A DNA stretch of 64,000 nucleotides. Source: Isoetes taiwanensis. Taxonomy: Eukaryota; Streptophyta; Lycopodiopsida; Isoetales; Isoetaceae. The DNA lies in assembly GCA_021234155.1 (NCBI GenBank), contig JAJEKV010000071.1, positions 1,497,138 to 1,561,137 on the forward strand, given 5' to 3'. A program made the translations under genes and the position numbers. The notes beneath the pieces were generated by a model, which saw only the letters and a program-made list of their open reading frames with translations, did not search any database and was not told the DNA's origin. Positions 1 to 64,000 of the stretch are shown here, one piece after another. Within the stretch, counting starts at the first letter, position 1. The number at the start of each line of letters is the position of its first letter.

Positions 1-558
1 TGAAAGAGCTCAGGATCCATAGATGATGTGACCTAGAGAGTGGGCAACTTTAGAGAGGCAGCCATGGCGATCAACGAAAGAAATTTGAAGACGGAATACG
101 ATGAGCGGGGAAATTTCAGAAGCTTTAGGGTTCGCGTATATTCAGCCAAGATTTTTATAGGCAGTGTCGAAAATAGAATTTGAGCCGTTGGTAGTTCCAG
201 ATGGCAGCATAGATGAAAGAAGGTTTCAGAATTAAAAATTTTGTTTACGTCCCAGAAAGCCAACTGAGAGTGAATCAAAGGTGGAGATGAACTGGAATGA
301 ACGGTCTGGTGGAACGTCGTGGTGAGGTACGAATAATGATTTGACACAATTGTGGTGTTAAGTGAGCGTAATTAAGAGGGGCAACTCGAGAGTCCGAACA
401 CTTTAAAGAAAGGTGGTGGCAGAAAGAACAGTGCAGAGAGATGGTACCGCGACTAGATTTGCGGCGAGATAGAGGAATCTTCAATTGGAATGTACCTTAC
501 ATGTGGACATGTCAGCATAAATTTGATTGGGCCATGGTGGCAGCCCACAGGCGGTAGG

Positions 559-856
559 ACTATATAAGTCGAGAAAGGAGCGAGGCGAGAACTCACAATT
601 TGCAGCGATAGAGATGGTGAATACCATGTCGAAGAACTGTCTAGAATGGATCACATGCCGGATGAACGATCTTGATTTATGGAAGATGAAGAACTGCAGC
701 ATTCCCATGGATGGCTGGCTATCCGGGTCTGCTGATAATCTGGACTCGATGTCCAATCACCAGGACGCCATCCTGCACCTCCGCTATGACCCTGAACAGG
801 GCTATGTGATTATGTCGGTCTTTGCTGCTCCAAATCGGAGTAGCCAGGACTTTTAG
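559..856 (+). CDS. TATA box with small unrecognised ORF
   Basis: A TATA-like stretch (ACTATATAAG, about 559-568) is followed about 45 bp later by an ORF with ATG at 614 and stop at 856 (80 codons). The frame is open further upstream to 527, but that start would lie before the TATA box, so 614 is preferred. The predicted peptide has no motif I recognise. It lies beyond the chromodomain end of the gypsy integrase remnant, on the opposite strand, so the promoter could belong to a decayed LTR. It may not be a real gene. Confidence 0.2.
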
Positions 857-1337
857 AGTAGGATTTTGTATACTCATAAAGATCCGGGTCTTTAGAAAGA
901 TTATCCCAGATTGGCACCTTATGAGTTCTGGGGTGCATGATCTGATCAGAAGATAGAAGGTTAGCAAAATCACCAAAGAGCAAACATTTTTTTGGATTTT
1001 CTTGGAAAAGACTTAACTGGTGAAGCAAGGGGGAGCGCTCAGAGTCTTCAAGCTGAGCAAAATTGTGAAGAAAGGCTAGAAATTTAGGGCTAAAATTGGC
1101 TAAATTATCCATTAAAAAAGATCAGGGGAAGAAAACAGAGACACGTGAGAAGGAGGCAGAAGGAGGGAGCGAAAATTTTGAAAGGAAAGAGGGGAAAAGA
1201 AACAGCAGAGGAGAGGCAAATTGAAAAGAAATCAACTCAATCACTAAGGATTCAAGAAAGCACTCTTCATTGCCTTCGATCTGTCTCGGAATACAATTTG
1301 ACTGTCAATTTTGAATCTGTCCAGTCACAATTTACTC

Positions 1338-1688
1338 TTAGTATAGCAGTTGCTTCAATATGTTACCAATGAATTCTTCCAGCCAAGAATGAATGATTTC
1401 GATCTCAAATTCTTCACAGCTTGGAACAAATGTATATTCCGGATGAAAATTTTCCTCTGTGAAGAATTGGTTTGTTATCAGAGAATGCCAGAGTCGAGTT
1501 GCAGATCCACACAAATATCCACAAGTTAGTCTGCCTTTATCCTGTAGAATTACAAAGATTTTGGTGTCCATTTGTAGATAATTTGGAGAGGATTCATATG
1601 GCAGTAGGCTCAGATTGCTAGCCCCTACAGGGCTAGCAGAAATCTCAATTGAATGAAGAGCTAGAAGGGCAGAATTTTCAAAAACCAA
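1338..1688 (-). CDS. unrecognised ORF downstream of gypsy integrase
   Basis: This 116-codon open frame lies on the same strand as the Ty3/gypsy integrase remnant and just beyond its C-terminus. No catalytic motif, zinc finger or membrane segment is visible. It could be a leftover of the 3' non-coding or LTR part of the retroelement, or chance coding capacity. No LTR pair could be matched in this stretch. I see nothing else supportable between 1 and 1850 apart from the TATA/ORF pair on the other strand. Confidence 0.2.
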   Translation of the reverse strand: MVFENSALLALHSIEISASPVGASNLSLLPYESSPNYLQMDTKIFVILQDKGRLTCGYLCGSATRLWHSLITNQFFTEENFHPEYTFVPSCEEFEIEIIHSWLEEFIGNILKQLLY

Positions 1689-1849
1689 GCAAGAAGCAAG
1701 GCTGCGATTAAGTAAGGGCTATGCCCAAAATTTTTTGTGTAACCATTCTCCATTTTAATATAAGTAAGATAGTGGACTCAATCATGCTTCTCTATGTCTT
1801 GAATTGTTTCTGCTTTATTTGTGTGAAAAGGTTTGAGTCAAAAACCATT

Positions 1850-2588
1850 AACCAGAGTGGGTAATAGAGTGCCATCTAACTCAGCAAGTTGAAACACACT
1901 GGGCTGCAGCACTTGAAGAATTTGATAAGGGCCAAACCGCTTAAATTTCAGCTTCCCTGGAAACTTTTTATACCTAGAATCATAAAGAAGAACTAAATCT
2001 CCTTCCTTGAATGATTTTATTTTGATGTGTTTGTCATGCCAGGATTTTCGTAACTGTTGTCCAGCAAGAACTCGAAGATAGGCATCTCTGCGAAGTTCAT
2101 CTAATTATTGTAATGGATAAACACGCTCTTGAAGAGCAGCGGGAGGATCATGCACAGTAGCAAGTTGGAAACAAAGAGACGGGAGAACAAACTCAAAAGG
2201 CATTAAAGCTTCTTGACCAAACCAATTTAAATGGTGTTTGTCCTGTAGCAATCTTGTAACTAGTATTGTAGGCCCAAAGAACAGTAGGTAATTTTTTTGG
2301 CCAATCAATTCTGGAAGCATCACAAATTTTCTTCAAAATGCTGATGAGGGTCTTGTTGTACTTTTAGTAAGGCCATTTCCTTGGGGACAATAAGGAGTAC
2401 TCTTCCGATGATGAGTATGCAAATAGTCCGTCAATTCTTTGATTAACAAAATGAACACGTCGGTCACTTACAAGTTCCGTGGGACAGCCGAAGCGTGTGA
2501 CGACATGCGTGTAAAGTACCTTTGCCGTGCTGGCGGCAGTGTTATCAGGAAGTGCACAGGCTTCCACAACAAGAGAATGGTCATTTAG
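1850..2588 (-). pseudogene. Ty3/gypsy integrase C-terminal fragment
   Basis: Minus-strand translation gives, in order, the end of the integrase catalytic core (TELVSDR then HFVNQ, the family's SDRG-F region with Gly changed to Arg), the A-sub-W-A-like segment, and the post-integrase region GDLVLLYDSRYKKFPGKL followed by F-GPYQI. That last block is typical of plant gypsy elements. The blocks sit in different frames with stops (near 2105 and 2364), so the reading frame is broken. Reverse transcriptase, RNase H and the integrase zinc-binding domain are absent. The coding remnant stops abruptly at about 2588, where unrelated GACGT-rich DNA begins, as if cut by a later insertion. Confidence 0.75.
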
Positions 2589-2680
2589 CGACGTGGGGTC
2601 GCGACGTCTAGGTCACGCGACGTCACATTTGACGTGACCAGGTCACGTCGACGTCGCAACTAGTGATGCTGGGCCCAAAC
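2589..2680. repeat. GACGT-rich imperfect palindrome at a junction
   Basis: About 90 bp beginning where gypsy homology ends. It contains many copies of GACGT/ACGTC and GGTCACG/CGTGACC in both orientations, forming an imperfect inverted repeat that closes on GCGACGT and ACGTCGC. This recalls the subterminal repeat clusters of DNA transposons, but no CACTA terminus was found next to it. ACGTC cores also resemble bZIP binding sites, so a regulatory reading is possible. Confidence 0.45.
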
Positions 2681-2689
2681 TCACCTTTA

Positions 2690-4395
2690 TACCTTTCTAA
2701 GTACAATGTAAATTACAAAATTGAGGTGTCGCATAGTCAAGGTCATATGTCGACTTCAGCTTGAGTGGAGGGGACTCTATGTATCGGGTCTAAGCGCATC
2801 TCTAAACTCTTTATTGCAATAGAAATTTATATAAGGGTCGTACATGGGAAAGGGCATGGTCAGCTCCATCTTGAGTGGAGAGGACTAGATGTCCGGGCCC
2901 AATTCTGTCTGTTTTATACTATCATATGTATCTATCACGACCGTTCAAACTATTGTGCAGTATATAGTACTTACCTTTTGTAATTGGCAGAGGGATAAAA
3001 TAGTTTACGATTGTAAAAGATATATGGGGTTGAAGCAGCAAATTAGAATGGTTGTAGAAGACCATCTGATAAGATTTGGTACATTTGAACAACCCACCAG
3101 ATCTGATGCTCGTCATAGATATCAGGTTGGTACAAGCCGGTTTTTTTTTTTATTTTTTTTTTATGTGTTACAGTATCTCTCCCAGTTCAAGCATATATTC
3201 AAGATGTTTATGATATCTAAATATATAGGTAGATGATGCTGATGTCTCCTCCAAAATAGATGTGGATTTTGGTTTAATGTTGTCCATAGAGGCATATGAA
3301 ACCGAAGCAGTAATCCGATTCATCAATAATGTGGATGGGTGCCGCTCACGTATGACAGCTTCTTCCAGGGCAGAATCCGTGGCTTGGGTCTCTGAAAAGA
3401 GGCTCAAATAACGGTTTTGAGTGTTCCCCTGTGTGAAAGAACACGAAGGGCTACAATCATGAGAACATTACACGTGTCACAATTTTTCCAAGAACGCTTG
3501 GCCTCACTGCCCGAGTATGAAATTTCTAAAGAATTGCAAAGATTAGTCCGATGCTTTGCTAGGGACCGCAAGACATTTGGCTTGTGGCCGGTAGACTTAC
3601 CTATCCCTATGGATTAAGAATTTGCTTATTGGGGATGAAGATACATCATTATACGGAGCCGCATTTGTCCAGAAGTTGGATTCGGCCTTATCTCTGGCAT
3701 GCGTGTAGAAGTGGAGCGAGGAACCAACATTCCATTAATGCCATATGAAGGTCCTGAGTACGATTGGAAAACTTGGCTAACTTTGACTAAATATGCTTGG
3801 CGTATGAGGATTTATGGAATGAATTCCAATGCTGCATCGATAGCTGTGGGGGCATGTGTCGAGATGGAACAATAGTATTGTTGTACTTAAAAAAAAAAGG
3901 GAATAAAGAGCTTTTTTTTTAATATATTTTTTGTCACTCGTGAGTCTATGCATATGGTTGTATGTATTTGATACTTATTACATTATTTGACATGATGTTT
4001 AATACATTACTCCTGTTTAATGAACTCATTCAGGGCAGTCTCCATCCCGATCCATTAGTTCTAAGTTACAAGCAAAAGGAAACCTATCGTCGTGAATTTC
4101 AAGCCAGGGCGCATCAATATGAAGATATTGCATACGATCAATATGAAGAGGATGAACCTATTGACGAACCTGAGAACGAAGTCTTTCATGACGAGCCATG
4201 CTCAATATGTTGCACGCTCCAAGAATTACCTAAATATTGATTTAAATGATGTCGAGGATGGTGGTAGGGAGGACATGATAGAAGATGTGTGATACCCTTC
4301 GAGGACTGGTCATACCGACGATGACCCTATTATTATCGAAGCAGAAACACAGTTGTTTCCTGCGTCTCGAACCTCTCGTTTGTCGGTGTGCCTGC
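2690..4395 (+). pseudogene. CACTA element 5' part, broken coding fragments
   Basis: Upstream of transposase copy 1 are discontinuous plus-strand coding stretches: about 3232-3410, 3417-3617 (66 codons), and a stretch through 3870 containing PEYDWKTWLT. An acidic segment at about 4032-4290 is rich in Asp and Glu. They sit in different frames separated by stops, with T-rich intron-like gaps. No protein family is recognised with certainty. Their position and the acidic region are compatible with the N-terminal part of a Tnp2-type protein or an accessory CACTA ORF. The equivalent region upstream of copy 2 is not homologous, so homology with copy 2 starts only near 4396. Confidence 0.4.
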
Positions 4396-7300
4396 TAATT
4401 CTCAATCTCCAACCAAGTTCAAGTGGAACAATGCTAGTGTCTCTGCTCTATTGAGGTGACATACTTATCAATTCTTTTTATCTTACCACCATCTCCATCT
4501 TTTTATCTTACCACTCTTAGATGCGCAGATTATTGCACGAGAAGATCCTTCAAGAGAAGAACAATATGCCTACCGACAGATCTCAAGTTAAGAAAATGTT
4601 CAAGCGACCGGCTTTGGTTATAAAGTCATACATGCATGTCCAATGATTGTATGATCTTCTACTCCCCCTGTCGAGCATGAAAAGTCCACTCATTGTCCCG
4701 TATGTAATGCACCGAGATACAAGAATGACCTAAAGGGAAAAACAGTACCTCAGAAGGTTATTTGACACTTTCCAATAATCCCAAGATATATGCATCACTA
4801 CTTCTCACAAATAGTTGTAGATTCACTTATTTTCAGTACTTATATGTTGCCTATAATTTATTCTAATATATTATATAGGTTAAAGCTGATGTTTCGTTGC
4901 AAGACATTGGCTAACCTAATGGACTTCACGGATACACATGCATCTAGTGATGATGTGATGCGAGTCCCGGGCGACATTGCAGCTTGGAAGCATGTCGATG
5001 CGACATGGCCTGACTTTGCAAAAGTACCACGTAACGTGCGTTTGGGCCTGGTTACCGATGGCGTAAACACATATGGTACACAATCGACTGCATGGTCTAC
5101 ATGGCCAGTGATGCTAGTTAACTACAACATACCCCCATAGTTGTTATGAAGAGTGGGCACATTATTATAACTTTATTGATACCTGGGAAGAAAAAACCAA
5201 GTAATTTAGATGTGTACCTAAGAAGCTTCGAGGCACTTCCCTTGCATGATATGTGGGAAAAAGTTGCAGCACCGTCACTCTAAGCATCTGAAGAAAGTAG
5301 TACACGAGGGTTTTAGGAAGTATTTGCCGCTCACGCACCCCTTCAGAAACCAGCGTGCACAATTCGGTGGCACTGTAGACTATAGAGAATCACCAAGCAA
5401 AATTACCATACGAGAATGGGGTGAGCGTTGGAATAAGAAGGAAGAGGGGGGAAATCCGCAAGGGGGCACCTACAGCTGAGGAAGTCGTATCCGACCTAGA
5501 CAGTGAGGATGAGGAATTATACAGTGATGGCGAGGAAGCCGCGAAGGAGGAAGTCTTTACTGCCAATATGAAAAGGAAGTCTATTTTTTATAGAATACCA
5601 TATTGGACCGACTTTTCGATTCAACACCTTTTAGACCTAATGCATATCTTCAAGAACATGGGAAACTCTTTATGGAAGCATGTATTTGGTCAAAAAGACA
5701 CAACAAATGTCAGGATGGACCTTAACATAAGTAATACAAAGAAAGAGGCATGGATCTGGGGTGAAGGGCAACCAGTTCCTTCGGCAAAATGAGTTATTGG
5801 TAGGGCTGACCATCGAGCTATTTATGCTGATTTACGGGCCCTTAGAACACCAACTGGTCTTATGCAATCATTGCGAACCTCATTCACAAGTACTGAGGAT
5901 CTGACTGGTTTAAAGTCCCATGACTGGCATAAGTTCTTGCATGTAAGCAATTGATGTCCACATATGCACTACTATTAATTATAACCCATACTTATATTTG
6001 GTGTTTGGATCATGCAGTTCTTCATGCCCCTGACCTTTAGGGGAGTTTTAGACAAGGGACCCTTGGAGGCAATAAGTGCCCTATCAAAGGTCATAAGGTT
6101 GTTACCCATGTTGATTTAGTGGTCCCCCGTCTATTTTATTTGTGGCTAAGTTTTTTTTTTTTTGGGGACCTCATAGGTGGATGTGTAAAAAAACTATCCC
6201 GAAAGATGAAATTGAAGAGATGAAAGTGAAAATGGTAGAGGCATGTTGCTTGTTGGAGAAGGAGTTTCCTACGACTTTCTTGACAGTCAAATCCATCTTT
6301 TGGTACATCTTATTGAGGAAATGGAGCTCGCGGGAACTGTACATGCGAGATGGATGTTTTTCTTGGAAAGGTTTATGAAGGTATTGAAGGATATGGTGCA
6401 TCAAAGAGCACGTCCTGAAGATAGGATGGCAGAGGGGTGGCTTGCGAAAGAGTCACTTTTCTATATGACAGAATATATTTTCGCCGTACATCCAGATGCA
6501 CCTCGCTTATGGAGTGATGATGGGGAGGAGAAGATTGTGGGGGGTAGTGGCAGAAGGCAATGGTTTGCAGAAGTCATTTCCGCCTGATATTATCAATAAG
6601 GTTAATCAATTTCTTCTTTACAATTCGGCACCAATGGCAAAATGGATTAATGGAAGAGAAGAGGCATGAATGGAGACAACATAATACGCGAGCCCCATAC
6701 CCAGATGGATATGGATCCTTGCCGGACAATATGGAAAGAGAATGGGTACTACAGGCTATGACCGATGCATATTACAAGGGGGAGTCTATTACAGCTACGG
6801 AATGGGCATATGCACAAGGTGTCATGAGAAAGGTACTTGCAACAAATTATGTTGATATTGAAATCGAGTATTTTCTTTTAATGGTATTGTATTTATTGAC
6901 ATTAGTGGTGCGTTTGACAGTATACATTTTACTCCTCGATATGGTGGCATGGGACCCACTATCGTGTGAGTGCTCTTGACATACACAGTAAGACTTGTGA
7001 CTGTGGAGTCATGGCATCATTCACGATGGAGTTTCAAACAAGTGTTGCCAAACATAATCGTCAGGATGCCACCTGTGATTGGGCCGGGTTTGGTGGCAAT
7101 TTCAAGTCCTTCATATTCGATATCGATTGGTTCGACCTTCAATTAAGGGAGGCCAGGCCTACAGTAAAGTATGATAGAAGAAGTGGCTTTTTCGCTATCA
7201 ACTCTAGCAAACCATACCCTAGTAGTGAGACGCTTGTCCTTCCAGACAACTGTGAAAAGGAAGGAAGGAAGGAAGAAACTTTTAATGTCCACGGAACCCA

Positions 7301-7909
7301 ATCGGGTTATGGGACCACAAGTACAAAACGGGACCGGAGTCCCTAACCAGAACAAGGACCGAAGCCCACAGAACAAAACATAATCACCATGGCCCAGATT
7401 AAAAACCACCTGGGAAAAAACTGTTGCCAGGATGATACACATCCAAAAATCCATGCTATTGCAAGAAGCAATAAGCATACCTCCAACAGACAAGACTTCG
7501 CCAAGTGCCTCCGAACCAGGTACACTTATGCACACATATCCAAATTCAAAATTTAGACCATCAATATCAATCTCACGTCTAGCTTCTTTGACCAGATTTT
7601 TTTCTTTACCGATCGACAAGATCCAACATGGTGGTTTATCATACAAACTACACCAAGGGGATGCCCAATATTCTAAGGTGTTGTGCTAGAGGAGTCAATA
7701 ACATCTGAAGAGCCCTCTGGCAGATCATGGCATTTAAACTTACCCGAAAACGAGCATCAAGAGGATGGACCACCAGCTTTCATGCAACATCTTACACCAG
7801 AGCAATTCCACGAAATACAGATGTACTTCATGCATTTTGATACAAATGTTGGCAATGATAACAACGACGACTCCTAGTTAGCACCTAGAGGAGACGATCA
7901 TTGAATTCT
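4396..7909 (+). pseudogene. tnp2: CACTA (En/Spm) Tnp2 transposase, copy 1
   Basis: A degenerate Tnp2-type transposase, the enzyme that cuts and moves CACTA DNA transposons. Recognisable blocks in order: the region before PNDC (about 4540-4760); the core with NVRLGLVTDGVNTYG and WPVMLVNYNIPP (4880-5140); the ICGKKLQHRH and FRKYLPLTHPFRNQ block (5246-5400); HLLDLMHIFKNMGNSLW (5590-5700); SHDWHKF (5920); RARPEDRMAEGWLAKESL (6400-6460); and a C-terminal DUF4216-like domain with DCGVMASFTM (6966-7250). Several frameshifts separate the blocks, and at least two gaps look like introns (near 4830 and 5950-6020). The end was set where similarity to copy 2 stops (GAATTCTATAT). By eye the two copies are nearly identical over long stretches, so duplication was fairly recent. 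Confidence 0.85.
7259..7519 (-). mobile_element. about 260-bp insertion in transposase copy 1
   Basis: Copy 2 runs uninterrupted from TGTGAAAAG to GTACACTTATG, whereas copy 1 has about 260 extra bases between these points. The extra DNA starts with a (GAAG)n run on the plus strand. Read on the minus strand it therefore ends in a CTTC-type simple tail, as a short LINE- or SINE-like insertion in reverse orientation would. No target-site duplication is evident, so a deletion in copy 2 or a retained intron-like segment are alternatives. It lacks GT at the left edge, which argues against a simple intron. Confidence 0.4.
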
Positions 7910-8597
7910 ATATGCCTAATATTATGCACATCCCCCGGGAGGTGCACCTCTATATATGGACAGATGGCATGTGCGTTCGAGGGCTCGCAGAAAAACCCCT
8001 GTATATGGCTTTTTGGAGTAGAAAAACCCATACCATACGGGTTTTCGAACTAACATACCTTATAGCCCCTATCCATAGATTTACGATTGGTTGTGCCAAA
8101 TTATATAACCCCTTCCCAACTTTGTACCTTTTGTGAGGACATAGGTCTAGGGTTCCATTTAGAATAAAATACTGAAACAAAATGCAAAGAAATGTGCAAT
8201 ACCTGGAATAGCTGGAATGGACAGTGCTAAGATGAATCTGCTAGAAAGGTAAAAATGCAGCTGGAAATATAAGGATATGACGCTCCTTCCGTCAGATGGA
8301 TCAGCTCCCCAAATTGATCATCTACGAAATCTCTCCTTCCCACCTTAAACCCTTCACGTTGAAAGCTAGAAAATGAATGGCATAGACGTATGTGCTCCTG
8401 ACCGTATACCTACAACCAAGGCGATAAAAAAACCCCAACCGTGCACTCACTTGATCAGTACGTGTACTCTAGGTGCACCCCCCTTGGCACATGCTCAGTG
8501 CAATCCTTCTGATAGGCTATGTCTATTGGACTGATAAAAATCCATTCAATTCAATTCTTTTTTTCTTTTTCCTCCCTCCCCCTCCTCCCCCCCCTTT
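7910..8597. other. interval between repeats, little recognisable
   Basis: No supportable gene. Similarity to copy 2 stops at 7909. A weak inverted pairing surrounds AAAAACCC and GGGTTTT near 7990-8050. A polypyrimidine run of C and T sits at about 8560-8597. Only short chance ORFs are present. Confidence 0.4.
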
Positions 8598-9590
8598 TGT
8601 ATACATTATATCGGAAGAAAGAACGGGTGCAACATGGGCTCAAAGAAGCCACATAGCTCAAGCATTGCCCCTAGACTCGAATATGTCACCTAGGCTCCAA
8701 CAAAGGATCAAATATATGCCACATAAACTAGAGAAAAAAATACAATACATGACATCACAATGACATGTTGCCACCTAGGCTCAAACATGCCACCTACGTC
8801 AAACATGTCAACTAGACTCAAACATGACGCGTGACTCAAACATGCCACCTGGGATCAAGCATGTCACATACTAATATAAAAAATATTGTATATGACATCG
8901 CAATAACAAAATACCACGTGTAGTGTAGGCGTTGCATTTCCCTTAGGGTCGAACATGCCACCTAGGTTCAAAGAAGCCTCTTAGGCTCAAGCATTGCCCC
9001 TAGGCTCAAACATGCCCCAGGATCAAACATGTGACATACTAAAATACAAAATACTGTAAATGACGTTGCAATAACAAAATACGTCGCAAGCTGCTTCGGG
9101 GGGTTTTTAGGGCCCGTGCTCTGGCCTGGACACCCCCCCTCCCCCTCCCCCTCCCCTACTTCAAGACGCAGCGCAAGGTCCTGGTCGAATCTGACAAGGA
9201 TAGGGCCTCCAAAACGTAAACTCTGTGAGTTGCCAGGTTCTTGAAGGGTTTGCATTTTAGGGGCCGAGTTTTGGTCCCCCCTTTGGTATACATTATATAG
9301 AAGGAAAGAATGTCTGCAACATGGGCTCAAAGAAGCCATATAGACTTAAGCATTGTCCCTAGATTCGAACATGCCACCTAAGGATCAAATATATGCCATA
9401 TAAGCTAGAGAAAAAAATACAACACATGATGTCACAATGACATGTTGCCACCTAGGCTCAAACATTACACGTGGCTAAAATATGCCACTTACGTCAAACA
9501 TGTCAACTAGGCTCAAACATGACGGGTGACTCAAACATGCCACCTGGGATCAAGCATGTCATATATTAAAATAAAAAATATGGTATTTTT
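8598..9590. repeat. duplicated block of CATGCCACCTAGGCTCAAA-type motifs
   Basis: Two diverged copies of a segment of about 290 bp, at 8598-8888 and 9289-9588, both start with GTATACATTATAT and end near GGGATCAAGCATGTCA. A third partial copy lies at about 8940-9075. Inside each, a short motif (AAACATGCCACCTAGGCTC and variants) is itself repeated. This nested repetition resembles subterminal or intergenic repeats of a DNA transposon. No coding potential is seen. Confidence 0.7.
9133..9157 (-). other. G-quadruplex-capable tract
   Basis: The plus strand has runs of four or more C separated by single T. The minus strand therefore carries at least four closely spaced G-runs, matching the usual G-quadruplex pattern. 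It lies between the two copies of the duplicated block. Confidence 0.6.
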
Positions 9591-9623
9591 ATTTTAATAT
9601 GGTATTCTCAAAATACGGAATTC

Positions 9624-11888
9624 TTAATCTCCAACCAAGTTCAAGTGGAGCAATGCTAGTGTCTCTGCTCTATTGAGGTGACATACTTATCAATTCTTTT
9701 TATCTTACCACCATCAATTCTTTTTATCTTACCACCATCAATTCTTTTTATCTTACCACCATCTCCATCTTTTTATCTTAGCACTCTTAGATGCGCAGAT
9801 TATTGCACGAGAAGATCCTTCCAGATAAAACAATATGCCTACCGACAGATCTCAAGTTAAGAAAATGATTCAAGCGACCAGCTTTGGTTATAAAGTCATA
9901 CATGCTTGTCCAAATGATTGTATGATCTTCTACCCCCCCTGCCGAGCATGAAAAGTCCACTCATTGTCTCATATGTAATGCACCAAGATACAGGAATGAC
10001 CTAAAGGGAAAAACAGTACCTCAAAAGGTTAGTCGACACTTTCCAATAATCCCAAGATATATGCATCACTACTTCTCACAAATAGTTGTAGATTCACTTA
10101 TTTTCAATACTTATATGTTGCCTATAATTTATTCTAATATATTATATAGGTTAAAGTTGATGTTTCGTTGCAAGACATTGGCTAGCCTAATGGACTTCAC
10201 GGCTACACATGCATCTAGTGATGATGTGATGCGAGTCCCGAGCGACAGTGCAGCTTGGAAGCATGTCGATGCGACATGGTTTAAATTTGGGAAAGAACCA
10301 CGTAACATGCGTTTGGGCCTGGTCACCGCTGGCATAAACACATATGGTACACAATCGACTGCATGGTCTACATGGCTAGTGATGCTAGTTACCCCCATGG
10401 TTGTTGATGAAGAGTGGGCACATTATTATAACTTTATTGATACCTGGGAAGAAAAAACCAAGTAATTTAGATGTGTACCTAAGAAGCTTCGGGGCACTTC
10501 CCTTGCATGATATGTGGGAAAAAGTTGCAGCACCGTCACTCTAAGCATCTGAAGAAAGTAGTACACGAGGGTTTTAGGAAGTATTTGCCGCTCACGCACC
10601 CCTTCAGAAACCAGCGTGCACAATTCGGTGGCACTGTAGACTATACAGAATCACCAAGCAGAATTACCATACGAGAATGGGATGAGCATTGGGATAAGAA
10701 AGAAGAGGGGGGAAATCCGCAAGGGGAAATCCACAAGGGGGCACCTGCAGTTGAGGAAGTCGTAGCTGACCTAGACAGTGAGGATGACGAATTATATAGT
10801 AATGGCGAGGAAGCCACAGAGGAGGAAGTCTTTACTGCCAATATGAAATGGAAGTCTGTTTTTAATAGACTACTACATTGGACCGACTTTTCGATTCAAC
10901 ACCTTTTAGACCTAATGCATATCTTCAAGAACATGGGAAACTCTTTATGGAAGCATGTATTTGGTCAAAAAGACACAACAAATGTCAGGATGGACCTTAA
11001 CATAAGTAATACAAAGAAAGAGGCATGGATCTGGGGTGAAGGCAAAATGGGTTATTGCTAGGGCTGACCATCGAGCTATTTATGCTGATTTACGGGCCCT
11101 TAGAATACCAACTGGTTATATGCAATCATTGCGAACCTCATTCACAAGTACTGGGGATCTGACTGGTTTAAAGTCCCATGACTGGCATAAGTTCTTGCAT
11201 GTAAGCAATTGATGTCCACATATGCACTACTATTAATTGTAACCCATACTTATATTTGGTGTTTGGATCATGCAGTTCTTCATGCCGTTGATCTTTAGGG
11301 GAGTTTTAGACAAGGGACCCTTAGAGGCAATAACTGCCCTATCAAAGGTCATAAGGTTGTTACCCATGTTGATTTAGTGATCCCCCGTCTATTTTATTTG
11401 TGGCTAAGTTTTTTTTTTTGGGACCTCATAGGTGGATGTGTAAAAAGACTCCCAAAAAACGAAATTGAAGAGATGAAAGTGAAAATGGTAGAGGCATGTT
11501 GTTTGTTGGAGAGGGAGTTTCCTACGACTTTCTTGACTGTCAAATCCATCTTTTGGTACATCTTATTGAGGAAATGGAGCTCGCGGGAACTGTACATGCG
11601 AGATGGATGTTTTTCTTGGAAAGGTTTATGAAGGTATTGAAGGATATGGTGCATCAAAGAGCACGTCCTGAAGATAGTATGGCAGAGGGTGGCTTGCAAA
11701 AGAGTCACTTTTCTATATGATAGAATATATTTTCGCCGTACATCCAGATGCACCTCGCTTATGGAGTGATAATGGGGACGAGAAGATTGTGGAGGTAGTG
11801 GCAAAAGGCATGAATGGAGACAACATAATACTCGAGCCCCGTACCCAGATGGATATGGACCCTTGCCGGACAAGATGGAAAGAGAATG
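9624..11888 (+). pseudogene. tnp2: CACTA Tnp2 transposase, copy 2, 5' part
   Basis: Same transposase family and block order as copy 1: PNDC region (about 9880-9930), VRMPS-to-NMRLGLVTAG core (10,150-10,400), KKLQHRHSKHL and FRKYLPLTHPFRNQ (10,507-10,640), HLLDLMHIFKNMGNSLW (10,890-10,950), and RARPEDSMAEG (11,660-11,700). A 24-bp unit (ATCAATTCTTTTTATCTTAC plus CACC) is repeated three times at about 9689-9760, where copy 1 has one unit. Relative to copy 1 it lacks about 17 bp near 11,040 and about 100 bp near 11,806. The larger gap is flanked in copy 1 by GGCA, suggesting a microhomology deletion. Coding is broken by frameshifts. It is interrupted at 11,888 by a nested insertion and resumes at 18,691. 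Confidence 0.85.
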
Positions 11889-12472
11889 CCACGGTTCTAT
11901 TGCGACAGCAATAGAACCGACATTCCTTGGATGGGGACGTCCCTTTGTCACTCATTCTATTTATTCAGCCTCTCTTCATTGTTCTACCATCGGCGTTCTC
12001 TTGAGCTAGATTTCTCCTTCTTCTCTATCCTATCAGTTTCAGCGATTCTAGTCTCTACTCTTAGGATGCTATCCCACTGGTTCTTCTGGTTCAGCTTCAT
12101 CCTCTGTCCTATCAGCTTCTAAGTTTACTTCCTATCTTTATCGAATTCGTTGCTAGTTCCACATGACGAGGGTTTCTGGTGCTTCTTTCACGGTGATTCC
12201 GGCAACACGCGCTTTTGAGGTTCGGTTGCAAAGCGGCTTTGGTGCATCTTTCTTGGCGCTTTGAGGATTCTTCCCATCTGGGCTTTTTCGTTAGAGGGGT
12301 ATATGAGGTATGCTTGAGGCGGCAAGTTTACACTAGGTAAGACTTAGGTAAGACTTGGTTTTGCTTGTTCCTTTTTTCATCGGATGGTTTCTGTATCGGA
12401 TGGTTTCATCGGATGCTTGAAGCGGCAGGATGGCACCAGGTGCTTGTCTTTAAATTCGTGCTTGTTTGGAAG

Positions 12473-12683
12473 TAGAACGGATGCCAAAATCCCTGTCGAA
12501 ATTTGTCCTCCCGTTTTGCTGCACCAACTCGAACAAGGCCCATCTCTTCATGTCAAAACCACCAAAGAAGAGCTTCTCAAGAGGTACCGATCTATGTCTT
12601 TGATTCGGCGCCTAGAACTGACAGCAGACATGCTTTTCAAATCGCAAAAGATAAGAGGATTTTGCCATCTATATGATGGCCAA
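12473..12683 (+). pseudogene. captured exon of pyruvate dehydrogenase E1-alpha
   Basis: Within an ORF starting at 12,384, the translation contains SLHVKTTKEELLKRYRSM, then IRRLELTADMLF, then KIRGFCHLYDGQ. This is the characteristic N-terminal segment of the mitochondrial pyruvate dehydrogenase E1-alpha subunit, which decarboxylates pyruvate with thiamine diphosphate. Family similarity stops exactly at LYDGQ, where the expected EAV-GMEAA block does not follow, so only one exon-sized piece is present. The upstream residues to 12,384 are not clearly homologous. A possible splice donor (GGTAAGTCC) lies downstream near 12,732. As part of element 1 it looks captured and is not a functional gene. 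Whether it is transcribed as a chimera cannot be judged. Confidence 0.75.
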
Positions 12684-13024
12684 TTGTGGGTTCCCATCCC
12701 ATGCTCCCTCCTGCTGCTGCGAAACTCCGATGGTAAGTCCCAGAGATAATTATCCTGTTTGAGTATATTGCTTTGTTCGAAATACATTCCAGCTTTAGAC
12801 GACCTGTATCTCTGGAAAATCGTGTCATAGCTTTTCTTCAGAAGAACTCGATTCTTTTGTTGAATTTCTTTCTTCAATTTGTTGCAGTTATGATTTTTCA
12901 TCTTGATTTTTTTGGCTATAAGGTTGCGTGAACAAGGCTTGAGCTCAGGCCCATGTGCATCTGAGACCTTCTCATATCGATTGAGGTTTCAATATATCTA
13001 ATCCCATAATATAGTGTATTGGCA

Positions 13025-13065
13025 GTGTTGTTCATAGTGATAGAGAGACCTGGGTTCAAATTGCG
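13025..13065 (+). repeat. tRNA B-box-like sequence
   Basis: The string CTGGGTTCAAATTGCGG contains a close match to the RNA polymerase III B-box (GGTTCAAATTGC against GGTTCRANTCC). No clear A-box or cloverleaf could be assembled upstream, so this is at best a fragment of a tRNA-derived SINE inside element 1. Confidence 0.25.
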
Positions 13066-14739
13066 GTTGGCGACTTGGGCTTTAATTGCCATTGGAGCAT
13101 GATGGATGTAGCTTTTCTGCCAGGACCAAAGGATCCTCCAAGTTTTCGCAGGAGCTTCTCACATTTTTCTCACATTCCTTTGTTGCAGTAGTCTCAGAAC
13201 CGTGATTCCGTTCCTCCCTGAAGACTTGGCCATATCCAGCCCAAGGTTCTGATCAATCGGTATTCTAATTTTCAAGTTCTTGATCAATTGAGGTGTGATC
13301 CTAGCTCTCAGTTTGGATTTCTGCACCCGTTAAGGCACTTGGGAGTTGCTTAGTTTTCACCACTCTCACAAGGCTATACTCTCACAAGACTTTTTTTCTG
13401 GTTTTTGTTTGCATGCTTCCCTTTATGTATGTACTTGGATAACCCCTGTTTTTGTTCTTTGAAGTCCGCCCTTTTTAATCTTTTCTTCAATTTTTTGTTA
13501 ATATGTGCCAAAACTATGTGATCCTTCTTTTTAGTTTGCATCCTTCTTTTTAGTTTTGCCTCTTCTTCGCTCTTTTCTTTCCGGTTTATTCTTGCGGCAT
13601 TCCTTGGGTTTCAAGCTTTCCCATTAGGGAGCAAATTTTATGATCCGGTCTTCAGCTAGTTTGTCTTTCCCCATGTACATTGTCTACAGAGCATACGTGG
13701 ATTTTGAAGTGCATATTAAGTATGATTTGTCAACTCCGGCATAACCTCTCTCTGATTACCCCAAAGCATAATAAGTCCGCCATCGGGATGTCTTTGCCTT
13801 GTATTTCATTTGAGGAAGTGTCGTGTTCCTAATTTGATTATGTAAGTAGATTGCATGCAATATTATCTCATTTTCTGGATCTGATGCTTATTAGTACACG
13901 GAGTTTTCTGTCATCGAAAGAGCGTTATTGGCGATATTTTGTGCTTTGGGACAGACGCTCAGTGCAAGCGCATGCAAAAGTCGGCTCTGAGTTCCAGCAT
14001 CTACAACAGCACCAGGACTAACTGGACGATTTCTTTCTCTCCCTATATCGCGTTTTGTAAAAAGCTGAATGTTTAAGACTTATTTCATATTAGTGGGGTT
14101 GGCTTGTTGCAGGGATTTGGCTTCACAGATACAGGTTCGTGTCCTTCCATGTTCTTCTTTTGCCGTTGTAATGCCGGGGGTATGGAAGCCATGTTTTCCA
14201 CTTTGTTTCTAACATCGTCTGGTCGGGCTCTTCATATATTTGTTGGTTGGATTCAACACTGAACACTTTTTTATTTATTGTGGTAGCAATTCATTATGGT
14301 AGCAGTTAGCTAACACTTTACATGCGTTTGATGTCAGCCGTTGACTTGTTATTTTTACCTTTTTTTGCTTACTAGTTCATTCTTGGACTTGTGTGATTAT
14401 GATGCATTCATATGGAAGTCATGTTTTTCACAATGTTGCTAACATCTTCTAGTTGGGCTCTTTAGGTCATTTTGTTGGTTGGATTCTGCATTTGACGCTT
14501 ATTTCTTATTTGTGGATGTGGTTATCTAGCAAGGTATGGATTTGATACGTGTCGTTTTGCTTTGGGCCATTTGCTGGTATTAAGCATGGTAAGTAGCATG
14601 GTCCCATCAAATTTCATAAGTATTTTGCAATGGTATTTAGGATTGGTTTGGCCCGTCATCTTTGAGGGCATTATCCCTTGTATGCAGATCTTTTTCATTG
14701 TCTCGATAACCATTTAGTTTGTATCGTCACCATGGTTTA

Positions 14740-17650
14740 GAAATGTGATCCCGTGGGTCTTATTTTCGCATTTTCTTGACGTGTTCTTTTTTCACCTTGC
14801 TCACTTACACTTCTGCTTTCTCCTGGCTCACCTGAGTGTCTATCGTCTCACAGTCTCACGTATTCTTTTTATCATCGTACCCCTTTTTACTTCGTTTGCT
14901 CCTTTAAAAGTTTTTCTCTCTCTCCTCCTTTTTTGCATCTATCTTGTTTGCATCGTTTGCTTTTATCTCTACCATAGGTGTCTCGTGGCATCCAACCTTT
15001 TTTACATCAGTGGCCCTTTAGCCAAATTGTATATGTGTTATGTTCTTTTGTTGGGTATGATGGATACTTTACCTGCTCCTTTAGCTTACATTTTCGTATT
15101 TGTTCCATTTGTCTTGTTTTCCCTTGGTTGTTCTATCTACCTCCACTTGTTGGATTTGTTCCATTAGTTCCCTTATCTTATTCGTCTGTCTGGTGCATTG
15201 GCATGTTTTTGTATCTTCAGTTCAGTTATCGCGTTTGTTCTTTTTGCCCTTTTGGCCTACAGATTTTGTGTTTCTTCCATTTGTCTTGTTTCTTCCATTT
15301 TTTCCATGTGCCCCTATTTGTTTCATTTGTACCTTTCGCTCCCATGTCCTAGTTGTCTACTTGCTCCATTGGCCTATTATTTTTGTATGTGTTCATTTTG
15401 TTTTGATTACTCCATTGTTTTGCACTTCGTTGTTCCTTTCCTATGCTTTGCTCCCGTTGTCTTGTTTAGGATATTCTTGTCCCCAATGTCAGCTTGGTTC
15501 TTTTTGTTGAGGGAGGTCTTGTCTCATTGGCAACTGTGTTTCACATCGTTCCCCATATCTACATATGATTGATTGAGTTTGTTTCTCTTGATGGGCGTTT
15601 GTACGTTCATTATGGTATGTTGTTACATTTGTTCATGGTACGCATATTGCTTTATCGATATGTTGTTCAACACCCACGTGCACTTTGCTGATCTAGTCCA
15701 TTTTTTCTCTATCCCATTTCTTCTGATGTTCCAGTGGGGCATACCCTTGTTTTCTTTATTTTATGTTGACCGGTTGTCACTTTGTCCATTTTCTAATTCA
15801 ACCTATGCCATGTTCATTTTTCCATTTCATCCCATTGGCTTTTGTGCACCTTCCTCCTCCTATTATTTGGTGGGTGATATTGGCATTACATATTTTCTCT
15901 TCGTCAATTCTTTTGTAGTTTCGTTCATTTAGGTCCTTTTGGCCTTCAACATTCAACACAGTTAGTTTAATGCATATTTTGGTCATATGCATCAGGTAGA
16001 TAATCCTTGTACTACATGGCTTTTTGTTGTACTTTAGGCTTTGTACATGGGCGTATTTGGTTTTAGCTAATGCATTCTGCTTCTCTAATCCTTTTTAGCA
16101 TTATAACTCATTTGTTTCATTTGATCTTTGATCCATGCATAGGATATCATGTATATTGTTCGTGGTTTTGATTCCAATCATCATACCTTTGTATGGACAT
16201 CTGATGTTACCTCTAGCATTTCGCCAGTAGCTTTCTCGTCTCGGTGCCAGTTGTGCAACTATTCCAATTGGCCATATGGGTTCTAGTTTTGTCCTTTTGC
16301 TTGGAAAGTTCTTGTTCATGACATTGTTTCATTAACCCATTGTCCCTATGGCATTTTTTCCTTATACTTTCATAAGTTCTTTTGATCCTTTTGCATGCCA
16401 CATTTAGTCCTTTGCTTCAGTTTAACTTTTGTTTCGCATAGATATTGATCCCTTTGTGCCATTTACTCGTGGTTGATACCTCTAGCTCCTTTTTATGTCG
16501 TTGTTTCGCATAACTTTCCTATGCTTCTAACTGCGAGTTGTGCACATTTGCCAAGTGCGCAAACATTTTTTATGCTTAGTCCGGTTTATCACAGTTGTCC
16601 TTTTTGCTCTAGGTTCTGTTTCTTTTCTTGATATCATCATTCCAGTTATTCTGTATTCCCTGGACATGTTTTTGCTATTCTAATCCATCCATTTGCCATT
16701 GCTTCATTATCTAAATGTGCTTTTTTCCCTCCTTTGCTCATCTTTTTGCCATATTTTCCTTTTTTCCAAGTACTTGGTGCCTTTATCTCCATTTGTTCCA
16801 GTCTATCAGCCGATTTGTTTGTTTCTAGGTTTTTATATTGGGTCACTTGGGTCACTTGGATGTTTGTTTCGATGTCTTTCGCATTGATCCTTTGTTGTCT
16901 CTATTTGTGAATTCACTCCACTTATTCCATGTATCCCATCAGCTTCATTTGTGCATTCTATTTTGTTGCAGTGACCTTTGTAGACTCGTTCCCCCCTTTC
17001 TTTGTTCCTTTAGATTCTACATGCTTCATTATGGGTTTGGTGCGCTCCATTTGCTATACACTCCTCATTATCTTGTGTTTGCATTGTTTCCTTAATTCCT
17101 TTTCTTTAGCTTATTGTTCCGTTTAACTCTAGTGACATTATTACTATATTAGTCACATTGGTTCCTTCTTTGATTTCTTTGTCGTCTTGCTCCTTTTCTA
17201 TTGCTGGTTAGGATAGTTTGCTTTTATAGTTTCTTTGTTAGTGTAGTGTTTATTGGACATTAGTCATTTGAGATCGTTACTTTGACGATGACATCATGTT
17301 CGTGGCTCTATCTGCTGTTGTCCCATAAGTTCCTTCCCTCATCTCTTGCGGCACTATTCCATTGTCTTCTTCATTCTTTTTTTCCATCCCTCATAGCATT
17401 TCCTCCATCGTCTTCTCCTTCATTTTTATTCATTCCATTGTTTTCATTCCGACATTACTTGCTCTTATCTGCTTTTTCATTGTTCCTTTTGTCTATGTCT
17501 TCTCTTTATCCCCTTTTTTCCTCCATTTTTCTTCGTTTTACTCTGATTGCCGTCAGCCTTATCTATGCATTCTTTTTCAGTGACCTTGTAGACTCATTTC
17601 TCCCTTTCTTTATACTATATTTCTCTTTAGCTTCTCTTCCTTTCAGTTTC
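14740..17650. repeat. long T/C-rich, A-poor tract with degenerate short repeats
   Basis: Nearly 3 kb in which the plus strand is dominated by T with C and G and strikingly few A. Short phrases such as CATTTGTC, TTGTTCC, CCATTTT and CCCATTG recur irregularly. The plus-strand ORFs here encode only Phe/Leu/Cys/Ser-rich strings, as expected from the composition, so I call no gene. The tract lies wholly inside element 1 and ends shortly before its right terminus. It resembles a heavily decayed tandem array of a short pyrimidine-rich unit. Confidence 0.6.
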
Positions 17651-17726
17651 CATGCCGAGTAGTTTTTTAGTTTGTTCCTCTTCTATCGGCCAGTATATGC
17701 CTATCATAGGACCCATCCTAGGAATG

Positions 17727-18690
17727 CCACGGTTCTATTGCGACAGCAATAGAACTGACATTCCTTGGATGGGGACGTCCCTTTGTCACTCATTCTATTT
17801 ATTCAGCCTCTCTTCATTGTTCTATCATCGGCGTTCTCTTGAGCTAGATTTCTCCTTCTTCTCTATCCTATCAGTTTCCCTCGCCCTCCCTCCCTTGATG
17901 GTTTTTTCATTTGATCGTGTTCGTTATTTCCTTTTCTATGTCCTTTAAGTTTGCATTCTTTATTTCCTCAACGTGGCTTTGTAGCCTCTGAGGCATACTT
18001 ATTGGTTTACTCTTTCTTGGTATGGCACTAGTATTTTATTTATTCATTCATGTTTTCTCTCGGTGTGGCATTGTAGCCTCTGAGTCAATATTTATTATTC
18101 ATGTTTTCTCTCGGCGTGGCGCTGTTGCCTTCGAGATCATATTTATTATTTTTTCTCGGCGTGGCGCTGTAGCCTCCGAGGCAGCACTAATCGGTTGTTT
18201 TTTCCTGCGATGGTCATTCCGCGGACGGTTCCCGATTGGTCGGCTGTTGTTTCTTTCTCGGCGTGGCCCTGGAGCCTCCGAGTCTTCTTGTCTATGGCAT
18301 CTAACTCATTGACGGGTTATTTTTCTTTCAGCCTTGATTCTGCAGGATTTTTTAAGGTCTTGTGGTTGCCATAGTGCGTGGGGTCGTGCTTCAACCATTT
18401 GCTTGGGTTTCCTCAAAAACCTAAGAAGGCGTGGAAAGTCTTCCCGATGAGGAGCAGTCACCGAGTCTTCTCACCTTTGCATCGACCAAGTGGCGGATAA
18501 AACCATCTTTTATGTTGTATTCTTCAGTTTCATCATGCTCTCGATGATTGTCTAGTTTCAGAGCATTTAAAGTTCATATTTTCAAATTTATCTATCCCTA
18601 GTGAGGGATCCATTTGTACTCAATGTTTTACAGAGCTCAATGAGAACACCACTTGCGGCCAGTATATGCCTATCATAGGACCCATCCTAG
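17727..18690. mobile_element. unclassified element 2, shorter relative of element 1
   Basis: Starts with the same CCACGG and hairpin (second arm GCAATAGAACT, one base changed), and is identical to element 1 over its first 152 bp except for about two substitutions. It ends with the same 35 bp (from CGGCC through CCATCCTAG, 18,656-18,690). The roughly 780 bp between are unrelated to element 1. It abuts element 1 with only GAATG between, and GAATG follows it at 18,691-18,695, where the CACTA transposase resumes. Shared ends with different interiors are typical of element families that swap or capture internal DNA, Helitrons for example. Confidence 0.7.
17967..18285 (+). repeat. five degenerate CTCGG...CCGAG hairpin repeats
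   Basis: A unit close to TTCTCGGCGTGGCGCTGTAG followed by CCTCCGAG occurs about five times (near 17,968, 18,055, 18,108, 18,154 and 18,256), spaced by AT-rich TATTTATT-like linkers. Each unit is bounded by the inverted pair CTCGG / CCGAG with an inner GGC / GCC pair, so each copy can form a small hairpin. Mutations in later copies keep the bounding arms. The array is inside element 2. Confidence 0.65.
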
Positions 18691-19603
18691 GAATGGTTAC
18701 TACAGGCTATGACCGATGCATATTACAAGGGGGAGTCTATTACAGCTACGGAATGGGCATATGCACGAGGTGTCATGAGAAAGGTACTTGCAGCAAATTA
18801 TGTTGATATTGAAATCAAGTATTTTCTTTTATTGTTATTGTATTTATTGACATTAGTGGTGCTTTTGACAGTATACATTTTACTCCTCGATATAATGGCA
18901 TGGGACCCACTATCGTGTGAGTGCTCTTGACATACACAGGAAGACTTGTGACTGCGGAGTCATGGCATCATTCACGATGGAGTTTCAAACAAGTGTTGCC
19001 AAACATAATCGTCAGGATGCCACCTGTGATTGGGTTGGGTTTGGTGGCAATTTCAAGTCCTTCATATTCGATATCGATTGGTTTGACCTTCAATTAAGGG
19101 AGGCCAGGCTTACAGTAAAGTATTATAGAAGAAGTAGCTTTTTCGCTGTCAACTCTAGCAAACCATACCCTAGTAGTGAGACGCTTGTCCTTCCAGACAA
19201 CTGTGAAAAGGTACACTTATGCACACATATCCAACTTCAAAATTTAGACCATCAATATCAATCTCACGTCCAGCTTCTTTGACCAAATTTTCTTTACCGA
19301 TCGACAAGATCCAACATGCTGGTTTATCATACAAACTACACCGAGGGGACGCCCAATATTCCAAGGTGTTGTGCTAGAGGAGTCAATAACATCTGAAGAG
19401 CCCTCTGGAAGATCAGGGCATTTAAACTTACCCGAAAATGAGCATCAAGAGGATGGACCACTAGCTTTCATGCAACATCTTACACCAGAGCAATTCCACA
19501 AAATACAGATGTACTTCATGCATTTTGATACAAATGTTGGCAATGATAACAATGACGACTCCTAGTTAGCAACTAGAGGAGACTATCATTGAATTCTATA
19601 TAC
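18691..19603 (+). pseudogene. tnp2: CACTA Tnp2 transposase, copy 2, 3' part
   Basis: Continuation of copy 2 after the nested insertions. It encodes MTDAYYKGESITATEWAYA (18,709-18,765) and then the C-terminal DUF4216-like domain with CDCGVMASFTM, NFKSFIFDIDWFDLQLREAR and SSETLVLPDNCEK (18,917-19,210). It proceeds directly into VHLCTHIQLQNLDHQYQ without the 260-bp segment present in copy 1. Frameshifts between blocks and a gap at about 18,780-18,910 (probably an intron) are shared with copy 1. Homology to copy 1 ends at GAATTCTATAT. Confidence 0.85.
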
Positions 19604-19845
19604 CGTGTTCTTTCATTGATTACATTTATCCCGCCTAAACGTAGTTAACCTAAGCTTTCTTCTAACTCGAATTTTTCCCGACCGCCTGAGTTTCCATAGC
19701 ACCTGTGATTTCGAGAACTCGAATCAGCTTCTCAAAAATGGCTACAGAATTCTGGTACTCATATCATTCCTATAGCTTGAACATTAATTTCCAATAGTAG
19801 GTGTCTGAATAGGCAATTGTCTGCAGTGTCGAAGCTGAATGTTTC

Positions 19846-20370
19846 ATGTTAACTACAAGTCAAAAAAGGAAAGTAGGATTATGCAAGATCGACTCCATCG
19901 ATCCGACTGCAAACTATCATGGAATTCCGCTCGGGGATAAGTATGTCCGAGTTACAGTGATTAACTGCTGCGCTATGGATGAAGCTTTACCTCGCAGACA
20001 CCCCGGTGGGGATACGGTTGGAGGAAGTGTTGAAACATTTGTTGCATGGCCAAGAAACCGCTTAAAAAAGGTATGTAACATGTGTTACATTGTAGAAATA
20101 TAGAAGTAGACAAAATTTGTTGTATTAATTGGAAAAAGTTTACAATTATATATAATCTGGATAAACCAGACATACAAAATCCCAGACTGTTTAAAACACA
20201 GTCTACTGTTTCAAGCCCAGTCTACTGAGTAGCTTGGCTATCGATACTCCCATTTCCATTCCAGGGCATAGTGAATTCTTCAGGTAAAACCCCAGCAAAA
20301 ATCCCAAGCTCCAGCTCCACCTCCCCCGCCTGCTCCACCTCCACCTCCTGGTCATAACTAGATGCTATGA
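19846..20370 (+). pseudogene. CACTA-associated DUF8039-like exon and Pro-rich segment
   Basis: The 75 codons at 19,846-20,070 contain ANYHGIPLGDKYVRV, a D-ALPRR motif and VETFVAWP. This matches my memory of the DUF8039-type domain found beside Tnp2 in plant CACTA elements; its function is not established. A good splice donor (AAG/GTATGTAAC) follows at 20,071 and a plausible acceptor (CCATTCCAG) precedes 20,265. The second segment has CCACCTCCC-type codons giving a proline run in one frame. That frame is out of phase with exon 1; the in-phase frame is Ser/Thr-rich and stops near 20,370. It is present next to copy 2 only. Confidence 0.55.
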
Positions 20371-20380
20371 AACTATTCCG

Positions 20381-21238
20381 TTGGCAGGTGAGAATGGGTT
20401 ACCACAAGCTATTGGGGAGGTAACTAGGAAGGCGTTTTCTCTGGCACGCGAAAAGGGCTTGAGATTATATGCCAAATGCAATGAGTCTCAGGGGAAGTCT
20501 CAAATGCAATGGAAGGAACCAAAAAATTACAAGACATGGATAGAAATTGATTGCAACACTTTCATTCAATGGAATGAATGGCTGGTGCATCATAGTTATG
20601 TAAGACTAGGGAATCGAGTGTGGAAACAAAACAAGGGCATACCCATGGGATACTCTTGGTGTAATTTCATAGCTAAATTGACACGTCAAAACAGAAAAGA
20701 TCTTCTCACTCTATTTTGTGACGCACAAAGATACATTGATGATCTTTGTGTCCTGAATAATAGTTATATTCTCAAGTTCTTGAAACCCAATAGCAAAGTT
20801 TGTAAGGATGATGTATGGAACATATACCCATTGGATTTACTAGAAATAAAGCCAGAAATGGATGATTTCATGTTTTCCAATGACGAGTTCCATTGTGCAA
20901 GTGCACATTTCCTAAGCCTACAAATCAATGTAACAGAGCCTACGCAAGGGGTTTTTCGTTTATCTAAATTTGATAAAAGAAGAAACTTGCCATTTCAGTA
21001 TGCACAGTTTATATAGTTAGCATCCAATAGGCCTATAAACCTTGCATATAAAATAATTATTTCCCAAATACTATGTCCTCTATATCATTGCAATAATGTA
21101 GAAGATTGCATAAAAGAAATATGGATTACCATCAATAGGTTTCATCAAAATGGTTTTGCAATTTGGAGATTAATCAGCGTCATAAGAAGGGCATTAGAGA
21201 AAAAAGATTTACCAGGCACATTATGTGATGTTAGCTAG
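20381..21238 (+). pseudogene. Penelope-like reverse transcriptase with in-frame stop
   Basis: A 211-codon ORF (20,381-21,016) continues in the same frame past a TAG (21,014-21,016) to a second TAG at 21,236-21,238. Visible motifs: WKQNKGIPMGYSWCNF (reverse transcriptase motif B-like), QRYIDDLCVLNN (catalytic Y-x-DD box, both Asp intact), a conserved downstream YPLDLLEIKPE block, and RLSKFDKRRNLPF. After the stop, NRPINLAYKIIISQILCPLY matches the post-catalytic part of the same family. This arrangement fits Penelope-like elements or a related RYIDD lineage more than LTR or LINE enzymes. No GIY-YIG endonuclease domain is seen downstream. Codon use and the single stop suggest limited decay. The upstream start is uncertain; an acceptor-like AG precedes 20,390. 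Confidence 0.6.
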
Positions 21239-21762
21239 GTTTTGGATATGATGGGACAAAATAAATTCGTAACTATTTGCAAATGAATTTTTACTTGTGT
21301 TGTGATATCTGCAGTGCAGCATGCACAACTCTCCTTCATGGGAAGGTGTATGCATGCTCCCACCTGCTGGTACATGTCAATATTATGAAGTTTTACTTTT
21401 TGTGTGTATTAGTTAAAACAATGGTTGCAAGTTCTGTGGGATGGTGACACCCCATGACACGCCATATACACACAAAACACTCACAAATATTTGAAAGGTT
21501 CTAATTGACATGTTAAACTATGGGTTCCCAAATATATTAGGACATGGCATAGTCATTAGATTGAATCCCTCTATGACAAAGCCAAAGCCAGGCATTTATT
21601 CAGGGATTTAGCACTTGTCCAATGAGTGCATCGTATGGCGCATGCGGTAGTGGTTCATGTTGAGGCATCTGGGCATAGAGGCTAGCCATTAACCAACGAA
21701 TCTCCTCATTTTTGAATCTCGAGCTGACGGTTGCGAGATTCACTCTCGATCAATGCATGTAC

Positions 21763-22026
21763 TCAGAGCCTCCGTGTGATCTCTAGGACCTCAGAGCCCA
21801 GGCTTAAAATGGCCCTGCACTCCCTGTTCATTATCATCACTTGATCTAAATATTCCAGGGGTTGCAAGACTTGTGCATCTGGGGCTCCAGCCGGACTGGT
21901 GCTCGGATGCGGTTCAACCGGACTGGAGCTTGGAGCCGCAACTGGAGCTAAGCTGTGTGATTGCTGCCCCAAATGTAATTCCAATTCATCTTCGTCACCA
22001 ACCGGGAGATTAATGTAACTTGTCAT
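21763..22026 (-). CDS. unrecognised ORF, possible transposon coiled coil
   Basis: An 87-codon minus-strand ORF: acidic N-terminus, Pro/Ser-rich middle (PSSSPVEPHPSTSPAG), then a helix-prone end. Homologous-looking coding continues in other frames down to about 21,620 (ESESRNRQLEIQ, then MASLYAQMPQHEPLP), so the original frame was probably longer and is now shifted. No catalytic motif. Ser/Pro linkers followed by a Gln/Glu-rich coiled coil are common in plant transposon accessory proteins, but this is only an analogy. Confidence 0.3.
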   Translation of the reverse strand: MTSYINLPVGDEDELELHLGQQSHSLAPVAAPSSSPVEPHPSTSPAGAPDAQVLQPLEYLDQVMIMNRECRAILSLGSEVLEITRRL

Positions 22027-22057
22027 CTATCAATAGGAAGTTAGCAGAGTATCAGTA

Positions 22058-22455
22058 TTCACGCCTGGCGTGTTGTATTTATTTATTAAAAAAACTTAGA
22101 AACTAAGAGACACGTCCGGCGTGTTTAAATTAAAAGTTGAAACTAAGGATAAAATTGTTTACACGCTCCGCGTGTAAACTGGTATATAGGAAAAACTACA
22201 CACGCTCGGCGCGCATTCAGTAGAGAGAGGAAAAAAAACCTGTACAGATAGATAAGTAAATAGATTAAGGCCAGACAATTATTTACACGCTTAGTCTGGC
22301 CTTAATCTATTTACTTATCTATCTGTATAGGTTTTTTTTCCTCTCTCTGCTGAATGCACGCCGAGCATGTATACATATTCAAGACTAAGGTTAGTATGTA
22401 TTCAGAACAAGCTTAGCGTGTATTGGAACACGCTTTGCGTGTTTCAAATATTATC
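22058..22455. repeat. cluster of ACACGC...GCGTGT palindromes
   Basis: At least seven variants of one short palindrome: CACGCCTGGCGTG (about 22,060), ACACGTCCGGCGTGT (22,110), ACACGCTCCGCGTGT (22,164), ACACGCTCGGCGCGC (22,199), CACGCCGAGCATG (22,357) and ACACGCTTTGCGTGT (22,428). Isolated half-sites GCGTGT and ACACGC lie between. Another copy is found at 23,091 (ACACGCCCGGCGTAC). Spacing is irregular, about 40-80 bp, in AT-rich DNA. The arms stay complementary while the centre varies, as expected for a repeated dyad binding site or for subterminal repeats of a transposon. The cluster is not explained by any ORF. Confidence 0.65.
22196..22373. repeat. 80-bp inverted repeat with 17-nt loop
   Basis: Left arm about 22,196-22,276 and right arm 22,294-22,373 are reverse complements with only a handful of mismatches. 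They include a shared run of eight A (T) and the GTCTGGCCTTAATC end at the loop. The loop is AATTATTTACACGCTTA. The structure resembles a foldback MITE or a young hairpin precursor for small RNAs. It lies inside the ACACGC palindrome cluster, and its arms carry two of those motifs. Confidence 0.85.
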
Positions 22456-23533
22456 TTTGAGATTTTTCTAATGCTTTCTACTATTCATAATAGAAACTTG
22501 CATGCAACAGCATGATTAATTCAGGAAGAGAAACTCAAGAATTTACTCGAAACAAAAAGAAGCAGATGAAGTTTATAAAAAACTATTCTGGTTTTCATAA
22601 ACATCATCTGCTTTCTCTGCCTCGAGCAAATGCATAAGCTTGTCTTCTTGGATTAAACTTGCCATTGACATGCAACTTAAAACTAAATGAAAACTAATCT
22701 TGAATTCTGAGGCTTTTGGATTCGAAGAACGAAGGACTTTGCTTTTGGTTTTAATTCCGAGGCTGTTGAATTCGAAGACCGGAGTCCTGTGCTTTTGGTT
22801 TTAATTCTAAGCCTCCGATGCCCTCTGCTACAGATGCTACAGGTGCTACAGAACAAAAGGCGGAGTCTTTTAGTAAGTTAGGAATTGCCGAAACCAAACA
22901 TCTAACATTGCTGAAAAGAAATCTGCTCGTCAAAATTTTAGGAGGGTGGATCCAAACACAGCAGAAGCGCAACTGGCAAATCGTATGAAGAAAGGAAGAA
23001 AATGTGGGAACTTTGAGAGCGTGAAATGGATTTATATAGGCATAATTAGAAATAAATAAGCGTGAATACTTGATTGCTTGAATTAACACGCCCGGCGTAC
23101 GGTCTTCCCGCCAGACATGACATGTATATGGTATATATGGAGAATATTGCATTTCATGCAATAAATTCTCACGGCATTTTATTCCATTTATTGCATTCGA
23201 AAAAATAGAATTTAGAAATTTTATATAGGCTAAATTAAAAATGATTTTAAAGGCTAAATTATCAAGGCTAAAAAATGACTTGTAGGGTTGGGGAATTTTT
23301 TTAGGTCGTATGGGAAAATTTCTTATGGTTACTGTGATGAATCAGAGATTTCATGTGGTTGATTTATAGTGTTCCCGAGACTTTGTTGAGACAAATGCAG
23401 AGACAAAATTTTAGAGAAAACACTTTGGAGACAAAATGCTTGGAGAAAACAGTTTGATTTCATTCAAAAAAAAATTATGTACAGAAAAGCTGTTTGAAGA
23501 AAAATTTTGTGAAGAAAACTTTGAGCATTTCAT

Positions 23534-23990
23534 TCAAAATTGATATGTACAGATGCCCGAAGGCTTGTAAGTAGATGCCCGAAGGCTTTTCACAATATTA
23601 CAGAAAAAAATGCCCGGAGGCGTGTCCGAAACTTCTGTAAGTAACAAAAAAAAAAAAAAAAGAGGGCCACCCGGGATCTGCATCACTCTTCTTCCATGTC
23701 TGCAAGAAAGAAGAAAGAGAGGTGTTAGAAAAGAAAGAAAGGTGCAAAAAAAAAAAGGGCAGCCATGCAAACCTGGTTCATCTTGCAACCATTCTAAAAA
23801 TTGGTCGAATTCTCGACCTTCTTCCGAATCTTCTTCTTCCTCCTCCTCCTCCTCCGACTCCGCTTCAGAGATTTCATTCTCTGTTTCAGGGTCGAGCCAA
23901 CCATGAAGCAGGGCGGTCAGGAATTCTTGAGAATCCTGATCGTCCAACTCCTCCTCTTCCTTGGCATAAGTACGATGACATGGCTACAAT
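23534..23990 (-). CDS. unrecognised acidic ORF
   Basis: Minus-strand frame with LTALLHGWLDPETENE followed by a run of Glu/Asp/Ser residues and FDQFLEWLQDEPG (coding about 23,790-23,950, open upstream as well). After DEPG the frame turns Phe/Leu-rich over T-rich DNA, which looks like intron or 3' non-coding sequence. A donor-like GTTTGC follows DEPG. No family recognised. The short repeat ATGCCCGAAGGCTT lies just beyond, at 23,553 and 23,576. Could be a terminal exon of a transposon or host gene fragment. Confidence 0.3.
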
Positions 23991-24151
23991 AAAACCCTAT
24001 TCTGTTTGCAAAGATTTGGTGAAGATCATAATTCAGCGGGGTTTAGAGAGCTACAAGTTGTGTTGTTTGGCTCTTGGGGTTTAGGGAGGTGCAAGCTGTG
24101 TTTTTGAGCTCTTGTGATTTGTTAGTTGCATGTTTAGGCCAAATGGAAATA

Positions 24152-24170
24152 CCAGGGTTCAAATCCCTGG
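24152..24170 (+). repeat. tRNA T-arm-like hairpin
   Basis: CCAGGGTTCAAATCCCTGG is a perfect T-arm and B-box. No matching acceptor, D or anticodon arms can be folded upstream, so it is not a tRNA gene. It probably marks a truncated tRNA-derived SINE. The surrounding 24,180-25,050 is AT-rich with no supportable gene. Confidence 0.35.
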
Positions 24171-25054
24171 GCCCTTCAAATTGGTTGAAATGTTTTTTTA
24201 TTTAACATCATACTATTGCAAATGCACATGCTTTTTAATTTAACAATATGTTGTTTTAATATAAAAGCTTGTATCAAATTTCTTAATGGTGTTGGTTTTG
24301 CGTGCCATTTGATGAAGAAACTCTCAATCACTTACATTTGCAAAATGGCAATAGTTCATAAGTTAAAGTATGTCTTATTTCATTCATTCAACCACTATTA
24401 ATTGCATCGTTCCAATGGCAATTAGTATATTTATTCAACTACACCAGTTGCATTGTTTTAATATCACTATTTGGATGAAAGAACCATTATCATTTACATT
24501 GTTACAATAATCACTATCTTGATGAAAAACCATTAATTACCACTTAACTAATACAAAGTTTAGACAAAATAATGTATGGAACAACATTAGTTCATGAGGA
24601 AATATAGGTAGCCTTACGAAGAAACCACTCTAAGTTACACAAATAATAAAAATCCAAAATCATTAGTGATTCATTGCATAACATACTCAAAAAAATGTAG
24701 CAATAAAACATGGTACTAAACTAAATAAAGTAACCATTATAAAGAACTATGATGAGGAACTGTCCTAAAAAATGGTCGTGGAGACGGGAGAGAACGCGAA
24801 CAGACAATAGTAAAAATATATAAAATAAAACGTCGGGAGTTAGCACATATGATTGGAAGTGATGGAGCGTAGTAATCATGATATCTACGGTAGGCACAAT
24901 AATGAAAATATAAAGAAAAAGAGGAAAATGTACATATGTCAGCTAACTGGCTAGGGATAGGTGGCGAGGATTAGCAGACGAAAATTCTTGTGACAGGATA
25001 GCATTTAAGATGGACGGCCGTAATTAAATGGGCGGGAACTCGGACAGATTTCGT

Positions 25055-25083
25055 AAACCCTAAAAACCCTAAATACTATATAA
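25055..25083 (+). promoter_or_regulatory. telo-boxes and TATA box
   Basis: Two AAACCCTAA-type telo-boxes (25,055-25,063 and 25,064-25,073) directly precede TATATAA (25,077-25,083). Telo-boxes close to the start site are a known plant promoter feature, common in housekeeping and ribosomal genes. They support transcription of the ORF whose preferred ATG is at 25,239. Confidence 0.6.
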
Positions 25084-25238
25084 CAGTTCTAACGAAGGAA
25101 AGAGGGAGTGTGAAGTCCATCTCCAGGAAACCAAGATCTCCCAGCCCCTTGAGCGCTTGAGTGCTCGAAGTTCTTGAATTTAGACCGAACAGGGAAGCGC
25201 CAGCTCGTTTCAATTTCCGGCTCAGCTCCGAAACAAAA

Positions 25239-25622
25239 ATGGATAAGGGGAAGAATGTTCTGGCTGACATAGATGTGGAGAAGAAAAACAGCAAGAAGCG
25301 CCCCAGCTCTGGCACTCCAGGCGACCTCACGGTGCCATTCAACCCTGACCTTGAGGAGCTTAATCCCTGGTGCATCTGCTTTCCAGATTGTATGTGTCTA
25401 AGCCGAGGCTTGCCATCATGCACCAGTTGCGGCCGCGTTCACTGCCTATACTGTGACCGAATACATCATGCACAGTCGATGCGAGATCATGGTTATACTC
25501 TGGGATTGCTGGAGGTACTTGGAGTATTAGGCGACAAGAACGACTCAGTGAGGCGCCAGGATACGGATCGAACTATGCAGTGCTTCAACCGACTGCAGAT
25601 TCATGCTGCGATACAGGGGTAA
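25239..25622 (+). CDS. putative Cys/His-rich (zinc-binding) protein, first exon
   Basis: The preferred start is the ATG at 25,239 (context AAAAATGG); an in-frame ATG at 25,161 lies only about 80 bp after the TATA box. The peptide begins basic and lysine-rich (MDKGKNV.., KKNSKKRPSSG). It then has a cysteine cluster WCICFPDCMCLSRG, followed by SCTSCGRVHCLYCDRIHH, spacing reminiscent of B-box or PLATZ-type zinc fingers. No full family match is claimed. A possible donor (AGGGGTAACC) lies at the ORF end, and coding-like sequence with further Cys (CIYCCEKNPVDFLC) continues to about 25,760 in another frame, suggesting a second exon or a frameshift. Confidence 0.4.
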   Translation: MDKGKNVLADIDVEKKNSKKRPSSGTPGDLTVPFNPDLEELNPWCICFPDCMCLSRGLPSCTSCGRVHCLYCDRIHHAQSMRDHGYTLGLLEVLGVLGDKNDSVRRQDTDRTMQCFNRLQIHAAIQG

Positions 25623-26119
25623 CCTTTTGGTATGTGATTTCAGGAAAGTCTGTATTTACTGCTGCGAAAAGAACCCTGTTGATTTTCTGTGCCGGGCGTA
25701 CATGGGGAGAAACTTGGAAAAAGTTAAGAAGATCGGGGAACCGTCCTCGGAAAAGAAGCCAAACAATTAGTTCCCCAGGAAAAAGATATGATGATGATGA
25801 AATCGTGGGAGGAGGCGTAAGAATGGAGAGGTCAGAAGGGGATGCATGCCATGCCTTTTTAGTCTTACCTTTTGTTTTGCTCTTCTCTGTTTTCTGTTTA
25901 AGATGATCCTTTGATCAAACCTTTTAGCTTCAGCAACGGCAGTAACTTTTGGGAGGCGGCCAGGGATAGGTAATACATATTAGCTTTTGACTGTAAAAAG
26001 CTCAGGGGCGCAGGTAATCCCGGGCAGACGGGGGGACAAATTTTGTTTAAGTAAGGTCGATCACGTGTAGGAATGGCTGTAAAGGCCAGAAAATGTAACA
26101 ATTTTTCTTGTGAATACAA

Positions 26120-27527
26120 TCTAGAATTATGTAGTAATTACAGCTTCATATGTATCACATAACAGCTCTGCCTCAGTTTCGATTATTCTCTCTCTGAAGT
26201 AAAACGATATATCCCTTATCTATATTTCGTAGATCAATATAATATAATCAAATTAGCGCCCTAACGGGGGTAACTGATGATCTCTCCATACCTTTCGGAG
26301 ATGACTATATAAAACCATATCGGGTGGTACATGAGAATATAGGAAAGGGTATCTAGAGTTCAATTAGGCATAACCTACAACATCAGATATAGGGCTGGCT
26401 GGCTTTCCGATAAAATACTCTGCATATGACTTTATTTCAGTAACGTGCACAAATTGGACGACCAACGAGATGTCAAAATTCAACAAATGGTAATATTTCT
26501 ATGTAACAATTATGATGTGTGGCCGAATAGGGGACAAAAGGAGGCAGACTTAATACCTATACTTAAATAAAGACAATTGTATGAAATAAAGAAGATGTAC
26601 ATAGCAGGTTCTCAGAAAGACGAACGAAAGAAAGGAAAGGAGTATGAATTATGGGACGACATCTCTACGGGTGGGGAGCCACATAGGGAATAAAAGAGAA
26701 ATAATACGACAAGGCGTGTAGATATACTATACATGATGTATAGAAGTACGTATGGATGTAATTGTAGAGATGTATGTGATAGGTACGAAGCAGATGTACG
26801 GAAGCGACCTAGTAAAAGTGAAAAGGAGAAGATGGGCGGATACACCAACCTAACAGGCCCTGGAGATTCAACAACCACAGAGGATGGACGAAAGAAGTCG
26901 GATAAATAAAGGGTTCAGGAGTAGATGGTGCAAAGAGTGGAAGGCAAAGCTATGGGACAGAGAGACGGGTGTCTCCGCCATACACCAGGACAGAGTGGGA
27001 CATAGCCCACCGGCTGGTGCCTACCGCTAAGCAACAGACACCAACTTACCCGGCCCATAAAATGGAAACGAAAATGGAAGTGGAAAGACAGAGGTTGCCA
27101 AGTACGGGATAGTGGGAGGCAACTCCCCAACCGTACACCAAGACAGTGAGGATCTAATCCTCCGGTTGGTGCACCAAAGTCACAAAAAACCCACTACCAA
27201 AAGAGTACAACAAAAAATAAGGCAGTACATATAGCCTCGGAAAATCACGGAATCCAGGGAATCGAATACAAATCTAAATGCCAGCCAAATAACGCCGATA
27301 GTAAAGAGCGGACACAAGCACCCAATAATCATATCTTGGATGGGAGAATTTGAAATTTGAAATTCAAAAACTGAAAGGATATGGGGGGAAACGCCCGAAC
27401 GGATAAATAAGGGAACGCGATATAGTAAGCCCGCGGAAGAGAAACAAGAAACAGGAAAACGCAGAAGACAGCAATCGGCGGGAAAGGGATTCGGCGAAGC
27501 GGTATAGCCATAACAATAGACGGAGAA
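26120..27527 (+). other. LINE 5' region with duplicated motif
   Basis: No ORF supportable on either strand before 27,528. A motif of about 50 bp containing TACACCARGACAG and CCGGYTGGTGC occurs twice, at about 26,973-27,027 and 27,123-27,176, as in 5' UTR monomers of some LINEs. The element's exact 5' boundary is not visible; 26,120-26,900 may belong to it or to flanking DNA. Confidence 0.4.
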
Positions 27528-28280
27528 ATGGCTAGCCAAACAGGAGCGGGGGAGGCCAGCAGGGAGGAACTCAAACAAGACCTGCAAGACTTCTTGGCAC
27601 AGATGGAAGTAAGACTGGAGACCAGGGTACCGAGGATGGAAGCGCTCAACACACTGGCGAGCGCGGTGCAACAGAACAAAGAAGCGATAGGGAAAGTGGA
27701 AGATCGGGTGCAGGTGGTGGAAGATACAGGGGTGGAAATTCGGAAAAGGATGGAGGAGGTGGAGAAAGAAAAGGCGGAAATCATACAAAGGTTGGTAACA
27801 TTAAAAAAGAAACAAATAGATCTAGATGCGTGGCAGAGTTTTGATAGGATTAAACCACACATAGTGGAGTTCAAGGAACAGGAAAGGATAAAACATGATG
27901 CAAGGTTGATAGGGGTAGTCGAAAGGCCTAACGAAGACACGTTTCGTGTCACTGCAGAAATAATGGAGAGCGTTTTTCAGGAACACAGGAATGTGATAGT
28001 GAAAGCAGTCCGTGCAGGAGCTTGGAGAGGAAGGGCGAGACATATAAATGTGACTATGAGAGACCTGGCAGCCAAGGAAAGAATCATTCACGCAGGGTTC
28101 AAACTCAGGAATGGACTCAAAGTACAAGAGGCCTTAACAGCCATGCAGAGGCAGGGGTTACACAGGGAACTGGCGAAAGTCAGAGAATTGAGTCGGGCGG
28201 AAGTACAAGCAGGGGTAAAGAATGGGAAACTCTACCTCAAAAGAGGTCGAGAGAATACACCGCAGGAACCGGCAACGTAG
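27528..28280 (+). CDS. LINE ORF1 nucleic-acid-binding protein
   Basis: A continuous 250-codon ORF. The first half is a predicted coiled coil (many Glu/Lys/Arg with heptad-like Leu/Val/Ile). The second half matches the ORF1p RNA-binding type: DARLIGVVERPNEDT, then FQEHRNVIVKAVRAG, RARHINVTMRDLAAKERII, FKLRNGLKVQE and a Leu/Arg-rich end. ORF1p normally trimers through the coiled coil and binds LINE RNA as a chaperone. Start chosen at 27,528 because it precedes the coiled coil and follows the non-coding leader. It overlaps the upstream-open ORF2 frame. No stop or frameshift is seen inside. Confidence 0.7.
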   Translation: MASQTGAGEASREELKQDLQDFLAQMEVRLETRVPRMEALNTLASAVQQNKEAIGKVEDRVQVVEDTGVEIRKRMEEVEKEKAEIIQRLVTLKKKQIDLDAWQSFDRIKPHIVEFKEQERIKHDARLIGVVERPNEDTFRVTAEIMESVFQEHRNVIVKAVRAGAWRGRARHINVTMRDLAAKERIIHAGFKLRNGLKVQEALTAMQRQGLHRELAKVRELSRAEVQAGVKNGKLYLKRGRENTPQEPAT

Positions 28281-28289
28281 AGAGATGGG

Positions 28290-31198
28290 ATGGTCCCACA
28301 GGATCCGAGGGAAGATGGGAACCGCGAAACGGAGGCAACGAAAGGACAGGGACAGCAGAAACAGTTAAGGGAAATAACACCATCCGGGTCAATAGACCGG
28401 GAAACAGCCCCAAAGATTCTAACACAGACACAGCTAGGGTGGGGAAGCGGAAAAGAGGTCGGAAGGGACGTAGACCAGAACATAACGCTGACAAAGGAGA
28501 CAGGGGGGGATCAGGGAGCAAAAACGAGGGGACAGTTAAAGAAAGGACACGCACTAGATCCCCAGGGGGGCAGGGGGGTACAGAAAGGAAGGAAGAGGTA
28601 ACGATCTGGTACTGGAATTGCACGGGATATCCTTGGGATGATGGAGAACGCCTACACGCAGCACGAGACCAGGATATCATATGCCTGGTAGAGACGTGGG
28701 AGCACAACACAAAGAGGCTACCAGATGAACCAGGATACACATTGTTCACATGCTGGAGGGAAAAGAACTACAAAATAGGAAGAGGAAGCGCAGGGCTAGC
28801 TTGCTACATTAGGAATAGCAGTGTCAAAAAAGCATGTATTTTGGAAAATGACATTAATAAAAGATACATGCTTATAAATATTATGTTGCTTGATTACAGA
28901 AATCTATATTTGCTAATAGTATATTATCCACCTCAATGTGATAAACTGGAACTATTAAGCATGGGAGAAATTGTCATGAAACATAGGGATAAGGGACTGT
29001 TGATCATAGTAGGGGATATTAACGCAAGGACGGGACAAGAACAGGCACAGAAAGCAGGGATAGATACGGAGAGTGGACAGTGGACACAGGCCGGAAGAGG
29101 GGAAGAATGGCAACGGAAACACGATGAGACTAAATGGAGGTGACAAATGAGAGGAGAAACACCGATAGAGGTATGTACAAACCTACAGATACAATTATAT
29201 GCAATGGCCTAAGAAGGTGGGTGGCTTCGTGCCAGTTCTAAGCACAAACGCCACGGAGCAAAAGATAGTAGACTATGTGATAGCAAATGAGGAAGCAATA
29301 AAGGAAATCTGGAAAGATGTAGTTAGGAGAATGGCGTTAGGGAGGGAGGGAGGGACCTGAGACCCATCCCCGCCAAGATGAATGTGGCGAGGGAAGAACA
29401 GATGATGTGCAAGGAAGAGGCAAACATGCCAAAATAATAATCAAATTCAGAGAAAACAGAGTGGGAACATTCATAAAAACGGTGAAAAAGAAAATAAAAG
29501 AAAAGGAATGGGGAGAGGGTATGAAGGACAGAGGGAACGACATGAATGACATCTTGGAAGAAGCAGCAAAAATGGCATTCGGGAGAAGAGAAAAAGGAAG
29601 AAGGGCTATAGCATTTCGAAGGTCAGTATGGTTTGACGCAGTATGCATGGAACAACGAAGGAAAGTCAAACAGGCAAAAGGAACTGAGACATACCGTGAG
29701 GAACGCAAAGAAATATGTGAAGATATCAAAAGAAAGAAAGCTCAGGACCTGAAAAACCACCAATGGGGATTGGCCGAAGACCTGAAAAAGCGACCTAAGG
29801 TATTCTGGAACAATATGAAAAAAGGCTCAAAAACAAAAGCGGGTACAGTAGTAGGAGAGGAGGGGGGAGGAATGGAAATAGAAATAGACTGGACAAGATA
29901 CCTAGAGCGTCATGGGGGCTGCACCAATCATGGCCCCAGAAGGTAGACACAAACCTCCCTTCTCCAAGGAAGAAGTGACATGGGCACTAAACAAAATGGC
30001 AAACAATAAGGCACCGGACCTATATGGGCTAACAACGAAGATGTTGAAATGCGTAGGTACAGAGATAATAGGGACCATAACAGAAATATTCAATGAGATA
30101 GTACATTCAGGTCTACCGGAAAGATGGCAGTTTAATAAAGTAATCCCACTCCATAAAGGAGGAAACAAAGAAGAATCGAGTAATTACAGGACCATTATGG
30201 TCAGCTCAGTATTCGCGAAATGGTTCGGGAAAACTTTGGATCAAAAACTGAAAACGTGGGCAGAAGCAGGGAAACTCAGAGCACAAGGTCAGGCTGGTTT
30301 TCGACCAGAGTACTCGACTACGGACCATCTGGTAACCCTAAGGATAATGATAGAGCAGACAAAGGAGAGTAACAGGAAGATCATATGCTGCTTCGTGGAC
30401 TTTAAAAAAGCCTTCGACACAGTACCCAGAGATAAACTCCTACTTAGACTAATAGGACTAAGAGCACCAGAAGGGTTAGTAGGATCAATTGCAAGGCTAT
30501 ACCAAAAGATATATGCCAAGACAGATGGGATAGGGGAAGCCATAGACTGCGACACAGGAGTAAAGCAAGGATGCCCACTATCACCCACACTTTTTGGGAT
30601 ATACATAGATGCTTTGCAGGAATTTGTCAAGGAGAGAGGGGGAGACAGTGAAGCACCAATGATAGGGAGGACAAAAGTCCCAATAATGCTATATGCGGAT
30701 GATCTAGGTATGATGGCGACCAAAGCCAAAGGAATGCACAGAATGCTAGAGATACTAGAAGAGTTTTGCGTGGAGACGGGACTGACAGTCAACCTGGACA
30801 AAACAAAAATAGTGACCTTCGGTACAAAGATAAAACACAGACCCTTTAAATACAGGGGGAAAGTACTAGAGGAAGCCACAGGGTACAGATATCTAGGATA
30901 TGACACACATGGGGGGGGGGAGGGGAAGTGGTCAAAAGGGGCAGATACCAGATTCCAAGCAGCGATAGGCAATTATTACATCATGATGAATTATTGTAAC
31001 AACAATAGGATCACCAACTGGGAAATCAAAACATACCTATTTAGCACATTAGTAGCATCAACACAGCTATACGGATGTGAGACATGGGGCCCAGGCCTAT
31101 CAGAGAAGAAATGGGAAAAACAGGAAGGCATATTGAGGCAATGGGAGCTCGCAGGACGCTACACAAGTCCGGGGGCCTCACGGCCTGAGGGACGCTAA
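28290..31198 (+). pseudogene. LINE ORF2: endonuclease and reverse transcriptase, frameshifted
   Basis: ORF2 begins in a Gly/Arg/Thr-rich linker (open frame 28,022-29,143). It encodes an APE-type endonuclease: WYWNCTGYPW, DIICLVETWEHN (catalytic Glu), LLIVYYPPQCDK, IVGDINARTG (Asp/Asn), and after a frameshift KIVDYVIANEE (about 29,265). A linker ORF (29,407-29,946) leads to the reverse transcriptase (29,912-31,198): ANNKAPDLYGLT, NYRTIMVSSVFAK, CFVDFKKAFDTVPRDKLL, KQGCPLSPTLFGIYID, MLYADDLGMMA (catalytic YADD intact), and TVNLDKTKIVTFG. The C-terminus ends at RPEGR without an RNase H domain or zinc knuckle. At least two frameshifts or stops (near 29,143 and 29,340) disable it, although the reverse transcriptase itself is open. 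Confidence 0.8.
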
Positions 31199-31202
31199 TG
31201 TA

Positions 31203-31232
31203 TATTCTATTCTATTCTATTCTATTCTATTC
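31203..31232 (+). repeat. (TTCTA)n tail of the LINE
   Basis: About six copies of a TTCTA pentanucleotide directly after the ORF2 stop. Many LINEs end in a short tandem repeat in place of poly(A), so this marks the element's 3' end. A shorter run of the same pentanucleotide occurs at about 54,957-54,979. Confidence 0.75.
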
Positions 31233-31290
31233 AACATATTAACCCATATAGTGGTTTTATGCAAAGACTATTGTAACAAACTAATAACAG

Positions 31291-31863
31291 TTATTTTTTG
31301 GGGGCCTTGTGAGAGGTTTCCCTCCCGAAGCCGTCATTCCTTTCCTTCATTACAGTGAAGTAATGAAGCGAGAGAAAAACGAGCTGCTGGTTTAAGTTAT
31401 AACTCTCTTGTGACAATCGGAAGCAGCTCATCTCAAGGAACTGTATTCGATTCCGAATGCCTTCATCCTCTCTCAATCTCTCACAATATCCCAGGAGGTC
31501 AGAGTTACCGTCACCACAAAATCGGACTAAACTTGAAACGTCCCGAAATGACAGTTTCTTGCCACTCAACGGATCCAATAGATATAAACTGCCATCCGCC
31601 CAGATGTCGACACTTTTTGAGCCTGCAAAATGCAACACGTCGAGGTCTAAGTTCTTATTTTTTAGACCTCGTTTTTTGCGATTGAAGACTGGAGCATATT
31701 CGTAAGTCAGTTGGATCCTTATCCACACATCATTTGGAGCTTCCATACTGCGTGTATCACACGACGCAAAATTAAGGTGTACAATTTGTATGCCCCAGCC
31801 CAATTCGCTTCGTGTGAGCCGAACGTTCGTACTAGCCTTGTTTTTGAAATTTGCAACGTGCAT
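31291..31863 (-). CDS. unrecognised 190-codon ORF
   Basis: The longest ORF outside recognised elements, ATG at 31,863 and stop at 31,291. An in-frame ATG at about 31,746 (MEAPNDVWIRIQL) is an alternative start. The predicted protein is of mixed composition with VDIWADGSLYLLDPLSGKKL, VSSLVRFCGDGNSDLL and a Leu/Gln-rich helical end (FRLSQESYNLNQQLVFL). No signal peptide, membrane segment or known motif seen. It lies between the LINE tail and the Copia element. It could be a small host gene, a captured fragment, or part of an unrecognised transposon. The following 31,870-32,210 holds nothing supportable. Confidence 0.35.
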   Translation of the reverse strand: MHVANFKNKASTNVRLTRSELGWGIQIVHLNFASCDTRSMEAPNDVWIRIQLTYEYAPVFNRKKRGLKNKNLDLDVLHFAGSKSVDIWADGSLYLLDPLSGKKLSFRDVSSLVRFCGDGNSDLLGYCERLREDEGIRNRIQFLEMSCFRLSQESYNLNQQLVFLSLHYFTVMKERNDGFGRETSHKAPKK

Positions 31864-32214
31864 ATGGAAATCGAAAAGTCCATTCTCCTACGATCCATGC
31901 TTTTATACATTAAGCAAATTCAAATTTCGAATTGTAGGGGGCGGGAAGCCTGTATTGGGATGAAGTAAAGATCCCGGTTTACGAACTTTTAAGGCGCTGT
32001 CGCAGCGCCTCGAAATGAAAGTCTGATACAAAGCTTCAACCTACACATTCAAATTTTGAAATGTAGAAGGCGGGCATGGCCTCTAAATGAAAATAGCGCA
32101 AAACAAGAATCGGTGACGCGCACGCTTGGTATCTGACAAACCAAGAAACACCATCATGTGTTGCCAGTATGCTATAATGCAAGTGGCTTTTTAGAAGCGC
32201 CATGTGTTGCATCA

Positions 32215-34228
32215 GTCTGTCTGACAACCAACAGAATTAAATACATATGGCGCCATGAATGTGCGATCCCCCTTATTCCGGGAGAATATTCCAAGTAAAT
32301 CTGTAATTATGAGAGTTTGGTATCCTAGGTGGCATGGGGAAAAAGGAGCGGAAATATGACGTGGAATGGCTGATAGGACGATGTTTTGAGACCCCAAATC
32401 TGCCCTAATGGACAAGGCTTTTGTAAAGATATCAGCTGCTTGACTATTTGTTTTGATATACTGAACAAAGATATACTGTTTTGCCACCATTTCTCTGATA
32501 AAGTGCACATGTAATTCTATATGCTTATTCTTTGGTGTAGAACTGGATTCTTTGTAATTTCTATGCAACTAAGACTGTCACACAATAATATTGTTGGATC
32601 AACCTGTTTTATTCCAAGTTCATCTAACAATCTCCTGGACCAAATTATTTCTTTTGCAGCCAAGGTTGTGGCAGCATATTCTGCTTCTGCTGAGGACATT
32701 GCAATGCTTGATTGTTTCTTAGACTTCCAAGATACTGCTGCACCTCCTAATATAATTGAGAAACCTTAAGTGGATTTCCTATGGTCTAGGTCTGATGCCC
32801 AATCCGCATCACAATATGTTTTGAGTATGAGATTATCATTTGTATAAGTTAAACCTTCCTGTGCCGTCCCTTTAAGGAATCTCAGCGAGCCAATGTTCCT
32901 TTCCAGGATTATTTGAATATCTGCTCAGTAAGCTAACCAAGAAGGCAATATCAGGTCTGATACAATTACAGACATACAACAAACAGCCAATCAATGCACG
33001 ATAGGGTACCCTTTCCATCTCATTTCTTTCACTTTTATTGCTTGGACACATGGCTCCTGAAATTTTGTGCCCAGGGACTAGAGGAGTATCTGCAACTTTA
33101 CACTCGTCCATGCCAAATCTTCTGAGCATATTCTGAATATTTGAAGTTTGAGTTAGTGATAAAGTTTTGTTTGTCCTGTTTCTAGTGACCTCAATTCCAA
33201 GAAACTTCTTTAGTTGCCCCAGGTCCGTCATTTTGAATTTAGATCTTAGAATATTCTTGCAGATATTTAGAATTCCGAGGTCATTTGCCATTATGCAATC
33301 GTCCACATATAGGCCTATTATGCAAAAAATTCTCCTTGTTTGAGCACATATAAATTGCCTTCGCTTTGCAACTTACAAAACCCATTTCTTTCAAATGATG
33401 ATCCATGCAAGTGTTCCATTGACGTGGTGCTTGTTTCAAGCCATAAACTGCTCCTTTGAGTTTCCATACTAAATTATTTTCTTCTTCAAATCCTAGAGCC
33501 TGTTTCATATATACTTCTTCCTCTAATTTAGCATTCAAGAATGCTGTAGTCACATCCAAATGATGTAACTCAAGATCTTTAGCATTTGCATATGCCAAAA
33601 GTATGCGAATGCTTGACAGTTTTACAATTGGTGAGAAAATCTCATCAAAATCTAAACCCTTTTTCTGAGAAAACCCCTTTGCTACTAATCTAGCTTTAAA
33701 TTTCTAAGTTTTACCATCAGGGCTTGTTTTAAGTTTGTAGATCCATTTGTTATCAATGACATTTTTGCCTTGAGGTTTTTCCACCAAATCATACGTGTCA
33801 TTCATTTTAAATGACATCATCTCATCTTGCATGGCATGCTTCCACTCATTTGAGTGTTCACTAGTTATGGCTTCCTCGTAAGATTCTGGAATTTCTGCTT
33901 CAAGCATAGCCATAATATTAAAGATGTCCACATCTTCATTAATTCTTTTACTTATGCCTGTTTCTTTTCTCCAATAATTATTTGTGTCAAAATTCAGCTC
34001 TTCTTGTAACTTTTGAGCCTTTGATCTTTTCTTTGGAATCTTTTGTACAATAGGTTCTTCTTCATCATTATTCACTGCTGGTGCAGTAATAGCATCAGAG
34101 TAATTGCTTTTTTCCGAGTTAATTTCATGTTCATCACTGTCTTTTTCATGTTCATCCGAACTGTCATCATCCAGGTCTACCATAATAGGTTTATTTGCTG
34201 ATTTTTTTGTTTTTTCAGCAGACTGCAC
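32215..34228 (-). pseudogene. Copia reverse transcriptase and RNase H
   Basis: Minus-strand order: EWKHAMQDEMMSFKMNDT and NKWIYKLK (reverse transcriptase start, 33,704-34,228), LDVTTAFLNAKLEEEVYMKQ and VYGLKQAPRQW (33,281-33,598), GLYVDDCIMAND (catalytic YVDD box, about 33,300), LIGCLLYVCNCIRPDIAF (about 32,935), then RNase H with YCDADWASD, SSAEAEYAA and FTKALSIRADLG (32,220-32,860). Frame changes near 33,320 (just before YVDD), 33,700 and 32,520 break the polyprotein. An acidic linker with Asp/Ser runs precedes the reverse transcriptase. A purine-rich AAGGGGGA (minus strand, near 32,268) could be the polypurine tract, but no 3' LTR was found beyond it. Confidence 0.85.
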
Positions 34229-35717
34229 TATTGTACTCTTGTCTCTATCTTTGTAACTGATGTCTTCCGAAAAATCACATCTCTACTAACTATAATCCTC
34301 TTTTGTAAGGGTTCATAGAGCAGATATCCCTTTGACTGATCATCATACCCAATGAGATAACACGTGTATGACCTATCATCAAGCTTTTTCCTGTTTTCTT
34401 CTAGGATGTGAACATATACAAGACAACCATATACTTTAAACATATCATAAGAAGGTTTAACTCCATACCATATTTCATCTGGAATTTTTCCATCTAAGCT
34501 TCTTATGGGCAGTCTATTTTGAATTTGTACTGCTGTTTGAACAACCTCCTCCCACAGATAGTTTGGTAAATTTGCATGTTTCAGCATAGCCATGACAGCA
34601 TCTAGAATTGAGCGATTCTTATGCTCTGCAACTCCATTTTGTTGTGGAGTGTGTAAGCACGTGAGTTGCCTTCTAATTCCAAGTTGAAAGCAATATCTGT
34701 TGAACCTGTCAGACACAAGTTCACCTTCCATGTCAGTTCGTAAGCATTTAAGTTTTTTACCTGTTTGTCTTTCTGCTTCAACTTGGTATAACTTGAACGC
34801 TTCAAAAGCTTTGTCCTTTGTTCTGAGAGCGTAGCATTTTGTTTTTCTTGTGAAATCATCTGTAAAAGTGATAAAGTATCTCTTTCCATGAATGCTAGTA
34901 ATGTTAAGAGGACCACACAAGTCGCTATGCACTAGTTCCAATATTTCTTTTGCCCTTTTGGCATTTTTTGGAAACAGTAATCTACTTTTCTTCCCTTTCA
35001 TGCATCCAATGCAATTCAAATGTACTGCTTTGCTTTCAGCAGTTAGAATCAGCCCCTTTTTAATCATGAAATTCAAATTGTTGATGTGCGTGTGTCCAAG
35101 TCTTTCATGCCACATGGCAAAGTTACTGCATTAATCATTGCGGAAATATCATTATGAAAACCAAATAGCTTCCCAATACGCTTTGCAAAAAACTTAACTT
35201 CATTATTCATGAGAACCTTACAATAATGTTTTTCAAAAACTACCTTGTACCCAAGGTCTACCAACTATGTTACTGAAATCAGATTTTTAACAATGCTAGG
35301 AACACATAATACATTTTCCAGAGTTACTGGATTTCCTCCAAGATCTAATAATTCCAGCCATCCAGTCTTGTCCACTTCCTTCAATTTGCCATCTCCTAAT
35401 TGCACAAAGCTTGAACTCTTGATGGTCTTCCCTTTGAATCTAGAACAGTCCTTAAGTACGCTTCTCTCAGCTCCACTATCTAATATGAACATCTCATCAG
35501 TAAGTTTAGATTTGCTTTCTGAAATAGACAGGGTATTGTGCATACTTACCTCTGCTTCTTCATTTTGTTCTCCTTCTTCATTTGTCTCGCATGTAGTGTT
35601 TATGGCAGTGGCTTTCCCTCTACCTCTGCCACCTCTTTTACCCCTTCCTCGACCAGCAATGCCTCTGCCAGAAAAATCCTTCCCTTCAGTTAATGGCAGT
35701 GTGCCCAAAGCCTTCAC
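34228..35717 (-). pseudogene. Copia protease and integrase
   Basis: Protease remnant: MFILDSGAERSVLKD (DSGA active-site motif, about 35,490) followed by ENVLCVPSIVKNLISV (about 35,280). Integrase: WHERLGHTHINNL with downstream CIGCMKGK (zinc-binding HHCC region), HSDLCGPL (first Asp), CLRTDMEGE (second Asp; the usual Asn after it is Met), TPQQNGVAEHKNRSI (catalytic Glu), and GCLVYVHI, YLIGYDDQSKGY near the end. The Asp-Asp-Glu triad is present. The protease and integrase ORFs (35,265-35,717 and 34,228-35,115) are in different frames, with a gap at about 35,115-35,265. Confidence 0.85.
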
Positions 35718-35739
35718 AATTAAAGCATTTATTCCCTTT

Positions 35740-36574
35740 ACTTGCTTTAGGACATTTGCTTTTCAAATGGCCATAGGCATTACATTGATAACAGGGTCCA
35801 ATTTTACCTGTCGTGCCTCGATCTTTGTTGTTTGAAGCATATAAGATCTCTGCTTATTCACCATCTTCATCATCATTATCATTGATGATTGAGTTCTGCT
35901 CTAATTCTGTTTTGATCATAGTTTCAGCTTCTTCCTTGCTCTTTGCCACATTTCTGATCAATGTTGACAGCTGCTTGTATTTAGAGAAGGCTCTAGACAA
36001 GGATAGAATTTGAAATTCTTTTGTGATTGAAACCCCTGCAGCCTCCATATCAGCAATGATATGGTCAAACTTCCCAAAGAAGTCTTTGACATCCTCTTTC
36101 TCCTGAAACTCTCAGCTCTTTATCCAAGACATCCAGTTGAGAAGAAGTTTTCTATTGATAAGTTGTCATCATGTAATGCCACATTTCTTTGGGATTCATT
36201 CCCCTTAACTTAAGCAAGATGCTACTGCTGACTTTGCTTGTGATTATCGCCCTTGCTTCCAAAGTTTTAATATCCAGTTTACCATCATAGACTGGACTTG
36301 TTACCTCCGTGCTTGAACTAGCACCACCAGCTGCACTGGTATCTTTAATGGGACTAGAACTTCCATCACCACTTCCTGCTATACTAGCATAAGTCTTAGC
36401 CTTGCTAGTATTGACTGCCTGCACTTCTGGAAATTGATCATTTCCTGTAATAATTTCCCAAAGCCCTTTTACTTGTAATATTTCCTCAATCTTTTCTTTC
36501 CAGATCTGAAATCCGGCTCCTCCATTGAACACATCAACATCACTTAGAAGTGCAGCACCAAGTCTGCTAGACAT
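35740..36574 (-). pseudogene. Copia Gag with zinc knuckle
   Basis: ATG at 36,574; first ORF to 36,152 with FQIWKEKIEEILQVKGLW and EARAIITSKVSSSILLKL, the usual Copia Gag (UBN2-type) start. Coding resumes at 36,048-35,854 (FSKYKQLSTLIRNVAKS, acidic end) and at 35,752-35,793 gives a CCHC knuckle CYQCNAYGHLKSKC. A second knuckle-like CFNCEGFGH follows, but its last cysteine position reads TGA. A stop near 36,150 and frame changes break Gag. Confidence 0.8.
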
Positions 36575-36596
36575 AATTGTCTTCTGATTTCAACCT

Positions 36597-36608
36597 GCTC
36601 TGATACCA
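36597..36608 (-). other. Copia primer-binding site (initiator Met tRNA)
   Basis: On the minus strand TGGTATCAGAGC is complementary to the 3' end of plant initiator methionine tRNA, the usual primer of Copia elements. It lies 23 bp before the Gag ATG. The adjacent LTR end would be TGAAGTCACAC (plus strand, from about 36,611). I could not find a second LTR copy. Confidence 0.85.
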
Positions 36609-36610
36609 GA

Positions 36611-38100
36611 TGAAGTCACACAAGGTGATTACCTGGTTAGTCTCTATTTCCTATAAGAACACATTCAAGAAACTAATGTCTAGGAAATAAGAGAATGGAT
36701 TATAAACAATAGAACCATTGTAACAAATACATTTTTAATGTAGCAAAGGGATCGAATTGATCACTGTAGCACAAAATGCACATTAACACATTATCATAAC
36801 AATACAAGTTACGATGTCCTTCTTGTCTATAAGGATCCGGCACACCAGATGCTATGCCAGACCATTTTCGATCATATTAAATGATCTATCCGTCGGTGAA
36901 GGCACCGAGATCTGCTTCTGCTGCCTGGCTTCATGTGATTTAGCCATGTTTCGACCCTAAAAGGATAGTTTCCAAACTTCGATCCCATTTTTTCTGAACC
37001 TAGGACCATTGAACTCGATCCTATTATTTCTGAACCTAGGACCATTGAACTTAAAATAATGTCTAAATAAATATAACCTGGACAATTTTAACATCATGCG
37101 CATTGAAATAACCTTGTAGCATTCTTGACACGCCCTGTAAGAAATATAAGAATGACAAGTTCAATCGACAGTCCTCTTTGCCACAACTATGCAAAACCCA
37201 ACAATCTTTCACCAATTGTGTATGTTATTTCTTTGAACAAATAATCCTACAACAGGCATATGTGCTTGCAAAAAGCTTGGTAGAATTGCCTTGCATGGAA
37301 ATGAAGGGAAAATTAAATTAAAACAAATCAAGATCCAACAATCATGCCCACTAAAATAACCTTGCAGCATGCACACATCTTCACAACAGGCCGTGCAAGA
37401 AATATAAGAACTTCAAGTTCAATTGACACTCCTTCTCGCTGCAACCATGCAAAATCTTATTCTGCCAAACTAGTTGCAGCACATGCAAATGAGAACTTCA
37501 AGATTTGATACTGTAAGCTTAACCTATTAGAAGAACAAGAAAATAAATGAATCATGGGGATTTGAACCCCACCAATTTAAATTAATACTAGGATGCTTTA
37601 CTAAGGACTTGAAGATAATGCTAAGAACCATGCAGGCTTAGCAATGATGCTGCTCTTTGTAGATATCACCTCCTCTGTTGTCTTCCTTTTGTTGTTGCAG
37701 CTGTTGGCTAGGCTTTATTTGATGGAAGGCTTCTTGAAGAAGCTTGTTTCCTTTGCATGTAGGGGTTTTGTCCTTAATGATGTTTTCCTATGAGCAATCG
37801 GCTATTGTTGCAGCTTATTGCTCTATCTTTGTGTGCGGAGAGGCTGTTGTTGCAGCCTTCCTCTTCATTGTCCATGAATGCTCTTCACTTATTTTAATTC
37901 ATTGTGGTTTAAATTGGTCCCAATGGTTAAGCCCATCATATTTGCTACCTTAGTTCAGATAGGTCCACATGCATGTGCCCGAGCTGGCGCTACTTTTGCA
38001 GTAGGGCAAAGCCCCGTTGGGCACCTACCAACGTATGTAGCTTGAAAATCGACGGATAGTTGATGTGTGGAAAACCTGCCCTAAGTCATGTAAGGTGACT
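36611..38100. repeat. probable 5' LTR edge and a diverged duplication
   Basis: This stretch begins with the presumed LTR edge, whose far end is not definable without its partner. A segment of about 110 bp is present twice: 37,089-37,200 and 37,341-37,450 (shared AAATAACCTTG, AAGAAATATAAGAA and AAGTTCAAT). A tRNA T-arm-like GGGGATTTGAACCCC lies at about 37,559 (minus-strand B-box). No gene is supportable. Confidence 0.4.
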
Positions 38101-38436
38101 TATGTCTAGACATGGAAGATGGTTAGGCTCACAGGCCTAGGCTTGTGTGGTGGGAAGCTATACCTAAAAGAAACGCAGCTAGCCAGCTTTTTTTTTTCCA
38201 CGTGCATGTGCATATGTACGCTAGGGAGCGCTCTTTCATACGTAAAGAACAGTTAGGTGCTGTTCTGCCCCCTCGTCCAACCGTATGCCGCCACGTGGCC
38301 ATTTTTAGCACACTTTCATTTCCAGAAAGTACACTGACAAAATGTTCAATCTTTTTGTGGCAATTCTGTGCTCCAGCCAATAGATTGTTGACATGTGGCG
38401 CGCAGAACATCATCTAACTCTCCTCCACGTTATAGG

Positions 38437-38466
38437 GAAGCCCATTTAGTGGGCTTTCCTATATAC
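38437..38466 (+). promoter_or_regulatory. EXO70 promoter: GCCCA motif pair and TATA-like box
   Basis: AAGCCCATTTAGTGGGCTT (38,437-38,455) holds two inverted TGGGCT (site II-type) elements, followed by TATATAC at about 38,459. Site II motifs are common in plant growth-related promoters. This would give a 5' leader of about 400 nt for the EXO70 gene. No experimental start site is implied. Confidence 0.4.
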
Positions 38467-38911
38467 GAGAGGGTACGATGATCTAGAGGAATGTTATCCT
38501 ATAGGAACAACTATCACATTTTTTTTTAAAGTTGACGTGGCATCCGCCTTTGCCAGAATTTGTTGAACGAACCCTTTGACCAATGAAATTGCATGGCGAA
38601 AATTTCCCGGCCATGGCAGAAAATGTTCCGGCATTCTTTTTACAGTTTTCTACTAGGACACTGCAAGTTCCGGTTTCGAGCTTAAAATAATCCGGAAATC
38701 TTCTGGTCAGCTCCAATTCTGTTATCGCAAAGCTTGGCACAAAGCATTCATGCCCACTCCTTCGTGGAAAAGCATCCATGGACTGGATTCCCATAAGCCT
38801 CAAAAGAGAATCTGGGGTCATGACAGAAATTCTTAACAACTGGAATTCCCGAGAAGGGGCCCGTCAGATGAAGCTCATGGGAACCTGCCCTTTTCTGGTT
38901 TTGAATCGGCT

Positions 38912-41900
38912 ATGGCCGCCCTGATTGAGACTGCTTCAACCCCCTTCTTACCGGTGTTGGATCTTCCAGATTCACAGCCCACCATGAGCGCTTCAAGGAC
39001 GGATTTAGATTCACTATCAGCGGCAGCAGAGCTGTTACGAGACAATCTGAAACGTAACCAAGTTGTGACTGATAATATGGTGAGGATATTAGGATCGTTC
39101 GATCGTCGTCTCTCTTCTTTAGAGGTTACAGTGCTGCCTATTCAGGTGGGTTTTGCCGTATTTCTTTCTTTTAGGTTCTAATTCTGATGAATTTGGGATA
39201 AAGAAACTGGGAAATTGGATGGTGGGAATAGAGCAACTCAGCGGGAAATTAATTTGTTCATAAAAAAAAAGTAATGATGCTTTCAAAGTGCGTTTAGAAA
39301 CTATTAAAAGACAATGTTGGCAAACGGAACATAAAAATTTCCTGTCATATTTATGTCAAACGAAACATTAAAATTTCCTACCATATTTATGTGTGCAGTT
39401 ACATACCCGTGCATTCAGGATCGCACATCAAAATATAGAGAAGACTTTGGCAGCAGCAGAATCCATCCTATCGCAATTCGATGTCACCAGGAAGGTGAGT
39501 TGAATATTACTGAAGTTTGGGGATTGTTTTGAGTCTAGCCTCGTTTAGTGTAGGTCCCGTTAATGGTCAAAACCATGTTCTAACACAAGAAGTGATGTTT
39601 TAAGAGCCCTCCCAGATGTCTTCAAATGTTTCTGGACAGTTAGAAAGTGGATTGTCAACATCTCTAACACCCAATGCTATATCCTTCATGCAATAGGTGG
39701 AAGCCAGAATTTCTGGAGGTCCTCGGGAAGATCTTGTCAGTTACCTGGCAGCAGTAGACCAGTTACTTGAGAATGTTGAATGCTTCTCATATAACCAGAG
39801 CAGTGATGGCGCCCTTAACTTTGCTCGTTCAGTACTTTCTGCGGCAATGGATAAGCTTAGTGAAGAGTTTTGCTCATTACTTGTTCGACATAGGTGTGTT
39901 GTTTTGTGCCTATTTGTGCATTTGACGGCTCAAATCTAGTATATTTGAACTAATTAGACTAGGTCAATGTGTAAAACTTATACTCTTCTATTTTTGTATC
40001 CAAACTGCATTACAGCAAGTCAGAAGACCCTGCTAAACTCTCAAAGTTCTTGGAAAAGTCTCAAGCATTTGGGGCTGCAAATGGGAACTCCATTGAGATC
40101 ACATCTTCTGAAATTCCTGGAGCAAAACTAGAAAACTTGCCCCTAGTTCTTATTCCTTCTGAAATTATTCTCAACCTGCAAGAAATGACACGTCGGTTGA
40201 TTGCTGCAGCACAAATTCAGCAGTGTCTTCAGATTTATAGGTATGTGTTTGTTTCGATTTCAATGAAATGTGTAGTGTTTAATATGCGCAGCTCTTTAAT
40301 GCCCGTTATCGCAGTAAAATTCGAGCATCCTCTCTAGAACAAACTCTACAGAAACTTGGATTTGAAAAGCTTACAAAAGATGAAGTTCAAAAGCTTCAGT
40401 GGGAACATCTAGAAGGAAAAATCCGGAGCTGGAATCTGTACATGTGCATTGTTGTAAGTTACCTTTTGGGATTCATCCCTTTCTTTGTCTTCTGATTAAA
40501 AGTTTCATGATAGCTATAATTATGAATGTTACGATCAGGTCAAAGTGCTATATGCAGCGGAACGTGACCTCTGTAACGAAGTATTTTGTGGCATGGATCC
40601 TTACCAGAGTCAATGTTTTCTGAAAGTGACTACAAACAGCTTCAGTAATTTACTGAGCACTGGGAATGCTATAGCGCAGAGTAAAAGGTCACCTGAAAAG
40701 CTGTTTGCTTTCCTCGACATGTATGAGACCATGCATGATCTTCTGCCTGAGGTTGGTAAAATTGGAAAAAGCGATTGATTAAAATGAACAACAAATTCGT
40801 TGTATTCACCATGAACAAATCCATTACACATGCACGGGGATTAAAATGGACAGAGATGTGATGTCCAGACCGATTTCTGATGTGATAACATAGGCTGCTT
40901 CAGATTGGCTAGGATGCCATGTCATGATATGGCATGCTGGCAAACTCAATACATGAACATATCTATCCACATGTCCTTTTTTGAAATTTCAAATTATCCC
41001 TAGCTACAATGAACTTTATGCTCAATGAGATATCGGACCTCTCTACTAGTAGTCAAATACAGTCAACGTTTCCATGCACAACTATCTTTAAATGAAAATT
41101 AGTAAAATGGTACCCTTAGTCTATAGCATCAGCCTTGAACACTAACTGTCACATCATAGTTATGCGATAATGACGTGTTAAGAACCTTAATAAAAGGAAA
41201 ACTATATCCTTAACATAGACTGCCTGGACCAAATAAAGCAGAATTACGTATAGTTCTCTAGCTGAAATAGGGTGCTAAATTAACGAGAAGCTGATTCCAG
41301 CAGAAGAGCGATCATGGACTAGAACAATCAGAAGAGGAGTGTAGCTTTTAACATTGATTGTTTTTTTGTATGCTGGATTTCTTCATACCATTTACAAGCA
41401 GTATTACTTCACAGATAGAAGTTATTTTTTATGGAAGTGAGGCTTATAGTCTCCTTCAAGCAGCCGTTGGGCTTAATCAGATGCTAGCACAGACTGCCAA
41501 GGATATCTTTGATGATTTTGTGGAGAGAGTTGAAAAGGATGATGTCACAAAGACAGTGGTGCAGGATGGAACTGTTCATCCACTTACAAGCTACGTCATT
41601 AATTATGTGAAATTCCTCTTGGAGTAAGTTACCAATGTCTTCTTACTGTTGATCCCTATCAGAACTAAGCAGCAAAAACTATTCAAGGCCGACTTATCTA
41701 TTTCAGCTATCAAATAACGTTAGAGCAGCACTTGGAAGGTGATGATCAAGGAGATAAATCAAGTTCCTATTTGACAAAATCAACTGCCAAGATAATGCAA
41801 GCACTGCTGAGCAATCTCGATGGTAAAGCAAAGCAGTACACTGATCCTGCTCTCGCACATATTTTCTTGATGAATAACATTCACTACATTGTTCGTGCTG

Positions 41901-42619
41901 TTCGAGGGTGAGAAGCTTGTGGAATCTTACTACGTTATCACTCTTTTAAGCCATTTACTGCATGCCTCATTACAGATCAGAGGCGAAAGAGTTGCTGGGT
42001 GATGACTGGATACAAAGACACCGTCGTCTAGTTCAGCAGCATGCGCAAGAATATCAGCGAAGTGGATGGGGGAAGGTTGTGGTTGAATATTCAAATGGTC
42101 TCTATGAGACTGAAGCAACTCTTAACATCGTTAACTCCTTGCAGGTTTTTCTGTGCCTCAGTGGTCCAGGATTAACATCGACTGGTAGCAGCGGAATGTC
42201 AAGATATGTTCTTAAAGAGAGGTTTGCCATAAAATTTGGCAGTACCATAGAATTTGGCCAGGTATAACATGCCAGAATATTTGCAGGTTTAGAACATTTT
42301 ATTCACTTTTTGATGAAGTGCATCAAAGACAACTGCATTGGACCATTCCTGAAGTTGAACTACGGGAAGAAGTTCGTTTGGCTGTTGCAGAAGTATTACT
42401 TCCTGCTTATAGGAGCTTTCTGCGAAGATATAAGTGCGTCATGTATATCTAAATTTCATGATTGTTATTGTTCTGCAGAGAGGCTTATGGTTTTTCAATC
42501 ATGCTTTTATGTTCAGAGCTATTTTGGAGAACTCCAAGAACGCTGAAAAGTATATCAAATATACAGCGGAAGACCTTGAACAACTTCTTTTGCAACTTTT
42601 TGAATCGAAAAAAGCTTGA
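38912..42619 (+). CDS. EXO70A: EXO70A-type exocyst subunit, 12 exons, intact
   Basis: Exons: 38912-39145, 39399-39494, 39697-39893, 40016-40240, 40315-40453, 40539-40751, 41415-41623, 41707-41907, 41976-42075, 42145-42221, 42287-42433, 42517-42619. All introns are GT-AG and phases match, giving 646 residues plus stop, close to the usual 640 of plant EXO70A1. Landmarks: NMVRILGSFDRRLSSLE (N-terminal coiled coil), NIEKTLAAAESILSQFD, IAQSKRSPEKLFAFLDMYE, DGTVHPLTSYVINYVKFLL, FLMNNIHYIVRAVR, ELLGDDWIQRHRR, VAEVLLPAYRSFLRRY and KYIKYTAEDLEQLL. EXO70 binds PIP2 at the plasma membrane and lets the exocyst tether secretory vesicles. Multi-exon structure fits the EXO70A clade; most other plant clades have few introns. 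The N-terminus is about 25 residues longer than I recall for Arabidopsis; an in-frame Met lies at codon 25. Confidence 0.93.
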
Positions 42620-45285
42620 ATGAAAGTAGACATTTTGTTTCTCTATACTCCGAATGCCTGTAAATTGATGCCTTTGGCCTTCTATACCTGTTGTTTTCTT
42701 GCTTTATGGCATGGCATGAATTTTAGAACGTGTAAAGGTACCTGTACTATATAATTTTTCTGATCATAACAGGGTATTGGCATACAAGGGTTGACTGCTG
42801 GAAACTTACGAGGACAAGGTCTAAACTTAAAGTTTTCTGCTGCTTTTCTTGATCTAGTTAAATTAGGCTGATGTTCCAATGTGTCAATCTTTGCATTGAG
42901 ATGGTTCAACCTGTGCTTTCTGCATTGCTTAAAAGTTTTTAGAAGATATTTCTAATCTGATGTGTCCCTCAAAGCAACGCATGCTGCATCAAAATGGTCT
43001 TTTGCAGGGGTAATTGCTACTCGTTTTTGAGCTATACTTTTTAAAATCGTTGCTAGACGAGCATGAAAGAAGCATCATATGCTGCCACACATGGAAAACT
43101 TCCCAATGATGCATATTTCTTCACGTGATAGATTTCTTCTCACAATGCCAAACATCTGTTTTGAGTTGAGCAAAATCAGAACCTGCGAGCCATTGCTATG
43201 CATGTGCCTATAGTAGCCATAGAAAATGGCATTAGATCGAATATAGCTCGATTTAAAAGGAACTTTGGGGCAAGGTCAAGGCAAAACTGAGCTATAATGG
43301 AAATGACTTTCTTGGTCGGATGCCTGATTTGATAGAACCGGCTCTTGCACTAATCAATCCTACGCCGGTCTAATGTGATACCAACGCCCGCTTAACCGCC
43401 GGGCATTATCACAGTCGGCTGCGCGAGATTAAAAAGTTCCTGTTAATATTCGGGCATTAATTCCTGTTAATATTCGGGCAAAAATTCTAGCATGGAAATT
43501 AGACTTTTTCCACAGCAGTGTTATTTTATGGCTGTCTTATTGTTATAAGGCAATCTTTTTGGGTTCCACGTCACCTCATGACATGTCTTAAAAACAAGGT
43601 GCTGCGCACGGAGGGTTGCCCTCTATGGCCCGAGGGTGAAGTGGCCCATCTAAATGCAGAATGAGTGTAGCATTTATTCCATAGAATATTACAAGGAATA
43701 TTCCTTTGATCAATTGCTAGGGTTGTGCAATTGTAGCTTCTATTTTGTAGTTACCTTGAATAAATATGTTGTCTCCCTTGTAAAGCATTGATCGGGATGC
43801 TCATTTTGTTTCAGTTTTTGTAGAGGTTTGCTGCAATAGGTATGACAACCTATTTTATTTGATTTCATAAATATATAGATAGATAAATAAGTTGCTAATG
43901 CATAATATATGTGAAAACAATGATAAGTGGAATGTAGACGTTGATGACGTTCAACTATGAGGTGGTCAATCATGCACCAATCTTAAATTATTCAAACAAA
44001 ACGCCTTGTTTGTAGCACTTCTAACTCGATGGAGCAACTTCGGATTTGTATATCCCAACTTTTCTTTGTACAAAGGTATAGCAAAATTTCAGTTACCTCT
44101 TATGACTCTATTTGAACCTCCAGATTTGTGCATCAAAATTAACTGTAACAAACTTCTTTTTATAAATAGAATAGATTGTTGGTTTTCAATTGGTAGGCGA
44201 CCTCTTGTGCTTACGCACCTAGTGTCCATAAGGTTTGCTGTAGATGTTCATATGATTTCGGGCAAAGGTTGGGTTTGGTGATTGCCTTTTTTTTTTTTAA
44301 GTGGCTTTTTTGTAATGGTTCGATATAGAAATTAGGTTTTTCCATTTTTGGTCGCGGGCATGGATCCGACCTCCTGGGCATGCATCCGACCTCCTGGCTG
44401 CAGTAGGGTTGCCGGATATTGCAAGTGGAGTTGCAGCAGGGGATCTGTTGCGTCTGGGTCTTGCATCTGCCGCATCTACTGCTGCATTATCTAGTTTACA
44501 CAAGAGAGACGATTTTATGACGGCCGTATGACGGCGGATTCATGCATGCGCCCTGCTGCTGCTTAGCAGCGATGCCTTGTACGTCTGCACCATCCTTAAC
44601 CTCGCCCTTCGCCGCTGTGGGCAGCCGCTTTGCTAGACCTCACCATCATCTCCCTATGTCTGTTGATTGATTTTATCCTGTTGTTTCTCCTCTTTCAATA
44701 TGATATTTCTACTTAATTGTAAAGTCTTGCTCTCCTCGTTCTTTCCTCAGAGTTCTGATCATATCCGATAGCAGATCCGGCCAATTTTCTTCCACATGCG
44801 TTGGCTATCTCTGCTCTGCAGCTTGCCTCTTTCTCTGCTCTCTTTTGCCTCTGCAAGCAGCGATGGCTGCTTTGGGCTGCATGTGCTGCCCAGGCTTGAA
44901 CGAACCACTGAAATGTGCATGTATTTGCACATTTCGGTGTATTCAATGTTTATATGTGAAAATTCAATGGTTTAACAATGGTTTAAACTTAAAAAAAATA
45001 CAAAAGGTTACACTTAGCGATAAGGTTATATGGTAGAGTACTATTCCGCCCCTTTCCTATCCTGAGACTCATTCAACACGGGTAGACTATGTACTTCAAT
45101 CAAACATGAACACATGCCATTTTTAGAATAATATAGGTACGTGAAAATAGCTTTGCACATTCTTTGCAACATAGCCAATTTAATAACTATCCTAAGGTCA
45201 ATTTCTGTCAATTTTGAAGAAAGGCCTCGGATTAAAATGAACATCTGACAAGAAAGAATTAAACAATCATAGAACACTCATGTTT
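42620..45285. other. interval downstream of EXO70, repeats only
   Basis: Probable EXO70 3' UTR from 42,620, without a distinctive terminator. At 43,374-43,416 an interrupted hairpin pairs TGTGAT..GCCCG with CGGGC..ATCACA. The 23-bp phrase around CCTGTTAATATTCGGGCA is repeated directly at 43,438 and 43,461. At 44,911-44,936 a hairpin pairs GAAATGTGCA with TGCACATTTC. No supportable gene in this stretch. Confidence 0.5.
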
Positions 45286-46660
45286 CTACATGTTGAGAAA
45301 AAGATAACCAAATACATTGTTAAAAAAAATCTGCACCTTTCATCACCTACCCAGTCAGTACGCTTTGAACATCATACTTACAAGCTCTCGTGCAATCGGG
45401 ACAATATGTAACCTAGGAAGAGAAGAAACATTCCAAATTATTTTGACAGAAGGCATTTATTACGTAAAAGAAAATAAGAAGAGCAATATACCTCTAAAAG
45501 TTTAGGTTGAAAGGTATCATCAATTAGAATATCAATTCCATAGATGACCCTTGCAGTTGGACAGTGCATATCTGGATGCTCTTTCACAGCACCTTCAAAG
45601 ACGGCTTTCACCATCGTTCAGACCACCTGGTGAATATCTGCCCATTTCACTGAGCAAATGTTCAAGATAATATTTAAGAGAGGAAAAGGTGGCAGCATTC
45701 ACAAGAAGCAAAAGCAAAAGAAATAAATTGCTACTGTCACGCTCCGCTGTCTCTAAAAGCCAAGCACAGTAAGTTCTTTTGGATGCATCTGGCCCCTCGA
45801 GACCTATATCTAATCCCTGAACCATTTATTCTTCTCGTTTGTCTTATTTCCACTATTGGACATATTGTCACAATTAGAAAAGAAGCTATACCTTTGTGCT
45901 CGTTTTCAAACTGGGGAACAAAATCATGAGTGTTTGAGTGTTTATATGATTCAATTTTGCGCGGTAATTCTGCAAGGCAATGTCACACATCAAAACGCCC
46001 ATTAAGGTTTTCCATTCAAAACATGAAGGTACGAAGATCAAATACTCACCATAACAGTAAAATGAGTCTCATAGTTACACAAGCTGCTTTCATAAATTGT
46101 ATATTTGTTATTTGCTAACCTAGTCTGCATATTTGATCGCTGTCAGAAAACCTTCCACATATTTTCCATCGTTGAGACATTTTCACATACCCAGAAGACA
46201 TCGCATAGGAAAATTTCCAGTGGCTGCAGACTACGCAACAACACCATGTAGCGCAAGTCGAACTTTCTGCCAGAAAAGGGCTGGATTCTCAACATACTTC
46301 TGACAAATTTTGGGACCAGTCTCCATGATACGAATAAGAGCAGACAAATATGATGTAATAGTGGTATCAATACTGCATGCCATATTCCAGAGCAAATTAC
46401 ATTTGTTATATGCAAGCAACAACAACAGTTAAAAAAAAAAACTTAACAATAACATCAATAGCAACAATGTAAACGGTGCAAGAAGACAAACAACGGATCA
46501 CCTGTATCTCAAAAACTACACAAAACATTGCCTACCTGCTGCATTGCCCTTGTCAGATGATGCTTCATGACAATGCATGCCTCAAATGGAAATTGGTTCA
46601 CATATTGATCATGGCGTAATCCTGCTGCCTTTCTGAACTCTTCATCAACTTGCAATCCAG
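45286..46660 (-). pseudogene. TTLL12: TTLL12-type tubulin-tyrosine-ligase-like gene fragment
   Basis: Minus-strand exons with good splice edges: about 46,536-46,650 ([26 protein letters not shown]); about 46,191-46,400 (LIRIMETGPKICQKYVE, KFDLRYMVLLRSLQPLEIF); 45,892-45,969 (NYRAKLNHIN); 45,492-45,649 (KWADIHQVV, then TMVKAVFEGAVKEHPDMH, YGIDILIDDTFQPKLLE); 45,286-45,412 (VTYCPDCTRACKYD, then VMKGADFF). This is the TTL ATP-grasp domain of TTLL12-like proteins. Damage: in-frame TGA at 45,618-45,620, TAG at 45,347-45,349, a T8-run frameshift near 45,331, frameshifts in the KICQKYVE exon after PALF and in the NYRAKL exon. The N-terminal half of the gene is missing. Confidence 0.8.
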
Positions 46661-46675
46661 TCCAGATAATATGAC

Positions 46676-46805
46676 CTTAGGAACAAACACGTCCATGGCA
46701 GCTACTGTTCTCCCATCATCATTAAGATGCATATAGAAGGCCTTGATACTCTTAGGGTAGTTATACACTATCACTGGCTTCAAGAACATCTCCTCAGTAA
46801 GATAT
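46676..46805 (-). pseudogene. asparaginyl-tRNA synthetase exon fused to TTLL12 fragment
   Basis: The 130 bp encode [38 protein letters not shown] and VFVPK. This block belongs to the class II catalytic core of cytosolic-type asparaginyl-tRNA synthetase, which charges tRNA-Asn. Acceptor-like CAG precedes it, and AAG/GTCATA follows where the family normally continues into GELIGGSQREER. Only about 25 nt separate it from the TTLL12 exon, too short for a plant intron, so two genes were joined within former introns. No other synthetase exon is found in the window. Confidence 0.75.
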
Positions 46806-47147
46806 CTGACACGAAAGACTTACATGTTCAACATAAGCACTCTTAGCAGGTCTGGAATGATGATGCTGACAAATTACAAATTTACACATACTAGAAAATA
46901 CAAACTTCTAAAGAATAGCTGCAATAGCTGCATTGACATATCATGCACGCTACAATAGGCGAGGATGGAAACTACTACAAATTTTCAAAAAGTACAATAT
47001 CCAGCCTTCTAACCTGTTAACTGGCATCATAATGGCATGCTCAAGGCCTCGTTATTTACATTTCACTCGGTGCATTTCAATCTTCTACTATACTGATCTT
47101 TAACGAAGTTAGATGCTTCTGTTAATAGTACATAGGATAAGGCCTAC

Positions 47148-48440
47148 CACATCTGGATACGCAACAGCAAAATCGATAGCAATTGCTCCACCGAGACTTG
47201 CCCCAACAAGGACAATTGGCTTCTTTACATGTCTTTTCCAAAACTGCATACCCAATATTGCGCACCTGATTATCATCTGTGCAATAATGTTTTACCAGAA
47301 AAACTGCTTGGCAGAAGAAGGGGTGAGGAGAGAAAAAAAAGGTCTACAAAAGACCCTATTTCATGAGACCATGCTAATGCACATTTTTCCATGAGACCAT
47401 AGAACAAGCAAAAACCATGTGTAAGTAGCTGTAAAATATAATCAGTTGCTAATAATCAACTTCCTGTAGGCAGATTGTTATTACCAGCTTTTTAAAGTTC
47501 AGAAGCAGGAGGAGGAGGCTATCAGGATGATTGTGAACACCACAAACATTTGAGTTAAACATAGCAGCTTTCATTGAGAATGCATCCTTGAATGTTGAAA
47601 AGGGAGCGGCTGATCAAATTGAACCTGCTGATGACACTGGGAAACCAGCAGAGGACACTGAAGGGTACAAGAATGATGCGAAATTGAGAGAGTAATATTA
47701 AGAGGCATCACATAAATAAAGGTCTACAGAATAATAGCTATTTTGGAACTCTACTTATTGTCTTGATGTATGGTCTCGTAGACCCTATGGGTCTCCTGTA
47801 GACATTAACAAACTCTTTCTTTCTTTCTTGATCAACCTGACCTCTGTTAAAGGTTATAAGTTAGAGCTTAAATCCTAATCCATTGATCTGATACTCCAAT
47901 TATCATGCTTATGCACTCCAAACAATAGCTGGGAGATGCTAACCTAGCTTTGCTGTTGGTGGAAACCTAGCAATTTTGTTAGCGGTAAGGAGAACCTTAG
48001 AATTGTGTTATGTAAGATCCTATGGGTTTGCCCTACTAAGTATCATCGGGAATCTCACCTCATATAAGTGTTCTCTTTTTTTGCGGTTACACCGAAAAGA
48101 AAGAACTTTTTCTTCAAGCAGATCTCCTACACACACACTCTTTGAATTAGCCAGTGGCCAATATCATTTACTTATTCTAACGGCAAATACCTAGATGCAT
48201 AGTACAAAAGCATTTAATTATACATGTCCCTGTATGTGCATAACCGTGAGAAGTCCAAACACGAATCTGAAAAACCCCATCCAAGAATATCAAGCGCCTG
48301 CGGACTTCCATGCCCGCACCTTCAAGTAATGGATATATATGTCGCCATTCCAAACAAGAGTCGTCAATGAAAAACTTGACACGTTTGTAGGCAAGAATTG
48401 GTAGACGAGAAAAAGACTTCCATAATACCTATCAAAGCCA
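47148..48440 (-). pseudogene. alpha/beta hydrolase gene fragment
   Basis: Two exon-like pieces on the minus strand. 48,265-48,440: DDSCLEWRHIYPLLEGAGMEV followed, after a one-base frame change, by LDILGWGFSD, the strand-3 / helix-A region of plant plastid-type alpha/beta hydrolases. 47,148-47,265: QFWKRHVKKPIVLVGASLGG and AIAIDFAVAYPDV, which contains the nucleophile elbow G-x-S-x-G (GASLG, serine intact), with acceptor AATCAG and donor GTAGGCC at its edges. C-terminal exons carrying the Asp and His are absent. Possible 5' exon sequence extends to about 48,790 in broken frames. The specific enzyme and substrate cannot be told. Confidence 0.65.
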
Positions 48441-48964
48441 TGTAGTAGAAGTAACGGATTGCACGCCCTTGCATTCCATTTGAGGTATCACAATGACTTG
48501 TCATAATTGGCGTGGAACAAAATCTTGTCTATGTTTCCAACCCGGATGAGTCCGGATATAGTATGACACATTTTTAGAAGAGAGCTTACATGGATTTGGA
48601 AGCCTTTGAATTCTCATAGCCATTTCACGGGCGGTGATTCTCGTAAATTCTCCACTTCGGGGGAAGGAAAGATGGAAAGGATGTGGAGCTTATCGCCGGA
48701 TCACGTGGAACGGCTACCAAATCGCCCTTTTAGATTGGCGGAAACTCCGAACGAAAGGAATTTCGTGATGATTCCATGCAAATTGCTTTGAAGCAGGTGA
48801 GGCTACTAAATGTGTTCCCATTTGAAGCGTGCTGGTTAAGAAGTAATAGACCGATCAACTAAAATCAGAGTATGCATCCAAACTTCCGGTTAGCCGGTAT
48901 GCACAGTAGCCGCCTGGCAACAGGGATGACCTAACATTTACAGCTTACAGCAGGTTTTTAGCAG

Positions 48965-49016
48965 TTTTTGGCATATTCTAGGTATATGCTAGCATATACC
49001 ATGAATATGCCAAAAA
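48965..49016. repeat. 52-bp near-perfect palindrome
   Basis: The sequence reads the same on both strands except for one 2-bp asymmetry per arm. Its centre GGTATATGCTAGCATATACC is fully self-complementary and is flanked by GGCATATTC / GAATATGCC and a T5/A5 edge. It has no loop. It could extrude as a cruciform or be a miniature foldback element. A second small palindrome (TTGCCCC / GGGGCAA) lies at about 49,034-49,052. Confidence 0.85.
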
Positions 49017-49349
49017 CCCACATAAACAAGGGATTGCCCCCCTAGGGGCAACCCAAAAATAGTTTTCCATTACTTTAATATAAGACATGTCTTATAATCA
49101 CGATTTTCCACTATGCAAAATATCCACTGTACACTGGAGTTTGAACAGAGAGTAATAGAAGAAAAAATTTGAAAAATAGTAACAGAGGAGATCTGGATGT
49201 TCGAATCTTCAATGAAACTTGGCTGTTGGCAGATCAAATCTTACAAAACCAATGAACTTGGTTGTTGGGAGATCAAAATTTTGCAGTAATCTATTCACAG
49301 CTGCTATTCAATCTGAATTAAAAAAAAAGGACGGCTGGCTTTAAAAAAA

Positions 49350-49740
49350 GGACGCTGGCTTGAAGACGGACTGGCTTGAAGATGGGCTTGAGACCTATTT
49401 GCATGTTGCTGCTTGAAGAATCCGAACCTGCTTGAACAGAATCCGACCTATTTGCATGTTGCTTGAATCTGAACCTGCTTGAACAGAATCCGAACCTGCT
49501 TGAACAGAATCCGACCTATTTGCGTAATCCGACCTATTTGCATGTTCTTTGCCAAGAATCCGAACACGCTTGAAGATTCCGGGCTTGAATCCGAACCCGC
49601 TTTGAAGATTCTCGGGCTTGAAGAATCCGAACCCGCTTGAAGGATCCGATTTTCGACCGCTTCGACTTCAAAAATCACGCTTTTCGACCGCTTTGACTCG
49701 GCTCGGGCTTGAACGAACCCGCGCCTCGCCGCGAAGAACC
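49350..49740. repeat. degenerate minisatellite (GCTTGAA..AATCCGAACC)
   Basis: A unit of roughly 18-22 bp close to CTTGAACAGAATCCGAACCT recurs with substitutions and variable linkers (ATTTGCATGTTG, ATTCCGGG). GC content rises toward 49,740. The short ORFs here on both strands are by-products of the repeat. No gene is called. Confidence 0.65.
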
Positions 49741-49901
49741 CGATTGATGAAATATCTCTTTTTTGCGACACCCTTGGATTGCGGCGAAAAAGAACTGTGA
49801 TTGGTGCAAGAATGCTCTCTTATTTTGTGGCGGGGGAAATCCCCCGGAAGAAAATGAGACTGCAAGATTGTACAGAAGAGCTTTACGACATGTCTTAAAA
49901 A

Positions 49902-50234
49902 TTGCCATGGAAAAACTCTCTTGTCTTAAATGCTGACTTGGACCAACCAAATTTAATAAAAAATAAGACAGTGTGGTCGTGGAAAAAGGGCCTTAGCTCT
50001 ACAAGAAGTTTATCCTTGGCCGCTGCGAACAATTCTTTTTTTTGGACTCGGGAAAAGACGTTGGGTGTAAAGATTCTGGGTGTGAGAGAAGAAATAGTGC
50101 AAAATGTAACCACCATAGAAGAAATTTTGCGCAAGTTTAGAACTCTATCAAGAGACCTAGTGTTCAAGGAGGTGGTCACGAAGAAGGTTTGCATTAAGTT
50201 AGAAGATCTTAGTTATGGACATGCAAAAAATTGA
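49902..50234 (+). CDS. unrecognised 110-codon ORF
   Basis: ATG at 49,902, stop at 50,234. The peptide is Lys/Leu-rich with TREKTLGVKILGVREEIV and IEEILRKFRTLSRDLV, amphipathic and helix-prone. It follows the minisatellite. No family recognised. It could be a transposon remnant; nothing around it indicates a promoter. Confidence 0.25.
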   Translation: MPWKNSLVLNADLDQPNLIKNKTVWSWKKGLSSTRSLSLAAANNSFFWTREKTLGVKILGVREEIVQNVTTIEEILRKFRTLSRDLVFKEVVTKKVCIKLEDLSYGHAKN

Positions 50235-50429
50235 ACTTATATTGTGTCTTCTTGAACGCACTCGTTTATAGGTTAGAATTGCTAATCCGACTAGACAGTT
50301 CGAGAACATGCAGCAGTTGAGGCCGCACTATTGCCTTGTGTTTTGTGCCCGTGAAATAGATAAGTGCTATGATAGACTACCATGGGATTTCCACTATTAC
50401 ACCTCCTTCCTATCTCCTCTTCCTTTTTA

Positions 50430-50600
50430 CCATTCGATAATAGTAAGCGGGTTTTGGGCCTTGGTGGGAATCACCCATACCAATGACTTGACCACTAGGC
50501 TTTTTTTCTTCTTTTCTTGTACAGCCGACGATAGTCAATCGGTTTTGGACCTGGATGAGGGTCGATCATTACCAATGGCTTGACCACTAGACTATCATCG
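50430..50600 (-). repeat. SINE-like pair of tRNA-related heads
   Basis: On the minus strand two tandem units each carry an A-box-like GTCTAGTGGTCAAGCC (second unit GCCTAGTGGTCAAGTC) and, about 35 nt later, a B-box-like AGGTCCAAAACC (second AAGGCCCAAAACC). The A-box region closely resembles Glu/Asp-type tRNAs. The units are about 90-100 bp apart, separated by an AG-rich stretch (C/T-rich on plus). This fits a dimeric tRNA-derived SINE. No full cloverleaf forms, so it is not a tRNA gene. Confidence 0.5.
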
Positions 50601-50639
50601 CAATGCTTTTCTTTTTCGTTCTCGAGAGTTTCATGTTCA

Positions 50640-52806
50640 GCTTCTCAAGAAAAATGCATAAGGAAAATCCCATGGTAATTGAATAGCACGTCATCTAGCA
50701 TATGGGCTGGAAGGGCGCATACCCCCCCCTGGGGCCCTTCTTTTTTTACGTCCCTCCCTCTCTGCTTTCCCACATGCATGGAAAATTTGCATCTCTCGTG
50801 CTATATGGCGAGAGATAAAAAAAAATGTACGTATTTTCTAAAAAATGCATGAGAGATTATTTTCTCTGGTGCAATTTGTTTTTGGTGGACGGGGGAGGCC
50901 TGAGGTGGGGGGGCTTTTGCCTTCTACGCTATGGCCGGCTATGGCACACTAGGCACGGCCACATGACCCTTTTTTTTTAGGTACCCCTTCCCCTTTTTTC
51001 AAATTTAGAGGTGGAGGCCCCCCCACTTTAATGCGGAGGTCACACTCGTGTACCCCTTCTTTTAGCCCCCCTCCTTACAATTTCCTTAACATTTTTGGAG
51101 GTCCTCTTCCTTTTTTGGAGGCCCTGTCCTCTCCTGTATACAGGAATATTTAGGCAAATGCGCGGAGGCCAATCTTCTGGCCGGAATTTGTGACACCTAC
51201 GTTGGTGTAACGTGAAAATAGGCGTGTCCCATTTTCGGCTGACCTGGCATTTTTGCTTTCTGTTTGCGACGAGCTCTAGGTATGGCATCCTTTTGGTGCC
51301 CAGTGACTTGCTTACAGTGAGGGCGTCGTTCTTGACCTCTTCTGGAGCGCCTTGGCCGTGGCATCAATTTGATGTAGTTTTTAGGTGGAGCGCCACTGTT
51401 CTTGGAGGTCGTTGGTGATCTTTAAGCGGAGATTCTTGGAGGTTTTCTTATTTTCTTCACACATTCGGGTATTCAAAGTGTTAGAACGATTGTTTTCTTG
51501 CCATGGACCACTGTTTTCGCTGTTTACATGATTTTTCCGCTGTCCCATGATTTTTTTTGCTGTATTCTTTGTATTTAATCGTGTGTTGTTGCGTGTATGC
51601 AGATCAGGAAGATCTTTAGGGGATGCAGAGGATTTGGAGGAGATAGGTTCGAAATTGGCTTTCTTAGTTGCAAATCTTGGCTTATCTCCTTCGCAATCCC
51701 TACTTTTTTCTTGTAGCAGCCTCAGTTTTGGTGTTTCGCAGTATCTTTATAGAGAGCAAGAACAAGACAGCCTTATGCTTTGTGAAGCTCAGGATTTCGA
51801 ATGGTTTTGGAAGCATCCTCAAAGTCTGTATTCTTTTTTAGCTATCCTATTATCTTGTCTTTGCAGCCAAGCAGCAGCTACATGGCACTTGTTTAATGGA
51901 TCTGAAAACTTTTATGAATGCAAAAGTCTTATGGTTCTGTGAACTTACCTGTGTAAATCTGTAATGATTATCTCTGATGAAATAAGTTCAATGAGTATCT
52001 GTGTAATCTTCTTGATTTCTGTCTGATCAACTGCAAAAATACACACTTAAAAAAATGTTTGAGAATGCCTTAGAATTGAGTTAAGAATCGAGTGCTTCTG
52101 GGAAAGAATGCCTGCCACGTGGCAGACAACAATAGGCAGATAGGGCAGAAAATGGGATAGACAGCCTATTTTTACCTATGGGGAAACGTATATGGAGGGG
52201 GTAAGAAAAAATGTCATGCGGCCTTGCCTACTATTTCTTTCAGTGCCTAAGGGTTTTTCTATTGTTCGATGTCCGGCACTATTGCTTTCTACTTAAATTA
52301 CACTAAATCCTTCTGTTTTCTAATTAATTGCATCATACTTTTTCGGCTTTAACTTATATGGATCACTATGCCGGGTCTTGATTTGGGAAACCATGCTGTG
52401 CCATTTATGTAGACTCAGATTATGGATTTTTTTTTATCTTGAATAGATCAGAAAGAGGACGACTTTCTAGCATACTGAGAGCTGGCTTTTCTGTTTATGC
52501 ATAAATTGAAGCAAATAAAGGCTTCGATTTTCGGTGGAAGCATAAGGATTAGGAAAGGCAGTCAACCTTTTGCAACAAGCAGGAGATTCTACAATAGGTA
52601 GGGGATTTCATCGGAAGCACAGAATTTTGCCTCAGGTAGGGGGTTTAGTCAGGGGCAAGGGACTTCATATTAAATTTCATTCCTTTTTTTGTTTGATTTG
52701 CCTTTATAAGCTTCTATTCATAATAAGCTTTGGCTTTTTCGAAAGAATAAAGAATGTTCCTTGCGCACAAATCCTTCCTGGCCCTGTTTTTATAGTTTAA
52801 TCACTA
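50640..52806. other. low-complexity interval, no gene supported
   Basis: C- and T-rich runs near 50,720-51,060 (including C7 and T9), then mixed sequence. ORFs at 51,212-51,418 and 51,547-51,942 show no motif and are probably chance. A cluster of AGG(G)GG(A/T)TT phrases at about 52,580-52,660 repeats irregularly. Nothing else recognised. Confidence 0.4.
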
Positions 52807-52836
52807 CTAGTAAACGTGTGCCCGACGTTGCCGGGC
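52807..52836 (-). mobile_element. Helitron 3' terminus
   Basis: Read on the minus strand: GCCCG, loop, CGGGC hairpin, then ACACGTTTA, then CTAG, followed by T. This is the canonical plant Helitron 3' end (stem-loop about 10 nt before CTRR, insertion before T). The element therefore extends from 52,807 toward higher coordinates, with its 5' TC end somewhere to the right, possibly beyond 64,000. No Rep/helicase ORF was found in 52.8-64 kb, so it would be non-autonomous or truncated. Confidence 0.75.
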
Positions 52837-52904
52837 TAATGTCCTCGCATGCGTTTCTACTCGGCAAACTTGAATCTTTCTACATACGTGTGTTTTTTCT
52901 ACAG

Positions 52905-52975
52905 ACTTAAATCTTCCAAGTTGAGGGGCACATTACTCTATAAACTTAAATCTTCCAAGTTGAGGGGCGCATTAT
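52905..52975. repeat. tandem 39-bp duplication
   Basis: ACTTAAATCTTCCAAGTTGA followed by GGGGC is repeated twice, just inside the Helitron end. Downstream to about 54,700 is AT-rich with no supportable gene. Confidence 0.7.
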
Positions 52976-54734
52976 TGGAATATTGCAATGGTAAACAGTA
53001 TCATAGCAACTTTATATCAATCTTCTAGGATTCATATCACCATGTCAGATTGAAGGACACATAGCACAAAATAGAAGAATCTAGCACATATGTATAAGCA
53101 ACTTCAACACAAAAAAAAGGGTGCCATTACAAACATGATAGATGATTCCAAAACAAACGAACAAAAATGATGCATTACTAAGTTTGCATAAGAAATTCGA
53201 TAAGGTATGATCCTACTCTCAAATAGCCATTGGCATCTCTAAATACCTATTCACAACACTTTAAATGCCAAATCAAATTTCACGGTGATATTGAGTAAAA
53301 CAAAGATGCAATTTTGAATTCTTTCTTCACCGCATGGTGTCCATGGCATCTCCTGGAAAAATATCCAAGTTGTATATCCACACTCTGTGCTGACACGTGA
53401 ACTATAACTCATTATAAACCCTTTCTGATATTTTGTGATGACACATGAACCGTAAGCTCATTAAAAGCTCTTCCAAAACCAATCTTCTCCTTTTCAACAA
53501 AACATGATGCATGATATTGTAGAAAAAAAAATGGATGGTATAGCCCTTTGGAAGCCGAGAACGAAGGGCAAAATGCACGTCTCAGAGGTACTCAAGCACT
53601 CGTGCACGATTTACTTGGAGCAAGGATGTGCTTCTAATGTTGAGAAAATATATATGGTGTTTCAGTGTAATCCTTGACTTGATGTTTAAGCCTGACTTAA
53701 CATCATGAGTAATTTGTCAAAGACGACTAAATGCAAGTATCATTACTCAGTTTTTTCTTAAGCCTTGGACGTGTGGCCCATTTGAACAGTTAACAATATT
53801 TGGAGGAGAAGAATATTTTGATAAATTTTTTATTCTACTCAATGCATGTAGCCATTAAATGCAAACCACGCAACCAAAGAATAGACAAAAAGCAAAACTG
53901 CTCGGAGTATTCTTCTACTCTCAGCAAAGAGAACATACACACATGTAAGGTATCTGCTTATGATTATCTACTTATGAAGGATAAGAACTGGCTAGAGTAA
54001 ATCTCTCTACCAATTCTAAAATTGTTTGCCAATAGGCATGTACTGATTTAAACGTTGGCTTGCACAACAAACATAAGAGTCATTTTGTTATATGTCAATT
54101 ATAGCCAAATATTAGTCATTCATCTTGAATATAGGTACAAAAGACCTAGTCAAATAAGAATGAAAATTTTCTTATTAAAGTGCCCATGGCATTAAAAGAG
54201 GCAGGAAAAAGAATATGTTGCAGCAAAAGACATGCTATAGAACTTAGAAATATCTCCAACAATAAAAAAGATTGAATTTCTACCTTTATTTTCTGAATGT
54301 ACAGCCTAAACATAGCATAATAGGTGGCTTACAATATGGACATCCACCTACAAGAAATACTTAAGAGTTGGATATCCTTGAACATTATACCTGTCATCAT
54401 TGTTTACAATATATGGTTTTGATCAGCATTGGCATAGCACAACCTGTCTTATTTTGAAGCACAAAACTATATTTCTTTACTTGTAGCTAAATCCTTTTTG
54501 AGCATTAGCATCCAACTTGGAAATCACAATGTCTTCTTCAATTACAATGGCGTTGTTGCGCATATGTAGGGGCGTGCGTTTATATGAGCTTTCTATATAC
54601 ATCAGATCTTATGTCGGGACCCATTTCAATTTCAAGTTTTATGGTAGCTTAATCTCAATTGGGTTTTTTCCTTTCCCAGTGCTTGCTTAGGTAATCGTGT
54701 TCTTTGTATATCAACATTGGGTCCCACTTTCATT

Positions 54735-54980
54735 CTTCTTTGTCTACAATGTGCTTTAAGGATGATTCTAATATGAGCATTATCAATCTCCAACCATGGC
54801 TTGTTCTTCTTTAGCTACAGCATGCTTTAAGGATGACAATAATATGAGTGAATGATCAACATTATGAATTTGCTGGATGGCTTGTTCTTCTTTATCTATG
54901 ACATGCTTTAAGGATGACAATAATTTGAGTGAATGGTCAACATTACCAATATTATGTTATTCTATTCTATTCTATTCTAA
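54735..54980. repeat. three-copy repeat of about 88 bp ending in (ATTCT)n
   Basis: A unit containing TTGTTCTTCTTTAGCTACA, then CATGCTTTAAGGATGACAAT, then ATATGAGTGAATGATCAAC occurs about three times, with another fragment (CATGCTTTAAGGAT) at about 55,187. It ends in four ATTCT units at 54,957-54,979, the same pentanucleotide as the LINE tail at 31.2 kb. From there to 57,400 I see no gene. Confidence 0.6.
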
Positions 54981-57439
54981 GACTTGGAACTGATTATTGG
55001 AATCATTCTAAGATTAAGACTCATCAAAGAATATCACTAAAGGGCATTCTTGTAGCGTTATCTATATTCTCATGAACTAAAACTTTGACAACATCACAAA
55101 GTGGATGTAGTCGAATTAATGGCAATATAAGCTAATACTGCTGAGCTTTGAGTTGTTAGTTTTAGAGATTTTTAATTAATATACAACATGCTTTAAGGAT
55201 ACCTGATTTCCTGCTTTAAGAGTTTAGTCAGATACCCTGATATCTGACTTATATACAGCCAACCAACGGATAAATTTTTTAGGAGTAACTAATATCCTAA
55301 GGTGGATAAATTTTATATCCTAAAGTGTTATTCCATTCTTAAACCTGAGTGAATTCAGCTTCAAATACCTTGAAATTTTGCTTCACTAATCAGAAATACA
55401 TTTTCTAAAGTAACAAAATCAACGTTCATATAAAAACATTAGTGATGGAGATTGAGTTAGTAAACATGATGAATGTGCATTGGTGACAATGCTTCATCAC
55501 GTCCAGCTGATCTTTCTGTATTTATTGAAAAAATAAGCTTTAAGAATAGTCCAACTAAATTAAAGTCGTACTGCCCACAATAAGTATGTACCTCAATCTA
55601 TGTTTTGAACCAAGACAACCTTTCCATGCTTTGAAATTTTGCATACTGCCATATTGTTTATCATTTTCCTGAAGTATACTACTTAAAGGGCCATCAGCAC
55701 TAAGGCCTATGCAATCAGGAAAAAACTATGTAAGTTCAACCATGGAATAACAATCTGCAAATTTTGAAATATGCTGCAAAACATGCAGAAAACTATTCCA
55801 GCTAAATTTGTATGTTGTGTTCTCACTTACTATTGTATTGCTGTCCCCTTCAACTTTTCTATAAATCATGACCATATATTTTGTTGCACAACACTGCTGC
55901 ACATAATAAAATCGTGACACCTTGCTCAAAGAACTTCAACATCTCTGCAAACTTAAATAAGAAACCAATATATAGCAAAGTCAGATAGTCTAAATGAAGC
56001 ATTTTACTTACACAAATGAACAAAGTTAAGCTTAATCATAAAGGAAGAACCAGAATAAGTATTGTCTAAATTGAGCAACCCGACAATTAATAAAGTGACT
56101 CGTTCTAAACCCTGTCTTAAACAAAGTTTCTAACTTCATCAATGCTCATAGGAAGAGTAGGCTAAATATGCAGAAAGAACAACCCAATATAAGACCAACA
56201 GATGAACCCGAAAAGACAGTTCATGGCACTAATAAATGCTTTGAGCCTATCTAGAAAGGTGTAGGAAGAAGACTTTACAAGGGGCATAAAGGAACTGCAT
56301 GGTTTTTTATTGACATCCTGTACACTAGAACGGAAAATTAAAGAAAAATACCAAAAGAAAGAATACAGGGACACTTGCCTTATGTAAATAGCTATTAGCT
56401 TCAGTCAGAAGAAAACAAATTAATTGTGTTTTACAAGCTCAACTGGTTTTCCAGGTTTTTTCCTGTGGTATGTTGCAGTATGCATTATGCTTTTGGGAAG
56501 CAACAAGTTTAGCACAGGAGACTGATCTTGGAACAGATGGTGTACATTTGGGCATTACTAACAGTATTTCTCTTATGTTACTATAGCTTTTTAGATTATT
56601 GAGATGGACGGAATCCAATTGTGATGAATCCGGATGACTTTGTTTACCCTCCCCATCCTCCTTCTTTCCTTTCCGATTTGTCATTTCTTCCTGAGATTCA
56701 TAATAGTGCCAATTCTTTCTAGAACATGAATATTTTCATTTTCTAGCACATTAAAAAGCACAAGGTTGTGATGCTCGAACAGAAGATGCTTCCATTCCTT
56801 TAATAACTTATCATGCTGCTGTTAAATCTCTGACTATAATCTGCGGCAACTGAAATGATATGTCTGGTGGAAACTAGATTGCCTGTGAGATAAGGCATGC
56901 ATCCACATGGGTGGGAGAAATCGGTCCAGGTAATGCACTAGGACTGAGCTACTCCACTTAATTTTTGTCTTTCATTGCAAGAACTTACCTTATGTGTACG
57001 CATAATCTATTTGTTGATCGTGAACCGCCCTACAATTCTGGACTTAGCAGCCATATCTGCTAGATCTCGCCGTCACGTCTGTGTGGTTAGTGTGTTTCAG
57101 AGGACTGTATTCTGACTTACATATTGACTTGGAGCATGGTTAAAGAATCATATGCTGAGGTGGAAAAGCTTGTTTGACCCCATCACAGTTTGATCACGGT
57201 GTAGAATGCTTTAGAAGGAATATACTTGGGAATATTAAGGAAATCAAGGGCTGAAAACAAGCGATAAAGAAAAACAAGTGAATATTTAATTCTAACATAG
57301 CTAACCTTACCTTGTTAATTAGTCACATGAATAATTAATACACCATTAAGTATTCATGGTGACATGTCATGTATTTGTACATATAGCATATAAATACGTG
57401 GAACATCACCCACATAGTCTTTGAGCATATGCTATTCTA

Positions 57440-58000
57440 AAGATTCGGCAAATATTTTGGGCCTTAAATGACAATAAATGAATTTACTAAGGATTTGAAT
57501 ATAATCTAAGGAATAGAATATTGGAATTGCTATGCCAAAAAATTTGCAAACGTTTTAAGCTTCAAGGTGCAATAGAACGCCTTAAACATATGCTAGGGAC
57601 CATGCTGGATATCTAGATAATGGAATGAATTAAGTCTCATAACACATTTGAGCATGTCATATGCTAAAAATATTGAAAATGTTTTGAGCTCCAAGTGAAA
57701 CTAAATGAATTCACTAAGGCTTTGAATATAATCTAAGGACTATATCTAACGTTCAGATGACATCTGTCTATACATCAATGCCTACTCGGCACTGCGACAA
57801 AACCATATAGATTTTGGGCCGCATACAATATAGATTTCGAAATTGCTATGCAAATGTTTGGGACCTTAAATAACACTAAATGAATTTACTAAAGACTTGA
57901 ATATAACCTAAGGAATCGAGTGTTGGGATGGCATACAATAAAATTTTGAAATTGCTATGCCAAAAGAATTTGCAAGTTTTGAGCTTCAAGTGACACTAAC
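57440..58000. repeat. three diverged copies of an about 130-bp AT-rich repeat
   Basis: Copies near 57,444-57,575, 57,655-57,745 and 57,845-57,998 share GGGCCTTAAATGACA, TAAATGAATTTACTAAGGA, TTGAATATAATCTAAGGA and TGCTATGCCAAAA. No coding potential. Confidence 0.65.
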
Positions 58001-58609
58001 ACTTGAGAAAATAAAGGTCCACGACATCAGTCTATATATTCGTGCATGGGACAAAACTATATAGGTTTTACGAATCGGTCTTGAAATTCATTATGGTCAA
58101 ATAAATATAAACAATACATGCTCAGGTTTACTTCGAACCTAAATTCAGGTTTATTTTGATAAAACTATATTTCATTGCACCAGAGGAAGGGACTTCCACT
58201 AATTCGAAGTAATCCCTTAGTTATAAATGTTCGACAATAGCATTCAAAGAAATAAGCAGCAAACAAATAGAAAGTAACAAAACAATAGCAAAATTAAGAA
58301 AAAAACACAGCGGCAATATACCAATCGAACTCAGGTTGGCATCTTATTGTCTATTTATAGAAACGAGAAACCGACATTGTCACATTGTCATCTTTAACGA
58401 TGCAAATACTTAGGCAAGCAATCTGTATCCAAATAAAGCTGAATTCTTTGCTTGTGAATGAAGTCTCCATTTTGCATAGTTCCTAAACTTCTAATTAGCA
58501 ATAAATCAAAAATCCATTTCAAATTGCATTTCAATCCACATGATCTTACTGCACACTTACTATGAGGTTGTCAGATCATCATTTTTATATGTACAAACTT
58601 ATCTTGCAT

Positions 58610-59025
58610 CTAAATGCAGATAAACCTGACATCTTGAAATTTTCTAGAGTTTTTAAATTAGTTGGCCTTTTGTGAGATTGCACAATATTATTATGGAATC
58701 TCTTGCAAAAATCATGATGTTTACATTGCATAATTCTTAAATTACCTGGCCTTTTGTCAGATTGCACAAGATTATTATGACATCTCCAGCAAAAATCATG
58801 TTGTTTGTAGATAACAGAAGTAAGCATCATGTACAAAAAGAAGTTTGCATTTTCTAAGGTTCTTAAATTAGATGATCTTTTGTCAGATTGCACAAGATTA
58901 TTATGGCATCTCCAGCAAAAATCACGCTGTTTACAACCCATAGTTCTTAAATTAGTTGGCCTTTTGTGAGATTGCACAAGAATATTATGACATCTCCAAC
59001 AAAAAACATGTTGTTTACATTGCAT
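58610..59025 (-). repeat. coding-frame-preserving minisatellite, about 90-bp unit
   Basis: Four or more copies of a unit that on the minus strand stays open and encodes variants of FCWRCHNNLVQSDKRP-NLR. The resulting 146-codon ORF (58,585-59,025) has regularly spaced C-x2-C-H clusters. Differences between copies include both silent and replacement changes. An array whose unit length is a multiple of three can stay open by chance, so expression is unproven. Confidence 0.5.
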
Positions 59026-59345
59026 TCTAGATCACAAAAATAAGCATCATATGCAAAGACAATGTTTGCCATTGATTACACGAAATCATTGTGACATTTA
59101 CATACTGAATAACCATCTTTCCTAAATTCAAATTTAAATGCTGAAGACAGAAGCACGTTCACCCAAGCTCAAACTTTCAAATTTGTGCTCCCTTCAACAT
59201 GGACGTTCAACATTTATCTTAGCAAATATTGCAGATCCAAAGGATTTGTCTAGAAATACATGCTTATAAAGCCTGGATTAGAGTCATAAGTCGCCAAAGA
59301 AAAAGCTACAAAGAACAATGCATTACAGAAGTATCTACCCAACAG

Positions 59346-59452
59346 AAGTTCTCCAAATTCCACCACTACATGCGATTAATAGAGATACCAGCAAAGATTC
59401 TGTGGTCGATTCTGATGAAGGCTCGGATAATGAAGATCTTCCCCTCAACCAG
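59346..59452 (+). pseudogene. possible captured exon with acidic motif
   Basis: Bounded by CCCAACAG and GTTCAG, the phase-2 frame reads VLQIPPLHAINRDTSKDSVV then DSDEGSDNEDLPLNQ without stops. The acidic Ser/Asp run suggests a linker region of a nuclear protein. No family recognised, and no neighbouring exon found. Confidence 0.25.
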
Positions 59453-61492
59453 GTTCAGTTTTACATATTTTTTATCTTTGCAACCGGCTCGTAGTAAAGC
59501 AAAGCTATCTCACAACAAACTTGACAATCATATTGACAACATAATGCGATCGTTATATCAATCAGCTGCATTGCACAAGAATAGAAATAAAGCATGCACA
59601 ATATGCTGTCATTTTCAAATAGGAGCCCTGCAAGGAAAATTAATCCATTGCACAACTTGGTCTTCTCTTCATGCAAGTGGAGAAATGGAGTCCCTCTCAT
59701 CTGCAAAGATGGTTTAGAGGACATTATGGCACCTGGCAGATTCAAGATTAACAGTTTGCAAAGTAGGTAGAGGGATACAGAAAAATATGTAACCGATTAA
59801 GCAAACTTAAGAATAAGCCTTCTGCTAGTTAACTAGCTACATGACAATAAATTCTGGATTGCAATAGATCAGCAGACAACCTAAAACTTGAAAGTGCATT
59901 TTTGACAATGAATTTCTTAGTTCTCATAACCCTTTACTCAAGTATAGGTCCAGGTCGTCATCCTCAAAGGAACCTCTCTGATGAACTGCGCACACATGCC
60001 CACTTTCCAATCCTGGAAGGATCTTGCAAATGCCATTGCTTTTATGTCCGCCTTTCTATTTATTGTTGTATTTATTTGATAAGGTTTTCATACAAATCTA
60101 GATGGTTGATGCTACACAATTATTTCCATGACTCTAGTTTCCTATTTTGCAAAAGCAAAGATTCTCTTCCTTTAATAGTCTTCGTAACCACTACTCTAAA
60201 ACGAGAACAATTTTTATGAGGGGACCTAAAATATAGAGAGCTTTTTCTCCGCCTGCTGCTACCTTTTATCTGCATGATAAATTTAAAGCATGTTTAATAA
60301 CCATGAGTTTAAAATACAACATATTATAGATTGGAAAGTTCCTCTGACATTTGCTCTGAAAAAGTTCTTCCTCAGATATACTGCCAAGCTAAATAAAATC
60401 AAATGATTAGATGGATAATGAGCCCGAAGACATCAGCAAAAGTAGCTACAATGACAACAGTTGAAGAATTTTATATTGTAAGCTCATATCATGGCTGCTT
60501 TGCACATGGTTGCATGGAGGTGCCAAGGAGAGGGTCACAACAAAATATAGAGAGGATGCATGCAGCATAAAACTGACTAACAAATATAATTCATTTCTGT
60601 TATATTTAAAGGCTGCCGAAACACATTCAAATACGTGACACAAATAGCATGGCTATCAAGCTATGGCTAAATGTGACATCATATCTGAAGCATGCATAGA
60701 ATGCAAATCATTTTACTTCTACACAATTTAGTCACAAGGTGACAAAAGAAGACTAGTTAGCTGAAGACGAATGCAAAATGCCTTTTCCCACCAAAATCCT
60801 TAGCATCCAATAAATGATATCTCTGAACTTCTTGTTTTAACCTTCCAGCCACAAACCAGAGCAGCCAACCTGCTTTCTTATACATCATTCTAGCCAGACT
60901 TATTAACGCCCATGGTTCTTTCCTTCATTTCCTTCGTTTCCTTAGAAGAGAGATCTCAATGAAAGGTGCTTGGAGACAACATTTTTGTTGGTTTCCCTGC
61001 ACAAGGATTCAGGAAACTTTTCTTTAGGGTCTGATTTGCATAACAGATTTTGCATTCAGCAAGTTTTCACCTCTCAAACTAGCCACATCTATGCTATTCT
61101 AGACTCAAATATGTTAGATCACATTTATCTGTTAGATCATTCAGATCCAGTGTAGTTTGCCCCCCAGGAAAATATCTGGTTTTGTTTTTTCATGCTTACC
61201 ATGGGCCGTCCAAAGATTTGATAAACCTTATCCTGGACAATATCAATTTTCATAGAGAAACCTTCAGAGATACTAGCTAAAGATGAAGAGACACTTGCAA
61301 ACGATTTTCAAACATTCAAAATCTAAATAAAACAATTTGAAGACAAATTTACAAGAACTCATAGATTATTATATCATAGTTGCATATTACATTTTATATA
61401 TTTACATATGATCATAGAATAACCACTAACGCAACCACCTCTCATATCATATCACTTTAACAATAACAACCATAACTACTCAATGTCCACAA

Positions 61493-61820
61493 CTACATCC
61501 TCACCAAGAACTTCAAACATTTCTTGCACCTACCAAATTCATCTGTCTCTTCCCAAGGACAATCTTTACGTTCAACTTCTGCAATTCCATCATCACCAAC
61601 TGGAGGATTTGCAACTACTGACAAAGATATATCAAGACCACCATCTACTCTCAAATTAGCACCATCTTCAGATTTCAATTCTGACACCATATCATTATCT
61701 CCAGTATCTCCCAAATCCTCACACACCATCCAGCTATCAGACATTGCCGTTCATCTAAGTTAGCCCTTCAACTCATCAGATGCATTCATAGCTTCATCAA
61801 ACTTCCTCTTTCGATCAGCC
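61493..61820 (-). pseudogene. unrecognised acidic coding fragment
   Basis: A minus-strand frame starting MADRKRKFDEAMNASDELKG (about 61,820) meets a stop, then continues as an 83-codon ORF (61,493-61,744) rich in Asp/Glu/Val and ending CPWEETDEFGRCKKCLKFL. This looks like an interrupted short gene or exon. No domain recognised. The rest of 59,500-63,270 is AT-rich with only chance ORFs. Confidence 0.3.
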
Positions 61821-63275
61821 ATGGTATCTGCAATGCAAACCTCTCCATGCTACCCTAATTTATATAGATCCGTCAACTTTACTCTCAAACGTCCACAATA
61901 ATTACAAATTTAAATCTTCCTAATCAAATTGCTGGCAACAAAATACCTCATCAGCTGCTAGACCCACATCAAACCCCCATTAAAACCTCTAAACTTGAGC
62001 TTCAATAAACTATATCCAACCAAAATCCATCCACACAATTTTAAAAAACCAAAAATTTTGTCAAGTGACAGCATGCCAATGTCCTTTTCAAGATTTACCT
62101 GTGTCATTTTCAAGGTTTTTCGTTGCTTTCATGCCCATTCGATACAAGCTGGAAGAAATCTGATTGCTTAGTGAATCGCAACCAAGAATCGGTGAAGAAC
62201 GGACGGCCCAAATAAGTGCCCCGATAACAAGAATATCTTAAAGGAATCATTGTATAATAATTATACATGTTTAGAAAATCTAGCATATATGTTTCTATAT
62301 ATGCAAAATCTGGCATATATGAATATACTATATGCAAAACCCTAAAAAATTGGATAACCATTATATGGCCCCAAAATAATGGGTGTTCCACTAACATCAC
62401 CATTTGGATTATCAAAACCTGAAGCATTGAAATTGGGATGCCCATAATTTAGGTAGATAGAACCATTTAAATAAGTAAGTGATTGGGAACTTCAATTAGA
62501 TGGATGGGATTGCTCAATAAGATACTCAAACTTCTTATGCCATTCTTAAAATGTTGACAAGCTAGATTTTTTTTTGCCAGATTCAATCTTTCTTTTGAGC
62601 ACTTATGTTTATGGCTTGAAGGTACAACCATGATGTTAGAAATGGAATAATTTATATCTAGAATTTCCTATGTTGAGTGTTAACAGCATGCACATGCCTC
62701 CCCATGAAGTACTTGCAAATAAAGCCCACGATATTGTTGTTATTGTTATTTGGGGACTCTGAGAGAATAGTCAGATTCCATCTGCCACGTGGAATTTTTT
62801 CCCCCTATACACATCACATTTTTTAGTGCCAACTCACTAACAAACAACCTACATATAATTTTATATGATGATGAAGGGTATCTATATACAAACACCATTG
62901 TGTCAGATTGTTAGCGACATTCGAGGTGAGGATTTTTGCTCTTGATAGATAGAAGAAAAGTTTATACAGTTTGGAACATTTCAATTATGAGGGCTTGAGA
63001 AATGTTAGATGCATATATATGTCAAGTATGTTATGATGAATATTGCAACCCTTCGGATCCCCACGGTAGTCAGAGACAACTAAAGCTAATATTCTCCTCT
63101 CATCTGATCTATCAAAACAACAATTTGGCCATAGTCAGGTGTCACAGTCAGCTCCCCATAATTCATGTTTATCATATAACATTTGTTTTCTGTAACAAAC
63201 ACAAAAGAAGTTACAACCATGGTTTTGACATTTATGGTTATTATGTTCTTGAGATGTACCATTCTTGAGATGTAC

Positions 63276-63836
63276 CTCAATAACTGCTATGAGTGCATGG
63301 GTAAGGTCGGTGCTTGTCTTCATAGATTCTAAACATGCAATTTTGCAGGAAATAGTTTGTACTCTAGGAGCAACTCCTTTCAATAGAGGCTCCTACAGAA
63401 AAATCATGTCAGAACTCATGCTGCATAATCCTATGTCGCTAAACAATCTACTTAAAGTTGTCTTTGCAAAAGGAAGACAATGTAATGATCACTCCAGGTT
63501 ATTTCAGCGGGCGAGTTTTGTAGCCGGGTCATGTCATGTCATCTATAGCATAACATTCATGCACCAAAACTTCTTAGCCAAATGGCAAACAAACTGAGCA
63601 TTGGTCGAAAAAACAGAACATACCAATGATTAGTCCACCCTTAGTTCCAAATGGAATGTCCTTAACCTGCACTAATAGCAACTCAGCTAAAGTAATACCC
63701 TAAATATGACAGAAGACTGAAATAACTCACAAAGCTTTGAAACCTCGAACTTCTGCATGCAGAGGATCATAAGAATCAAGGTGCAAAATGCAGGGGCTCA
63801 TCAACAACGAATACAAAGAGGCTCCATGGCCACTGC

Positions 63837-63873
<37 letters not shown>

Positions 63874-64000
63874 GATAATCAAAGAGAATTTTTATTTTTA
63901 ATCGCTTGATAATCAAAGGGAATTTTTATTTTTAGAAATAGATCTTACCTAGCATTGAAAGGGATGTAGTAGTACTGAGCATGCTGAATTTTCCATTGAG
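63276..64000 (-). pseudogene. erlin-like (SPFH-domain) gene fragment, runs off the window
   Basis: Minus-strand exons with clean splice edges: 63,949-64,000 (partial); 63,731-63,832 after a T30 polypyrimidine tract (LLMSPCILHLDSYDPLHAEV); 63,624-63,666 (VKDIPFGTKGGLII); 63,276-63,392 (GVAPRVQTISCKI, then HALIAVIE). The KDIPFGTKGG block and the spacing of the other pieces match erlins, ER-membrane SPFH proteins that form large rings and, in animals, act in ER-associated degradation. Exon phases do not all agree (63,731-63,832 ends two bases out), and the expected IEVVN and HHE-NQF exons were not found, so it is probably damaged. A SUMO-protease-like reading of the second exon was considered and found weaker. 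Confidence 0.45.
63840..63869. repeat. A30 homopolymer
   Basis: Thirty A on the plus strand (T30 on minus), directly upstream of an ACTGCAG acceptor on the minus strand. It acts as, or expanded from, the polypyrimidine tract of an erlin-like intron. Confidence 0.8.

Follow-up and report, generated by a model that had tools for sequence, protein, structure and literature searches.

Rolling-circle elements typically occur as head-to-tail composites whose interiors vary. The Helitron2 group described by Bao and Jurka (2013, PMC3627910) begins with a 5′ T, and its Helitron-1N1_CRe example is presented without a target duplication. In the account of Thomas et al. (2014, PMC4067079), the nonautonomous Helentrons known as HINE/DINE-1 carry subterminal inverted repeats ≈2–4 nt from the 5′ end and 38–60 bp from the 3′ end; the composite arrangement just mentioned is stated there for Helitron clusters. 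The FoHeli elements of Fusarium (PMC5148889) include FoHeli1/2, which insert after TNAT; their 5′ T is described as ambiguous, and tandem copies are reported. Nonautonomous copies of the wheat Xuan-Feng Helitrons, which are canonical, have been grouped by shared 30-bp ends (PMC13286980).

The locus described here lies in a 64-kb window of the Isoetes taiwanensis genome (the whole stretch analyzed, 64,000 nucleotides) and is best read as a single 6.8-kb mobile element that resembles Helitron2 and belongs with the rolling-circle transposons, not as a tandem pair of insertions. It has in common with HINE/DINE-1 the subterminal inverted repeats, a palindrome near the 3′ end, T-rich insertion, and an unchanged target, whereas the HINE/DINE-1 elements described occupy animal hosts and TT runs and the composite occupies a plant and ATT (PMC4067079). 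FoHeli elements also carry asymmetric inverted repeats (ATIRs) and hairpins, but the detailed arrangement differs, and putative autonomous, ORF-bearing members are known for them (PMC5148889). An AT-containing target, a 3′ hairpin, and nonautonomous copies are shared with Xuan-Feng, although canonical plant Helitrons have a CTRR 3′ end and the composite has an ATIR and no CTRR (PMC13286980). Relative to Helitron2 as published (PMC3627910), the target is ATT instead of TTTT, a composite is the main form, the 5′ join is variable, and a RepHel partner was not found among the copies read.

Results

Extent, ends, and component parts

The whole composite occupies positions 11885–18691 on the minus strand, a net insert of 6807 bp when one of the two flanking AAT triplets is counted, and its joined flanks match a paralogous copy that is uninterrupted and has a single AAT. 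Read on the minus strand, the 5′ end is 5′-ATTCCTAGGATGGG... and the 3′ end reads ...CCCATCCAAGGAAT-GT-(12-bp-stem hairpin)-TGGCATT-3′, so that the true 5′ end is on the right of the interval and the true 3′ end on the left. The terminal motifs occur twice each in the window, against an expectation of 0.00. The 3′ hairpin (11892–11919, minus strand) has a 12-bp stem and a 4-base loop and folds with z = −5.37, a value reached by none of 200 shuffles, which bears out the hairpin that the sequence-only reading had noticed near the left end. The 3′ ATIR (11922–11935, minus strand) lies 37 nt from the 3′ end, compared with the 20–30 published for Helitron2 (PMC3627910), and matches the 5′ ATIR (18681–18694, minus strand), which lies at the very end (offset 0), in 13 of 14 positions (0 of 5000 shuffles); an earlier statement that the element has no terminal inverted repeat is thereby overturned.

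With its asymmetric inverted repeats, and a hairpin that separates the inner repeat from the 3′ end, the composite follows the Helitron2/Helentron plan, in which the 5′ ATIR is terminal and the 3′ ATIR lies upstream of the hairpin. Ends that had seemed to fit no standard class fit this noncanonical one. The sequence-only reading was on the opposite strand, and the end with the hairpin is in fact the 3′ end; its comparison with Helitrons was right in spirit. The 5′ hairpin that defines Helitron2 in the published description (PMC3627910) is energetically unsupported here, the predicted 5-bp stem (TAGGA/TCCTA) having z = −0.66, no better than shuffles. The composite lacks the pair of ends (5′-TC and CTRR-3′) of a canonical Helitron (Helitron1): the 3′ end of ...GGCATT holds no CTRR in any register, although a 5′ TC is possible (AT^TCC). 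An LTR retrotransposon, with long terminal repeats and TG..CA, does not fit, in agreement with the earlier reading; the 156-bp and 35-bp repeats stand at opposite ends of each unit and are not terminal repeats of one unit.

Component e1 (11885–17722, minus strand) forms the 3′ half, is T-rich on the plus strand, and has no long open frame. Component e2 (17723–18691, minus strand; ≈970 bp) forms the 5′ half and is also found alone elsewhere. The ends shared by the two components had been recognized correctly, the left repeats matching over 155 of 157 bp and the right repeats over 40 of 40 bp including GAATG, as had the three GAATG sequences at 11884–11888, 17722–17726, and 18691–18695. The AAT at the inner junction (17723–17725) is part of the middle GAATG and lies within the inner 5′ terminus of e1 (17699–17725, minus strand), which is nearly invariant among copies. 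The outer 5′ terminus (18668–18694, minus strand) has exact copies elsewhere in the genome. A 3′-terminal module of ≈156 bp (11885–12040, minus strand) is common to family members, and interiors diverge directly after it: 29 of 35 nontandem matches, a class that includes a few decayed tandem junctions (L010 and one of L190), break at 155–159 relative to e1. In the remaining six, the break falls at 71 (two), 146, 162, 200, and 219; the last two are C184 and C974, both of which contain e1 interior.

Target site and host repeat

The flanks of the composite match the first copy of a host repeat (5609–7916) in three pieces, at 94.6, 96.2, and 95.2% identity, and the uninterrupted site there holds a single GAATG, which upholds the earlier view that a repeated element is interrupted. 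The naming of that repeat as CACTA found no backing, with no Pfam match in three short pieces. Among genome-wide copies, AAT is the sole flanking sequence that does not vary, and on their own strand the copies insert at ATT. Nine empty-site sequences from five insertions hold one AAT each, compared with two at filled sites. Four of 16 joined-flank queries had full-length ungapped matches among the 40 and 41 matches listed; the eight empty sites inspected have a single AAT and at most three flank mismatches, and the ninth is the window's own paralogous copy of the host repeat, with its AAT at 6741–6743 (counted by hand from the alignment).

Among the outer right ends in L039–L080, picked by a pattern ending at CCTAG, GAAT follows CCTAG in 31 of 33 and GAATG in 13 of 33. 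Outer left ends, chosen with queries containing AATG, show TAATG, CAATG, GAATG, or AAATG. The right-end counts and the single-AAT empty sites rule out GAATG as a 5-bp duplication; the other possibility raised, a target sequence recognized by the element, came close, yet the sequence is AAT/ATT and not GAATG, and GAATG does not flank every copy. No duplication extends beyond the shared AAT, at which a fixed 3-bp duplication would look identical, and the ATT target is compatible with insertion registers A^TT, AT^T, and others.

Copies across the genome

The genome search that had been proposed, with the element ends as queries, returned 376 right ends (≤3 mismatches; control 0), 75 exact outer right ends, and 137 left ends with a non-G base before AAT; in the left-end search, the 40 scored matches of 1496 candidates were 98–100% identical. 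The genome also encodes chlorophyll a/b-binding proteins, which mark the host as a green plant, and gave four terpene synthase matches, which do not place it among flowering plants. The inner junction recurs at many loci, which speaks against an assembly artifact at 17,721, a refuting case foreseen earlier and now unlikely. All 15 longer copies compared by BLAST, taken from 37 longer pairs listed, have an e1-type right end and then a further left end; in C941, C1029, C1039, and C1084 this inner junction is slightly damaged. The 75 outer right ends comprise 64 of e2 type, one of e1 type, and 10 others, and e2 stands alone in three of 40 paired copies (C945, C1025, and C1031). Given the inner junction at many sites and the single e1-type outer right end, the supposed two adjacent, independent insertions most plausibly form a single composite of two family members, with e2 upstream and e1 downstream on its own strand. 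The divergences of e1 and e2 are uncorrelated (Mantel r = −0.03, n = 26, 950 of 2000 permutations as high; in a smaller set, r = 0.30, n = 7, 1123 of 5040 as high), so these distances do not show co-inheritance.

The variable 5′ join

An unexpected feature of the family is that the outer 5′ terminus (≈30–45 bp) is joined to the body in many ways, whereas the inner terminus is nearly invariant. Where the body of e2 meets the 5′ terminus (18651–18667, minus strand, in the window), the 64 e2-type outer ends elsewhere in the genome carry 47 different strings; a different key for removing duplicates gives 63 joins and still 47 strings. Merging strings that differ by one substitution, hand-copied from the outer-end list, leaves 31 groups, and dropping four second copies as well leaves 27 groups among 60, the largest with 21. 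Of 16 inner ends, located by the left side only (which missed that of L010, a decayed one), 13 are identical, two are the same but read one base off, and one has one substitution. In a set of 54 inner ends, 51 retain 53 or more of 54 bases; the sorting behind this set counted L132, a decayed inner junction with GAACCCGC next to it on the far side, as outer. The outer termini are kept at varying length (29–42 bp counted to CCTAG), and some joins accompany large body truncations (L164, L173, L041, and L051).

As a control, a 46-bp stretch of the body shows indels in 18 of 55 copies. In the 15 closest pairs, a 21-bp stretch of body is identical in six, compared with one for the join. Three locus pairs with a common flank are old duplicates: C922/C996 (flank 89%, element 92% identical) and C974/C1087 (flank 92% identical) keep a rare join core, and C988/C491 differ in the join by 8 bp. 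Two further pairs, in C1035 (4162412/4200854) and C1028 (112533/144010), have 11 common flank bases each and joins that are similar but not identical. From the contrast between the outer and inner termini, and with controls that are only moderately strong, we infer that the outer join may be remade at transposition. In the titles and abstract openings of literature outside subscription papers and Repbase, we found no description of such a join or of this family.

Captured gene and search for a partner protein

Within e1 lies a piece of a pyruvate dehydrogenase E1-alpha gene that the element has captured (12480–12683, plus strand; E = 4.7e-14 to PDB 3exe), for which PF00676 is below cut-off (E = 0.0022). 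The fragment is also present in C184; the match of C974 to e1 does not cover this part. No RepHel gene was found in any family copy read. A Pfam scan covered 26 ORFs, two from C960 and 24 from family copies including the window, with the remaining frames inspected by eye. The 24 family-copy frames returned gag and reverse transcriptase and, below cut-off, an endonuclease (by a narrow margin), a hAT dimerization piece, a coiled coil, and an E1_dh piece, with no RepHel; the long Rep/helicase copy that had been proposed as a search target was not among the copies read. Rejected as autonomous for lack of RepHel in the frames scanned or inspected were the long copies C184, C985, C1026, C907, C1029, C1040, C941, C274, C1028, C974, C908, C390, C1035, C1084, C978, C1039, and C1027. 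Scoring the top 150 of 1813 candidates for PF14214 placed one hit <40 kb from any of 202 listed ends, where an estimated ≈1–2 would fall by chance. This sole hit, in C960, has PF14214 and PIF1 frames, and the 20 kb read around it (8101–28000) contains no family end.

Discussion

We think it probable that the composite is a nonautonomous Helitron2/Helentron-type rolling-circle transposon, at high copy number in a green plant, with two members fused into one mobile unit. The observations behind this reading are the shared ends, the ATIRs, the 3′ hairpin, an ATT target that is not duplicated any further, the recurrent inner junction, and the captured host-gene fragment. In the cycle that we envisage, RepHel from an autonomous relative would nick at the ATT carried on the composite 5′ end, replication would pass e2 and ignore its own 3′ hairpin, and it would end at the 3′ hairpin of e1, the product being joined to a target ATT. 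The strand would often be broken and rejoined ≈30–45 nt from the 5′ end, so that each insertion could end up with a small scar of its own.

If, instead, related elements had inserted independently, one after the other and the later one at the AAT that ends the earlier, exactly one GAATG would be left at the inner junction, as is seen; the solitary e2 copies and the uncorrelated distances would also accord with this. That history is nonetheless unlikely given the identical order in every longer copy compared, the near absence of e1-type outer right ends, and the near uniformity of the inner e1 termini. A DNA transposon that moves by cut-and-paste, always duplicates an AAT target, and has inverted repeats that have degenerated seems very improbable: the step from one AAT to two and the short inverted repeat would suit it, but the repeats are asymmetric, the outermost bases are not mirrored, the hairpin stands at one end only, and composites of head-to-tail units that vary inside are rather typical of rolling-circle elements.

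A far stronger contender, if one that we rate somewhat short of probable, accepts the element but attributes the diversity of the join to slippage within a CACTT repeat or to mutation of the ordinary sort, with no scar of transposition. The CACTT repeat does lie on the body side, indels also affect nearby body sequence, single substitutions account for part of the diversity, and a few-base change of the join occurs in duplicates of one insertion. Against it stand the termini kept at different lengths, the large truncations with some joins, the near invariance of this terminal sequence where it occupies the inner site, and the rare join core kept in two duplicate pairs, though not in the third. 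The more specific proposal within our rolling-circle reading is tentative and rather doubtful, the more so because fewer join types remain once single substitutions are merged: the 5′-terminal ≈30–45 nt may commonly be cut and rejoined to a body trimmed slightly or strongly, leaving a readable scar, while the two-element composite moves by ignoring the inner 3′ hairpin. The join would then be a fossil of an undescribed rolling-circle step, in which the strand breaks a short way in from the end bound by Rep and its ends are joined again.

Annotation that seeks TC...CTRR misses noncanonical Helitrons. For this family, exact end motifs, orientation, and a target rule make hundreds of copies findable, and the family suggests that it is mainly as a composite that such DNA moves. 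The variable scars that its copies carry beside one end may record how such elements jump. If the 5′ join does arise at transposition, one step of the Helitron cycle could be assayed from genome sequence alone.

Shared ends and their genomic copies

The insert in the second copy of the host repeat consists of two blocks, which we call e1 (11884-17721) and e2 (17722-18695). The shared ends described by the sequence-only reading hold up on alignment: the left ends are identical at 155/157 bases and the right ends at 40/40, and each end motif occurs twice in the window, with no others at ≤3 mismatches. The element reads on the minus strand, with e2 as its 5' half and e1 as its 3' half, its 5' end being the right end (ATTCCTAGGATGGGTCCTATGATAGG) and its 3' end the left end. 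Both blocks lack long open frames: counted from stop to stop, those lying entirely within a block reach at most 149 aa. A frame at 12480-12683 (+) matches pyruvate dehydrogenase (PDH) E1-alpha (E = 4.7e-14). Seven bases of the 5' terminus (18669-18679, CCTATCATAGG) recur at the inner border of the 3' module (12029-12039, CCTATCAGTTT), which may be chance. Elsewhere in the window lie LINE-type frames at 27932-31195 (+), with a reverse transcriptase (PF00078, E = 1.3e-29) and an endonuclease-like match just below cut-off (PF03372, E = 6e-5), and a retrotransposon integrase piece at 34228-35127 (-), which contains rve and retroviral SH3-like domains as well as a gag_pre-integrs match that falls just short of its cut-off.

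Matches to chlorophyll a/b-binding proteins mark the genome as that of a green plant. Across it (1.66 Gb, 1110 contigs), where counts for large families are lower bounds, the left end gave 40 scored matches at 98-100% identity out of 1496 first-look candidates. The 35-base right end occurs in at least 376 places at ≤3 mismatches (control, 0 matches). Exact searches found at least 75 right ends with a non-G base after AAT and at least 137 left ends with a non-G base before it, the first 100 of these being among the matches listed. For boundary work, flanks were read at 80 loci, and 29 copies were then tabulated with both flanks.

Insertion into AAT

GAATG had been proposed as either a 5-bp target duplication or a target sequence recognised by the element; the outer ends, those facing host DNA, do not bear out the duplication. 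Outer right ends, found with a pattern stopping at CCTAG, continue with GAAT in 31 of 33 cases (the exceptions being GAAG at L043 and CTAT at L048) and with GAATG in only 13. In outer left ends any of the four bases precedes AATG, the AAT here not being independent evidence because the picking queries contained it. Of 16 joined flanks, searched in two queries, four gave full-length ungapped matches and the other 12 gave none within listings of 40 and 41 rows. The eight empty-site sequences read, grouped by insertion as L133; L134, L135 and L140; L136 and L137; and L138 and L139, each have one AAT in place, and the uninterrupted first host-repeat copy within the window adds a ninth empty site. 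Insertion therefore adds a single AAT and nothing further, so that GAATG is AAT plus a G owned by the element or by the target. The first host-repeat copy also has, at about 6552-6658, a block of ~100 bases that is missing from the interrupted second copy.

A probable composite mobile form

Two types of right end occur, e1 and e2. A script classed 54 of 115 right ends as inner (at the e1/e2 junction) and 61 as outer, a few loci being counted twice; among the latter L132 (GAACCCGC) was misassigned and is in fact an inner junction that has decayed. The 75 outer right ends of the exact-search set comprise 64 of e2 type, one of e1 type (L064) and 10 others, some of which are shortened e2 bodies. 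In all 15 longer copies compared by BLAST, drawn from 37 longer pairs, an e1-type right end leads into a further left end, the junction being slightly damaged in four. In nine of the 15 the same comparison extended far enough for the next unit to be called e2; in contigs C1027, C908, C985, C907 and C390 the unit was judged by loci L052, L060, L177, L117 and L082, the outer side being covered in all but C974. Three short copies have e2 without e1. This recurrent junction and the scarcity of e1-type outer ends speak against the two separate adjacent insertions that had been supposed, and suggest that e1 hardly moves alone and that the family moves mainly as the e1-e2 composite. Counting against the composite as main form, e1 and e2 distances showed no correlation in two low-power tests. 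At the inner junctions of L043, L045, L051, L054 and L058 the e2 3' hairpin is altered, deleted or rearranged, and at that of L040 its loop is inverted.

Terminal structure and known relatives

The element had been thought to lack terminal inverted repeats. The 14 bases from the 5' terminus, however, match at 13 positions the inverted complement of a stretch starting 37 nt from the 3' terminus, a score reached by 0/5000 shuffled pairs. Between that inner stretch and the 3' terminus lies a hairpin (z = -5.37) whose lower stem takes in the terminal GCATT bases, confirming the hairpin noticed earlier at the left end; a 5-bp hairpin predicted close to the 5' end folds no better than expected by chance (z = -0.66). 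The ends lack the CTRR of canonical Helitrons, as first read. The end plan is close to those published for Helitron2 (PMC3627910) and HINE/Helentron elements (PMC4067079), and the insertion preference resembles that described for FoHeli1/2 (PMC5148889).

Interiors and the search for an autonomous partner

Beyond a fixed 3' module of ~156 bp interiors diverge: of the 35 rows put in the non-tandem class, 29 break at 155-159. The window, C184 and C974 have most of the e1 interior in common; the PDH frame is also present in C184, and the C974 match does not span the PDH part. One copy, L141 (C274), is ~34 kb long if both its ends belong together; it repeats an e1 segment ~4.3 kb apart and has a hAT dimerisation-like frame below cut-off (PF05699, E = 0.00047).

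The proposed search for a long copy encoding Rep/helicase found no RepHel gene with these ends among the best 150 of 1813 family-search candidates and 26 open frames scanned with Pfam (two from C960; remaining frames by eye). The bodies of longer copies contain differing DNA, including gag, reverse transcriptase and hAT-like pieces. One of those best 150 candidates lies within 40 kb of the 202 ends among the matches listed. That locus, C960:16235-19743 (L181, L182), is a Helitron whose Rep (PF14214) and PIF1 frames lie on the minus strand; the 20 kb of sequence read around it contain no end of this family. Membership of Helitron2 thus rests on ends and target.

A variable 5' join

Where the constant e2 body (...GAGAACACC) meets the likewise constant 5' terminus, the 64 e2-type outer ends show 47 different strings, the commonest occurring 12 times. 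Merging equal-length strings one substitution apart leaves 31 groups; if four duplicates of insertions already counted are removed as well, 27 remain among 60, the largest of 21. Some outer-end copies (L164, L173, L041) have mostly lost the body. At the inner position the same terminus agrees across 15 of 16 loci (13 identical and two read one base off; the other has a substitution), these loci being found by their left side only, which missed the decayed inner end of L010; 51 of 54 inner ends keep ≥53/54 bases with ≤1 mismatch, the other three being shorter. In the 15 closest e2-body pairs (≤4% apart) the join is equal in one and a 21-bp control window in six, the pairs not being independent and some loci having been picked by a join-starting pattern, which biases toward equal joins. 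Over a 46-bp stretch of the body, 29 of 55 copies match exactly, 8 differ by substitutions alone and 18 contain indels, so the e2 body is not indel-free.

Three locus pairs with a common right flank (flanks 89-93% identical) are old duplicates of one insertion; the rare join core is kept in two, and the third differs by 8 bp. From this we infer that the join is set when a copy inserts and then mutates slowly. The two sides overlap at the join by 1-2 bases in 22 of 63 cases and not at all in 17, with filler or mismatch in 24, a pattern that could reflect end joining. The three locus pairs above, C922/C996, C974/C1087 and C988/C491, whose flanks are 7-11% diverged, would stem from old duplications or subgenomes.

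Overall, judged from sequence, the element is best read as a new composite non-autonomous family that would work like Helitron2/Helentron, and the unexplained variability at its active 5' end may be informative.
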